Assembly (NCBI GenBank): GCA_028554755.1
Contig: JAPTOF010000010.1
Coordinates: forward strand, 15,094,501 to 15,158,500
Source: Cordia subcordata
Taxonomy: Eukaryota > Streptophyta > Magnoliopsida > Boraginales > Cordiaceae
Direction of reading: 5' to 3'
Length of the DNA: 64,000 nucleotides
Every line of letters begins with the position of its first letter. The first letter of the stretch is position 1. Shown here piece after piece: positions 1-64,000 of this stretch. The notes beneath the pieces are model-generated. The model did not search any database. It was given only the letters and a program-made list of their open reading frames with translations, and was not told where the DNA came from. The position numbers were made by a program, and so were the translations under genes.

Positions 1-3000
1 CTCACGTTGCACTTGGTTTCGCCTCGGTTGTTTCTTCTTTCACCCAGTCACTTCCAAATGCATTTTTCTTTGTTTCTTTATGTCCGTAACACCCTTTGAT
101 TTGTTCTAAACTTCAAGCACCCTCAATTGAGCTTTAATTATCTTCCCAAATCACACCTAAATCAAGCAATAAATGTACATTAGTGTAGAATTTAGGTCTT
201 AACTTCGACTATGAACATGTAAACCTTAATATACACAATTATGACCTAAATACTATACTAATACATTAAATGAAGCTTAAAAGATCTCAAAACATGTATA
301 TAATTGCAATACATAAGCACGCAAAATGAACACATCAGATATATTACTATTTGATAGTGATATTGTTAATCACGATCATAAATGTATTTTATTTGTTCTA
401 AACAAACTTGGCATAAGAGAAATCAATTAGCTGTGGAGTGTCAAATGATCATCTATTAGTTGATGAGGTATAAGGTCTATAGTGAATAATTGTCTTCATA
501 GTGGATGGTATACATGCTAGCTTGTAGATCTATATTCAAAAGTTGGATGAGCCTTCCTATGCATTTGATGGCATGGAGGGACATAAAAGATCTAATATGC
601 TATCTTCGACACTTACTTGAGGGATGGAATGTCTATGTACTATACAAGTTAGAATAGATAAAGAAGCAAATATCATTTGATTACTTCTTTCAAGAAGATA
701 ATCAAGTATATTATTCTTGCCCCTCAATAATCGCTTCCCTTCTTGAATTGGTTCAAGACTTGCAAGTCAATTGTTGATTATAATGGACATTTTGAGCTGC
801 TAGGTATCTTTTAGTAAGATAACCAGCTTCAAAAGAGAACATTATTTCAGTGAGAGGTGATTCATCCATCAAAGTGAGGTTTAGAACCCTACCAGTAGTA
901 GCAATTAGTTCATATGCGATATGTCTCTGAATGTCCAAACACTAGAAGAAGAAGAGTCTTCAGAGTCTAGTGTTGTTATATCCCAAAAGATTAAAGTAGC
1001 AAGTGGTTGCTGCATGATGTACGTATATGATAACACATTGCAAATTCAGTTGATCCTACTAGCTTTGTATAAGATACAGACAGTCCTTGTAACTTGTTAC
1101 AGTGGAATTATTGACTAGTAGAGATAAACGTGATACTAATGTTATTATGAACAATGTTATTATCATGCACTGTAAACTGAAATAAGCTTATCCTTCTAGC
1201 ATAAGTTATGTTGGCCAGGATGATGTGATTCTATGATCTGGTCATAGAAATAAATATCCTTAAGTCAATTGTTTGCCTAGAAGAGAATAAGATTCTTATA
1301 TAATGGACTCCTACTACTTTACAATAATTGAATGGTTTATTAGAAAGGAGAAATCAAACAATGTTGGAAATATTTTGATCCATTATGTAACTTATGGTTT
1401 TGACCATATCCTTTGGATGTATATTTGAGACAAATGCTTAAATGTTGAGCTATAACATCTAGCAGGTCAGTGGATAAGATACCATATAAGATATGGCATG
1501 ATAGTAAGCTATACACTTTTACCAAAGGGTCAAAGAAATGTCTAGCATATATCAAGTGTCTTATCATTGACAAACTGGAATAGAATTTTGTTAAGTGTTT
1601 AAAAGATTTCCTAGAAAGTCTAGTGAATTTGAGTTCTATAAAGGTGGTGAATAATAAGTTCCATTAACCAGAAAAAGATCTTTTCAAGAAAGAATTTCTT
1701 AAACAAGACTCTCTGATAATGAGCTTATGAAGTTCTAAATCGGAGAATATAACACTAATAGTTGAACATAAAAAACAAGATAAGGTTAAGAACTAGGAAC
1801 CAAGTCGTGGGCCAATTAAAGAAGCATCACTAAGGTGATTTGGTATGGTACCACGTCAAATGGAAAAGTGTTAAATCCTTATCTAAGGTGGAAGTTCCAT
1901 TGAACTATTAAAGAACGGTGTGAATTTAATTACTTGTAAAGATGTTGGATAGCGGCATAACTCTAAGAACTTGCTTAGCTTAATCTGAGGCAATCCTTCA
2001 AGAAACCACAAATGTCAGCAATGTATGGACACTAGTTGGCTACATATTGGGTAAGACCCATAGAGTGAAAAAATGGTTCATGATGGATTTTCAGTAGGTT
2101 GAAACCTATATTGCACAACTCGTTGTTAGAGGCCTTGTGAATATTGTAGTTTGACTATGACAAGACATTTCCACTAATGATAATACTCGAATTCATTTGC
2201 ATCATTCATGTCTGAGATGCATGTATGTATCATGAAATCTTATCAGTAGGTGCCTAGATTGCTTTCTCTCAAAGTGGATATATGTGACATAGTTGAATAG
2301 TTCACATCTATTGGCGAGATTATAGAGCATATGTCTAATTGGCTCATGAGTGGTCTTGTGCAAGTATTTTGGGTTAATACTTAGTTAGCAAAGTATAAAA
2401 ACATATGCCTTCGTTAAGGATGAAGAGTGCCCTATATCTATTAGTAGGCTAATGATCATGTAATTGTTTATAGTATAGTAATGTAAATGACATTTTTGAT
2501 ACTATAAAATGGAAACTATATATATTATCTTTGTTCTCCAAAAACATCTTCAAAAAGGCATCCTGTGTGCTTGGGATCATAATTTATAAGGATAGATTCA
2601 TGAGGTTAATGGGATTGTCTAGTACACATACATTGATTTCATGTTGAAATAGTTCAACATATTGAATTCTTGAAAAGGTTTTTGGGAAGTCCTTATTCAA
2701 GAAAATGTGTTTAACAATTTTCTCTAGAGAAGGATGTATGATTAAAATCCTAATTGCTTAGACAATAGGATTTACTAAGTATATTGTATCATGTACAAGG
2801 CCTTACGAGGCATACTTTCCCAATATTACCAACTTGTGTCATCATGATCCTAAGAAGCATTAGTAATAGGTGGGGCGATCCTTTAGCAATTAGAATGCAA
2901 AAGTACCTAGGGCTTATTTATGGAGAGTTTGAAGCTAATTAGTTAGACTAACTTTAGTTTCTAGTTAGACAAAGATGATAGCTACACTAATTGAGATTAT

Positions 3001-3184
3001 GTTTGCTAGAAGAGTTCTAAGCATATGATTGGATGTTACCACCTTCTTTATGCTAAAGGCAATGATCATTTGCAAATAATATATAGCAAAGAATGTTTTG
3101 CTGACCCTTTAGCAAAAGCCTTCGGGATCATGAAAAAACGGGTATAAGATATAGATCCGACTAGATTTAGTCCAACTAGGAGAT
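1..3184 (+). mobile_element. Decayed internal region of Ty1/copia element A
   Basis: This is plus-strand retrotransposon internal sequence leading into the LTR at 3185. Only its last 650 bp are recognisable as copia pol; upstream I find no frame of useful length and no clear gag, protease or integrase motif. A 61-residue minus-strand frame at 753-938 matches nothing I know and is probably chance. The purine-rich stretch just before 3185 (ACTAGGAGAT) fits a polypurine tract. The 5' LTR should lie left of the window. The lineage is unresolved. Confidence 0.6.
2540..3150 (+). pseudogene. Copia RT C-terminus and RNase H remnant (element A)
   Basis: Translating across several frames gives fragments typical of copia reverse transcriptase and RNase H. 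LGIIIYKDR followed by GLSSTHT resembles the RT thumb, and SCTRPY resembles the segment preceding RNase H. DDSYTN sits where the GYTDAS..DDS..SGY motif is expected. FADPLAKA near 3095-3120 is the usual copia C-terminus. In-frame stops and shifts occur throughout, so no product is possible. The order and strand, ending about 40 bp before the LTR, fit the 3' end of a copia polyprotein. The call rests on short motifs only. Confidence 0.55.
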
Positions 3185-4771
3185 TGTTAGGAATGGTGTC
3201 CTAAAGTTAGTCATCTATTATAGATTCTGTACTAATTTATACATGAATCGTCTTACTTTTAGCCTTAGATCATATCGCACATCTTTTCCTCAATTGTTAG
3301 ATCATGACATAGTCCTTAGAATAACCTAATGGGGCCATGTGAATGAGAAATAGCTGGGGTTGTCCTTAAATCACTTCATAACCTAATGATAGGATCGACA
3401 CTAGGACATCGATTCTATCAAACATAGGCTATAGTGCATCACATGAGTTGGTTATCCTCATAACCAAGGGCTGTAGAGACACTAGTATGACCCATGGTGA
3501 GGTGTACAGACATGCTCACTGAATATGACTCCATTACGAGCATCTTATGGTATGTACCGTACTGTTAAAGGATAGCTTTTGGTGTACATGGATGTTGTAT
3601 TCCCTTAGACTTGAGATCATCATAGAGACTTGTAGATTACTCCCCATGCTTTGGTACTAGACTATTTGGATTTTTAATCCGGTGACGAAATGTTGTTGAG
3701 TATGGGCAAGTGTCGCGAAGTCAGTGCGTAGGCCAAGATGGGATTGACCACTCTAGGTAGAGAATGATATTCTGTTTAGTCCTAATTCATTAAGACTTTG
3801 GCCAGAGCTTTTCGCATGATGTGTCACGTAGTTACATGATGATGAGTCATGACGAGATTAGGAATTGATATGGAATAGCTGAATAGGGGTTTGAAAATTT
3901 TACCATGCCCCTAGGGTTATTTTTGAATATTGAGGGTTGTAGGGAATCCACCATAGTGCCTAGGTTTGTTGAATATTGTCTTGTAACTATTCGGCTTATT
4001 CGAACATCGGGAACCGTTGCTAGATGGTATCATTGATTAGTATAAGAATAGTTCTTATATTACCAGTTTAAGTTTAAACTTATGGAGTCACGTACATGGT
4101 CAGGAATTAGTTGAAGAATCAACCCTACTATAATAATGTTGGTCACATTTAATTATAAATTAAATATGTTATTATTTAATTATGAATTAAATAATACTAT
4201 AAGTAATTAACCTTATAGATATTTAATTGAGAATTAAATATTATACTTATAATAATAATATTTAATTACTTATTACAGATCACAGAATTGATTTTGACTA
4301 TGTCTAACTAGCATTAGATATGTTGATCAAAATTAATTCATGGGCTATTATTTATGAATTAAATATGGATTTAGTTTGGGCTTTCTTATGGATTTAGGAA
4401 GTCCATTATTCTAAGCCCAAAGAGTTAGGCTTATTGGGTTATGGGGATGGACTTTATGGAAAGCTCATATCTCTCTATACAAGGAGAGTTCTCATTATTT
4501 CTTGGACGTGGGTTTTTGAGAAAAGCTGATTACAAAAATTAGTTATCAAAATTCTCTCCCAACCCCTAAACTAGAATAGTCTCCTCCAACAATTCTTGAT
4601 AGAGTACGAAGGAGAGGAGCTCGATGTTTTTGCAAGGCAATTTTTGAAATTTTTCAAGGATTTCGTGCATATTCGAGGTAATCCTATATTCATTTCTTGA
4701 AATTTCTGATTGAGAGCTTGATCCTGTGTGAGAAAATTTGGTGAAAGTCATTACGATTTCCTATAGTTGCA
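3185..4771 (+). repeat. 3' LTR of copia element A
   Basis: The LTR begins TGTTAGGAATGG directly after a purine-rich tract and ends near ATAGTTGCA, about 1.59 kb. It contains an AT-rich segment at 4148-4270 of short near-palindromic repeats (ATTTAATTATAAATTAAAT and variants). The right edge is inferred from where homology of the neighbouring minus-strand LTR stops, so it is uncertain by a few bases. It appears to have inserted into that LTR. Confidence 0.6.
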
Positions 4772-5347
4772 CATACATGTCCTAATTGATTAGAACACAA
4801 CACCTAACGTATGAGGCAGATAATCTTATCACTCAAGGCCTCTCCTCATGATACATCAAAGTGTTGTACCTTAACTTCAATGGTTCATCCACATTTGCTC
4901 AAGATTGAAAGTATTGGTCACTCGAAAGTAGTGAGTATCTTGTCCTCTATAAATGATGGCACAGTTCCACAAGATACACTTACGGTGGTCCTATCCAATA
5001 CATGACACACTTACTAGAAGTGAAGTCCAGAAGGACCCTCTAATGACTTATGTAGATTAACCCTATCAAGAGACTTGCTCACTATAGCCTTATCCTAAGA
5101 GAGTGTCCAACACTACCGTTTGGCTATGTACATCTTTATAATATATTCAAAACTAGACTTGGACCTACTGTACATCTAGCCTGGGTGCATCCAAGTCATT
5201 GGATTATATCATTGAACCTTTACACAATGTATCACACAAATATACCAAAGATAATATATGTAAGAAGTGCTCATCAATAAAATAAATGATCATATGTCTA
5301 GCTTGATATCCGTGTAATAGTGCTCTTTAGAGCATACAATCCTAACA
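4772..5347 (-). repeat. LTR fragment, same family as the solo LTR at 7311-9067
   Basis: On the minus strand it starts TGTTAGGATT at 5347 and is collinear with the first ~590 bp of the solo LTR at 9067-8480, for example around GGTCCAAGTCTAG and CATGTATTGGATAGGACCA. It interrupts the RT frame of copia element B at 5348. Homology ends near 4772, where element A's LTR begins. The missing ~1.1 kb should lie beyond element A, left of the window. No TSD can be checked because the other end is absent. Confidence 0.65.
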
Positions 5348-6304
5348 AAGAAAACCATGAAGTGTTTCATACCAAGGCCTAGGGGCATGTTTTAAACCAT
5401 ATAAAACCTTTTCAAGTTTAAAAACATGGTTTTGAAAACAAAGGTCTTCAAAACTGGGAGATTGTTCAACATATACCTTCTCTTCAATAAAAACATTTAA
5501 GAAAGCTCTCTTGATATCCATTTGATACAGTTTAAAATCCATATAACATGCAAATGCAATCAACGTATGAATGGATTCTAATCTAGCTATGGGGGCACAA
5601 GTCTTATCATAATGTATTCCTTCTTCTTACCTTTGAGCTACAAGTCTAGCCTTATTCTTGGTTCCTAAACCAGATTTATCTAGTTTGTTCCTAAATACCT
5701 ATTTAATTCCAACCACTCGGTGGTCTCTAGGTCTTTCTACTAGCTTCCATAATTTGTTTTGAGTGAATTGGTCTAGCTCTTCTTGCATGGCAATTATCGA
5801 ATTCTCATCAAGTAAGGCCTCTTTTACATTCTTAGGTTCAATATGTAAAATAAATGCAAAATGCTCGCCAAAAATATTGATATTATGCCTTGTTCTTATG
5901 TCTTTTGATGGATCACTAAGGATTTGATCTTGAGGGTGATTCCTTACAAACTTCCAACTCTTTGGCAAATCAATTTGAGTCTCTTGTCCCTCCAAGATCG
6001 TGCTTTGATTTGAGCATTGTCCATAGTCCTCTTTGACTTGACACTCTTCTCCTTGATGTGCATTTTCTTGCTTAGTTGGAGTCTCCTTGCTATTTGTGGG
6101 TTGATCTTCAAGTGTAGTCTCCTCTAAGAGATAACCTACATTATCAACATACTTTCTCAACTCAAATGGGTTAGTCTTATCAAAAGTTGCACATATTGAA
6201 TCTTCCACAACAAGAGTTCTTTTATTATAGACTCTATAAGCTTTACTCTTAGTGGAATAACCTATAAAGATACCCTCATTTGATTTAGCGTCAAATTTTC
6301 TCAA
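5348..6304 (-). pseudogene. Copia element B integrase C-terminus to RT N-terminal half
   Basis: The frame at 6304-5699 (201 aa) starts with FDAKSNEGIFIGYSTKSKAYRV, the usual copia integrase C-terminal block, then a charged linker. It ends with EALLDENSIIAMQEELDQF, the beginning of copia RT. After a stop, RT resumes at 5563-5348 in another frame with LYQMDIKRAFLNVFIEEKVY and YGLKHAPRPWYE. The motif-A aspartate (QMDIK) is present. The catalytic YVDD segment is missing because the LTR at 5347 cuts the frame after GFL. The sequence style is SIRE/Maximus-like. It is non-functional. Confidence 0.8.
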
Positions 6305-7310
6305 GTGATCTATTGTATTTAAGATAAAGCATTTACAACCAAAGACCTTAAACTATGAAATTTTAGGGGTTTTGCCATGCCAAAACTCATATGGGTTTTT
6401 GTTCAAAATCAGCCTAATAAGGGCTCTGTTTGCACATAACATGTGGCGTTAATGCTTCACTCCAAAAATATGTAGGCAAGTTGTGTTCTTTAAACGTAGT
6501 CTTTTCTATTTCTTGCAAAGTATGATTCTTCCTCTTCACTCTCCCATTTTGTTGAGGAGCCTGAAGCGCCAAAAAATTTGTGTTCAATGCCATACTCATC
6601 ACAAAAATGCATAAGAGTGTTCACATATTCTGTGCCATTATCACTACGAATACAAGTTATAAACTAGCCTTTCTCATTTTGCACTTTTTTACCCAATCTT
6701 GCAAATTCATTGAGGCCATCATTTTTGTGTGCAAGAAACATAACTTATGTAAACCTAGGATAGTCATCTACAATAACCAAGGTATATCTAGAAGCACCTA
6801 GGTTAGTCACATCAATTGGTCCAAACAAATCCATATGCTACAATTGTAATGCTCTATTAGTTGAAATCAAGTTGATGGATTTGAAATAAATTTTATGTTG
6901 CTTTCCTAATTGACATATATCACATACTTTGTCTTTTTCAAATTTGATTTTGGGCAAATCTCTGACAAGATCATGTTTTGACAAGTTTTTCAACAAATTC
7001 ATACTAGCATGCCCTAATCTTCTATGCCATAACCAAGCATTATCATGAACAACTAATAAATATTTAACACGTTGATTTTCAAGTTGATCAATCTCAACGG
7101 TATGCACATTATCATTTCTACTAGCAACAAATAACACATTTTCACTATCACAATGTAATTAAAAGATTGAAATACCACTTTGTGACCACCTTTATCACAC
7201 AATTGACCAATACTAAGCAAGTTAAACTTAAGACCCTCTACAAGTAAGACAATATGAATAGGAAGGGAATCCTTATTACCAATGCTTCCTTTACCAATTA
7301 TCTTTCCTTT
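6305..7310 (-). pseudogene. Copia element B GAG-pre-integrase and integrase core
   Basis: From right to left the minus strand encodes GKGSIGNKDSLPIHIV (protease tail and linker), then LWHRRLGHASMNLLKNLSKH with CDICQLGKQ (7137-6838), the copia HHCC pre-integrase zinc finger. The integrase core follows: MDLFGPIDVTNLG, VDDY and RSDNGTEY give the first two aspartates. The third segment reads QQNGRVKRKN after a frameshift near 6560. The family normally has E in VERKN here, so the DDE glutamate has become lysine. With several stops as well, the integrase is dead. It belongs to the same element as 5348-6304 and 9068-10890. Confidence 0.8.
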
Positions 7311-9067
7311 TGTAGGATCCATAATATTACATGTGGTCTATCTTAGTCTATATTTTCAAAAAAAAATTCTACCAAGAAAACATGCTAGGAAAATAAAATA
7401 ATCACATAATGTACACAAGAACATGCTTAAAAACATAACTAGTATTTGAAAAAATATGTAAATCTAACCTCTTGAACCTTTGATGAAGCTAAAACTGTCA
7501 CGAGCTTTGTTCCCGCTCACGAACAACGCCATAAAAAAAATTTACTGTAAGGGTGTCACAATGAGCAACTACCTAGTCTTCTTCCCTCTGATTAAAGAGA
7601 CTTCTCTTGAGAGAATAGCCTTTTGTGTGGGAAGGAGCAAAGTAATATGCTCTTGAAAATCTAGAGCAAAAACCACACAGTAAGTGTGTATTATGTGATG
7701 TAGTACTCTCATGCCAAAATGGCAGAGATCAACTACAAAATTTTTGGATGCTAGAAATGGTTTAATGTCTTGCCCATTTGTAGGAAAAGTTTTCCACTTA
7801 AACCTTGTAAACTTTTCATGTGGGAAACTTTTCCTAGTAGTAAATGTTTGCCACATGTCATGGAAGTTACTTGTACAATTTGAATTCTTTTTGTAGTAAC
7901 TTTCTAGAACATCTCTTGGAAGATTAGGCCAAGCCCACAATCCAAGCCCAACACATAGTCCATAATCCATGTGGAGGCCCAAGCCCATTAAGAAACCATC
8001 TAAGCCCAATTAGGTTATCTTGGACTCTAAAGAAAGCCCAAACTTAATTCTAAGTTTTGGCCTAATAAGGCTACTACCACAATATACAATTTGCTCTCTT
8101 AAAGCCATTTCAACTAGGAAAGAGACTAAGAAGACATAATTAACCTTGCCTTCCAAAAATAATAAAAAATGTCTTTGCCTTATGTAAGTGACAGAATGTG
8201 AACTTTGTCTTTGACCTACTAAATAATTGACCATAATGCCCCTCTATGTATACCCATAGCTAAGGCCGGTCCTTTGGCTTGTGTATTATCACCTCCTTAG
8301 TTGCATCTTTTTTTTTGGGTTTCTTGTCCTATTGCCAACCATCCTTGGTCATGGAATCTCTTGATCTAGGGAGCGACCCTCAAGCCATGCAACCGATACA
8401 CCCATAAAGGTAGTATCACTAGATCTAGATTTGGATGATAAATTTTGACAATTCCAAAGGGGGCACATAGATTCCATATTGCATAAGCATGTTCCAATTG
8501 ATTAGAACTTAGCACTCAATGCACAAGGGTATTGATCCTAATAAAGTAAAATCTCATCCACAGTGAATCAAAGTACCAAACCCTAACTTTATTAGTTCAT
8601 CCACATATGCTCAAGATTAAGAGCAATGATCATTTAGTAGCAGTGAGTATCTTGTTTTCTTTCTTTGATAGTACGTCTCTAGAAAACATACTCACAATGG
8701 TCCTATCCAATACATGACACATGTACCACTAAGACAAATTCGAAAAGTCCTCCAATGACCTAGGTGGATCACCCTTAATGAGGAGACTTGCTCAACATAA
8801 TCTTAACCCGGTAGAGTGCCCAACACTACGTTTCGATTACGAACTCAATTTGACATGACTAAATCTAGACTTGGACCTACTATGCGTCCAGCCTCACTGC
8901 GCACCCAAGTCATTAGTTCAAGTTAAGGGACTTTATACATATATCAATAAAATATACCAGAGATAATATGTAAGAAACTCATAATGTCATTTAATAAAAT
9001 AATTATACATTTTTTAACATCCAAAATGTCATATAAAAGTGAGCTTTAGGGCATACTAATCCTAACA
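7311..9067 (-). mobile_element. Solo copia LTR nested in element B protease
   Basis: This 1,757-bp insertion reads TGTTAGGATT...GATCCTACA on the minus strand, so both TG..CA termini are present. It is flanked by the direct repeat CCTTT at 7306-7310 and 9068-9072 (plus strand). The protease frame stops at its right edge and resumes at its left edge. There is no PBS, PPT or pol inside, so it is a solo LTR left by LTR-LTR recombination. The 147-residue and 75-residue frames inside it (7569-8234) look accidental. The family is the same as 4772-5347. Confidence 0.88.
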
Positions 9068-9420
9068 CCTTTGCTATTGTCTCCAAAGGTTACGTCTCCA
9101 CATTTGGTTCCCTTCAATTCATAGAATAGTGAAGGGTTACCCGTCATGTGTTTGGAGCAACCGCTATCCAAGATCCACTTTATCTTGCTACTTTTGCTCA
9201 CATGGCATACCTACATACATGAAATTCAAATAATTCTTCATTGTGAGTCCTCAATATTTTGGGTCCTTGATGTTAGTATCACTTTTTTGGCCTTGACAAT
9301 CCATTTGGGTCTTGGCCAATATGGGACATGTGATCCTCTATCACGAAGTTTCTTATAATAGCAATGGGTTGATACATGCCCTTTCTTTTCACAATAAGTG
9401 CAAGTGATATTTGATTTCAT
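9068..9420 (-). pseudogene. Copia element B second zinc knuckle and protease
   Basis: MKSNITCTYCEKKGHVSTHC at 9420 contains an intact C-X2-C-X4-H-X4-C knuckle. About 180 bp downstream on the minus strand comes WILDSGCSKHMTGNPSLF, the copia aspartic protease active-site region with an intact D-S-G, then GDVTFGDNS. The solo LTR at 9067 splits the protease immediately after this; its remainder continues at 7310. A stop and frame change separate knuckle and protease. A knuckle shortly before WILDSG is common in SIRE-like polyproteins. Confidence 0.8.
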
Positions 9421-10890
9421 GGAGGCAGTGGAATTGGAAGTAGAAAGTTTTTAAATATTTTTGTTTAATGGTTGACTCATAGCCAATTTCATTCCTGTTA
9501 AAGGCTAATCTTTTAGAACTGAGTTTTTCAAAATTCTCCCTCCTATTTGTAAACTTTTAAACAATACCATTTAATCTTCATTTTTCTTTTTCAAATCCTT
9601 GACTTTTTTTTTCTAATTTCTCAACATTCTCAAGAAGGGAAGCATTTTTCTTTTCCAAACTATCCTTTTCATCAAAAGCATGTTTGAACTTTCTTTACAG
9701 TGGTTTATTTTTAGCCAAAGCTAATGAGAAATCATCATGAAGTTTTGCAAGAGGCTCCTTTAGTTCATCAAAAGTAAAGTCCTCTTCCTCTTTCTCACTT
9801 GATGAAACATAATTAGACATAAAAGGTGAAGATTGTACCTCATCCTCATTGGCCAAAAGGCAAAAGTTGGCTATGTTGTTCTTCCATATCTTCTTCACTC
9901 TTGAAGGTGTGCCAGTAGCCTTGAGTGCCTTGTCTGCCTTCTTCTTTGCAAGTTTTGGGAAATTAGCCTTTATGCGTCCCGGCTTGTCGTAATTGAAGCA
10001 CTTCAACTCTTCATTCCTCAATTTTTTTGGCTTCTTGGTTTCTTTGGCTTCTTTCCTCTTTTCTTCCAATTGTTGTTGTTAGAAGATACTCCATTCTTCC
10101 ATCTTCTAAACTTCATGAACATCTTGAAGTTTCGAAAAAGAAGAGCTATCTCATCATCCTCTAGATCCTCCTTATCAACTTCATCTTCAGTAGATGTATA
10201 CATTGAGGCTATAAGTGCAATGGAATTCTTCATCTTCTTGTCTTCCTCTTCATGGTCTTTCACTTCAAGCTCATGAGTCATAAGTGATTCAATTATCTCA
10301 TTTAGCTCCAATGTGTTGAGGTTCTTTGCTTCCTTAATGGTCGTCACTTGGGTTGCCATGAAGATGACAAGCTCCTTAGCACTTTCCTCACCTTTTCTAC
10401 ATTAGAATAATCATTTCTGAGTGCCTTAAGGCCTTTAGTAATTTCAATAGATCTAAAATACATTTGTTCAACACTTTCATTTGGGAGCATCTTAAAGAGT
10501 TCATATTTATGCACGTGCATTACTATTCTAGACTCCTTAACTTGACTAGTGCTTTCATAAGTTACTTCTAGTTGATCCCAGAGTTCCTTAGATGAAGTAC
10601 ATCCCATTATTCTAGCAAATTTGGTTGCATTCATAGCATTAAACAAGGTTTTTTAATTCAATTCAAACAATTTTATATCATCATCATTCCATTCACTTTT
10701 CCGTTTACGAACTTTTCTTTCTCCTTCCATTTTAGTAGGCAAAGTAGGTCCATTTTCATTTATCTTTCAAGCCTTATAGTCATGTGATTGAATAAACACT
10801 TTTATACTCATTTTCCAAAAAGCATAATTAGTGCCATCGAAAGGAGTGCTTGTTTGATTGAAATACCTTCCATATTTGCCAGATAAATTA
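9421..10890 (-). pseudogene. Copia element B gag (UBN2-type)
   Basis: The N-terminus near 10890-10770 shows DGTNYAFWKMSIKVFIQSHD, the copia gag start. It continues at 10646-10344 with CTSSKELWDQLEVTYESTSQ, VKESRIVMHVHKYELFKM and EKVRKVLRSL (UBN2 gag domain). A second frame (10359-10018) gives SLMTHELEVKDHEEED and a lysine-rich tail, then 10069-9695. Oddity: the first zinc knuckle reads CFNYDKPGRIKANF, so three of the four CCHC ligands are lost (Y, R and F replace C, H and C). The region to 9421 encodes a degraded coiled-coil-like stretch (LENVEKLEKK). Several frameshifts are present. Confidence 0.8.
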
Positions 10891-10917
10891 TACTAGTTGT
10901 TAAACTATAGGTAGAAC

Positions 10918-10933
10918 CCTAGTTTTGATACCA
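10918..10933 (-). other. Primer-binding site of copia element B
   Basis: The minus strand reads TGGTATCAAAACTAGG just inside the 5' LTR. The first eight bases match the initiator-tRNA-Met PBS (TGGTATCA) normal for copia elements; the rest has drifted. A few non-LTR bases (ATAAAG) separate it from the LTR end. Confidence 0.7.
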
Positions 10934-10939
10934 CTTTAT

Positions 10940-12195
10940 TGGAACAAATATCTTTTGGAGGGAGGGGGAGGAATGAATTAAGATATTAACTAATTTTCAC
11001 AATCAAGAAATTACTCAATCAAAACAAGCAAATTTACTTAGACAATCTGTCAAACAAGTAAAGCACACAAGTCAAACAAGAGTAGGGAGAAGAGAAAGAG
11101 AATAGAGACGATCGATTATTAGGTGGTTCGGCGAGCCTACATCTATCACCTAAGGATGGTCCCTTTAGGCTTCAACACTCTACTAGTGTGTGTGCTTCTT
11201 CAAGTGTTGGTGAGCGCAAATCAACTTGTTTTACACCTCTTTGAAGCCCAACTTTAAATAATCCAAGATCTTCACTCTTTAGGATTTTCCTACATTGTCA
11301 AGCTTAATAAATGGCTCTTTCAAGAAAATCTAGTTTCTAGGGGGCGTTTGCAATAATAAATGATGGAATAAAGTGTATTTGTAAGATCAACTTCTAATAA
11401 GTAGATGTAGCATTGAATGGCTCTTGAATGCTCAAAGGATTTCACAAGAATAGCTCAATCTCTCAATGATTTCTAAGCAATAAACGATATGAAAGAGTTT
11501 TGGAAAGCTTAGAAGATTTAGTTTGAAAGATAAGAAAGTTTATTTATAGAAGATAAGAGTGTTAGGGCAATAGACGTTGAAGAATAGGGTTAAAAATGAG
11601 TTGCAACGGCTCTTAATGATGATATCATTTAATGCTGCAGGGGAGACCAGATGCTAGGCTGGTCGATTGGCTAAGGGTTCAGCTTCCTGTTGAAGCCGTT
11701 GACCCAATCGGACGTTTGGGCCGATTGACCGACTAGGGTCCAATTGGAAACCCTATTTCATTGAGGCCGGTCAACCTCCGCATCTAGCTGGGGGCCCAAC
11801 TAGGGGGTCTGGCTACTCCAAAATGCTTATAAAAAAATTACTAAGCATGTTTAAGGTTTTCTAAGACATTTTAAGTTCAAAAAACATGCTACCACATTTC
11901 TTTGAAGATTTTCAAGTCTTTATGCAATGAGAAGCATTTTTTCAAAGATAAAAACTATTGCCCAAAAGTGTATTATGCAAGAGATGGAAAGTAAAAGTAA
12001 TTTGATTGAGCTATAAAAGTGAACCTAAGACTATTCACATGAGAGCACTTAATTGGTACCCCTTATGGTGCCTCGTCTCCACCTTAGGACTCCACATCGT
12101 TTTCTTTTTCATACTTCAGCTCTTCTTTCCTTGGATTAGTATCTCTCTCAATTTGATCTCAATTTGATCATGGCTCAAGTCCAACAATTCCAACA
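10940..12195 (-). repeat. 5' LTR of copia element B
   Basis: It is about 1.25 kb, reading TGTTGGAATTGTTGG...TTTGTTCCA on the minus strand. The outer end could be 12186 or 12195 because CCAACA is repeated there. The inner end abuts the PBS. A TATA-like TCTATAAATAAA lies at 11539-11550 (minus), with a GC-rich block at 11636-11820 just upstream of it. The matching 3' LTR is outside the window, so no TSD or age can be given. Confidence 0.7.
11539..11820 (-). promoter_or_regulatory. Putative LTR promoter: TATA box plus GC island (element B)
   Basis: The minus strand has a TATA-like TCTATAAATAAA at 11550-11539. About 100-280 bp upstream lies an unusually GC-rich patch with repeated GGTCGATTGG, GGCCGATTGACCG and GGCCGGTCAACC half-palindromes. 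The same arrangement recurs in gypsy LTRs of this window. The promoter role is inferred. Confidence 0.4.
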
Positions 12196-12354
12196 ATTGC
12201 AAACACCTATCTTAAGGATGTATTCACGACAAGCTCACAAGATGTTTAGCATTCAAGAACATAATTTGCATCACTAAAATGATCATACAAAGCAATATTA
12301 AGCCAATAATCTTGTTTATATAATTTTGCCACCACTTAAATGCAAACATTTGCT

Positions 12355-12440
12355 CAAATGGAACAGTGGTAGAGTGGCTTGAATTTTTAAGCAAGGGTCA
12401 AGGTTCGAAACTTATTGCTGCTGTATTATTTTCTTTAATC
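12355..12440 (+). repeat. SINE-like tRNA-derived fragment
   Basis: TGGTAGAGTGG at 12367-12377 resembles a Pol III A box. GGTTCGAAACT at 12402-12412 is a near-perfect B box. The ~25-bp gap between them is in the normal SINE range. No full cloverleaf forms, so this is not a tRNA gene. I cannot see a clear 3' tail or TSD. Confidence 0.4.
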
Positions 12441-12475
12441 ATTCTTTTAACCAATAAGATTTTTAAATATCCTAG

Positions 12476-12655
12476 CCTTGGCTTTTAACCAAAAAAGGCT
12501 TGAAGCCTTATATATAACCATAAATCACTTTTATTTGTTTTCAATTTTTTAGTTTGAAAAAATCTCCTTTAACCCTTGGCTTTTGAGTAAAAAAAGGGCT
12601 TTAATCTTCGTTATAATAAATCACTTTTAATTTGTTTTAGTTTTTTAATTTAATA
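12476..12655 (+). repeat. Imperfect tandem duplication, ~97-bp unit
   Basis: Two consecutive units start CCTTGGCTTTT (12476 and 12574) and both contain TAAATCACTTTT followed by TTTGTTTT and a T-rich stretch. The offset is 96-98 bp. Each unit also has a short AAAAAAGGCT or AAAAAGGGCT block. Confidence 0.6.
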
Positions 12656-13653
12656 TATCGTTAGTTTTTTTCCAATTTTTTAAGCTTGTTAACTATTTAT
12701 TATCTCAATATTACTAAGTTAAATGATTTTCTTGCTAGTACTCTTATCCTTTAAATTGAGAAAGAGAGAGTTTTGAAACTATTCATACTAGATTAGTCAT
12801 TAATAAATTCAAAACAATGAAAAAACATCAAGACAATTTATAAAGTCTAATATTAAAAATACAATATTTATGATTTTGTACTTTATGTGATCTATTTGCA
12901 TTTTGTGATTCTAAAAAATTATAATAAGTTTTCTTGACAAATAATATCTTATTTTATAGTTTATTATTGTCTTAAAACTCATTATTTTGTCAGTTAGATT
13001 AAATCTTGAATTGAATCATTATATAGTGTGAATACTTTTACTATAAAAAAAACAAGAATAGGTTGTGGTAAACAAGAATAGGTGTTGGTTCATGATTGCT
13101 ATCTCGCGGCACAAGCCTAAATAGCCCGCAAGTGCATGGGTTGCGTGTAGCACAATGTGTGCAAGTGCGCGGTCGAATCCACGGGGAGGCCTAATATGAG
13201 TGGTGTTCTAAGCTAAGCAAGTCCTAAAGAGCTACATGTTGAGATCCTAACTACAATTTTTTTGGGTTTTTTTTTTTTTTTTGTAATTGAAGGGAGCTTG
13301 GAAAAGATAAACCTAAACTGGGAACAAGGAAATAAAAGGGTATGTGTTTGTGTGTGACAGGGGAATCAAGCGATCAAAAGGGATTTTAACATGTGGAAAT
13401 GGGGAAATAAGGTGATTACATCTTGTAAATGAGTGATTATTGCTTCTTGTTAGGGATGCTTGATGGATTAAAATAGGTTGCTCTTATCTAGATTCCTAAT
13501 TAACCTCCTAATTACACCCGAAGCTTCAGTGCGGATCCGTCCCTAGGCACGTCTACCTAGAGCTACGGCGTAGTCTTTTTGACATAGGGCCACTAGGCTA
13601 GCTAGATAGGATTCTAGGTGACTTAGATCGATCTGACCTTAACTTATAAACCA

Positions 13654-13735
13654 TTGGCTAGATTTAAAGCCAAGACCTAGTCCATCTAAGGTCGACTAAC
13701 CTACCCTGAAATCCATTAGCTGGATTTAAAGTTAA
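13654..13735. repeat. Two LTR hairpin repeats (N1)
   Basis: 13654-13673 is TTGGCT-AGATTTAA-AGCCAA. 13716-13735 is TTAGCT-GGATTTAA-AGTTAA, with one G-U type pair. Both form six-pair stems on an eight-base loop and match the hairpins of N2 and the solo LTR at 54331. Confidence 0.7.
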
Positions 13736-14482
13736 AGGACACTCGACCTAGGCTAGCCATTACTTATGCACCATCGATAATCATCACAATAGTGGGTATT
13801 AACGTTTGAGCGCAAAGCAAACACATCTAGGGCATGGTGTTTGAGAATATTCTGAGGTATTCTACTACTAAGCACATAGACATGCTTAGATTATACCAAT
13901 TTAAGCAATGACACCCGACATGTATGCAATATAAGCTATTTATGCTATTAAGTATGCAAACACACACATAGAAATGTATATAAGCATACCCACTTCATTT
14001 AATCACCATACAAACACATAGACATGCTAGCATAATGATTTAGAGATGGTTAATAGCATAATAGACTTCAATATATATAAGCTACATCATTGAGGCATTT
14101 CTACAAACACATAGACATGTATGTAAATTTGCCATGGAAACTCTAAGCACAAAGCATATGTACATAGATCCATCAAGTACCCATAACAATAATGTAATAA
14201 TCAATCCATAATATAAGAGTAAATTACCCTATATAGCTCCGAAAAACATACATCAACTTAGGATAAAAGAGAGACAAAGAAGCTACCCTTTTATCCAAAG
14301 CCATATCTTTACAATCCAAGAGCTAATGCCCAAATCCTTGTGTTTGATCCTCTTAAGATGCTTGATTCCAAAGCATTTTTATGGGTGGAAGAGTGTGTGA
14401 GAGGTGGAAGATGAGAGGATTAGGGTTTTGGGAGATAGGTGTAGAAGAATATGACTTATTGTTACAAAAAAAGGCCAAAAGT

Positions 14483-14625
14483 GAGCTTATGTAGCCAATT
14501 TCTACGACTACTATAGCACCGGTACCAAGGGGCCTCTATTCCAGTAGTAGAAGCTTGCTCTCTATTTTTGGTGGAATAGTGAGCCGGTGCACCGATACTC
14601 TGAAGCTAATGTTCCGGTAGTGCCT
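14483..14625 (-). promoter_or_regulatory. Putative LTR promoter with palindromic GC island (N1)
   Basis: The minus strand has GGCTACATAAGCTC as a TATA-like element. Just upstream are ACCGGT (14519-14526 area), the perfect palindrome CGGTGCACCG (14585-14594) and further CCGGT half-sites. The layout is the same as in the CCGGTCGACCGG-bearing LTRs but with a different core. Function is inferred from position. Confidence 0.4.
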
Positions 14626-14975
14626 CTTTACTCTCTTTTGGTTTCGTTTTAGCTTCAGTTTGGTTCTGATTGCTTTGGTCTTTGTCCAGAAGCCTCCAAT
14701 CTTGCTTTTCTTCCATTTTTCATCCTTAAAATCTTCTTCAATTCTTGCCCAAGCCATCTCCATCTTTGTTCAGCTCAAGACATTCCTCAAACTCACCTAA
14801 AACACAAGATAAGTGCACTTTATGTAGCATTTATGTTTTAAGCTCAACTATAGACATCTAAAGCTTAATATGCTCAAGTATATAAATGTTATACTAATAC
14901 ACCTTACAGAGAACAAAACACTTGAAAATAGATATAGAAATACAATGCAAAATCACACATGAAACCAACACATCA

Positions 14976-16997
14976 ACACCCTCAAACCTTTTCCTTGCTT
15001 GTCCCCAAGCAAGCGTAAATTGAAGTTTATCTCTAAGGTTGATACAAAGGGTTGCCTAAGGAATTGACTCGCAATCACGGTTAGCCTAAGAAGCATGAAG
15101 GGGGCATTCCTATTGTGGTGAGATCCTCAAGTCTCTTTAGATCCTCCCTCTACTCATAAAGGGCCTCGAACCTCATGGGAAGTTCCCGAGTAGCCAAACC
15201 ACCACAATCCTAGGATTCTAATGCACGCACTCAGGATGTTGAGATTTCGTGCCCCCCTTAACTAACATGGCTTCCCTAACATGCACAAAGCCTCAAAAGC
15301 CTTATTCACATATCTTCATAAAGGGTATCTTGTGCTAAGTTGACATTGTGCCACTTATGCAGTTATTCACAGAACGTTTTGTTGCCTTTGGCTTTTTCTC
15401 TTTTTTTATTTTTTGGGATATTTTTGCACCTTTTTGTCTTTTTCAATTTTTTTTTTTTTTGATTTTTCATGCTTTGCATTATATTCACACAAAAAGAAAA
15501 GAAAAAGAAAAAGAAAAAGAAAGGCTTTGGCATATCAAAAAGAACTAATCAAGGAACAGACACTCATATCAACAACCCTTTTTCTTCACCTTTTCCTACC
15601 AAGCTATGGGGTGGCTATAAGGGGCATTCTTAAAGGTCCTCACTCCCTACAACTTTCAAGGGCATTTCCTCTAAGATTCGGTTGTCCCTCTACTCCATTC
15701 ATTCCCCACAATGTAACTCATATTCACCAATCAATTGAGTCAATCACAAAACCCAACACAATGATCAACCAAGAAATAAACAATTCTATATGCATCAAAA
15801 TAAAAAAAAGTTCACCATTTTAAAGCACATAATGCACATCTACCCTATAAAAAGCATAAAACAATAGAACCAAACTCTTATACCCCCAAACCTAAACTTT
15901 ACTTGTCCTCAAGCAAATAGAACAATGCTACTCAATAAGCAAATAGGCAACATAAAGCAAGTAAGGGTGGTGGGGACGGGGTAGATAAAAGGGAACAAGT
16001 GGCAAAGGATAGATATAACCTTGCGTTCCTTTTGAAGCTCTTTGATCCAAGATGCATGAATTCTCTACTAACCTTATTTTTCAACATCTATAAACACTCA
16101 TAGCACACGATTAGTAGCATTTCCATGTGAGCTCGCATTGGCATCATCAAATGACAAACAAGGTGTATAGAAAAGGGAAAACAATAGAGTTGAGGATCAA
16201 CACTTTGTAGGGTAAAAAGAAAATGACTTAAAAAGAAAATAAGGAAAGCAAATGGAATATAAACAAGTCTAGGTTGCCTCCTAGTAGTGTTGGATTTAAC
16301 GCCTCCAGCCGAGCGCTAGTGTTAGAGAAATACATGTTTAAACTTAAGAGGCACAAATTTTCAGATATTCAACCATGCACAAATAGTAGAAGGAAAAAGG
16401 TCATGCAATAAATGATAGGGAAATAGGTGTTCAATGTACCCCTTTTCAAGATCCTACCTCAAAACATCAAATGAGAATGTGTACACATGTGTGGAAGGTG
16501 TCATGCATAAACATGAAAGATCATGGCCTACTTGCTCTTTAACTAACCATCCCATGGCCTTCTTTTCATAATCAAGAGCTAGGAAAACACCCTCCCCATG
16601 GGTCAAAGATAGGTCTAATGCATGCAACATGGGGAAAGTGCTATCTAGCCCTAGATGAAAATGTTCTAAACTAGAGGCATAAATGTGAGCTCCAAAGAGA
16701 AGACTCATCAGAATAAGAAAAGGGAGTAGGAATGACACTCGGAGAAGGAAGGGTAAGGATAAGGGACAATGAAGTACTATCTTCTTCTTCTCCACAAGAT
16801 ATAAGGTGTTCAAGCCTAGGTCATTTTAATTCCTCACAAAGGTTGGATTCAATCTTAATGGGCTTGATTTCCATCAATGAATCATCAAACATGCAAAGAG
16901 ACCCATAGATCATCCTTCCAGGTACACCAATTTCTTTCTTATATGTCTTCTTAGAGTTGCTATTCTCTTCAGCACCATGATTCTTAACTCTAACAGA
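14976..16997 (-). mobile_element. N1 internal region, 3' part
   Basis: The region next to the LTR carries the 3' consensus shared with N2 and the Athila element at 56684: CTTGCTTGTCCCCAAGCAAG, then GGGTTGCC, a GGGGCATTCCTATTG block, poly-T and A/G-rich tracts (15440-15525), and a second TTACTTGTCCTCAAGCAAAT copy near 15900. No pol is present. The proximal part (16454-16995) codes for the C-terminal half of the unknown ORF-N. N2 interrupts it at 16998. Confidence 0.7.
16454..16995 (-). pseudogene. ORF-N C-terminal part in N1 (function unknown)
   Basis: From 16995 leftward the minus strand gives KTYKKEIGVPGRMIYGSL and LMEIKPIKIES. After a stop it continues at 16813-16454 with LEHFHLGLDSTFPMLHALDL and YEKKAMGWLVKEQVGHDLSC. 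The N2 protein at 21819-22478 aligns along its whole length, apart from an extra seven-residue THGEGVF stretch here. This copy is broken by a stop and N2 cuts it upstream. Its middle part reappears beyond N2 at 25459-25854. I do not recognise the family. Confidence 0.6.
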
Positions 16998-17397
16998 CTT
17001 ATTGATGTGTGTGTATCAAGTTTTAGACCCGCAAGCATACGGATCGTTTGTGGTATAGTGGATTCGAGTGCGGGTATCGTCTCCACGGGGAAGCTACCTT
17101 AGTTTAGTTTCTATGTGCTCGGGTGCCTTAAACTAGCTACGTGCGTATGTGTGCTTACTTTAGGATGGAAGGGAGCTCAGGGAAAAAAAAAAGAAAATAA
17201 AAACTAATCTATGGAGGAACTTAAATGAGCCAAACTAAGGAAGGAAAAAAACTAACAAAGAAGAAGGGGACCTAGGGCGATTGCATTGCAGCTAGACTTG
17301 GGCTATGATAATGGATGAGGTCTATCTAAGGCTCGGGACTTCTATTGCTGTTGTGTTGATCCGGGGCTCTCTTAACCAATACTAGTGGTTTAACCTA

Positions 17398-17658
17398 TTA
17401 GCTGGATTTAAAGCTAAGGGCCAATCCCTCCTAGCCTACGCAATCTGTGATTAGAACTTATCCTCTTGGCTGGATTTAAAGCCAAGGACTAGCACCTAAA
17501 CACTACATGACATTAAGGCTCGATTAACCAACACTAACGTGGGTGAAGGATACTCTAGTCTATGTTAACTTATCCACTTGGCTGGATTTAAAGCCAAGGA
17601 CTACCACCTAAACTCGACTAAGCATAGCAAGTAACCTATTAGCTGGATTTAAAGCTAA
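17398..17658. repeat. Four co-varying hairpin repeats (LTR-a)
   Basis: Copies lie at 17398-17417 (TTAGCT/AGCTAA), 17466-17485 and 17578-17597 (TTGGCT/AGCCAA), and 17639-17658 (TTAGCT/AGCTAA). All have the identical loop GGATTTAA. The third stem pair changes A-T to G-C between copies on both sides at once. Confidence 0.8.
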
Positions 17659-18157
17659 AGCCTACTCTACTAAGCGAAGCCATGAGATTAAGCACAATCA
17701 CATCACCCATATAAGTAGATAAGAGCATTTGAATCAAAAATAACACAAGCATATTCACTTAGGCATTTTAACAAACACATAGACATGTTTGATTTCCAAT
17801 ACATAGACATATTGAATCATGCCATATATTTATGTAAACAAACATATATCAAGAGCCAAAGATCTATACAAATCTATTATTCAAAGCCCTAATCTAATAT
17901 ACAACAACAATAAACCATAAATGTAGCCTAATCTAGCAACATATTTACAAGAAATAGAGAAAGAACAAGAAGAACTTCCCTAAATTCTTGCTTCCAAATT
18001 CGTACAAATCCATCAAATATTTGTTTGATGCTTCAATACTAGCTTGGTATGGGGTTTAGATGATGGTTTAGGGTGTTTGGTGAAGTGGGCAAAGGGTTAG
18101 GATTTATTAGGGTTTTAAAAACAAAAGTTCCTCCTCTCAAAATCAGCTGAAACGAGC

Positions 18158-18345
18158 TTTTTATGGATTTCTTTAGCGCATAGCCGGTTGACCGGCTCCT
18201 CTTTCTTGCTCAACCGGCTTCAATCATGATGCTCTCTGGAATGGCCGGTCGACCTAACTGGTCGACCAGCTCCTTGAGGAACTTGATCGGCTTAGGTTCT
18301 TTATTCTCTGGAGCGGCCGGTCGACCGGCTCTTCTCTAAGTTCAT
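18158..18345 (-). promoter_or_regulatory. Putative LTR promoter with GC island (LTR-a)
   Basis: The minus strand has CCATAAAAAGCTCG as a TATA-like site. Upstream are GCCGGTTGACCGGC and the perfect 14-bp palindrome GCCGGTCGACCGGC at 18316-18329, in otherwise AT-rich DNA. Confidence 0.45.
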
Positions 18346-18866
18346 CAGCTAGATCAGAATGATCCATTCTTCATTCCTTTTGTTTCGGTCTTCATTCATT
18401 AGCTCATTTCTTTCTCGTGTAAGCTTGAACCCTTCCAAAACACTCCTAAAACATGGAATATAACACTTAGTATAGTATTTGATGTGTGCTATTCGAGTTT
18501 TACACCCGCAAGCGTACGGATCGTTCATGGTATAATGGATTCGAGTGCGGGTATCATCTCCACTGGGAGGCTACCTTAGTTTAGTCTCTATGTGCTCGAG
18601 TGCCTCAAATTAGCTATATGCGTGAGTGTGCTTACTTTAGACTGGAAGGGAGCTCGAAAAGAGGAAAATAAAAACTAATCTATGGAGGAACTTAAAGGAG
18701 CCAAACTAAGGAACGAAAAACTAACAAAGAAGAAGGGGAGCTAGGGTGATTGCATTGCAGCTAGACTTGGGCTATGATAATGGATGAGGTCTATCTAAGG
18801 CTCGGGACTTCTATTGCCATTGTGTTGATCCGGGACTCTCTTAACCAATACTAGTGGTTTAACCTA

Positions 18867-19127
18867 TTAGCTGGATTTAAAGCTAAGGGCCAATCCCTGC
18901 TAGCCTACGCAATCTGTGATTAGAACTTATCCTCTTGGTTGGATTTAAAGCCAAGGACTAGCACCTAAACACTACGTGACATTAAGGCTCGATTAACCAA
19001 CACTAACGTGGGTGAGGGATACTCTAGTCTAAGTTAACTTATTCGCTTGGCTGGATTTAAAGCCAAGGACTAGCACCTAAACTTGACTAAGCATAGCATG
19101 TAACCTATTAGCTGGATTTAAAGCTAA
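18867..19127. repeat. Four hairpin repeats (LTR-b)
   Basis: 18867-18886 is TTAGCT/AGCTAA. 18935-18954 is TTGGTT/AGCCAA, with a G-U type pair. 19047-19066 is TTGGCT/AGCCAA. 19108-19127 is TTAGCT/AGCTAA. All four have loop GGATTTAA. Confidence 0.8.
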
Positions 19128-19623
19128 AGCCTACTCTACTAAGCAAAACCATGAGATTAAGCACAATCACATCACCCATATAAGTAGATAAGAGCATTTG
19201 AAGCACAAATAACACATGCATATTCACTTAGGCATTTTAACAAACACATAGACATGTTTGATTTCCAATACATAGACATATTGAATCATGCCATATATTT
19301 ATGTAAACAAACATGTATTAAGAGCCAAAGATCTGCACAAATCCATTATTTAAAGCCCTCATCTAATATACAACAACAATCAACCCTAAATCTAGCCTAA
19401 TCTAGCGACATATTTACAAGAAATAGAGAAAGAACAAGAAGAACTTCTCTAAATTCTTGCTTCCAAATCCGTACAAATCCTTCAAATCTTTGTTTAATGC
19501 TTCAATCCCAGCTTCGTATGGGGTTTAGATGGTGGTTTAGGGTGTTTGGTGAAGTGGGTAAAAGGTTAGGGTTTATTAGGATTTTAGAAATAAAAGTTCA
19601 TCCCCCAAAAATGAGCTGAAATG

Positions 19624-19930
19624 AGTAATTTATAAACAGCTTCAGTGCACAGCCGGTCGACCGACTCCTTGATAAACTCGACCGGCTTACTAATGGGGGC
19701 TTTCTGACTTGGCCGGTCAACCTGGAAATGAGTAATTTGTAAACAACTTCAGCGTACAGCCGGTCAACCAGCTCCTTGATAAACTCGACTGGCTTACTAA
19801 TGGGGGCTTTCTGACTTGGCCGGTCGACCTAGCCTATCGACCAGCTCTAGAGGGCAACTCGACTAGCTCAATTTTTATGTTCTCTGGGGCGGCCGATCGA
19901 CCAGTTTCTTCCGAGTTGACCGCCTAGGTC
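19624..19930 (-). promoter_or_regulatory. Putative LTR promoter with duplicated GC island (LTR-b)
   Basis: The minus strand has a TTTATAAATTAC TATA-like site at 19637-19624. Upstream is an expanded array of GCCGGTCGACC-type half and full palindromes, enlarged by the local tandem duplication that also copied the TATA-like site. Confidence 0.45.
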
Positions 19931-20322
19931 AGAATGCTCCCTTCTTCATTCCTTTTCTTCTAGTCTTCATCCGTTAGCTCATTTCTTCCTCGTGTAAGCT
20001 CGAACCCTTCTAAAACATAGAATATAACACTTAGTGTAGTATTTATGCATCTAAATACATTATGTACAAATATTAACAAATATGCATAAACTTTATACTA
20101 AGTATGCTCAATTATACTCTAGACACCCTTAAATGTGCATGCAAAAACTACATGCAAACACGCACAAATGACACACATCAGTATTTATGCATCTAAATAC
20201 ATTATGTACAAATATTAACAAATATGTATAAACTTTATACTAAGTGCCCTCAATTATACTCTAGACACCCTTAAATGTGCATGCAAAAGCTAGATGTAAA
20301 CACGCACAAATGACACACATCA

Positions 20323-21818
20323 ACACCCCTAAACCTTCCCTTTGCTTGTCCTCAAGCAAGCCTAAATGAAGTCTATCCTCATGTTTTTCAAAGAGTTGCC
20401 AATTGCATTGACTTGTTATCTTTTCGCATCCAAGGGGTACAAGGGGTCATTCCTTTCATGTAAGGGCTTCCCTAGTCTTTTTCGGATCCTCCTTTCAATC
20501 ACACGGGGTCTCGTACCTCTTAGGAATGTCACCAAGTAGCTAGAACCACCACAAACTTAGGATTCTAACTCACACACTCGGGATGTTAATACTTCATGCT
20601 TTATCAACTAACATGGCCTCCCAATATGCACTTAGCCCCAAAGATACAAGGAAGAGAAGATACATCACAATGGCTCACATTGACGTAAGAGCCTTATTCA
20701 TAACACATGAAAGAACAAAAGAGATACTTGTGTCAACTTGACATTATGTCACTTGACACTTATTCAACATACTTCACTTTTCAATCTTTTTGTTGCCTTT
20801 TTGGCTTTTTTTCTTTTTTTTATTTCATTTTTTTAAATACAAAAATAGAACAAAAAGAAAGGAAAAAGAAGAGGCTAAGGCACATTAAACGAACCAATCA
20901 AGGAATGGGCACTCATATCAACAACCCTTTAAAAACACTTTTTTTTCAACCAAGTTATGGGGAAACTGTAAGGTGCATTCTCAGAAATGCTCACTCCCCA
21001 CAGTTTTTAAAAGGATTCTCTTCAAAGTCTAGGTCATACCCTACACTCCATTTACTCCCCACAATACAACCCCATCTTCTCCAATCAATTAAGTCAATAG
21101 CAAAAGCCAACTCTCCAACCAATGTTGAGATAAACCAACTCAAAATATGCAAAAAATTAAAAAATTTGAACACATTTTAAGCAAAAATAAGATATGGCAA
21201 GAAAATCTATCCCATATATGATATAAACAATAAATGAGCAACCACACCCCCAAACCTAAACTTTGCTTGTCCTCAAGCAAAAATCACAAAGCCACACGAC
21301 AAGCAATCAACATGAAACACATATGGGGAATGCGGAGAGGGATAGATAAGGACAAGTAAAAGATGGATAGATACAACCTTGTTTCCATGTAGTCCGCAAA
21401 TGCCAAAGACAATCCAATGATCTACTAGCCTCTATCTTTTGTGGAAAGCACTAATGCTCAAAAAAACAAAGAAGAGATTAAAAGATATGCTATGCAAGTT
21501 CACATTGACATTTGAAATGATAAACAAGGGGTAAAGGATTGATGCACAAATGAAGGAAAGAAGCAAGAACAAGTAAGGGATCAAAAATCTAACCTACTGA
21601 AAATGAAAACAAACAAAAGAAAGCCTAAAATATCAAAAGGTAAGATAAACAAAAGCAATCTAATCTATTATGTGCAAAGCAAAAATAAGTACAAGAAAAC
21701 TAAGCTACTATATACAAAGGCAAAGGCAAATAAATACAAGACAAACAAGAAAAATATGAACAAGCCTAGGATACCTCCTAGTAGCACTAGATTTAACGCC
21801 TCCAGCCGGGCGCCTATG
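20323..21818 (-). other. N2 3' non-coding region with polypurine tract
   Basis: Next to LTR-b the minus strand reads GGGAAGGTTTAGGGGTGT, a polypurine tract, after CTTGCTTGAGGACAAGC, a short inverted repeat. A second TTGCTTGAGGACAAGCAAAG copy lies near 21265. The rest is A-rich with no credible frame. Blocks of it match N1 (14976 onward) and the Athila element (56684 onward). Confidence 0.7.
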
Positions 21819-22478
21819 TTAGAGTAAAACATGTTTAAAGTTGCGAGGCACAAATTGCCGAATAATCATTAAGACGCAGAACGTAGAGGGAAAAAGGTCA
21901 TGCACTAAGGGTTGGGGCGATGAATGCATGATGCACCCCTTTTCAAGATCCCACCCCGAAATATCAAATGAGCATGTGGGTGCAAGTGTGGAATGAAGCA
22001 TACTCAAACATGAAAAATCATGTCCCAGTTGCTCTTTAATTAGCCACCCCATGGCCTTCTTCTCAAAATTAAGGGCTAAAGATAAGTCAAATCCATGCAG
22101 CATAAGAAATGTGCTTTCTAACCCTAGATGAAAGTGTTCTATGCAAGAAGGCATAAACGTGAGCTCCAAAAATAGGGACTCAACGGAATAGAAAAGGGGA
22201 GTAGGAATGACACTTGGAGAAGGAGGAGCAAGGATAGGGGAATTAGACGTATTACACTCTTCTTCTCCACAAAATATAGCATTTTCAAGCTTAGGACATT
22301 CTAACTCCTCACTCGGGGTGGATTCGATCTTAATGGGTTCTATTTCCATCAATAATTCATCAAACATCCAAAAAGACCCATAGATCATTCTTCTAAGCAC
22401 ACCAATTTCTTTTTTATGTGTCTTCTTAGAGTTGTTATTCTCTTCAACCGTGATTCTTAACTTCAAGAGACTTATCAT
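21819..22478 (-). CDS. ORF-N C-terminal domain, unknown function (N2)
   Basis: This open frame of 219 aa has an N-terminal basic stretch (NNNSKKTHKKEIG), an acidic middle (ESTPSEELECPKLENAIFCG) and a Pro/Ser linker. The C-terminal block reads CIEHFHLGLESTFLMLHGFD, then FEKKAMGWLIKEQLGHDFSC. N1 keeps the same blocks at 16454-16995. Such preservation in two diverged elements suggests real coding sequence. It overlaps the frame at 22444-23007 by 35 bp, so the two are probably one protein separated by a frameshift. No catalytic motif or homologous family is known to me. It is not a pol protein. Confidence 0.5.
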   Translation of the reverse strand: MISLLKLRITVEENNNSKKTHKKEIGVLRRMIYGSFWMFDELLMEIEPIKIESTPSEELECPKLENAIFCGEEECNTSNSPILAPPSPSVIPTPLFYSVESLFLELTFMPSCIEHFHLGLESTFLMLHGFDLSLALNFEKKAMGWLIKEQLGHDFSCLSMLHSTLAPTCSFDISGWDLEKGCIMHSSPQPLVHDLFPSTFCVLMIIRQFVPRNFKHVLL

Positions 22479-23007
22479 CTAAAACCTCTGAAATTGATGT
22501 CTTGTTTTCCCCAATGGATGACTTTAAACCTGCACTAGCTAAAGTCTCTTTAAATTCAATAATACATTCATCACTAGTTGGTGTCATTTCACCATCATGT
22601 TCTTCACCAGCAATAGGCACAAATGGAAGGGATAAAGGGGACTCAACAGATTCCTCATCATGTATGCATGAATGCTCAAGGGAAGAATGAGCGCTAAACT
22701 CCCTAAATGTCCACTCGGAATGCAATTGAGTACTGCCAACATAAGACTTAACCTCCATGTGTGTGGGTAATGTAGGAAGAAAGGGAAGGTTAGGTTCACA
22801 TGACTCATTGGGTGGCGACGAAAGCGCAAGAGGATAGGGTACTATTTCCTCTAAAACATAACCATAAGAGTCATTAAGAACCAAATTACTATCATGCTTA
22901 CTCTCATCCTCACTGCAAGATGTGATTTCTCCATCTACCTCTCTTTCTAGTTGTCTCTTCAATACATCATTATTTCTACCCCTAGTCACCTCATCGTTAG
23001 GTCTCAT
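22444..23007 (-). CDS. ORF-N acidic middle domain, unknown function (N2)
   Basis: This frame of 187 aa is highly acidic. Recognisable blocks are LKRQLEREVDGEITSCSEDE, NDSYGYVLEEIVPYP, SLEHSCIHDEESVESPLS, TSDECIIEFKETLA and LKSSIGENKTSI. The N1 copy at 25459-25854 keeps most of these, roughly 58% identical over ~129 residues by eye. Upstream, in the adjoining frames to 23300, lies SLSDQLD and SLHQSNQEKLESFKRESKSL, probably a coiled coil broken by stops. It lies between the zinc-knuckle segment and the C-terminal domain. The function is unknown; a structural or RNA-binding gag-like role is a guess. Confidence 0.5.
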   Translation of the reverse strand: MRPNDEVTRGRNNDVLKRQLEREVDGEITSCSEDESKHDSNLVLNDSYGYVLEEIVPYPLALSSPPNESCEPNLPFLPTLPTHMEVKSYVGSTQLHSEWTFREFSAHSSLEHSCIHDEESVESPLSLPFVPIAGEEHDGEMTPTSDECIIEFKETLASAGLKSSIGENKTSISEVLDDKSLEVKNHG

Positions 23008-23300
23008 CTCTATCCTGTCAACTTGTTCTAAAGGTATCTCAAGCGCTCTCCGAGAGATTTGGATTCTCGCTTAAAACTCTCTAGTTTCTCTTGATTAGAT
23101 TGGTGGAGAGATTGGGATTGCTCAAGCATTTAATCTAATTGGTCCGAGAGTGAAGACATTGCGGAAGAGGGTTCAACCGAGTGAAATTGGTAAATATCTT
23201 GATTGGGGTCACTATAAGCACAACCATTATAAAACTCGAAGAAAGTTTGGGTAGGAAATGACGGTGCAGGAGATGAACTTTCAAAACAATGAGGTGGAAA

Positions 23301-23723
23301 CTATGAAGAGTCATCTTGATCCCAATATGAAGATGCATGATAATGCTCCCTAGAATCATGATAATTGGATGAAAATGCATGCATGGGCATACGATTGCTA
23401 GGGGAATAGGGTGTAGCATGCAATCGGGGATAAGGGTGGAAGGTAAGGCAAGTATTGGAATCATGAGCTCGGCTTCCACATAGATTGCAATAACAAGAAT
23501 ATGCATCCCTATAGTCATGATTATTAAATGAAGATGCATGAGATATTGCATGACTATAGGGGTCATAAGTAGCACTAGCCCTTGATGGGGAATTCTTGTG
23601 GGCACAGAAAAAGGTAGGATGCGTGAAATTTCCACACAAGCGACATGCATAAGGGACACGTTCAGGTGGTAGGGAAGAGGATACAAGTGACCACCAAGAA
23701 GCATTATGATCGGTCATAGTCAA
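23301..23723 (-). CDS. ORF-N N-terminal double CCHC zinc-knuckle segment (N2)
   Basis: This 140-aa frame starts about 130 bp inside the PBS. It contains two perfect C-X2-C-X4-H-X4-C knuckles, CRLCGNFTHPTFFC and CNLCGSRAHDSNTC, separated by a Ser/His/Tyr-rich linker. In retroelements such knuckles are nucleocapsid motifs that bind RNA. The Athila gag at 62514-62714 has a similar single knuckle, CALCFESSHETIAC. There is no recognisable capsid domain before the knuckles, which is unusual because they sit at the N-terminus here. Position just after the 5' LTR fits a gag replacement that could help package the element's RNA. The role is inferred. Confidence 0.6.
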   Translation of the reverse strand: MTMTDHNASWWSLVSSSLPPERVPYACRLCGNFTHPTFFCAHKNSPSRASATYDPYSHAISHASSFNNHDYRDAYSCYCNLCGSRAHDSNTCLTFHPYPRLHATPYSPSNRMPMHAFSSNYHDSREHYHASSYWDQDDSS

Positions 23724-23856
23724 TGAATCACAAGTAAAACCTCTTCACAATCAATTTTTTTTTAAGTTTTCAAAAAATGGAAAGCAAGTAAAGATAGTGT
23801 ACACGCAAGTAACCAATCACAAACACAAAAGCACACAAAGAACCAATACCGTGCCT

Positions 23857-23873
23857 CCCCAGCAACGGCGCCA
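23857..23873 (-). other. Primer-binding site of N2 (tRNA-Asp type)
   Basis: The minus strand reads TGGCGCCGTTGCTGGGG six bases inside the 5' LTR. It differs by one base from the TGGCGCCGTTGCCGGGG PBS common in Tat/Athila gypsy elements. Confidence 0.85.
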
Positions 23874-24277
23874 AAAAGTTGATGTGTGCGTATTGAGTTT
23901 TACACCCGCAAGTGTATGGATCGTTCGTGGTATAGTGGATTCGAGTGCGGGTATCATCTCCACAGGAAGGCTACCTTAGTTTAGTCTCTATGTGCTCGAG
24001 TGCCTTAAACTAGCTACGTGCGTATGTGTGCTTACTTTAGGATAGAAGGGAGCTCAGAAAAAAAAAAAAAAGAAAATCAAAACTAATCTATGGAGGAACT
24101 TAAATGAGCCAAACTAAGGAAGGAAAAAACTAACAAAGAATAAGGGGACCTAGGGTGATTGCATTGCAGCTAGACTTGGGCTATGATAACGGATGAGGTC
24201 TATCTAAGGCTCGAGACTTCTATTGCCGTTGTGTTGATCTGGGGCTCTCTTAACCAGTACTAGTGGTTTAACCCATT

Positions 24278-24489
24278 AGCCGGATTTAAAATCCTCTTGG
24301 CTGGATTTAAAGCCAAGGACTAGCACCTAAACACTACGTGACATTAAGGCTCGATTAACCAACACTAACGTAGGTGAATGATACTCTAGTCTAGGTTAAC
24401 TTATCAACTTGGCTGGATTTAAAGCTAAGGACTAGCACCTAAACTGGACTAAGCATAGCATGTAACCTGTTAGCTAGATTTAAAGCTAA
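24278..24489. repeat. Hairpin repeats with a hairpin-to-hairpin deletion (LTR-c)
   Basis: The 5' arm TTAGCC-GGATTTAA runs directly into the intact copy at 24297-24316 (TTGGCT/AGCCAA). Others are 24409-24428 (TTGGCT/AGCTAA, one wobble) and 24470-24489 (TTAGCT-AGATTTAA-AGCTAA). Confidence 0.75.
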
Positions 24490-24988
24490 AGCCTACTCTA
24501 CTGAGCAAAGCCATGAGATTAAGCACAGTCACATCACCCATATAAGTAGATAACAGCAATTGAAGCACAAATAACACATGCATATTCACTTAGGCATTTT
24601 AACAAACACATAGACATGTTTGATTTCCAATATATAGGCATATTGAATCATGCCATATATTTATGTAAACAAACATATATTAAGAGCCAAAGATCTACAC
24701 AAATCCATTATTCAAAACCCTAATCTAATATACAGCAACAATCAACCCTAAATCTAGCCTAATCTAGCAACATATTTACAAAAAATAGAGAAAGAACAAG
24801 AAGAACTTCCTTAAATTCTTGCTTCCAAATCCATACAAATCCTTCAAATCTTTGTTTAATGTTTCAATCCTAGCTTGGTGTAGGGTTTAGATGGTGGTTT
24901 AGGGTGTTTGGTGAAGTGGGCAAAGGGTTAGGATTTATTAGGGTTTTAAAAACAAAAGTTCCTCCTATCAAAATTAGCTGAAACGAGC

Positions 24989-25160
24989 TTTTTATGGATT
25001 TCTTCAGCGCATAGCCGGTCAACCGGCTTCTCTTTCTTGCTCGACCAACTTCGATCATGATGCTCTCTGGAATGGTCGGTCAACCTAGCCGGTTGATCAG
25101 CTCTTTGAGGAACTCGACCGGCTTAGATTCTTTATTCTCTAGAGCGGCCGGTCGACCGTC
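24989..25160 (-). promoter_or_regulatory. Putative LTR promoter with GC island (LTR-c)
   Basis: The minus strand has the TATA-like CCATAAAAAGCTCG. Directly upstream are GCCGGTCAACCGGC, GGTCGGTCAACC and CGGCCGGTCGACCG blocks. As this is the 5' LTR, it is the promoter position expected to drive N2. Confidence 0.45.
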
Positions 25161-25440
25161 TAAGTTGACTGGCTGGATCAGAATGATCCATTCTTCATTC
25201 TTTTTGTTTCGGTCTTCATTTATTAGCTCATTTCTTCCTCGTGTAAGCTTGAACCCTTCCAAAACACTCCTAAAACATGGAATATAACACTTAGTATAGT
25301 ATTTATGCATCTAAATACATTATGTACAAATATTAACAAATATGCATAAACTTTATACTAAGTGCACTTAATTATACTCTAGACACCTTTAAATGTGCAT
25401 GCAAAAACTAGATGCAAACATGCACAAATGACACATATCA

Positions 25441-26245
25441 CTTATCATCTAAAAACTCCTAAATTGATGTCTTATTTTCCCCAATGGATGACTTTAAAAC
25501 TTCACTAGCTAAAGTCTTTTTAAATTCAACAATACATTCATCACTAATGGGTATCATCTCTCTATCATGCTTTTCATACGAGATAGACACACATGGAGGG
25601 GACAACGAGGACTCAAAGGATTTTGGGTCATGGATGTATGAATGCTCAAGGGATGTGTGTACCCTAGACTTTCTAAACGCAGACTCGAAATGTAAATGAG
25701 TGCTATGATCATGAGTTTCAACCTCCAAGTGTGCGGAATGTGTGGGATGAGGAGAAAGAAAAGGCTCACATGACTCAATGGAGGATGTTGAAAACTTACG
25801 AGGATAAGGTTTTACTTCCTCTAAAACATACCCATAAGAATCGTAAAGAACCAAATTGTCATTAAGCTCATCCTCATCCTCACTACATCATGTTATCTCT
25901 TCATCAACCACTCTTTCTAATTGTCTCTCCAATACATCATCTTTTTGACTGCTAGTCATCTCAACATTTGGTCTTATCTTTATCTCGTCAACTTGTTCTA
26001 AAGGTATTCCAACATTTAGCTCATGAGTTGCACACTCTCAACCATTCTCTTCAAGTGCTCACCTAGAGATTTGGTGTCTTGCTTCAAGCTCTCAAGTTCC
26101 TCATGATTAGATCGGAGAAGAGATTAGGATTGCTCAAGCATTTGATCTAATTGCTCTGAGAGTGAAGACACAATGGAAGAGGGTTCAACTGAGTCAAAAT
26201 GGTAAATATCCTTATTGGGATTACTATAAGCACAACCATCATAAA
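25441..26245 (-). pseudogene. N1 internal region beyond N2, with ORF-N middle domain
   Basis: The frame at 25854-25459 (131 aa) has YDSYGYVLEEVKPYP, SLEHSYIHDPKSFESSLS, SDECIVEFKKTLA and LKSSIGENKTSI, homologous to the N2 frame at 22444-23007. Upstream (25870-26220) are remnants of the coiled-coil segment. The sequence stops at 26245, in the counterpart of N2 position ~23235, just before the zinc-knuckle segment. There it jumps into the middle of the N1 LTR. The knuckles, PBS and half the 5' LTR were therefore lost in one deletion. Confidence 0.65.
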
Positions 26246-27271
26246 ACATAGACATGTATATAAGCATACCCACTTCATGTAATCACCATACAAACACATA
26301 GACATGCTAGCATAATGATTTAGAGATGGTTAACAGTATAAGAGACTTCAATATATATAAGCTACATCATTGAGGCATTTCTACAAACACATAGACATGT
26401 ATGTAAATTTGCCATAGAAACCCTAAGCACAAAGCATATATACATAGATCCATCAAGTACCCATAACAATAATGTAATAATTAATCCATAATATGAGAGT
26501 AAATCACCCTACATTGCTCTAACAAACATACATTAACTTAGGATAAAAGAGAGACAAAGAAGCTACCTTTTTATCCAAAGCCATATCTTTACAATCCAAG
26601 ATCTAATGCCCAAATCCTTGTGTTTGATCCTCTTAAGATGCTTGATTCTAAAGTATTTTTATGTGTGGAAGAGTGTGTGAGTGGTGGGAGATGAGAGGAT
26701 TAAGGTTTTGGGAGATGGGTGTGAAAGATTTTGACTTATTGTTACAAAAAATGGTCAAAATCATGCTTCTATAGCCAATTTATGTGACTATCGGAACACT
26801 TAACTAGAGAAACAGTACCAAGGGGCCTCTATTCTAGAAGTAGAAGCTTGCTCTCTATTTTTGGCGGAATAGTGAGCCGGTGCATCGGTACTCTAAAGTT
26901 AGTGTTTCGAGAGTGCCTCTTTGCTCTCTTTTGGCTTCGTTTTAGCTTCGTTTTGTTTCTGGTTGCTTTGGTCTTTGTTCGAAAGTCTCCAATCTTGCTT
27001 TTCTTCCACTTTTCATCCTTAAAATCTTCTTCAATTCTTGCCCAAGCCATCTCTATCTTTGTTCATCTCAAGACATTCCTCAAACTGACATAAAACACAA
27101 GATAAGTGCACTTTGGTATAGCATTTATGCTTTAAGCTCAACTATAGATACCTAAAGCTTAATATGCTCAAGTATGATATAAATGATATACTAATACACC
27201 TTATAGAGCACAAAACTCCTCAAATAGATATAGAAATATAATGCAAAATCACACATGAAACCAACACATCA
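26246..27271 (-). repeat. Truncated 5' LTR of N1
   Basis: It is collinear with 13970-14975: CATAGACATG motifs, CATAATGATTTAGAGATGG, the GC patch GAGCCGGTGCATCGGTACTC near 26877, and the end GAAACCAACACATCA. The PBS-proximal half is missing. No TSD matches the left flank of the partner LTR, in line with loss at one or both ends. Confidence 0.75.
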
Positions 27272-27964
27272 GTTCACTAAAAAATAACTAAGATATAGAT
27301 AGGAGTTTTGGTAATATATACATATTTTTATGAAAAATAATTAATAAATGTACTTTTAGCTTGATTGTAGATGGTGTAATTATAGAGTTTTACAATAAGA
27401 AAGGTTCAAAATTCAATACATGGATGAAACATGGTGTGGCTTTTCTTTTTTTGGAATAATGTTATGCTTCTTTACATAGGTCTTAGAACAAGGAGAACTC
27501 CTTTTATTAGCTCTTAAAATAAGAAATAAGTCCACGCTTACCCAATTTCTAGAAGGAATTACAGGAGAGGGAAGACAAGGAAGACAGAGAAGCAGTTACT
27601 GCTTACTCTATTCCTTCCTAAGGTTAGGAATAGCAGGGCGGGGAGTTTTTTGGCTACCCTAACTTAAAATACTAGGTCTACCACCATGACTCAAGCACCT
27701 GGTGAATCAGCTAAATAGTTTGTGACACAATTCAAATAAAGGTGTTATAGGTATTACATAAGGCTCGAAGAACGAGTGTGTGTAAAGCTTGCCTTAGGAG
27801 GTTTGAATTTTGAACTTTGAAAGAAATTTAAGGGACAATTGTTCACAAATTTATCTCAATTGGTGACTCACACCATGAAATATAAGCAGTTGCTTTGAGA
27901 AGAAAGAGAAAAATTCAGACCAAACTCTATTCCCATACATATGATAGAACCTACTAGTAGGTAA
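27272..27964 (+). other. 5' leader or flank of the Tat element, unassigned
   Basis: I find no LTR edge, PBS or coding motif. Plus-strand gag-like sequence begins soon after, so this may be the untranslated leader of the Tat element or a remnant of its 5' LTR. There is a G/A-rich patch (27545-27590). Confidence 0.3.
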
Positions 27965-28560
27965 GTGCAAGTCTACGACTATAAGGTGGTAGAAAAAGGT
28001 GCAGTTTCACTTACCGAGATTGCCAAAGGGAATGGATATATATGCCAAGCCCAGACGAAGCCAGGAGTTCAATCTTATAGTGGGGCAGAGAATAATCAGC
28101 CACCACGAAGAGATCTAACAGAGGCTAATAGGCAATGTTCTTTTGACATAACCAAGGGTAGAGACAATCTTTTACAGGATGTTGAAGGACAAGCAAATCA
28201 GACTTTCGCCAGGGCAGTGGATTCCTCCACATGAAGAATTCCATGAGAGACATTATTGCTAATGGCATCACTGGTGGTCCCACATCATGAATAATTGAGT
28301 CGTTCTACGGTATGTGATTCAAAAGGTCATCAATGACGGGAAAATTAAGTTTCCTAAAACTATGGTGATTGATAAGAATCAGTTCCCTCGGGAGGCTGGA
28401 GTTAATATACTGGTGGTAGATTTTTGAAGTTCTCCTCCCCTGAATGCTAAGTAAGATGAAAATCTGAGGGTTCAAAGAAGGAGACAAAGGGAAAGGAACC
28501 CACCATGAGAAATTTAGATGAAGAGACCAACCCAAGGCACATCAATCGTAGGGAGGATTA
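27965..28560 (+). pseudogene. Tat-lineage gag C-terminal region
   Basis: Around 28310-28430, across frames, VIQKVINDGKIKFPK followed by DKNQFPREA matches the conserved tail of Tat/Ogre-type gag after its zinc knuckle. A degraded knuckle-like EFHERHYW/H segment precedes it. The 89-residue frame at 27965-28234 lies upstream and is only weakly gag-like. Stops are frequent. The strand and order fit the downstream protease and pol. Confidence 0.55.
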
Positions 28561-29734
28561 ATTGCAGGCTATAGGAGCTTCAGAAGAAGTCAAAGCTAGC
28601 CCAGAATCGTATCTGATGCTCACTGGAAAGAGGTACCAAGTCGACCCTTAGCAAGTGCTCGATATTCTTAATTTCATATGCATCCAATGCCTCCAGGAGT
28701 TGTCACAGACCAAACGACATAAAACTAGGGATAGCTTTTTGTTGAGACCAACAAGGTAACAAGAAGGTGAACCAAAGACAGTCAAAGCTAGACTTGGCAA
28801 TTTGGCATAGGATCTCGAGCTGGATATGATGAATGTCAGGCTAATTTAGACATGCATCATTCTGAGCATCGGAGCTATTGCCGAATCGAGGACTGGGGAC
28901 ACATAGGGCCTCATCCAATTCCAAGGGTTAAGCAAGAACGACTTTCGGTGTACCGAAGGTTGTCATATTTCAAAAGGCATTATGGGGAAAGATAGAAGGC
29001 ACTGGTAGTTAACCAGACACAGTGATCAATATTAGGTCCACCACTTAGGCAATCTATCCCTGACAAGTTCATTGGAAGACTGGGGTCGAAGATAGCAAAG
29101 GTAACAATTACAATTTAACTGCCTGGTTTTTGTTATTCTGGTGGTAATACAGGATCAAAAGTGGGTAAAAATAGACCTCTAATTAGGCTGTAGAAGAATG
29201 GAATAAAGTAGCCCCATGATATAGCTAGACATCTTCATTAGTACTCGATCTCTCTGGGATGATTAGAACCTAAAAATAGACGTATTTGAGGTAGAAGGCA
29301 ATGGCAAAATATGCCAAGAGAGACAAGTAGGAACGACTCTTAGAGCGACTCTTAGACCCATAGTTTCTTATTTTGAATGAAGAGCCAGGAGCTGTAGATT
29401 TAGAGAAAGCTCAAGAAGATGGATCGTGCTGGGGAAATCAAAGCAGAAAGAAGAAGAATTATGTAGACTCTAAAGACAAGGAACCCAAAATCTATAAGAT
29501 TCAGGTAGAAGTAATTGAGCTTCTAGTCAATATGGGTTTTACCTTGCCACTAAGCTTTCAGGTGCCCGACAATCAACGTTCATGCTTGGAGGAGGATGTG
29601 TTCGAGATAGACATGTTGGAGGGACAACCTAAAATCTTTGTTGAACTTAAGGAACTTCATGAGAAGGATGCCAATGAATCTCTAATGCTTTGCGAGTCTT
29701 CACCAAGCCATCTCCTGTTCATCTTTCTTAACAT
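28561..29734 (+). pseudogene. Tat gag-protease linker, degraded
   Basis: The only long frame is 29373-29738 (121 aa), rich in charged residues (LEKAQEDGS, KDKEPKIYK), with no family I can name. Its place between the gag tail and the protease fits the long, poorly conserved linker of Tat elements. The rest is full of stops. Confidence 0.45.
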
Positions 29735-30010
29735 GTGAGACCACTATACATCGTGGCTTATTTAGAAGGGCAACTAGTGGCCAGAGTTTTGGTAAACAAC
29801 GAAGCAGCAGTCAACATCATGCTTACAGCTACCATGAAAAGACTGAAGAAGACTAAGGCAGACCTATTGCAGGCCAACATCCGTCCAGTCAACTTCACCA
29901 GGAAAGCTATCAAACCAAAGGGTGTACTGCCAATAGAAGTCACTATGGGAAGTAAAACATCTTAGGTTTGCTATTTCATAATGGAATCAACAGTAACTTA
30001 TGAAGCTTTC
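29735..30010 (+). pseudogene. Tat aspartic protease, active site lost
   Basis: RPLYIVAYLEGQLVARVLVN and AAVNIML match the Tat protease core, and GVLPIEVTMGSKTS with YEAFLGHD its C-terminal half. The catalytic D-S/T-G position reads N-N-E, so the aspartate and glycine are gone. A stop follows GSKTS. Confidence 0.75.
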
Positions 30011-30579
30011 TTGGGACATGATTAGATCTATACCAACATTTGTCTACTATCTTCTCTTCACCAATGCCTTATTCTGCGGAACAACGAAAAGTTAGAGTTA
30101 GTTCAGGCTCAGAATAACCATCCTCAATAAGTTCTAACCTGGTCGAAGCCTATTATTATGAGAAGGATGGAAGCCCAGCTTCTCTCATGTTGGGGGCAAA
30201 CCTTTGCAACCTCAGACCTTCTAAACAATACAGAGGTGAAAGTTGTCAAATTGTGGGACTAATAACAAGTAGCCATAGATGATCCTTCATTGGTTCTAGA
30301 AGCCTATACACAGACAATGCGGAAAATAGCAAAGATAAGGGCCTCCAGTAATCATGGCATCTTCCATTTAGCTGACTACGTTTATGAGGACGATTGAAGG
30401 TTAGCTGAGTTAAAGATGGAAAACTTACAACATGTCTCGAAGAAGCTCGACGACACAAAAGCTGAGGTGTAGGATCCCTTGGAAGAAGTCTTCTTGGGAG
30501 AGAATGGTCATCAGCCTGTCTATGTCAGTAGCCTACTATCACCAGAATTGAAAGTTAACATAATTCAAGTCCTAAAGGA

Positions 30580-31270
30580 ATTCTCAGATTATTTTGCTTG
30601 TGATTATTCAAAGATGCCTGGGTTGGATTGAAGTTTGGTGGAGCATAGGTTGCCGATCAAGAAAGGGCTCAAGCCATACAAGCAGCCCTCTTGACGTATA
30701 GAGACAAGTGTGGTCTTGGCAATCAAAGATAAGATCAAGAGACTTCTAAGTGCAGGTTTCATCAGAACAGCCAGATACCTAGAATAGTTGTCCAACATTG
30801 TCTTGGTGATCAACAAGAATGGAAAAGTAAAAGACATGTATTGGCTTCAGAAATCTCAATACAGCCAACCCCAAGGACGATTACTCCATGCCAATTGTAG
30901 ATTTGCTAGTCAATTCTACATCTGGCAACAGGTTTTTTTCGTTCATGGATGGTCACTCAGGGTATAATCAGATACTCTTAGTAGAAGAATATGTGTTAAA
31001 GATAGCATCCAGATGCCCAGGGGCATTGGGCACTTTTGAGTTGGTAGTCATGCCATTTGGCTTGTAGAATGTAGGCACTATGTATCAGAGGGATATGAAT
31101 TTGATCTTTCATGATATGATTGGAAAGTTCATGAGGTCTACATCGATGATGTTGTGGTCAAATCTAGTTTAAAAGAGCATCACCTAGCAGATTTGCAGAA
31201 GGTATATGTGCAAATGAAGAAGTACAACCTTAAGATGAATCCCTTTAAATGTGTTTTTAAAGTCTCCACA
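30580..31270 (+). pseudogene. Tat reverse transcriptase
   Basis: The RT entry motif MPGL near 30614 is followed by LPIKKGLKPYKQP. The palm domain shows FMDGHSGYNQI near 30940-30970, so the motif-A aspartate is kept. ALGTFELVVMPFGL precedes the catalytic YIDD at 31139-31150 (YIDDVVVKS). Several stops and frame changes interrupt it. The polymerase residues themselves are intact, so decay is mostly by nonsense and indels. Confidence 0.8.
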
Positions 31271-31479
31271 GGGAATCCTTAGGTTTCTTGGTTCATTAGT
31301 GCAGGATTGAAGTGGATGCCAACAAGGCAAAAGCTATCATTAACGCACCACCACCTTGCAACAACAAGAAGCTCGAGCCATTGATGGGTTAGATTAATTT
31401 CCTGAGAAGGTTCATCTTCAACACTATAGGAAGGATAAGGTCACTTTCACCTCTAATCAGGTTGAAGATCAAGGTCGAA

Positions 31480-31926
31480 TTCATCTAGTGGAAGGAGCAT
31501 CAACGAGTCTTTGGGGAAATTAAGAAATATCTCACCAAGCCATCGATCTTGGTATCACCTATTAAAGACAGGCCACTAAAGCTGTATTTGTTAGTTGCAG
31601 AGAAATCTATAGAGAGTTTATTAGAACAAGATAATGATGATGGCCAAGAACAAGCCATTTATTATCTTAGTAAAGCATTGACTGATGTCAAGCATAGATA
31701 TTTGTCGATTGAAAAACCTTATTTGTTTTTGTTCTATACTTGTAATAAATGGCGTCATTATATTTTATCTACCACTCTTTTGATCATCTTTAATACCGAT
31801 GTTATCAAATATATGTTCATGCAGCCAGTCCTTAAAGACCGAATTGGCAAGTCATCTCTTGCGCTATCTGAGTTCATGCTTCATTACATCCCCCAAAAAA
31901 TCAATAAAAGGGCAAGCCCTCGTTGA
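31480..31926 (+). pseudogene. Tat RNase H domain
   Basis: The frame at 31549-31926 has PLKLYLLVAEKSIESLLEQD, then EQAIYYLSKALTDVKHRYLS, the usual gypsy RNase H start and ALTDAE-type block. It continues with CNKWRHYILS and FMLHYIPQ. It follows the RT at the expected distance. A frameshift near 31905 leads into the second RNase H. Confidence 0.8.
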
Positions 31927-32240
31927 TTTCCTAACCGATCCTTGTCTTGACTTAATAGACTTACTAGATGAGGAAGTTGATATTGGGGTGATTGGGCTTA
32001 AGCCTTGGACATTCTTCTTTGACAGATCAAGGACGAAAGCCACTTTGAGGGGTTGGCATTGTCTTAAGATCCTCTCTAGGAATGGAAACTCGACTAGCTT
32101 CCCAGTTGCAATTCGTTTGCTCAAATAATCACGCAGAGTACGAGGCACTAATTATTAGGTTAGAAATTCCATTTGGCATGGGAGTTATGGCAATGAAAGT
32201 TATTAATGACTCTCAGCTAATTATGAAGTAGTTGACAAGT
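31920..32240 (+). pseudogene. Second, Tat-type RNase H (aRNH)
   Basis: QALVDFLTDPC followed by LKPWTFFFDRSRTKA is the start of the extra, plant-type RNase H that marks the Tat lineage. In other frames NNHAEYEALIIRLE and VINDSQLIMK carry the remaining catalytic motifs. The dual RNase H is the main basis for the Tat assignment. Confidence 0.7.
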
Positions 32241-32559
32241 GACTACGAGTGCACCAGCTCAACATCAGTGAAATACTATGCCAAGGCAATACGGGTGCTT
32301 AGCCGATTTTCGGAGGTGATTTAGAGAATGTTTCTAGGGAGCATAATAAAGTCATGAATGGATTAGCACAACTAGCATTTGGAGTACAAATTGTCGATGG
32401 CACTGACAGATGGCCTGTGGTTGTTCATAAAAGGGAATTCCAATTAGTGGTGCATGAGCCATTAGTGGAGATTTTTTCGGTGTCTATAAGTGATGGTGAT
32501 TAGACTTGCCCATTATCCTTTATTTACAAAAGCCAAATAGACCAATGGACTGACACACA

Positions 32560-32935
32560 CATTTGAGGGAGATGAATTGCATCTTATTGGCCAAAAAGCT
32601 TTACACGCAGAGTGCAGATGGTTTGCCTTTAAGATGTTTGGGTAAAGAAAAGGCCTTACGTGCAATGGCCAAAGTTCACGAAAGGATGTCTAGGGCACGT
32701 CAGTCAAGCCCACAGATGTAATGAGCACTGAGGCGAAAAGGGTATTATTGGCCCATAATAGTGGACGATTCCATTAGATACGCCAAAGGATGCCAACAAT
32801 GTCAAAAACATGACTTGGTCCAAAGGGTGCCTGCTGTGGAATTTCACCCAATAGTTAAGCCCTAGACATTTTGAGGATGGGTAATTGACGTTATTGGGAA
32901 GATTGGACCATTTTCTTCTAAAGGTCATGCATTCA
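32560..32935 (+). pseudogene. Tat integrase N-terminal half (split by Athila insertion)
   Basis: AKRVLLAHNS and the cysteine pair of the HHCC finger (GCQQCQKH) are visible across frames, then WVIDVIGKIGPFSSKGHAF with the first catalytic aspartate. The frame is cut at 32935 inside the target duplication ATTCA. It resumes in the same frame at 45694, showing that the Athila element inserted here. Confidence 0.75.
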
Positions 32936-34283
32936 TGATGGGCGTCAAAACTACCAAAAATAATATTCCAATTCTTACCTCGCAAAGTTAATTAGAGTAC
33001 GTGATGAATCCACGGGGATTGGGAGAATATTTTATGCTTATTATACCAAGTAGATTAATCAACTAAGTTGCAATCAAAAAGGGGGGAATTAAATGCAAAA
33101 CATTAAAATAAATAAGGCTATCCAAACCACTGGTCACACTGTGTGGGCACATAATTTGGCTAGAAAATAAAAAAACATAAATAAAAATTAAAATGACTAA
33201 AATATGAAATTCTAAATTAATGCAAGGCTGGAAACACAGAAAATCAACGAGAATAAAATCTAGCCTGAGGAACAATCACAATTTCGGTCAACAAATTCGA
33301 TCCTATATGCAAAAATACTTTCAACTATTTCAATAAATCAGTTATAGTTATTGGCTCGGCCTAATAACCTCATCTTTCCTTACAGATTTGATAACGGTTT
33401 AAATCCCTATGATTTTTCCTGTTATTCCCTTACCTATTAGACGTTCTAATCCCCGGAGATGCCCATAGGATCTATCTAACGGCAGTAATAAAATCTAGAA
33501 AGACCTGATTCTAAAAGTCAGTACTCTCGCGGTTATTGCTCATTTAGATTACGTAATTACACAGGAAACCTGATTACCACTATATTTAGATTAATTTCAT
33601 TAATCTAACTGGCTACCTATTGTCACGCAATTAAATAATCGCGTGCAAAATTAAATAATAACAGATCAATATTAATTATTAAAACAGTAAATACGCAAAT
33701 ACCGAAATAGAATGAAAAGAATAAAAACACTTAGATCTCACGAATTTGATAAACCAAAATCTTCATTAGTCCTCAGCTAGAGTAGAAAATTAGAGCAACT
33801 TGTCCATGAATATTGCCCAAAGAATAAAGAGAAAATTTAATGTTATCTGCTAAAAGCTGTCTACCTCTAAAGTACAAATAAGAGGTATTTATATAAAAAA
33901 CCCTAACCTATTTTCCTTATTGGATAAAGAAACCTGGCCCAAAAAGAATAATAAGGTAAAAGCCTAAATATAAGTTCCAACAAAATAAAAAGTCTGCTAA
34001 TATTTAATCTAATTCCTTCCAAAAGCCCAGAAAAAATATTTTCCATCTTGATCAACCCGGTCAAACCCGCGTAGCAATTAGATGGCATTTTTCCACGTGA
34101 CGGTGTCAACTTTGACCGCTACAAACACGTCCAAAAAGCTTCTATATCCATATGTAATGCATCCAACTCCTTTTCCTAAGCACAATTATGCAAAATTACA
34201 TTAAAAACATCGATTAAAAAGCATTCTATTCCAAAATCAAGTACATCTAACATATAAATTAAACACTTATTTAGAACTTATCA
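32936..34283 (-). repeat. 3' LTR of Athila-1
   Basis: It is 1,348 bp and ends TTTAGAACTTATCA. Compared with the 5' LTR it lacks ~13 bp at 33008 (GAGAATAGGGTCG in the partner). Many differences between the two LTRs are C/T or G/A, as expected after decay of methylated cytosines. Confidence 0.9.
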
Positions 34284-36183
34284 AATTCCCCCACACTTGA
34301 ACCATGCTTGCCCTCAAGCATGAAAACAATAAGGAACAGGGCATTCACATGCAAGACTGACCAAGACTGAAATTATGCAAAGATTCCAAGTTTTACAACA
34401 AAAAATAATGCAAGTCCTGCAATTACAATTTTTGTACTTTCATAAACATAACTAACTTCAAAGAATACAAAGTACATAATAAAGTTAAGACATATGTTCA
34501 TCAAAGCTTCAACTTCACAGTTCATCTACCAATTTTATCATTCTACATTTCATCATGTCACCATTCAATCACAGGAACATAATCATTCAAGCTCAACCTC
34601 TCAACATATGTACAAGTCCTGACCCAATTCAAGCATTTATAAAAACAAGCAAGTTAACATACTGACAAACTAAGTGTTCTTCTTCTTTCAACCAACTTGC
34701 AATGTTTTTAGCCAAAAGAGTGCACTAATTTTGCAAATTCCTACAGCACTTTTTCCAAAAGTAAGACTTGACTTGACCAAAGATTTTCAAAAAGAAGCCT
34801 AACTTAGCAAGAAAATTCCCACAAATAAACATCTTCATCAAAAATATAGCCACAAACTTCCCTCAAGAATAATTCCATCAGAATTTTCCACTGGACTTTA
34901 AACTAACTCAACCATCCATCAAAGTAAAAACACGCACATAAACCTTCAAAAGTTCCTCCACCTCAACTCAAAGAAACTCGAAAGGAAAAACAAAGGTAAG
35001 CCAGTTTTTCAGCAAGTCAAAACAAGAACCACCACATGTACAAGTCACCTTGCTAGCACCCAAAACACTATATAAATGAACCTTGCACCATTTAAGCACA
35101 CAAAAGAGATTTAAGCCAAGTATGATTATGCTAATGCAAAGAAGAGATCAAAGCACTGCCTTGATGTGCAATTTTTCCTCAAAGAAAATAAGTTTGTGCC
35201 TTGGCCTAGCTACCGGAAAGCCGGATCACTTCAACTGCCCTTTTTTCACAATTTTCATGAATTGCCTAGAATGTCATCCACCCTTTTTATGCGATGACAA
35301 ACATTTATGATGAATGCCCCAGGTTACTCAGTTGGTCACAATTCTAGGTGGCTTTTAGCTCTACTCATGAATCTCCGTTTTTTTCTTTCTTTTGGAGAAC
35401 AGCGGAGTAAAAAGGTACGCATTTACCTTGATTTCATGCATTCTTCCAGTTTTTTTTTACACTTTCATTACTTTTGCAGGAGTGACCTCAACCCCGACAT
35501 AACTTTCCTAGATATGCAGTTTTTCACAATTTTATCACAAAAATAAATCAAGACAAGTATCTCTCAAACTCAAACTAAGCATTAGCTTCCAATTTAAGCG
35601 CATGCACATTTTTAGCCCAAGTTAAGATTAAGTAAGGTTCAAGCATAGCGTGTTCAAGTGTCTATCAAGGGACAAAAACAATGGGGATGGATTCATTGCA
35701 CGTACTAACTTGCCATTGCAATCAAAGCAAGTTTCCCAAGCATGGGGATTAGATTTTTTTCATGAGGAATGCCAAGCTTACAAAGTTAACAGTTGAGCCA
35801 AAAATATTTGGACAAATAAAGCTAAGGAAACAAAAACTTGACCAAAACTCTTTTTTCTATTTTTTGTTTTCATTTTTTTCATTCATTTTTCCATGAAGAC
35901 AAGACACAGGAAGACTCAAACAATGCTAAATAAAACACAATTACTCATAAAGACTCGAATTACCATATAAAGACACATCTAAGTATAAGCAAGACTCAAA
36001 ATAAAAGACAAAAAACAAAAACACAAAGCAGTCCTCCCCCACACTTAGCATACACATTGTCCTCAATGTGGAAATAAAAGAAAGCAGACAAAGAAGAAAT
36101 AAGGACAAAAACAAAAAAAATAAGAAAAAGAAAAAAAAATCTGAGGACTTCCCTAAAACACAAGTGAGGGAGTTGTGTGGCTG
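34284..36183 (-). other. Athila-1 3' non-coding region with PPT
   Basis: The minus strand ends AAGTGTGGGGGAATT, a polypurine tract, right before the 3' LTR. It is preceded by CATGCTTGAGGGCAAGCATG, a perfect inverted repeat apart from its centre. A second TGTCCTCAATGTGG / CCACACTTAGCAT block sits near 36040. The rest is pyrimidine- and A-rich with no credible gene. Confidence 0.7.
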
Positions 36184-37565
36184 TCAAGCATCTGAATCGG
36201 GACCATGGTACCCCCACGCATAAATGAACTCCTCCAATTTAGCCAACCTAGTGGATTGATCAGCGAGAGATGCTTCAATACAAGCAAGTCGAGCATCGTC
36301 TACAGTCTGGGCCGTGGAAGTGGACAGGCCTGCCAAGTGAGAAGCTGAGGCTTCATGAGTCTCCCCCGTAGGTTCACCGCCCTGACGAGCTCCCTGCACA
36401 ACGAAAATAAACCTATCTTCGTCCTTTCAGACAAGATTCATAGCTTGCAAACATGGTAGATCAAGATATGCAATGTCAAAGGCTTTAGTGAGAGCAATGG
36501 AGCGTGACCTAAAGCGAGTCTGTGTATGGGCAATATGAATAATAAAAGATCCAAAAATGAGTGGCCTCCTACTAGAATGAAGTAAAGTTTGCAAATGCTG
36601 AAGAAGCCAATAACCAAAGTTAACTCCTTTCTTATGAACCATGCACCAAAAGAAAAAGAGTTCCATTTTTGTTAGAACTGCAGGATTATCGGCTCTTCCT
36701 GAAAAGGAATATGCCAAAAAACGATGGATATAAAGTAGTGCAGGATTTTCAAGAAACTGATCGCATGTGGTGCTAGGTCTATAGGGGAGGGGATCTCTAG
36801 GAGCCAATTCTTTATAAGCCAATGCGGCATCAAAATCAGGGGGAAAAGTGCAATAACTGTGCAAATACTCCTCAGTAGCAGAAAATCTTCTAGTAATGAA
36901 TTCAAGCATAAGGTTAAACTCAGTCACAGATAGAGAAAAATCATTACTCATCAAACGAAAGTGAACACGATTCGGTGTGTTAATAGTCATAGTGCCCGAC
37001 ATGTCAAACTTAAAAGTGGCATAAAATTCACGCGTAAGTTCATAAAAAGTAGCCTTATGGATAGATTCATATTTCCTCAGACCAACATTATCAAGAAATG
37101 CTAACACTTCAGATTGTAAACCAAGCAATTCTAGTGCAGCTAAATCTATCGTCTTATAAGCATATAAGTCTCGAGAAAACATTTCATTATACCTTCACGA
37201 TGTTCAGGGTTGATGAATAATGGAGCAATAGGTGGAAGAGTTGTGTCCGTACCTTACAAAACTCGGCCAACCGTTATTCGAAATTGGCGGCCCAAATATG
37301 GAAGTGGTGGTGCAACCAGTGGGGCTGTCGTGGCTTGTTCCGGCGTTGTAGCTACAGCCGTGTCATCGCTATCTGTTGAAGATGCTGATGAAGTAGTTGA
37401 TGGTGTAGAATCATGAGACAGGGAATCCAGAATAATCTCGATAGTATTTGGCAAATTTCTGCCCTGAAAAGTGCGCACACGACTGGTTGGAGGTGACTGC
37501 ACCTGCAACGCAATATGTTGGCTACGACAATGGGGTGATTCACCGGTGGATTTTTTTCTGTCCAT
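36184..37565 (-). pseudogene. ATHILA ORF1-type gene in the envelope position
   Basis: Three consecutive minus frames make up one gene. 37565-37254 is a Ser/Thr/Pro-rich N-terminus. 37182-36427 (251 aa) is the core, with EFYATFKFDMSGTM, VHFRLMSNDFSLSVTEFNLM, ENPALLYIHRFLAYSFSGR and ELFFFWCMVHKKGVNFGYWL. 36399-36184 has an alanine-rich, coiled-coil-like tail. The core resembles the ATHILA ORF-1 family, of unknown function, encoded 3' of pol in Athila elements. It lies where envelope-like genes occur. The 251-aa core is intact, which is unusual in this element. Confidence 0.65.
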
Positions 37566-38965
37566 TACTGAGCTTCAAAAGGCACTGATGGTGATACAGA
37601 CAAAGAGAAGAACTGGATGAAATCAAAATAAGTGCAAATACTATAACACAACTAAGTCTTCCTGAATTTTTTTTTTTCAACAGCTTCTGCCTTCTTTTTT
37701 TTTTTTCAAAATTTAATGAACCACAGTACCTAATTTACCCAACAAAAAGTTTCAAGAATTGTCGGATTGCTGCAGCGGCGCAGGTGTTGGATGGTGGCAG
37801 GTGGTTGTTGGGTAGTATTGGTGATGGCAGAGGACAACAATGCTGAACGATGGTGCTACGATGATAATGATGATGCTGCTGGTTAGGGAAGCTTGGTGAC
37901 ACAGCGGTGAAGGTGAAGCACGAGATGATGATGATGATGTGTGATGACGCCGCGGCGGAAGCTATTAGATGGTGACCGATGGTTGTGGCGCCAAAATTTG
38001 ATGGGTCTTGATGATGACGGAAGATGAAGATATGGTGGTTATAGTGTCAATATAGGGAGAGCTCGGCAGAAGAGAGAGAAATGGCTGTGTGTGTGTGTCA
38101 AAGGTGATGATAGTGAATGATGGTGGTGCTGTCGTAGATGGTGGTCACAGCAGGTTGGTTAGTTGGCGCAAAGAAGATGATGATAACGATGGCGAGATGC
38201 TCAGCAGAAAAGAAAATAATGATGATAACGGTGAGAATGATGATGATGACCGCTGGGTGTGTTGGTTGCTCACTGGTGTGTTGATGATGATGCTATGAAG
38301 AATGGTAAGATGTTGACGTGGTGGAGATGATAATGGTGATGCTGCCGGTTAGGGAAGCTGGGTGACGTTGGGGGAGGATGATGATATTTGATGGTGGTGG
38401 TTGCTAAGGGAGCCGATAAGGGTGAAAATAATTGGGATTGGGATTTTGAAATTAGGTCTGATAAGGTTTGGGGAATTAGGAATAAAGGAAAATTGGGTAT
38501 TAATTGTTATCTATTTAGGAATTGACCCACAGTTTTTTTTTTTTCCTCGCAAATTAAGCTCCATTACACCATTTTTATTTCAAAATCAACTTCCTTTTCT
38601 TATGTCTTCAAACTACCCTGTACCTGCAGCAATCCAAACTTCCAAGTATCACCATTAATCCATAATCAGGGTTTTCCATGAAGAAGATGAGCAGGAAAAT
38701 AATAATAAAATTAATAATAAATAAAAATAAAAATAAATAAAATAAAATAATACAAAAACTATTAGAAAAAATCCTAAAAATTGAAGAAAACTGATAAAAA
38801 ATTTGCAAAAATTAAAAACAAACACAAAATGAAATTTCGAATCCTGTGGGTTGCCGCCCAGCAGCGCCTTTGTTTAACGTCGTCTATTCGATGTTTCGGA
38901 ACGACTACTCGTATTCTGTGGGTGCTTCCAACATCAATTCTTCCACCGTTTGCACATTAAATTCA
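37566..38965. other. Spacer between integrase and ORF1, GAT-rich
   Basis: The stretch 37780-38400 is dominated on the plus strand by GATGATG and GGTGGT runs. It includes a ~45-bp direct repeat (CTGSYGGTTAGGGAAGCTKGGTGAC near 37877 and 38339). 38690-38820 is an (A/T)-rich AAATAAAAATAA stretch. Plus-strand frames here are low-complexity artefacts. Confidence 0.6.
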
Positions 38966-40358
38966 TCATAGAAAAGCTTCAAACGATGACCATTCACCTT
39001 TAACACTATTTGTTTCCAAACTTCGGATTTCTACTGCACCATGCGTAAAAACTTTAGTTACAATAAAATGACCTATCCAATGAGAACGAAGCTTACCTGG
39101 AAACAATTTAAGGAGAAATTGGTAAAGTAACACTTTTTTGGCCCACCAAAAATTGCTTTCTTGATATTCTCTGATCATGATAAGCTTTCATCTTCTCCTT
39201 GTAAATCCTTGAGCTTTCATACGTATCGTTCCGGATTTCCTCGAGCTCTTGGATTTGCAATTTCCGTTGTTCTCCCGCCTTTTCCAATTCCATGTTGCAT
39301 TGTTTGATCGCCCAATATGTCTTGTGCTCTAATTCCACCAGAAGATGGCATGGCTTTCCAAACACCAATCGATATGGTGACATGCCTATCAGTGTTTTGT
39401 AAGCCGTGCAGTAGACCCAAAGAGCATCGTTTAGCCGCAAACTCCAATCCTTCCTATTCAGATTCACCGTCTTTCCAAGAATTGATTTTATTTCTAGATT
39501 AAACACTTCAATTTGTCCATTCTTTTGTGGATGATAAGCTGTGGAAGTCCGATGTGTCACACCATATTTTTTCAAGAGGGCTCCAAAGACTTTATTGCAA
39601 AAATGCATTCCCCTATCACTGATTATGGCTCGTGGAACTCCATACCTATTAAAAATACAAGACTTCACAAAATCCACAACTACTTTAGCATCATCAGTAC
39701 GTGTAGGCTTGGCCTCTATCCATTTAGATACATAATAAATAGCAAGAATGATATACATATACCCAAAACACAAAGGAAATGGTCCCATAAAATCCAATCC
39801 CCACACATCGAAAATTTCACACACAAGAATGGAATTCAAAGGCATTTGATCCCTATGTCCTAAACTACCAGTCCTTTGATAGTTAACACATCTTTTACAA
39901 AACTCGTAGGAATCACAGAATAGGTTCGGCCAAAATAATCCACATTCAAGAATTTTACGTGCAGTTCTTTTTGGACCAAAATGGCCACCACATGCATGTG
40001 TATGACAAAATCTCAAGATGGAAGGAATTTCAGATTCAATGACACATCGTCTAATAACCTGATCAGTGCAATGTTTCCACAAATAAGGGTCATCCCACAC
40101 ATAGTACCTCGCTCCCCTTTTTATTTTATCTTTTTCATTTTTAGACAACTCAGGACACAAAGAACCAGTGACTAAGAAATTGATGATATCAGCAAACCAA
40201 GGAGAGCTATTTTGAACAACAAAAAGAAGCTCATATGGGAAGTTGTCCTTAAGAGGGACTAGTTCCTTGCTCGTGGGCAACTGGCTAAGGTGATCAGCGA
40301 ATCTCCAAGTCAAATTCTTGCATGAGTAACACCCATCGAATAAGCCTTGGCTTTGCAT
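38966..40358 (-). pseudogene. Athila-1 integrase
   Basis: The 416-aa frame 40358-39108 holds a nearly complete integrase. The zinc finger has HTHACGGH and CKRC. The core has [12 protein letters not shown] (D), IISDRGMHF (D) and, 35 residues later, the E of NGQIEV, so the DD35E triad is intact. After a frameshift near 39150 the C-terminal domain continues to 38966 with LFPGKLRSHWIGHF and HGAVEI. The start inside the frame is arbitrary, since integrase is released from a polyprotein. It is the best-preserved pol domain in the window. Confidence 0.88.
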
Positions 40359-40729
40359 CCTTTTTTGCTAAAAGATATCGCAGTGCTGCATGATCAGAAT
40401 AAACAATCACTTTAGTACCAAGCAAATATGAACGAAATTTTTCTAAAGCAAAAATTATCGCTAAAAGCTCCTTTTCTATGATGGAATAATTGCTTTGAGC
40501 CTTGTCCAATGTCCTAGAGGCGTAATATATGACGTGAGGCAACTCATTGGCCTAGGACAACTCCAATCGCATGGTCACTCGTATCGCACATGATTTCAAA
40601 CGAAAGATCCCAACTACGAGGTTGGATAATTGGGGTTGAAATCAACTTCTCTTTCAACTTGTCAAAAGCTTTCTTGCATTCCTCGTTGAATTCGAACACA
40701 GCACCTTTTTGAAGAAGCTTACATAACAG
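40294..40729 (-). pseudogene. Athila-1 RNase H
   Basis: The frame 40542-40294 begins [20 protein letters not shown], then [18 protein letters not shown] and [20 protein letters not shown]. This is standard gypsy RNase H with the later catalytic D of the SDHAAL motif kept. The upstream part (40545-40729) is broken by stops. Confidence 0.85.
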
Positions 40730-41430
40730 TTAAGATACTTTTGCAAAATCTTGGATGAAACGCCTATGAAAACCTGCATGTCCAAGAAAAGCACGAACTT
40801 CCCGCACATTTGCGGGGTAAGGCAAGGTTTTTATAACATTTATTTTTGCTTTATCCACCTCTAACCCTTTCGAAGAAACTATGTGACCTAAAATCAAACC
40901 TTGATCTACCATAAAATGGCACTTTTCATAATTCAAAGCTAGATTTGATTCAAGACACCTTTTCAATATCAAAGCTAGATTATTTAGACATTCATCAAAA
41001 GATTCACCATACACTCTGAAGTCATCCATGAAAACCTCAATCATATTCTCCACATATTCGGAAAAAATACTTACCATACACCTTTGAAAGGTGGTGGGTG
41101 CATTGCATAATCCGAATGGCATTCTTCTATATGCAAACGTACAAAAAGGGTAGGTAAAAGTCATATTTTCTTGATCTTCCAGCGCAAGCGAAATTTGGTG
41201 AAAACCTGAATAACCTTCAAGACAACAATAATGAGTTTTTCTTACTAACCTTTCAAGCATTTGATCAACGAAGAGGAGAGGAAAATGATCTTTTCTCGTT
41301 GCAGCATTCAACTTCCTATAGTATATACATACTCTCCATCCATTTTGAACTCGAGTGGGTACCAACTCACCTTTGTCATTTTCAATAACTGTAATACCTG
41401 TTTTCTTTGGAACAACTTGCACAGAACTAA
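40730..41430 (-). pseudogene. Athila-1 reverse transcriptase
   Basis: This frame of 230 aa starts VVPKKTGITVIENDKGELVP and runs through RKLNAATRKDHFPL, FAYRRMPFGLCNAP and FMDDFRVYG to FLGHAGFHRRFIQDF. The sequence is typical of Athila. Two key changes are visible. The motif-A block FLDGYSG reads CLEGYSG (catalytic D to E). The CIDYRKLN block reads CIYYRKLN. The FMDD motif is intact. The enzyme is probably inactive despite the long open frame. Confidence 0.88.
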
Positions 41431-42748
41431 CCTATTTACTGTCAGAAATTGGATAGATCATACCTGCATCGAGGAGTTTCAAAATCTCTTTCTTTACTAC
41501 CTCCATCATCGGCGGGTTGAGACGACATTGAGCCTCTCTACATGTTTTGGTTTCATCATCTAGTAAGATTCGATGCATACATGTAAAGGGGCTCAAACCT
41601 TTAATATCAGCAATGGTTCACCCAATGGCTACCTTAAACACCTTTAAGACTCCAATCAACCTTTCTTCTTCTATTTCGCTAAGCTTACTAGAGATAATAA
41701 CTGGAAGCGTTTCCTTTTCTCCCAAGTATGCATACTTGAGATGATCAAGTAATTTCTTCAATTCCAATTCCGGGGCCTGCAAAATAGAAGGAAGAAGCTT
41801 TGTATGAGATGTAGGAAGTGCAAGAGAGGATGAACCGTACCTCTATGGTTTTTGTTCTTCCAAAGCATAGAGAATTTCAAGAAAATCTCCCTTTATGGCA
41901 TAATTTGTCTCAATTTCCTGCAATCTTTCAAGAATAAAACTTTTGCAAATAATCACATTTAACTTGTCATCTTCAAACAATTCAAGAAATTCTTGATCCC
42001 CTAATTCATGCAAATTCTCAAATAGTGGATCATAAGCTTCCAAGCCAAAAACACAAGAGATATCACTAGGATATTTCATAGCATCATAAACATTAAATTT
42101 CATTACATCACCATCAAATTCCAAAGTCATAGTTCCATCATGAACATCAATTTTTGCTCAAGCAGTGATAAGAAAAGGTCTACCTAGCAAGATTTCACAA
42201 GATTTGGAAGATAAATCTTCCTCCATGTCAAGCACATAAAAATCAACAAGAAAGACTAATTTACCCACTTGCACAAAAACATCCTCTAAAACACCTTTAG
42301 GATAAACCAAAGATCTATCAGCTAGTTGAATTACAATGCCCGTTTATTTCAATAGTCCTACCTTTAAAGGTCCCCTCATTCAAAGTGGAGTAAATAGACT
42401 TAGGCATGACATTAATAGGTGCTCTTAAATCACACATAGCTTTCTTAATGCCTAGAGAGCCTATTTGACAAGAGATAGCAAACATACCTTGGTCTTTGAA
42501 TTTTGGCAGCAATCTCTTCTTAAGTACAGCGGAGACGTTCTCCCCTACACTTATCTTTCATTACCCATAAGCTTCTTCTTATTAGTGCATAATTCCTTCA
42601 AAAATTTTGCAATTCGAGGTATATGTCTAATTGCATCTAATAAGGGAATATTTACCTCAACTTCGTGAAAAAGCTCAAAAATCTCCTTCTCTTCGTTCTC
42701 GTTTTTGGACTTTGTGAATCTCTCAGGAAAAGGAGGCTTAACCACCAA
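41431..42748 (-). pseudogene. Athila-1 protease region and linker to RT
   Basis: 42748-42551 encodes the gag-protease junction (FPERFTKSK, VNIPLLDAIRHIPRIAKFLK). The protease is at 42512-42318 with FAISCQIGSLGIKKAMCDLR and INVMPKSIY. The active site reads D-L-R-A where Athila proteases have D-L-G-A, so the glycine is lost. 42130-41843 (TLEFDGDVMKFNVYDAMKYP) is the protease tail. 41842-41431 is the RT N-terminal extension with stops. Confidence 0.8.
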
Positions 42749-44289
42749 CTTTGCACCATTTTTAGTTCTGTTTTATCTCTGTCTAGCACTTTTTCATCGC
42801 ATTCTGCACCAATTTTTTCAATTTCTTTCTCTATTTCAGGTGTGTCAACTTTGCGTGCCCATGCCTAGCCGGACAGTGGCTATCTTGCAACTCCTTTCCT
42901 CTTTGTAAGGTCATGGAACTTGCGTTTTGCTTTGGATTGACCACTGTTTGAGATGGTAGCTTACCTTGGGACTCTAATCGGCTAACGGAGATGGCTAATT
43001 GGCTAACTTGGTTTTCCAAGTTCTTAATACTTGCCTTTGTATCCTGTTGAAATTTTTGGCCATTAAGAGCAAGAGATTTTGCAATATCTTCAAGAGAAGT
43101 ACTTGAATTTGGAGGTGAAGGCTGCTGCGGTAGGGTTGGTCATGGTTGGAAGTGTTGCGCATTAGGTGGATTATAATTTTGTGGCCTCGCTTCATAGCTC
43201 AAATTTTCATATGGTCCCTCCAACCAGGGTTATAAGTAGTTGAAAAAGGATCGTATCTCCTCTATGGTGGACCTGGAAATCCTCCAACGGCATTGGCTTG
43301 TTGAGGATCCTCTTCTTGGAGCATGGGGCACATGTTGGTCGAGTGTCCCGTCTTAGCGCAAATTCTGCAAACCTTTTGAACTGGAACATTACCACCTGCA
43401 ACCAAACTTTGAACACGAGGAGTTAATTGAGTCAATTTCGAATCAATTGAAGAAACACTTACCTCGTTAACTCTTCGTGAAGGTTCTTGTCTCACTTCAA
43501 ATTGCTGCGAATTCGCAGCCATGATAGAAATCAAATCTCTAGCTTGTTGTGGTGTTTTATCAACTATAACGCCTCTGCTTGCGACATCCATCATTTTTCT
43601 CTCTATTGGGAGCATCCTTTCATAAAAATATTGAATGAGAGATTGCTCAAAATCCCATGTTGAGGGCAACTTGCACAAAGTCTTTTAAATCTCTCCCAAT
43701 AGTCATGTAGTAGCTCCAAATCCTTCTGCTTAATGGCACAAATTTCCTTTCTAATACCAGCAGCCCTCGAAGTAGGGAAGAATTTGTCAAGAAAAGACCT
43801 TGCCATTGCATCCCATGTTGTGATAGGTCCAGATGAAAGGTAGAATAACCATTCTTTTGTTGTCTCTGCCAATGAAAATGGAAACGCCCTTAATTTAATT
43901 TGATCTTCCGTCACTCCTTGGGGTTTCATACTGGAACAAACTACATCAAACTCCTTCAAATGCTTATGTGGATCCTTGTTCTCTAATCCGTGGAAGGTGG
44001 GTAGAAGGTGAACTAGAACTAATTTTAGTTCAAAATCTGCATTCAATGGGGGATAAGTGATGCATAGGGGCTGTTGATTCAAGGGGGCAGCCACCAATTC
44101 ACGCAAGGTCTGGTTGTTTTTAGCCATCTTCTCATTTTCGGATTCACTCGATGGTTCACTTTGCACTTGTAAAGCTTTGGCTTGCTTTTGGAGTTGTTTC
44201 CGCAACTTTGCTTCTTTTTTCAAGCTCTTTGCGGTCTTTTCGATTTCAGGATCAAATTGCAACTTACCTGTACGATCTAACCTGGTCAT
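42749..44289 (-). pseudogene. Athila-1 gag
   Basis: The chosen start is the ATG at 44289, just inside the PBS. The frame runs to 43603 with a Lys/Gln-rich coiled-coil-like N-terminus (KSLKKEAKLRKQLQKQAKAL), then LPTFHGLENKDPHKHLKEFD, LRAFPFSLAETTKEWLFYL and WERFKRLCASCPQHGI, the Athila capsid region. A frameshift leads to 43678-43262, with the intact knuckle CRICAKTGHSTNMC. 43195-42831 covers the C-terminus, with the coiled-coil-like QVSQLAISVSRLESQGKLPS. Confidence 0.85.
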
Positions 44290-44317
44290 TAAAAAAGTAA
44301 AAATATCAGCACCAATT

Positions 44318-44333
44318 CCCGGCAATGGCGCCA
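44318..44333 (-). other. Primer-binding site of Athila-1 (tRNA-Asp type)
   Basis: The minus strand reads TGGCGCCATTGCCGGG five bases inside the 5' LTR. This is the PBS usual for Athila/Tat elements, with one transition. Confidence 0.88.
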
Positions 44334-44338
44334 AAATT

Positions 44339-45693
44339 TGATGGGCGTTGAAACCACAAAAATAATATTCCAATTCTTACCTCGCAAAATTAATTAGAGT
44401 ACGTGATGAGAATAGGGTCGAATCCATGGGGATTGGGAGAATATTTTATGCTTATTATACCAAGTAGATTAATCAACTAAGTTGAAATCAAAAAGGGGGA
44501 ATTAAATGCAAAACAGTAAAATAAATAAGGCTGTCCAGACCACTAGTCGCGTTGCGTGGGCACGCAATTCGGCTGGAAAATAAAAAACATAAATAAAAAT
44601 TAAAATGACTAAAACATGCAATTCTAAATTAATGCAAGGTTGGAAACACAGAAAATCAACGAGAATAAAATCTAGCCTGAGGAACAATCACAATTTCGGT
44701 CAACAAATTCGATCCTAGATGCAAAAATACTTTCAACTATTTCGATAAATCAGTTATAGTTATTGGCTCGGCCTAATAACCTCATCTTTCCTTACAGAGT
44801 TGATAACGGTTTAAATCTCTACGATTTTTCCCATTATCCCCTTACCTATTAGATGTTCTAATCCCCGAAGATGCCCGCAGGATCTATCTAACGGCAGTAA
44901 TAAAAATCTAGAAAGACCTGATTTTAAAAGTCAGTACTCTTGCGGTTGTTGCTCATTTAGATTATGTAATTACACAGGAAACCTGATTACTACTATATTT
45001 AGATTAATTTAATTAATCTAACTGGCTACCTATTGTCATGCAATTAAATAATCGCGCGCAAAATTAAATAATCCCAGATCAATATTAATTATTGAAGTAG
45101 TAAATACACAAATACTGAAATAGAATGAAAGGAATAAAACACTTAGATCTCACGAATTTGATGAATTAAAATCTTGATTAGTCCTTGGCTAGAGAAGAAA
45201 ATTAGTACAGCTTGTCCATGAATGTTGCCCAAAGAATAAAGAGAAAATTTAATGTTGTCTGCTAAAAGCTGTCTACCTCTAAAGTGCAAACAAGAGGTAT
45301 TTATATAAAAACCTAACTTATTTTCCTTGTTGGATAAGGAAACCTGGCCCAAAAAGAATAATAAGGTAAAAGTCTAAATATAAATTCCAACAAAATAAAA
45401 AGTCTGTTAATATTTAATCTAATTCCTTCCAAAAGCCCAGAAAAAATATTTTCCATCTTGGTCAACCCGCTCAAACCCGTGTAGCAATTATATGGCATTT
45501 TTCCACATGACGGTGTCAACTTTGACCGCTACAAACATGTCCAAAAAGCTTCTATATCCATGTGTAATGCATCCAGCTCCTTTTCCTAAGCACAATTATG
45601 CAAAATTACATTAAAAACATCTATTAAAAAGCATTGTATTCTAAAATCAAGTGCATCTAACATATAAATTAAACACTTATTTAGAACTTATCA
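44339..45693 (-). repeat. 5' LTR of Athila-1
   Basis: It is 1,355 bp, starting TGATGGGCG next to the PBS and ending TTATCA next to the ATTCA duplication. It is collinear with 32936-34283. It includes the GAGAATAGGGTCG segment deleted from the 3' LTR. Confidence 0.9.
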
Positions 45694-46480
45694 ATTCATA
45701 ATCATGGCAATAAACTACTTCACTAAGTGGGTTAAGCCAATACCGCTAAGGAAGGTTGACTAGGATGATGTCATTGAATTCCTTGACAAGTAGATTATCC
45801 ACAATTTTGGGATACCTAAAACGTTAACAGGGGATCAAGGAATAGTTTTTATAGCGAAAGGGTTGTTGATTTGGCTGCCAACATGGGATTCACAATCACC
45901 AACTCAACCCCTTATTTCGCCCAAGGTAGCAGTCAGGTCGAAGCCTCCAATAAAGCCATCATCTTAAACATCCAAAAGATGGTAGAGAAGAATCCTTAGT
46001 CGTGGCATGAAAAACTTTCAAAATCTCTATTGGCATATCAAGCAACCAAGAAGGCAAGCATAGAAGCTTCACTTTATTTGCTTACTTATGGGCATGATAT
46101 GATGGTTCCGATGGAGATAGAGATCAAGTCATTGTGAGTTACCCACCAGGATTAGATAGATACAGCTGAATACAGAGATGCAATACTTTCTAACCTAGAG
46201 GATTTAGATAAGCAAAGGCTTATTATCTTGGACAACATTGAAGCCCAGAAGAGGAGGGTTACCAAGGCTATAATAAAAGGTCAAGGCTAAATCTTTTATG
46301 CCAGGAGATTTAGTTTAGAATCTCATATTTCCTATTGGGCATAAAGATGATGAATTGGGCAAATAGTCTCCAACTTGGGAAGGACCATTCGTGGTGGATG
46401 ATATGTTATTTGGGGGAACCTACAGCGTAAGAACTCTAGATAGAGTTTGCATCATTCACGATCCATTAATGGCAAATATT
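45694..46480 (+). pseudogene. Tat integrase C-terminal half
   Basis: It continues the frame cut at 32935. Visible blocks are NYFTKWVKPIPLRKV, FGIPKTLTGDQG (second D), STPYFAQGSSQVEASN (the glutamate), WHEKLSKSLLAYQATKKA and LLTYGHDMMVPMEIE. The C-terminal domain follows (GPFVVDDMLFGGTYSVRTLD). There are multiple stops and one shift around 45850. Confidence 0.8.
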
Positions 46481-48801
46481 TGAAACCTTACTACCCTAAT
46501 TTTTGGGAAGTAGCAAGGAGGCATGCTCAAGGATTTTGTTATTCCTTTTAACTAAATCATTTCCTTCTTTGCATTGTCTTTCTTTTCTTTTACCCTCACA
46601 AACCTCAGCCTTATGGAAATTAGAAGCAATTTCAGGGGTTGGAAAAGAGCTTGCATGGACCAAGATCGAAAACTACTCGAACTTCTCCAGGAGTAACCCA
46701 ATGCCCAGAGAAGTCATTACGAAGGGAAGCAAACAATTTTTGTCGCACAAAAAAATTATGCACTTTTCTTTTCTTTCTACCCTCATAAATCTCAGTTTCT
46801 CAAATACCTATCATCATGTAAAAATGATAAGAACAACAAAATTCATTCTCAACAGCAAAATCAAATACCTAAATTAAAGTATACTACATTATCATTGAAG
46901 TCAAAAGATGGTTTGGCATTAGGATTACAACTCAAAGGTGCAAAAACAAAAGGCCAGATGAATTATTATTTTCCATACATTAGAGTTCATAATAGAGGAA
47001 TCTATTTATAGAGAATGGTTGGTGTAAAAAGCCATATTTGGAGAGAGTTAACAAAAAGGGGAAAGAGCATTCACCACTAATTAGAGAAAAGGTTGGACAA
47101 GATTGCAAGAAAGGCATTTGCATACCGACACAATTAAACTCTCATGATTGGAGTTGGGCAATGACGGCACTTTGACCTCTCTTCTAGTACTGGCTTAGAT
47201 GAGAAGGTGACGTAGTTCATGGAGAATGTGATATTATTCTTCAAGGATTGTGGCCCTATGGTAGATCTTTTCTTTATCAAGTGGCGTGGTATAGGTATTG
47301 CTTTTCCTTAAAGCAATCTGATTAGGTGAGGAAGAAGCTTAAAGGCAAGAAATGGTTTGGTGATGACGAGCATTCTCTTGGTAGGCTCTGTACTCTTTTA
47401 GCAAAGTTGTCTTGGACACAAGAGTTTACTTTTCTTGCTAAATATAGGCTAGAACATAAAGAGCTTGGGTGCACTTTCCTAACAAGGAATTAATGTTATC
47501 AACCAACACGCTAGCAGCAGCTTCTAATTAGGGGTAATTAGAATTATAAGTGACAAAGTTCAATACATGGGTAAATTGATAGAACTGTGGAGAAAAGCAC
47601 AACACACTGAGAGGTATCTAAAGAGCAGTGTTCAGAATGAGGAAGTGTGTTTGAGGGTATAGATGTTCCTGACCAAAAGAATATGGCACTTGGACGAAGA
47701 AGTTGGATGGAAACTGTTGATCAATATGACTGAGCAAATCATCCAAGGAGGTATGAGAAGACTGAAATAGACGACTAGTTAGGTCAAATAGGCATTCTAG
47801 ATGAACCAGGAGTCTCTAGCTAGGTAGAATAAGCTTGTGACAAGGCATCCATAATGGACATAGAAGTGTCAGGATACTGTGCAGTACTTCCATCACTACT
47901 GCCTTATAGAATATCACTATTGCGGGGACTATCAAATTGAAGGAATATAATAGTGAATTACAAGTGTAGACTAAGAGGACTATTCCAAATTATTCTTAGA
48001 GATAGGAAAAGCTCCAGAAGAAAAAGAAGACCCTTGAATAGGAAGGAGAGAATAAATAGATGAATTACCCTGTATGCCTTTCTAAAAGAGATTAGTAACA
48101 CTTGATTCACGCTAATATAAAGCACATTCACTAGGAATTGAATATTATGTCTTGTAATCATGAAAAAATTTAGAAGACATAAGAACATCGAATTTGCTCA
48201 TAGTGCTCAATGGTAAAAGAGATGTAAGATGATGGACTTAGTGGGACATGTGGAGGCTCTAGGTTAATAGAGTTGGACAATCGTGGTCGATAGACTATGA
48301 CATACATTTAAAACTCTTACCAGGCGAATTGCACAAGACATGATACACAGAAGGTTAACTGTTTTAAGGACGCAGGTCACATGACTGTGATCATAAGCAG
48401 TTCAAACTCCACGACGTCTTTTGAACAACTTATAGGGCACATTGTTTACACCCAAATTTCATAGCCAATTGGCCTAATGGTAGAAGAGAAAGATTCAGGG
48501 TGAGATGACTTATTCTACGACCAAGATCTAGAAACAATCAGCCTGGAGGTCAAAGAAGAGGTACAGAGCGAAGGAAGTCTAAGGTTGATACCATAGCTAT
48601 TGTTAGTTTTAAGGCTGATCTTTGCCCAATAGTAATAAATCAATGCATGATAAGCATGTACATAATTCAAATAAGGAAGACCAAGTCTGATGAAACATGT
48701 AGGGTCGAAACTGAAAGGACAAAAATGAAGCAAGAAACTTGGTCAGCTCTAACAAATTAGAAGATGCCTAAGTCGCCAACGGAACATAGAGATTTCAGAT
48801 G
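46481..48801 (+). other. Tat 3' non-coding region, possible LTR start
   Basis: No domain is recognisable, and the 124-residue frame at 46503-46877 has none either. Tat elements often have a long 3' untranslated region, which fits. At 48434-48443 TAGGGCACAT is followed by TGTTTACACCCAAATTTC, a possible PPT-LTR junction. If so, its LTR is cut at 48802. This part is weak. Confidence 0.35.
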
Positions 48802-49166
48802 TGATGTGTCGTGGTTGTGTATGCATGTTTGCTTTACATTTCTATTCTTGTTTAAGGTCTTCTTGTGCATTATTAGGTGTATTAGCATAGCATTTATACC
48901 ATACTTATGCATAATAGGCTTCAAATGTACATAGTTTAGTTTGGAACGTAAATGCTACACTAATACGCATTTATTTCTTAGTTTATGTGAAAATTAGGGA
49001 AGTGTTTAAAGCTCAAGATGGTGATGAATTGATGTTGTAGCATAGCCACAGGTGTTTTAGACATGAAGGTACCAAGAAGAGAGCATTTGGAGGTCACCAG
49101 GCGAAAAACAAAGCAATTGGGCAAGATCGAGCACGAAAAGAGCAAAAATGGAAGTTTTCTAGTCTA

Positions 49167-49338
49167 GGTCGGTCGCACCCCAGCCCAAGGCCGATTGACC
49201 GGCCTTTTCTCTGGCCCTGTCTCAAGCCCCACTTTTGACCATAACTAGAGAGCTCCTTAAATGTTGCCAAATTCACTTGTTTTGGAGGCCAGGAGCCCGA
49301 ATTAATGACCAACTTTTATAGCAAGAAAGGGCTATTTA
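49167..49338 (+). promoter_or_regulatory. Putative LTR promoter with GC island
   Basis: GGTCGGTCGCACC and GGCCGATTGACCGGCC lie at 49167-49213, about 115 bp upstream of a TATA-like GGGCTATTTAAGG (49328-49340). This is the same order as in the other LTRs of this window. Confidence 0.4.
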
Positions 49339-49662
49339 AGGCCATTTTGGGCCAATCTTTTTATATCTCTACACACACACTCCTCATACCCACTTCACAC
49401 ATATTAAACCCTAGCTCAGCCACTTCACACTTACTCACCTACACATAACACTTGGATTCAAGCTACTTTGAGGAATTCTAGCAATTTTGGAGTAAAGATT
49501 TGCTCAAGGATTGTACAAAATTTGCAAGGATGAAAGGAAAGCATTTATATCTATTTTTCACCCTCTTTCTTATGATGTGTAAGTAGATCTTCCTAGGGTG
49601 ATTTAGCATGTGATATGGGTTGATTATATATTCTTATGTTATGGGATTTGATGGCTTAATAT

Positions 49663-49664
<2 letters not shown>

Positions 49665-49708
<44 letters not shown>
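49665..49708. repeat. (AT)n microsatellite
   Basis: About 21 AT units lie at the point where the LTR fragment has lost ~900 bp relative to the solo LTR at 54331. Confidence 0.9.
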
Positions 49709-49712
<4 letters not shown>

Positions 49713-49795
49713 GCTACTCACATTGGCATATTATCAAACACCTACACTATACTGCATCGATCCATCCAATTATTGTTCTTTAGGGCTTGTGCACG

Positions 49796-51213
49796 TAGAG
49801 GCAATTAGGATGCAATAGCTATAAAAGCTGACTGAGACCACGAAGAAAGGGTTCCACAACCACCATGCATTGATCATATATCTATCTCTTTGCTTCTTAT
49901 CTTCGTAGCTCCATAGTTTAATCCTATCCTTAGTTTAGCTTGTAGCTTAGACGTAGTTAGCATAATTAGCTTAGCTCTATCCTCAACACCATTGTAATTC
50001 AATTTGTAGCCTGGATTTTTCCTTTTTCACTACAATTCAATTTATGGCTTTGTTGTAATTAAGTTTATGGTCTTTTCAGTTGTAGTTGCAATTAGCTTTT
50101 TGGTTTGGCTTTTATCAATTTTTTGAGCTATAATTAAGTTTACGGCAGGAGTGATTCGCTGCAATTAGCTTTGTCGTGCAATCTGGTAAACCTTTACTTC
50201 GTATTTGATCTATTTGTTTAAGGGTCTATCTTATTCTCAATTTGCTATTCTAATTGTAGTAAAAATTCATGACTTGGTCTCATGGTGATTCAATCATTAT
50301 TTCTTTGATTATGGTTTATTTTATTACAATTGAGCAGGCCATATCTTGTTGTTCACAAAGTCCCTGGAAGGAGTTCGGAGTAGGAGATAAAGAATCAACA
50401 ATCGTAAAATTGTCTGTGGAGACTCCCAAGCCAAAAAGACGTCGTTGTAAGATTCGCCCTTTGTGCTTCAGATACACCTGGACAAGGCTGTGGCCTCGAA
50501 TAAGTGGCCTGGTGAAGGTTTTTCTAAGCAAACAGTGCATTTTTAGTGTTCGTGTGTTGTGTGCTTTTTCTTATCTTTTTATGCTTTTTTAATGTTTTTA
50601 TTTTAGTAGTATTAGTATAACTAGTTTTAATTGATTAATTGTTAATTGGGAATTAGGTAATAAGTTTAATTAATAATTTAGTATAGGTAGTTAAACTACA
50701 TAGTAATTAGGATTAATTAAGATAAATTAATTAGTTAAGACACATTGATTAGGAAATTAGGTCTTTAGGACATATTAATTAGCTTATTAGGGTTAGTACA
50801 TTATTAGTTTTAACTAAATTAAGTTAGGACATTTTTAGGTTAGAAATTAATATATATATATATGTATGTATGTGTGTATATATATGTATATATGAGTGTG
50901 TTTGTGTGTATATATGTATCTATATATGTATATATACACATATATACATAGATATATATATATATATATATATATATTAACTCACACATATCCACCTCAT
51001 AATATTAAAAAAAAAAGAAGCCAACTGCACAATCACAGTTTCCATCCTACTTGTGGACCCCTCCCCTTTTAAATATTATATAACACATATTATAACTCAC
51101 ACACACTTTCTATCCTACACGTCCCTGTACCCCATATCACTTCCTGACCATACAACTCATACATACACCAGTACAAATAAAACACACGATACATACATCC
51201 AGATAAAAGGGGA
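49796..51213 (+). other. Unassigned repeat debris with U3-like segment
   Basis: 49985-50190 is a cluster of degenerate short repeats around RCAATTMARTTTATGG and GTTGCAATTAGCTTT. 50269-50592 is an open frame of 107 aa (basic KPKRRRCKIRP) that I cannot assign. From about 50555 (GTGTTGTGTGCTTTTT) to 50840 the sequence resembles the reverse complement of 56350-56590, the U3 of Athila-2. It may be an inverted LTR remnant. No genuine gene can be supported. Confidence 0.4.
50848..50979. repeat. TA-rich microsatellite with self-complementary core
   Basis: Runs of TATA, GTAT and GTGT flank a near-perfect inverted repeat centred near 50937. TATGTATCTATATATG on one side pairs with CATATATACATAGATA on the other. 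Confidence 0.85.
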
Positions 51214-52514
51214 GGGTTATTTACTAAAATAATATTAAAAAATAATTTGTTCTCAAAATATTATTGGTTTGAAGATAGTTCCCAAAATATCATTTTTGCA
51301 TTATAAGAAAGTAGAAAATGAATTTCTCTTTTTCAGAAAGAAGAAATGTGGTATTGCATAACTGATGAGCAATTGTAAAAATAAATGACAAAAAGCAAAT
51401 TCTGCTATTTAGAAAAGTGGAATTTTCAAAAACAACAATTTTATTTTCCATTTTTTTAAATAATAGAAATTTCAAAAGTTGTAGCTTCTGCACGATTCTT
51501 CCAACAACCAAGATTCCTTAAGTACATGAATAGATTTTTGGAGGAAAATGACTAAAACCAAATTTTTGCTTTTTGAAAAAGTAGGAATTTTAAAAGGCAA
51601 AATCTTTAGCTCTTCTGAGATTCTTTATAGCAAGTAAGTTGTGAAAGTGGGAAATGACTAAAAAAAGTCTTCGCTTTATTTATTTGCATAAAGCAAAAAG
51701 TCTTCTTGCAAAAAAGAAATAAAATGGTGCTATGGAACATAGAGTGAAGAACAAACGCTAGTGATAGTGTTCTCAATTGTTTACTAGGTATATCTTTCTC
51801 CTCTAATGCTTTCTTTAATTTTATTTTTGTTAGTCAGTAACGCTTGTTTTATTATTCCATTTCATTATTATATTTCAATATTCCTTGTGTTTTTATCCTA
51901 GGTACTAGAAAATTTACATAGATGCTTTCATCATAATAATTTTCTGTAACAACATATTAAATTAAATATTTAACATTTCATCATAACAACATATTTAAAT
52001 ATATATGTACAAAAATTAAAAAACTTAAAATTAAAGAAAAGAAAAGGATGAGGCAAAATATCATAATAATATTATTATACCAACTTACAAGTCAAGGAAA
52101 AGAAAAGGATGAGGCAAAATTTTGTTTCAGATTTTATGGGCTAAGTAGAATGGAATTTAGGGAGAACTGGGACTGGAATAGAGGGAGCAACGGAAGGAGT
52201 ATAAATAACACAAACTCCATTTTTTCACATAACAGAATCCAAAAATTTAAGTCTCTAACTTGTCCAGCACTAACTGGTCATTTCGGCCTTCAAATCTAAA
52301 ATTTTGCTGTTAAAAAAAGCATAATTTTGTGCTCCTGGGAACTTGTTCTCATTTCAAATTATTAGAATTTTGTGTGCATGTTTTCTTTTTTCCTAAAAAG
52401 TGGAATTTTTTCCCGCAATTTCATATAGCGGCAATTATATTTTGGGAATTGCTTTCAAAACAATAATATTTTAGGATGACATTATTTTTTAATACTAATT
52501 TAGTAAATAGACCT
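51214..52514. mobile_element. Mutator-like MITE (non-autonomous MULE)
   Basis: This 1,301-bp element has terminal inverted repeats, GGGTTATTTACTAAAATAAT at the left and AGGTCTATTTACTAAATTAG at the right (reverse complement). They align for at least ~85 bp, including AATATTATTG and TTCCCAAAATAT. It is flanked by the 9-bp direct repeat AAAAGGGGA at 51205-51213 and 52515-52523. A 9-bp TSD with long TIRs indicates Mutator superfamily. There is no transposase frame. Inside is a direct repeat of AAAGAAAAGGATGAGGCAAAA (about 52038 and 52102). Confidence 0.88.
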
Positions 52515-52523
52515 AAAAGGGGA

Positions 52524-52990
52524 TAAACAACAACCAGAAAAAAGGAAATGAGGCTATTTCTCGACCAAGCTGAAATAAGAGGGAACCATCAAGCAACATA
52601 TATTTTCAGGAGGGCAGTAGCTAGCAGTGAAAAGGATAGGTTTAAAATAAGGCCTTTCTCGGCCAGAAAAAAGGAAAAAATTTGTAAGAAAACACACCTT
52701 TTCTCCTATTTTTTTCACATTTTGAGGTACTTTTTCTCATGAAAAAGTAAAGCAAAAGGAGAGGGAGCTTAAAGAAGGGTTTTGGGGAATTTTAGGGAGC
52801 TTTTAGGAGTGCTTTTAAGCATTTTTTAGCAAGAAAATCTGTAGCAAAGTGGAAGAAAATAGCTTCGATTAGTACAGAAAAAGAGATCTTTTGTTGTTGC
52901 TTTCTTTGTTTCAACTTACCCATAGTTTTTGCTAACTTTAATTCACTTTCTTTGGGTGAAATTTGTAGGTTTGGGGGCTATTTTGAAGTT
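52524..52990 (+). other. Unassigned sequence flanking the MITE
   Basis: It is A/G-rich with no gene. It shares a style with LTR leader regions (TTTTTCTCATGAAAAAG, GGAGCTTTTAGGAGTGC) and may belong with 49796-51213. It ends at the left border of the Athila-2 LTR. Confidence 0.3.
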
Positions 52991-54584
52991 TGATGTCATT
53001 TTAAAAACACACAATTGCACGGATCGGAAGTAGTATAGTATGTGCAAGAGTACGGTTATCGTCTCGTCAAGGAGGTCTCCAACCATGGTTTCTAAGTCCT
53101 ATGTGTCTTGGATTATCTACATGTAGAAACGAAATTATTTTTGAGATTTTTTTTTAATTTTGAATTGAAGGGAACCCTAAATTAAAGACCAAATTAAACT
53201 ACCTAAACTAACATGTGCAATAAAAAGACAAACAAACTAGAGAGGGAACGATTAAATAAAAAAAAGAAGGACTATGGTGATTACTACTCTATTATGGGGT
53301 TGGGATTTTATTCTTGCTTTGAGTATTTTGATGGCTTTGATAGCTTCTTTTAAAGGTCCAAACTCATTAACCATATTATCTCCAATTCTCAGTGCAATTC
53401 TATCCCTAAGTGGATCTCACTTAGAGCATAGCCTTGTCCTTCTTAGCTAGGGTTTTAGGGCTTAGTTGGTTGACACTTCTAGATCAGCATCATTAATACA
53501 CTAACCTAGGGTTTAAATCGTTAACTTTGTTTCAAGCTAAGGCCTAATTCACCTAAGTTCAACTAAGTGTAATGAGTGACCTATTAGTTTTATTTCATCT
53601 TAAAGACCACACATTAAACCTAATTATAAAATCAAGCACAATTAATCAACACCATATAAGCAGATACAAAAAATTAAGATCATAATAATACATGTTTCTT
53701 CATTAAGGCAATTAATCAAACACACAGACATGCCCAACAATCACCATTAAAACAATAAAAACCAAACATGTATTTAGACCATCAAAATATCTCAAGACAA
53801 GTTTTACAATCCTTAACCCATAATAGAAATAGTAATCAACCCTAAAATAAATTTAGCTCAACATGTTAAAAGAGTGTATCAAACTGAAATTTAATCTCAT
53901 AAAAAGTCAATTGCATGTCCAAGAAATTAAACCTCAAGCTTAGAACATCTTCCCGTTTCAATTTCGCACAAATTTGTCTTCTTCTCCAAGATTTTTCTCC
54001 AATATTTGCTCCAAATTAGTCCCAAAAATCCTGTAGAAAATAGCTCAAATTAGCTAAAGATAAAAATTAAAAAAAATAAAACAAAAACAAAAAGATATTT
54101 TTTTAGAAATTTTTGGATTTTTTTTTATTTTTCTGATTTTTTTCTCTCTTGGCCTGAGAAGAAGCTGAAATCTTTTCTTTTCTATTACTATGCGACTACT
54201 ACTTCCCTCTTTTTTTTTCTTCTTTGCTTGCTACAGATTTATATGTGTGTGTGTTTTAATTTGTAGTGGGGTGGGGTTAATGGGTAGGTATTTTTTTTTT
54301 TTGGTGTGTTTGAGTTTATAGTAATATATATGATGTGTTGTGTTTTTGTGTGTGTTTGCATTGTAATTTACCTATGTTTAAGAAGTATTAAGTGCTCAAA
54401 AAGATGCATTGGTATAGTACTTTTGATAAGAATAGGCTTCACCGTAAACAAATGTACATATTGAGTTTAAGAGACAAATTGCTACACTAATTTCTTGTTT
54501 TCAATGATTTAGGCGAACTTTGGGTTAAGATCGAGATTGGGCAATGATAGGTGATAGAGATGGGAGATGTACGAGTCAAAAGGA

Positions 54585-54823
54585 GAAAATCGGAGGCCGG
54601 AAAGACAAAGAATGGAGGAAAGAAGTTAGCCGGACGACCAAGAATAAGGAACCGGTCGACCGGCCACTCCAGAGAGATGCCAAAAATAGCCGGACGACCA
54701 CCCCTCCAAAGCCGGTGGACCGGCTTGGTCGACCGACCACTCCAGAAAGCATCACCAAAAAGCCAGTCGAGCTAAGAGAAGAAGTTCGGTCGACCGGTAG
54801 TTTGTGAAAAGCGATATAAAAGC
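54585..54823 (+). promoter_or_regulatory. Putative LTR promoter with GC island (solo LTR)
   Basis: Roughly 60-bp imperfect tandem units each pair GCCGGACGACC with a full palindrome: CCGGTCGACCGG at 54652-54663, CCGGTGGACCGG at 54712-54723 and CGGTCGACCGGT near 54787. GATATAAAAGCCC, a good TATA box, follows at 54814. Confidence 0.5.
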
Positions 54824-55599
54824 CCAATTTTCAGACTAAAATGAGGGCTTTTTGATAATTTTAGAGAGGATCTTTACACACCCATCACCCACACACGTAC
54901 ACACACATTTAATCCTAGTCTTCACCTACAACACACACACTCTTTCACATATTTCATCACTTTGGAGCAAGAGAATTTAGAGCGCTTCAACATTTGGATT
55001 TAAGTTTGCTCAAGAGCTTTGTACAAGAATAGCTAGGATGAAAGGGAAGCTTCATAAACTCTCTTTCATTCTATCTTTTATTATGATTGAGTAGACTTGT
55101 GTAGGGTGATTTGACTTATGTAATGGGTTAGCTATATACTCTTATGATATGGGATTAAATGGATGATTATATATACATGTTTGATTTTCTTGTTCAAATG
55201 ATTATTTTCTCATTCAAGTCTAAGTGTTTGATTAAATGCCTAAATGAGTAACATGTGTATCAATTATAGTCTATTTATTACTAAACACATCTAATCTATG
55301 CTATAATCATGTCTATGCGTTTATATGTGGATGCTATGAAGTGGGTAATGCTTATATTCATGTCTATGTGTATATTTGCATGCCTAGTAGTGAATATGAC
55401 TTCAATAACACATACATGTCGGTTGTTAATTGCTTCTAATGGTGTAATCCAAGCATGATGATGTTTGGTAGTTGAATAGGTCCCTTTATTCGCGAACACC
55501 TTGGCTTAAAACATGTATGAATGTGTTAATAGGTTAAATCTCGCTATTGTGACCTTAGAATGATGAAGCATAATTTAGGGCTAGCCTAGGCTGACTCTT

Positions 55600-55682
55600 T
55601 TGCTTTAAATCCAGCCAATAGGTTTCAGGATAGGTTTAGTCGACCTTAGCGACACTAGGTCTTGGCTTTAAATCCAGCCAAT
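55600..55682. repeat. Two hairpin repeats (solo LTR)
   Basis: 55663-55682 is TTGGCT-TTAAATCC-AGCCAA, the reverse complement of the N1/N2 hairpin, as expected for an LTR in the opposite orientation. 55600-55619 is a slightly degraded copy (TTTGCT arm). Confidence 0.7.
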
Positions 55683-56683
55683 GATTTAGGTTCTAGGGTA
55701 GGTTCATTCTAAATCATCTAGGAAGCTAGTTAGTCACTCTTAAGGCCCTAGGTCATAAGGACCACGTCGTAACTCTAGGAGGCGCCGCCCATGGACGGAC
55801 CTGCACCAAGTCCTAGGGGGAAATTAAGACACTAATTTAGCAACCTAGTTAAGAGCAATCACTAAAGTAAGCCATCATTCTTTAATCCCATAGCATTTAA
55901 GTATAGAATCACCCATTCATAAGTTGAAGTCACCTTAACACCTTTCCATTTGTTAGTTCCTCTAGATTAGCTTATCCCCCACTTTTCCCAATTCCATAGT
56001 TTAGTTTAATTCATTTTAGTTAGAGCTCCCGATCATTCAAAAATCCAAAATCCAAAAAATAGATAGTTTAGATTTCTTATTTTTAGGCACATTCTAGAAC
56101 ACACATGTGGAATCCATGTGACAACATAGCCTCCCTATGGTTCGACACCCGTTCTCGCACACACTATACTGCATTGTTCCGTGCGCTTGCGGGTCTTTAG
56201 AGCTTGCACTCAAAGACGTACATCAATATATATTATTAAATATGTAATAGTAACATACATATTATGTGTATGTGTGTGCTGTGAGATGAGTGACGTACGT
56301 GTGTGTAGTGTTTTTTTTTTCCTTTTTTTTTTTTTTACTACTAACTTTAATAACTATCCTAAGTCCAAAATACTAACTCAATTAAATTAATTTTCTAATC
56401 CCAAATTGACCAAAATTACTAATGAACTTAATTAATTCTAATTAACTATTACCTAACTACTTCTAATTAATTAATCAACCAAAAATCAAATTAAACTAAT
56501 ACTAATTAAAACAACAAAATAATAATAATAATATCAAAAGACAATAAAAAGAGCACACTACGGATAAACACTCAATAAACTCAATAATCACTCAGATGCT
56601 CGAAATAGACAAAATTAGCACCTAAACATGCACTCAAACACACTCCTAATCATGCAATTTATGCTCCAAAAACACACACATCA

Positions 56684-58503
56684 ACATCCCCAAACCTTCT
56701 CCTTGCTTGTCCCCAAGCAAGACTACTCTTAAGCTTATATCATGATGCCCAAAGGGTTGCCAAAAGTATTGACTTGCTATCTTGACGAATCTGAGGACTA
56801 TGAGGGGTCATTCCTATTGTAAAAAGGGATCTCCAAGACTTTTTCAAATTCTCTTCTCAATCACAAGGGTTCTCGCACCTTTCAAGAACTTACCAAGTAG
56901 CTAGAACAACCACAAACCTAGGATTCCGACTCACTCACCCGAGATGATGATATTTCGTGCCCCCATCAACTAACATAGCTTCCCAACATACACTTAGCCT
57001 AAAGATACAAGGAAAAGGGAGAATTACATCACAATGGCTCGCAATAGGCGTAAGAGTCTTAGTCACGATACAATAGAATGACATTCTCAGTGATTGGGGC
57101 CCCCGTGTAGCGAGCTTTCAACCAGCACATCCCAGCCACCTAAGGCTTAGGGAACTAAGGGAAGAGACCCCTTAGGGCATACTAACTTAGGTTTCACCAA
57201 CCACTTCAAACGGAAAAACAAAGAAAGAGAACTAAACATGTGTCAAATTAGCATTGTTTCCTTTGATACTTATTCAACATACTTCATTTTTTTCTTGCCA
57301 TTTGGCTTTTTTTCACATTTTTTTTCACTTTTTTCCAATCTTTTTTCATTTTTTTCTCATTTTTTTGCATTTTTCCACCCCTTTTTTTGGGGTGTTTTTC
57401 TCATTGCATAACATAAAACAAAATAAAAATAAAAGAAAAAAGAAGCGCTATGGTACACTAAAAGAACCACACAAGTAAGGGGACACTCACATCAGCAACC
57501 CTTTAAAAACACTTTTTCTAACCAAGTTGTGGGGAAACTACAAGGTGTATTCTTAGAAGTGCTCACTCCCCATTGTTTTCAAAAAGATTCTCTTCGAAGT
57601 CCTAGTTTTCCCTCCATTCTATTCACTTCCCACAGTACTATCTCATCTTCACCAATCAATTAAGTCAATCAACAAGAGCCAACTCTCCAATCAATAAAGA
57701 GATAAAAGACTTTATATGCATAAAAAAAACCAAAAAAAAATTCACCATTTTGAGCAAAACCATGCAAATCTACCCTTGATGTCAAATATGAAAAACAAAA
57801 AGAACTTCTATACCCTCAAACCTAAACTTTGCTTATCCTCAAACAAGTAACAATTAACCACGCAAACAAGCAAATAATAAAGCACACGTATGGGAGGTGT
57901 GGAAAGGGTAGAAAGGATAGGGCTAAGAGAATGGAAAGATACAACCTTGTGTTTGCGTGACTTCACAAATGCCAATGAAATTCCAATCATCGACCAACTT
58001 ATTTCTCGTCAATACACAAACACTCAAAAAGCACACGAGATGAGTAGATATATGCCATGCAAATCCATATTGGCATTAAGAAATAAGAATAAGGATGTAT
58101 GCAAAAAATGGAGAAGGGGAATGTAAGGAATGTAACAAAGCTCTAGCTATTAAAAGGAAAAACAGAAGACAAATACAGAAAAACAAAAAGAAAATAACGA
58201 AATTACCAAAATCTAGGTTGCCTTCTAGTAGCGCTAAGCATCCTGCCGTCAGCTAGGCAAGCTCCATTCATCAAGTGTCATATGAAGGCTCCTGAAGCTT
58301 GATGGACTCTACTCGAGCCATGCTCGGGTCAAATGAATGCTTCAGGCGCTGCCCATTCACAATCAATACTCGTTCATCCTTTAAGTTTTTTTATCTTTAC
58401 TGCTCCAGAAGGGTAGGCTTCAATGACCTCGTACGGGCCATCCCATCGACTTCTCAATTAACCTGGGAAGAGCTTCAATCTAGAATTAAACAACCAAACT
58501 TTG
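56684..58503 (-). other. Athila-2 3' non-coding region with PPT
   Basis: The PPT complement ACATCCCCAAACCTTCTCC is followed by TTGCTTGTCCCCAAGCAAG, GGGTTGCCAAAAGTATTGACTT and further blocks also found in N1 and N2. These include AACCCTTTAAAAACACTTTT, TGGGGAAACT and AAACCTAAACTTTGCTTATC near 57820. There is no envelope-like or ORF1 gene here, unlike Athila-1. Confidence 0.7.
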
Positions 58504-59368
58504 TTAGTAGGAGAGAGATTTCCTAAGGATATGCCTATCATGCATTTTCTTCATTCTCTCTTTATAAAGCTTGGCGTTCTCATACGCCTTATATCTTAAT
58601 TCCTCTAGCTCAACTAAATCAAGCTTCCTTTTTTCCCCCGCAACAGACAAGTCAAAATTTAAAGATTTAATAGCCCAATATGCTCTATGCATTAACTAGA
58701 CAGATAGATGGCAGGCCTTCCCATACACCAACCAATATGGAGACATACCTATAGGGGTCTTGCATGCAGTACGGTAGGCCTATAATGCGCCACTCAGTGT
58801 GTAAGACCAATCTTTCCTATCAGAGCTAACCATTTTCTCTAAAATGGACTTGACCTCCCTATTTGAAACTTCAACCTATCCACTTGTCTGAGGGTGATAC
58901 AAGGTAGCAATCTTATGAGTGACTAAGTAAAGCCTCAAGTGTCCTATGGCGAAAGTGCTTTCCTTCATTACTAATCAAGACTCATGGTACCTCAAACCTA
59001 GAAAAGATCTGCTCTTGAATGAACTTCACCACAACCTTTTGGTCATTGGTTCACATAGGGATTGCCTCAACCCACTTGGACACATAGTCAACAGCCATTA
59101 AGATGAATAGATACCTAAAGAAAGGTGGGAATGGACCCATGAAATAAATTGCCCAAACATCAAAAAGTTCACACACAAGAATAGGGGAAAGGGGCATCAT
59201 ATTTCTCCTAGAAATAGACCCAGATTTTTGACATCTAACACACATTTTACAAAATTCTTGGGCATCTCTAAAGACTGTGGGCCAAAAGAATCCACTTTGC
59301 AAGACTTTAGCTATAGTTTTCTTTCCTTTAAAGTGACCTCTATTCACCTCACCATGACACATATTCAA
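58504..59368 (-). pseudogene. Athila-2 integrase
   Basis: 59368-59051 carries the zinc finger (HGEVNRGHFKGKKT, CKMCVRCQKSG) and SPILVCELFDVWAIYFMGPF. The first catalytic aspartate (family GIDFMGPF) is Y here. YVSKWVEAIPM follows, then several frames with stops. 58692-58504 is the C-terminal part (HRAYWAIKSLNFDLSVAGEK, MKKMHDRHI). The protein is inactive both by nonsense and by loss of the catalytic residue. Confidence 0.82.
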
Positions 59369-60168
59369 AATACTTTCAAACTCACTCTCTGAAACACACT
59401 TGCGAATTACCTAATCTGCACACACCTTAAAGAGATAAGGATCTTCCCAAAAGAAACGCTTAACCTACAAATAAAACCTATCCTTTTCTCTTTTCTCCCA
59501 CTAGGGTGGCAACTCACATATGACCAGATAATTTACTATATTGCATACCATTGTGTGCGATGTGAGACAACAAAAAATTATTCATCTGGAAAAGACTCAC
59601 AGACAGGAATAGAAGCACTAGGGGACTCATGCATAAGACGGGACAAATGATTAGCAATAGAATTCTCACTATCTTTTTTATCTCTAATCTCTGTGTCAAA
59701 TTCCTACAAAAGTAGCATCTACCTAATCAAATGGGCTTTAGATTCATGCTTAGACAAAAGATACCTCAAAGCCGCATGATCAGTGTAAACTATGACCCTG
59801 GACCCAAGAATTTACGATCAAAACTTATAAAGGGAGAACACTACTGCTAGAAGCTCTTTTTTAGTAATGGTGTAATTTTTCTCAGCCTCATCTAGAGTCT
59901 TACGAGCATAATAGATCACATGAGGCAACCTATCCTTACGTTGTCCTAATACAACTTCAATGGCAAAATTTGATGTATCACACATAATCTCAAAAGAAAG
60001 ACTGTAATCAGGTGGCTGGATGATAAGGGAAGAGGACAGCAAGGATTTAAGCCTATCAAAAGCTTTAGTGTACTCTTCATCAAACACAAATGAAACATCT
60101 TGCGTTAAGAGCCTGGACAATAGACGAGCAATTTGGCTAAAATCCTTAATGAAACTACGATAGAAACC
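59369..60168 (-). pseudogene. Athila-2 RNase H
   Basis: 60120-59818 gives FDRLKSLLSSSLIIQPPDYS, FEIMCDTSNFAIEVVLGQRK, PHVIYYARKTLDEAEKNYT and KKELLAVVFSLYKF, a clear gypsy RNase H with the first catalytic D (CDTS). The remainder to ~59690 is recognisable in another frame ([24 protein letters not shown]). Further left is degraded tether to integrase. Confidence 0.82.
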
Positions 60169-61214
60169 TCAATAGCCAAGGAAGGATCTCACATCCTTAA
60201 TAGTCTTAGAAATGAGCATCTTCTCTATAAGCTCTACCTTGGCTGGGTCAGCTTGGATACAATCAGAAGACACTACATGACCCAAGACTATTCCTCTTTG
60301 TAGCATAAAATGTGATTTCTCCCAACTCAACAAAAGGTTCATCTTAGTATAACGGTCTAGCACTAAAGATAAGTGACTCAGGCATTCATTAAAATTCACA
60401 CCAAAGACTGAGAAATCATCCATGAAAATCTTTAAGTGCCTCTCAATCATATCACTAAAGATAGCCATCATACACCTTCGAAAAGTGGCAGGTGCATTGC
60501 AAAGACCCAACGGCATTCTCCTATAAGCAAAGGTACCGTTAGGGCACGTGAAGGTAGTTTTCTCTTGATCATAGGGAAACACAGGGATTTGATTGTATCC
60601 CGAATACCCATCTAAAAAGCAGTAATAACAGTGACCGACTACTCTATCCAAAATCTGGTCAAGGAAGGGTAATAGGAAGTGATCTTGTCTAGTCCTAGAG
60701 TTGAGCTTTCTATAGTCTATGCACATTCTCCAACCCGTAGGGATTCGCATAGGAACTAGCTCACCTTTATTATTCTCTACCATCGTGATCCCAGATTTTT
60801 TTGATACTACCTGAACAGTACTAACCTACTCGCTATCAGGGATGGGATAAATGATACTTGCATCTAATAGCTAATAACTTCCTTTCTCATAACTTCACTC
60901 ATATGTGGATTAAGTCGTCTTTGCATCTCATGAAAAGATACCATACCTTCTTCTAAATGAATCCTATGCATACAAACTGAAGGGTCTACACCTTTTAAAT
61001 CACCAATCGTCCACAATATGACCTTCTTATGACTTTTAAGGACTCCTAGAAGACGTTCCTTATTCTTACTCGACAAATCAAATGCTATAATCACAGGAAA
61101 GGTCTCATCAGGTCCTAAGAATGCATAAATCAAGTGCTCAGGGAGGGGTTTAAGCTCTAAAGATGGGAGAGACTCAATCGTAGGGGGATTGCTAGACACT
61201 TCTAAGGAAAACAC
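60169..61214 (-). pseudogene. Athila-2 reverse transcriptase
   Basis: 61214-60864 is the RT N-terminal region (LPEHLIYAFLGPDETFPVII, SSKNKERLLGVLKSHKKVIL). 60783-60169 (204 aa) is the palm and fingers: RMCIDYRKLNSRTRQDHFLL, CFLDGYSGYNQIPV with the motif-A aspartate, FAYRRMPLGLCNAPATFRRC and FMDDFSVFG. All catalytic aspartates remain. Only stops between frames (near 60850 and 60168) visibly disable it. The sequence is Athila-type. Confidence 0.88.
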
Positions 61215-61219
61215 TCGGA

Positions 61220-62052
61220 TTAATTAACCTCAATCAATTTCTTAGGCCTAGAGTCAACAGAAATGGATGTCGAAGCTATATACTTGCTGACAAATGACTT
61301 AGAATCAAACTGTTCTAAAATAGCCTCAAGCTCAGCTAACTCATCCTCAACAAACAACATCTCGTAGGCATGCTTCTCTACACACGGATCTATAACATCA
61401 ACAGCAAAACACTTCTCCTTAACATCCATACCTATACTCGCTCTATTTGCTGCCTCTGTAACTTTTATAGTGGCCTTCAGATTCCTAAACTTAATCTCTA
61501 GTAACCTCGACTTACAATGAATGACTACATTAGCTGTAGCTAAGAAGGGTCGTCTTAAGAGAACAGATGTAAAGTTCTTAGTGTCATCGCCAGAATCCAT
61601 ATTTAAGAGAATAAAATCAACTGGATACACAACTCTCCAACTAGAACCATTACATTCTCTATTATACCTCACGGTCTCTGCTCAGATCTATCAGCTAACT
61701 GCAAAGTGACGTACATGGCAGATAACTCTGCCAAATCTAGACACTGGTAGACTGAGTGGGGAATCAAATTTACGCTAGACCCTAAATCTAAAAGAGCATG
61801 ATCAATCAGTGTCTTTCTAATGCAACACAAATTAGTGAAAGATCCTAGGTGTTTCAACTTGGGTAGGATGCCCAAAGTGCAAATGCTACTCACTTTTTTA
61901 GTGAGCTTCACTGTTTTCAGCATATGGGAATTGTTTCGCTTTTGTGTGCATAGATCTTTGAAGAATTTCGCGTAAGCAGGAGTAGACACAATGGCATCAA
62001 CTAGAGGAAGGTTCACCTTAAGGTCTTTCAAGTGCTCTAAGATCTTATTCAT
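61220..62052 (-). pseudogene. Athila-2 protease region
   Basis: 62052-61669 starts with VNLPLVDAIVSTPAYAKFFK (gag tail) and then the protease: CTLGILPKLKHLGSFTNLCC, LLDLGSSVNLIPHSVYQ. The D-L-G active site is intact. 61672-61220 continues with VDFILLNMDSGDDTKNFTSV and LLRRPFLATANVVIHC, where LGRPFL is the family norm. The two frames overlap by a few bases, so a single frameshift separates them. Confidence 0.82.
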
Positions 62053-63679
62053 CTCTAGTGCGACTGGAAAAGGTGCTCTAGGGACGACGTCACTAGATTC
62101 TATGGACTACTTCCCCTTCTTATGTTGAAGGGTACTACTCTCATCTCTCTCTCTAGTGGTCTCCTCTCTCTCATGGTCCCTAACCTCACTAGGCTCTATA
62201 GAAACATTTGCAATAGAAGATCAAACTTATCGTCGCTACTAGGCCGGCTAGAGAATAGTGCAGGAAGTGAAAGTATAGACTAAGTGGGAAGAGCGGGAAC
62301 AGATGGGTGCAGGTCCTGTGAGGCACTAGGAAGTTTAGATGGATTTACGAGATAAAAACTTAGTGGATTTAATTGAGCAAGATGAGGTCGCAATTGGAAT
62401 AGGAACTGGGGCTGGGGGAACTCAAAGTGATTATTACGCCTAGAAAACTTAGGGTTATCCCTCCACACCAGATTATATATGTTCAAGTAAGGGTTATACT
62501 CTCATGAGTACCCTTATGTAACATGGACTTGCTCCTGAATGAATTCTGGAAACTGTGGTGCTAATAGGCAAGCTATAGTCTCGTGGGATGACTCAAAACA
62601 TAAGGCACACATATCAACGACAGAAGAAGAAGACGACGATACGAGCAGATTAGCCTTATGGCTTGGTGGATGTGCTAGACCTAAAGAAATCAGCTGGTCA
62701 AGCTTATGGGTCAATGCTTCTACCTTAGCAGCAAGATCGTGGGATGTCCCTACTTCATTAGCTCATTTTCTAGGATTACTCCTACTCGACCTATCCAATG
62801 CCATATTTTGAAAATAATCCTTAGCAACATGCTCTAAAATCCCCAAGCATCACTAGGTCTCAGATTATAGAATTCCCCACCCGACATGGCATTCACTATC
62901 ATACGTTGGGACTAGGTAAGAACCCTAAATAAGTCATGCAAAAGATTGTGGGTACTGTACCAATGATAAGGACACTGATGCAATAAACCATTATACCTTT
63001 CCTACTTCTCATGGAAAGATTCAAACTCATGCTGAGAGAAGGTCATAATCGAAGCTTGTAGGTCAGCAGCCTTAGCCATAGGGTAAAACCTCTGATAGAA
63101 TTGGGATTGGAGCTCATCCCAAGATGTAATGGCTCCATCGGGCAAGGATTGTAGCCATTGTTTGGCTTTATCCTTGAGAGAGAAAGGAAAAAGTATGAGC
63201 CTAATATTCTCCTAAGACACATTTGGAAAATTGAAAATAGAACAAATCTCCACAAAACCAGTGACATGTGCTAGGGGACTCTCATTACTCCTACCATAGA
63301 AAGACGGGAGCATAGCTGATATCCCACTCTTAATCTCAAAACTCGCCTTCCCCAAACCCTGTAGATGGATGGCCATATTCGGCTCAAAGGCATGAGAAAA
63401 GAAGTATTGCCCAAAGGCCATGTCATCGGCTACTTGGCGTGGATTCGGGAGCTTAGGAAGCTCAACGTTCTCATGAAGAGGAACAGCAAGAGAAGAAAGA
63501 GGAAGATGAGGTGGATTATTATTCCCATTATCGGGAGCAAGACGAGGAAGATCATTTCTATTTTCTGCCATTTCACCTAGATTGCGTTCTAGGTTCCTAA
63601 GATGACAGCGACTTCTCTGTGGTTTAGGATTAAAAGGAACTAAGTCAAGTCTAAGTGAACGTCTACCAAGGATGCCCAA
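62053..63679 (-). pseudogene. Athila-2 gag
   Basis: The first usable ATG at 63679 lies ~280 bp inside the PBS. The frame (155 aa) has NDLPRLAPDNGNNNPPHLPL and FYGRSNESPLAHVTGFVEIC, the Athila capsid start. It continues through a second frame (63267-63043) and degraded sequence. 62714-62514 has the intact knuckle CALCFESSHETIAC preceded by a Ser-rich stretch. 62486-62280 has WRDNPKFSRRNNHF, the Athila motif after the knuckle. The knuckle resembles those in N2 ORF-N. Confidence 0.82.
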
Positions 63680-63955
63680 AAAGAAACAAAATCTCTTCTA
63701 ACTCTTCAACCCCCGAAACTGCAATTTCAACGTAAATCTATAGCACAAAAAACCACAAGTCCCTAAAAACTACAAAATAAAATAACACTAAATAGAAAGA
63801 CTAAATCAAACAAAACACAATGCAAAAAACAAAATACAAATTATCACAGAAATAAAAGAGAACAACAAAAAGTAAGACTAATACTAGAACAATAACAGAA
63901 ATACCAAAGCACGTAACCAACTAGAACACATAAATCAAAGAAACCAACTGTGTCT

Positions 63956-63972
63956 CCCCAACAACGGTGCCA
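63956..63972 (-). other. Primer-binding site of Athila-2 (tRNA-Asp type)
   Basis: The minus strand reads TGGCACCGTTGTTGGGG, the Asp-type PBS with two transitions, seven bases inside the LTR start. Confidence 0.82.
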
Positions 63973-63979
63973 AAAAACT

Positions 63980-64000
63980 TGATGTTGTTTTAAAAGCCAC
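63980..64000 (-). repeat. Start of Athila-2 5' LTR (runs out of window)
   Basis: TGATGTTGTTTTAAAAGCCAC matches the left end of the 3' LTR at 52991. Only 21 bases are inside the window. Confidence 0.75.

What the first reader, a model, noticed from the sequence alone, without database searches (positions are those of the whole stretch)
17398..17658. Repeated LTR hairpin with a co-varying stem
The motif TTRGCT-GGATTTAA-AGCYAA occurs four times in LTR-a and four in LTR-b, with three intact copies in LTR-c, two in the N1 LTR and two, reversed, in the solo LTR at 54331. The loop is almost invariant. The stem switches between TTAGCT/AGCTAA and TTGGCT/AGCCAA, both sides changing together, and other copies carry single wobble pairs. 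Paired change with a fixed loop argues for selection on a folded RNA or cruciform DNA, not on primary sequence. The array lies in the R/U5 side of the LTR, so it would be in the genomic RNA leader. Possible roles are packaging, dimerisation, 3'-end formation or translation control. I know of no described family signal of this form.
Basis: partly seen in the sequence, partly recalled or inferred. Interest (0 to 1): 0.88.

Follow-up and report, generated by a model that had tools for sequence, protein, structure and literature searches.

The report
Paired RNA hairpins in retrotransposon leader
A very abundant family of plant jumping genes carries two to four near-identical RNA hairpins in the front part of its predicted transcript, kept paired as the sequence around them drifts, which suggests a recognition signal for the element's own coat protein, though this has not been tested at the bench.

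Summary
The motif is real and far above chance: 15 sites in the window against 0.02 expected, 9,401 exact copies in the 472-Mb genome. LTR-a, -b and -c run on the minus strand (primer-binding site at 23873-), so the sense hairpin is TTRGCT-TTAAATCC-AGCYAA, about 0.5-0.8 kb after a predicted TATA box and 0.58-0.66 kb before the primer-binding site: inside the predicted RNA leader. Within the window the A-T/G-C switch is confounded with hairpin position. Across LTR subfamilies the same positions switch on both sides, at several pairs. Pairing is kept in 15 of 19 internal-branch changes against 36 of 92 terminal ones (p=0.0016). Hairpins are the most conserved windows of the aligned leader, shared by a gag-pol element and by elements without gag-pol. 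Against: an all-pairs covariation test is not significant, and one-sided changes outnumber two-sided ones, as decay of dead copies predicts. A selected sense-RNA array is likely; recognition by Gag (packaging or dimerisation) is the leading, untested role.

The parts
17003..18479 (-). LTR-a (5' part missing)
   Evidence: 17002-18480 matches LTR-c 23879-25304 at 89.6%; sense minus by homology to LTR-c, which is followed by a PBS
18480..20322 (-). LTR-b, 3' LTR of the minus-strand element b-c
   Evidence: TGATGTGTG start after a purine-rich tract at 20322(-), CACACATCA end at 18480
20323..20340 (-). putative polypurine tract (GGGAAGGTTTAGGGGTGT) before LTR-b
   Evidence: similar tract before a TGATGTGT start in L022 and L034
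23880..25456 (-). LTR-c, 5' LTR of element b-c (5' boundary not mapped)
23856..23873 (-). primer-binding site TGGCGCCGTTGCTGGGGA
   Evidence: fixes the sense strand as minus
19628..19634 (-). TATA-box-like TATAAAT in LTR-b, 507 nt upstream of the first sense hairpin
17639..17658 (-). LTR-a hairpin 1 in sense order (A-T form), core stem-loop; model match 17624-17669
17578..17597 (-). LTR-a hairpin 2 (G-C form); model match 17563-17608
17466..17485 (-). LTR-a hairpin 3 (G-C form); model match 17451-17496
17398..17417 (-). LTR-a hairpin 4 (A-T form); model match 17383-17428
   Evidence: the four LTR-a hairpins are among the 14 sequences the model was built from
18867..19127 (-). LTR-b array of four hairpins (19108, 19047, 18935, 18867)
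24297..24489 (-). LTR-c array: three hairpins (24470, 24409, 24297); fourth reduced to loop and right arm
13654..13735 (-). N1 LTR two-hairpin array (13716 first in sense, 13654 second)
55599..55681 (+). solo LTR (54331-56225, sense plus) two-hairpin array
53506..53551 (-). possible diverged hairpin with a different loop (TGAAACAA) and a similar stem layout
   Evidence: covariance model R1, 23 bits, E=0.0018, rough calibration

Best explanation
Each LTR carries an array of two or four RNA hairpins in the long 5' leader (R/U5) of the genomic transcript of a Ty3/gypsy family with an Athila-type primer-binding site (Athila by recall). Each hairpin has an 8-nt, almost fixed loop (UUAAAUCC), a 6-bp inner stem, a one-base (sometimes two-base) 3' bulge and an outer stem of about 3-7 bp. 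Shown by sequence: orientation, position, conservation, pairing kept across subfamilies, and presence in a gag-pol element and in elements without gag-pol. Inferred: the array is transcribed; it is a cis-acting recognition site, most likely for the zinc-knuckle (nucleocapsid) part of Gag, marking genomic RNA for packaging and possibly dimerisation. Repetition would raise avidity, and the family without gag would keep it in order to be packaged in trans.
For: Hairpin windows are the top conservation peaks of the aligned leader (0.92 and 0.86 v mean 0.47 over 17 LTRs). A TATA box is predicted upstream in 10 of 23 four-hairpin and 13 of 26 two-hairpin LTRs with enough upstream sequence (my recount), and the PBS lies 577-662 nt after the first hairpin in 11 of 11 copies paired with one. 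RNAalifold on 24 two-hairpin LTRs finds both stems with 5 pairs changed on both sides; the named 22 pairs give 6 such pairs, 95.6% of cells paired, and a covariation score reached by 0 of 500 shuffles. Double changes: 7 of 7 keep pairing in 12 inner pairs, against 0.8 expected from wrong partners (p=1.4e-4). Internal v terminal branches: 15 of 19 v 36 of 92 keep pairing (p=0.0016); outer pairs, never used to find copies, 11 of 13 v 22 of 59 (p=0.0022). Genome-wide pair 5: 189 doubles v 47.9 expected. Sense fold is lower in energy than antisense for 93 of 147 distinct hairpins. L022 carries gag with a CX2CX4HX4C knuckle (motif read by eye), RT, RNase H and integrase between two-hairpin LTRs. 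The L034 element and the stretches between arrays of L017, L019 and L026 give no tblastn match to those four L022 pieces, yet L034 shares array, U5 end, PBS and PPT with L022.
Against: R-scape-like all-pairs test: best designed pair ranks 2nd of 17,955 but E=4.15. Inner pairs alone, with ascertainment masked: internal 2 kept / 3 broken. The excess of doubles falls to 11 v 4.15 expected (p=0.004) in the wider set, 2 of the 11 unpaired after. Sense is not more stable for H1 of two-hairpin LTRs (16 of 41) or lone hairpins (8 of 16). Further standard pair types are no more than in shuffles (18 v 18.0). L034 also shares about 1.4 kb of 3' internal sequence with L022, so the array is not the only shared part. 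About half of the LTRs scanned lack a TATA match at the expected place. No transcript ends, RNA probing or binding data; one genome only.
Confidence: 0.42

Rival explanations
1. The hairpins control translation or the structure of the predicted 1.1-1.4-kb leader (shunting, internal entry, scanning block), not packaging.
For: They lie in a long predicted leader; plant pararetroviral leaders with structure control translation and replication (start of the abstract of PMC5902531, listing).
Against: A fixed 8-nt loop repeated two to four times looks like a protein contact more than a steric block (inference); elements without gag-pol keep it, although L034 has an ORF of its own.
Confidence: 0.2
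2. Dyad-symmetric DNA sites: a dimeric DNA-binding protein or cruciform acts on the double strand, and symmetric half-sites co-vary because both arms are the same site.
For: Arms are perfect inverted repeats; palindromic repeats with dyad symmetry occur in Sirevirus LTRs (PMC2829016 passages).
Against: The outer stem of hairpin 2 pairs through G.U on the sense strand (U.G 33, G.U 39, G.U 42 of 49 LTRs), which would be A.C mismatches on the other strand; a 3' bulge breaks the DNA symmetry; the array lies downstream of the predicted TATA box, Sirevirus repeats upstream.
Confidence: 0.12
3. No selection on structure: two ancient hairpin variants were spread by duplication and gene conversion inside the array, which imitates covariation.
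For: In four-hairpin LTRs the forms follow array position; one-sided changes are common; all-pairs test not significant.
Against: Conversion cannot easily produce forms absent from the neighbouring hairpin (H2 TTGGTT/AACCAA beside H1 TTAGCT/AACTAA in L024_3667; CCC/GGG in H1 of LTRs with 62-nt spacing), nor outer-stem changes that keep pairing on internal branches (11 of 13).
Confidence: 0.13
4. The hairpins act in 3'-end formation or R-region strand transfer.
For: They lie after the predicted promoter within R or U5.
Against: No poly(A) site could be mapped; about 0.5-0.75 kb after the predicted start is long for R (inference); four copies are not needed for strand transfer (inference).
Confidence: 0.08

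Closest known systems
Retroviral leader packaging/dimerisation hairpins (Psi stem-loops; recalled, plus the start of the MMTV abstract PMC8096270 in the listing)
   Same: hairpins in the 5' leader upstream of gag, exposed loops, zinc-knuckle Gag
   Different: two to four near-identical hairpins with the same AU-rich 8-nt loop, inside the LTR-derived leader of a plant Ty3/gypsy family; no binding data
Ty1/Ty3 genomic RNA packaging determinants (PMC4974528, passages only)
   Same: LTR retrotransposons whose packaging is thought to rest on Gag recognising cis RNA
   Different: the six passages seen describe no repeated-hairpin signal; a packaging role for the Ty1 pseudoknot could not be shown; Ty3 needs the zinc finger
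Sirevirus palindromic repeated motifs (PMC2829016, passages only)
   Same: arrays of palindromic units in plant LTRs, conserved within elements
   Different: Ty1/copia, upstream of the TATA box, mostly a CGG-CCG core, read as DNA transcription sites; here Ty3/gypsy, downstream of the predicted TATA, G.U pairs, bulge, covarying stems
Retrozymes (hammerhead ribozymes in plant LTRs; PMC4918200, start of abstract in the listing)
   Same: structured RNA encoded in plant LTRs
   Different: no Rfam family reached its gathering score in the window

Membership tests
Ty3/gypsy LTR retrotransposon | gag, then RT-RNase H-integrase order between LTRs | tested here: met
   L022: Retrotrans_gag, RVT_1, RT_RNaseH, Integrase_H2C2, rve in that order between array LTRs
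Athila lineage | RT phylogeny within OTA/Athila | not tested
   no reference set used; the passages read of PMC6317226 give the clade names only
Athila lineage | primer-binding site for tRNA-Asp (recalled) | tested here: inconclusive
   TGGCGCCRTTGCCGGGGA and close variants after array LTRs; match to tRNA-Asp rests on recall
Athila lineage | Athila ORF-1 domain (in 16% of Athila elements) | tested here: not met
   no such Pfam hit in the 7 ORFs of L022 or the ORFs of L034 tested; most Athila lack it, so weak
Retroviral-type packaging signal | structured leader RNA between promoter and gag | tested here: met
   (prediction only; no transcript ends)
Retroviral-type packaging signal | specific Gag/nucleocapsid binding needed for encapsidation | not testable with these tools
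   needs binding and particle assays
Sirevirus repeated motif | palindromic units upstream of the TATA box with CGG-CCG core | tested here: not met
   array downstream of the predicted TATA, no such core in the motif
Any Rfam family | score at or above gathering | tested here: not met
   0 matches in the window

The most novel reading that the evidence does not exclude
An undescribed repeated-hairpin encapsidation code in plant Ty3/gypsy elements: Gag reads an invariant UUAAAUCC loop on a bulged stem, two to four times per RNA, and families without gag parasitise the same Gag by keeping, and in one case doubling, the array.
Probability: 0.3. Interest if true: 0.85.

Novelty: new variant of a known kind. 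Interest (0 to 1): 0.66.

Why it matters
How plant LTR retrotransposons choose their own RNA is, to my knowledge (recalled), largely open, and in the listings seen here (PMC open-licence library; titles and starts of abstracts) no paper describing a repeated covarying leader hairpin in plant LTRs appeared. With 9,401 exact copies in one genome and several subfamilies, this is a compact and testable candidate for such a signal, and it links a family without gag-pol to a gag-pol family that may mobilise it.

Tried and rejected
Rfam scan at gathering scores: nothing. The gag-pol element at 32936-45694 in the window was checked as the partner: different LTR, and neither the motif scan nor the hairpin model hits it. 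Wobble asymmetry as a strand test: pair 3 favours sense G.U (257 v 175, p=9e-5) but pair 5 goes the other way (192 v 1,191), so I do not use it. All-pairs R-scape-like test on 52 arrays: not significant. Trees on 226-470 columns are shallow and partly unsupported, so event counts vary (7 double of 31; 11 of 127). The pair-of-loops pattern search (GGATTTAA twice, spaced) did not complete. The UUUAAA palindrome at the loop as a kissing-dimer site was considered but not tested.

Rows dropped before counts: searches left out loci L049-L068 and L084-L088 (picked for mismatched stems), L029 (truncated four-hairpin array), also L032 (near-duplicate of L031), four-hairpin LTRs and single hairpins, and arrays whose two hairpins were not 50-70 nt apart; 49 LTRs remained. 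L089-L103 were picked for paired doubles at pair 5, and most of L069-L083 for intact A-T stems; one search masks for this. One search aligned 24 of the 48 distinct arrays listed (the two-hairpin ones except one near-copy of L022). One search's 17 LTRs were chosen for divergence from 29 extracted. One search includes L049-L068. The 100-row tally inside one search was transcribed by hand and is not used. One row of alignment A2 was mis-specified; A3 leaves it out and re-cuts two others.

Full report
What is there. The motif is present at the stated coordinates and is far above chance (15 sites, 0.02 expected). In the 472-Mb genome that holds the window it occurs 9,401 times exactly, 4,575 and 4,826 on the two strands, with none for the reversed control.

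Which strand. LTR-c is followed on the minus strand by TGGCGCCGTTGCTGGGGAGGCA at 23873, and LTR-b is preceded on the minus strand by a purine-rich tract. LTR-a, -b and -c are therefore read on the minus strand and the RNA carries TTRGCT-TTAAATCC-AGCYAA. The same order is seen in 11 copies in which an array and a primer-binding site were paired (L019, L020, L022, L027, L028, L033, L034, L035, L036, L040 and the window): the site lies 577-662 nt after the start of the first hairpin. Other rows belong to lone hairpins, to other elements or to chance. A TATA-type box recurs about 506 nt upstream of the first hairpin in 10 of 23 four-hairpin LTRs, and 670-796 nt upstream in 13 of 26 two-hairpin LTRs, counting only rows with enough upstream sequence (my recount). 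So the array is predicted to lie in the RNA leader. Transcript ends were not available.

Shape. Reading outward from the loop in sense, the inner six pairs are followed by a one-base 3' bulge (two bases in hairpins 2 and 3 of four-hairpin LTRs) and an outer stem: CCT/AGG in the first hairpin and CTAGGTC/GGTTTAG in the second of the short arrays, TTGGCCC/GGGTTGA in the fourth of the long arrays. The outer stem of the second hairpin contains three wobble pairs that hold on the sense strand only (U.G in 33, G.U in 39, G.U in 42 of 49 LTRs). Sense folds are lower in energy than antisense in 93 of 147 distinct hairpins (p=2e-6; copies are related), but not for the first hairpin of two-hairpin LTRs (16 of 41) or lone hairpins (8 of 16).

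Arrays. The 40 fetched loci of the first round plus the window gave 59 groups: 22 with four hairpins (spacing close to 61/112/68), 1 with three, 29 with two (mostly 62-63 nt apart) and 7 lone hairpins. The pairs carry the forms (G-C,G-C), (A-T,A-T) and (A-T,G-C). Because spacing and flanks align, the two hairpins of the short arrays can be compared position by position. This removes most of the duplication problem that the window alone cannot resolve.

Paired change. On a tree built without hairpin columns (52 arrays) the 12 inner pairs show 31 changes: 7 two-sided, all 7 still paired, and 24 one-sided, 17 of them breaking the pair. Wrong partners inside the same stems give 0.8 two-sided changes per 12 pairs (p=1.4e-4); partners taken across the two hairpins give 3. 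RNAalifold, given only 24 aligned two-hairpin LTRs, returns bulged stems at both places with five pairs changed on both sides; it leaves out the two innermost pairs of the first hairpin. For the 22 named pairs 95.6% of cells are paired, six pairs have two-sided changes (3 of 500 shuffles reach that), and no shuffle reaches the covariation score; the number of pair types is no higher than in shuffles. Relatedness makes that control lenient. In a wider set of 49 LTRs there are 11 two-sided changes (9 paired after) against 4.15 expected (p=0.004), and there the pair-3 switch of the first hairpin is reconstructed stepwise. The cleanest contrast is internal against terminal branches: changes from a paired state keep pairing in 15 of 19 internal and 36 of 92 terminal cases (p=0.0016); for outer pairs, which played no part in finding copies, 11 of 13 and 22 of 59 (p=0.0022); with ascertainment masking, all pairs, 13 of 18 and 33 of 86 (p=0.009); inner pairs alone after masking are too few (2 of 5 v 11 of 27). 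Terminal branches are mostly inserted, decaying copies, which is why one-sided changes are common overall (inference).

Genome-wide counts. Pair 3: A-T 3,082, G-C 5,887, sense G.U 257, sense A.C 175. Pair 5: intact 9,401, left change only 192, right change only 1,191, both 189 against 47.9 expected. Counts are copies, not events. The excess of the right-side mismatch fits C-to-T decay at the CAG/CTG site at the loop-stem junction (inference).

Results against. An R-scape-like test over all 17,955 column pairs of 52 arrays ranks the pair-3 partners of the first hairpin second, with E=4.15; only if limited to about 25 proposed pairs would this be near 0.006 (my arithmetic). Trees are shallow. 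All data come from one genome.

What it may do. The two hairpins are the strongest conservation peaks across 17 diverse LTRs (0.92 and 0.86 against a mean of 0.47). L022 is a gag-pol element whose two-hairpin arrays lie 9.4 kb apart, with a zinc knuckle in gag. L034 holds a shorter element with four-hairpin arrays 5.3 kb apart. Its 551-aa and 209-aa ORFs have no Pfam match above cut-off, and gag, RT, RNase H and integrase pieces of L022 find nothing in it, nor between the arrays of L017, L019 and L026; they do match the gag-pol element into which L034 is inserted. L022 and L034 share the array, the U5 end with PBS, about 1.4 kb of 3' internal sequence, PPT and U3, but not the middle. A cis-acting site that a family without gag keeps is best read as something the partner's Gag machinery recognises; packaging is my first choice, dimerisation second. 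I put a selected sense-RNA structure at about 0.8 and Gag recognition at about 0.4.

Literature. Passages of a Sirevirus paper (PMC2829016) describe palindromic repeat arrays upstream of the TATA box, read as DNA sites. [quoted passage not shown] The search listings showed no paper on a repeated covarying leader hairpin in plant LTRs; they show only the best-ranked titles, and most subscription papers are not in that library.

Noticed in passing
17003-17100 (-), the same zone of LTR-b and of L022: The U5 end has a conserved block with complementary CCCGC/GCGGG arms shortly before the PBS, a possible second conserved stem.
   Followed up: no
window 53506-53551 (-): Hairpin-model hit (E=0.0018) with a similar stem layout but a different loop (TGAAACAA), with an AACTAATAGG arm upstream: perhaps a far-diverged LTR family with another loop.
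   Followed up: partly
20172-20322: The LTR-b start is duplicated in tandem by about 142 bp (two TGATGTGTGTCATTTG starts at 20322 and 20180).
   Followed up: no
32936-45694: A gag-pol Ty3/gypsy element (LTR pair 92.7% identical, PBS-like TTGGCGCCATTGCC) whose LTR lacks the hairpins.
   Followed up: partly
L034 (C1:21538200-21548000): The element without gag-pol sits inside a gag-pol element related to L022: both flanks match adjoining L022 stretches (1834-4230 and 4226-4843) and carry gag and RT pieces.
   Followed up: partly
L034:3736-5391 (-): 551-aa ORF without a Pfam match above cut-off in the family without gag-pol, a possible family-specific protein.
   Followed up: partly
loop end and right arm, CCAGC: Loop variant TTAAATCT and right-arm AACYAA look like the two deamination products of one CAG/CTG site, common in decayed copies (inference).
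   Followed up: partly
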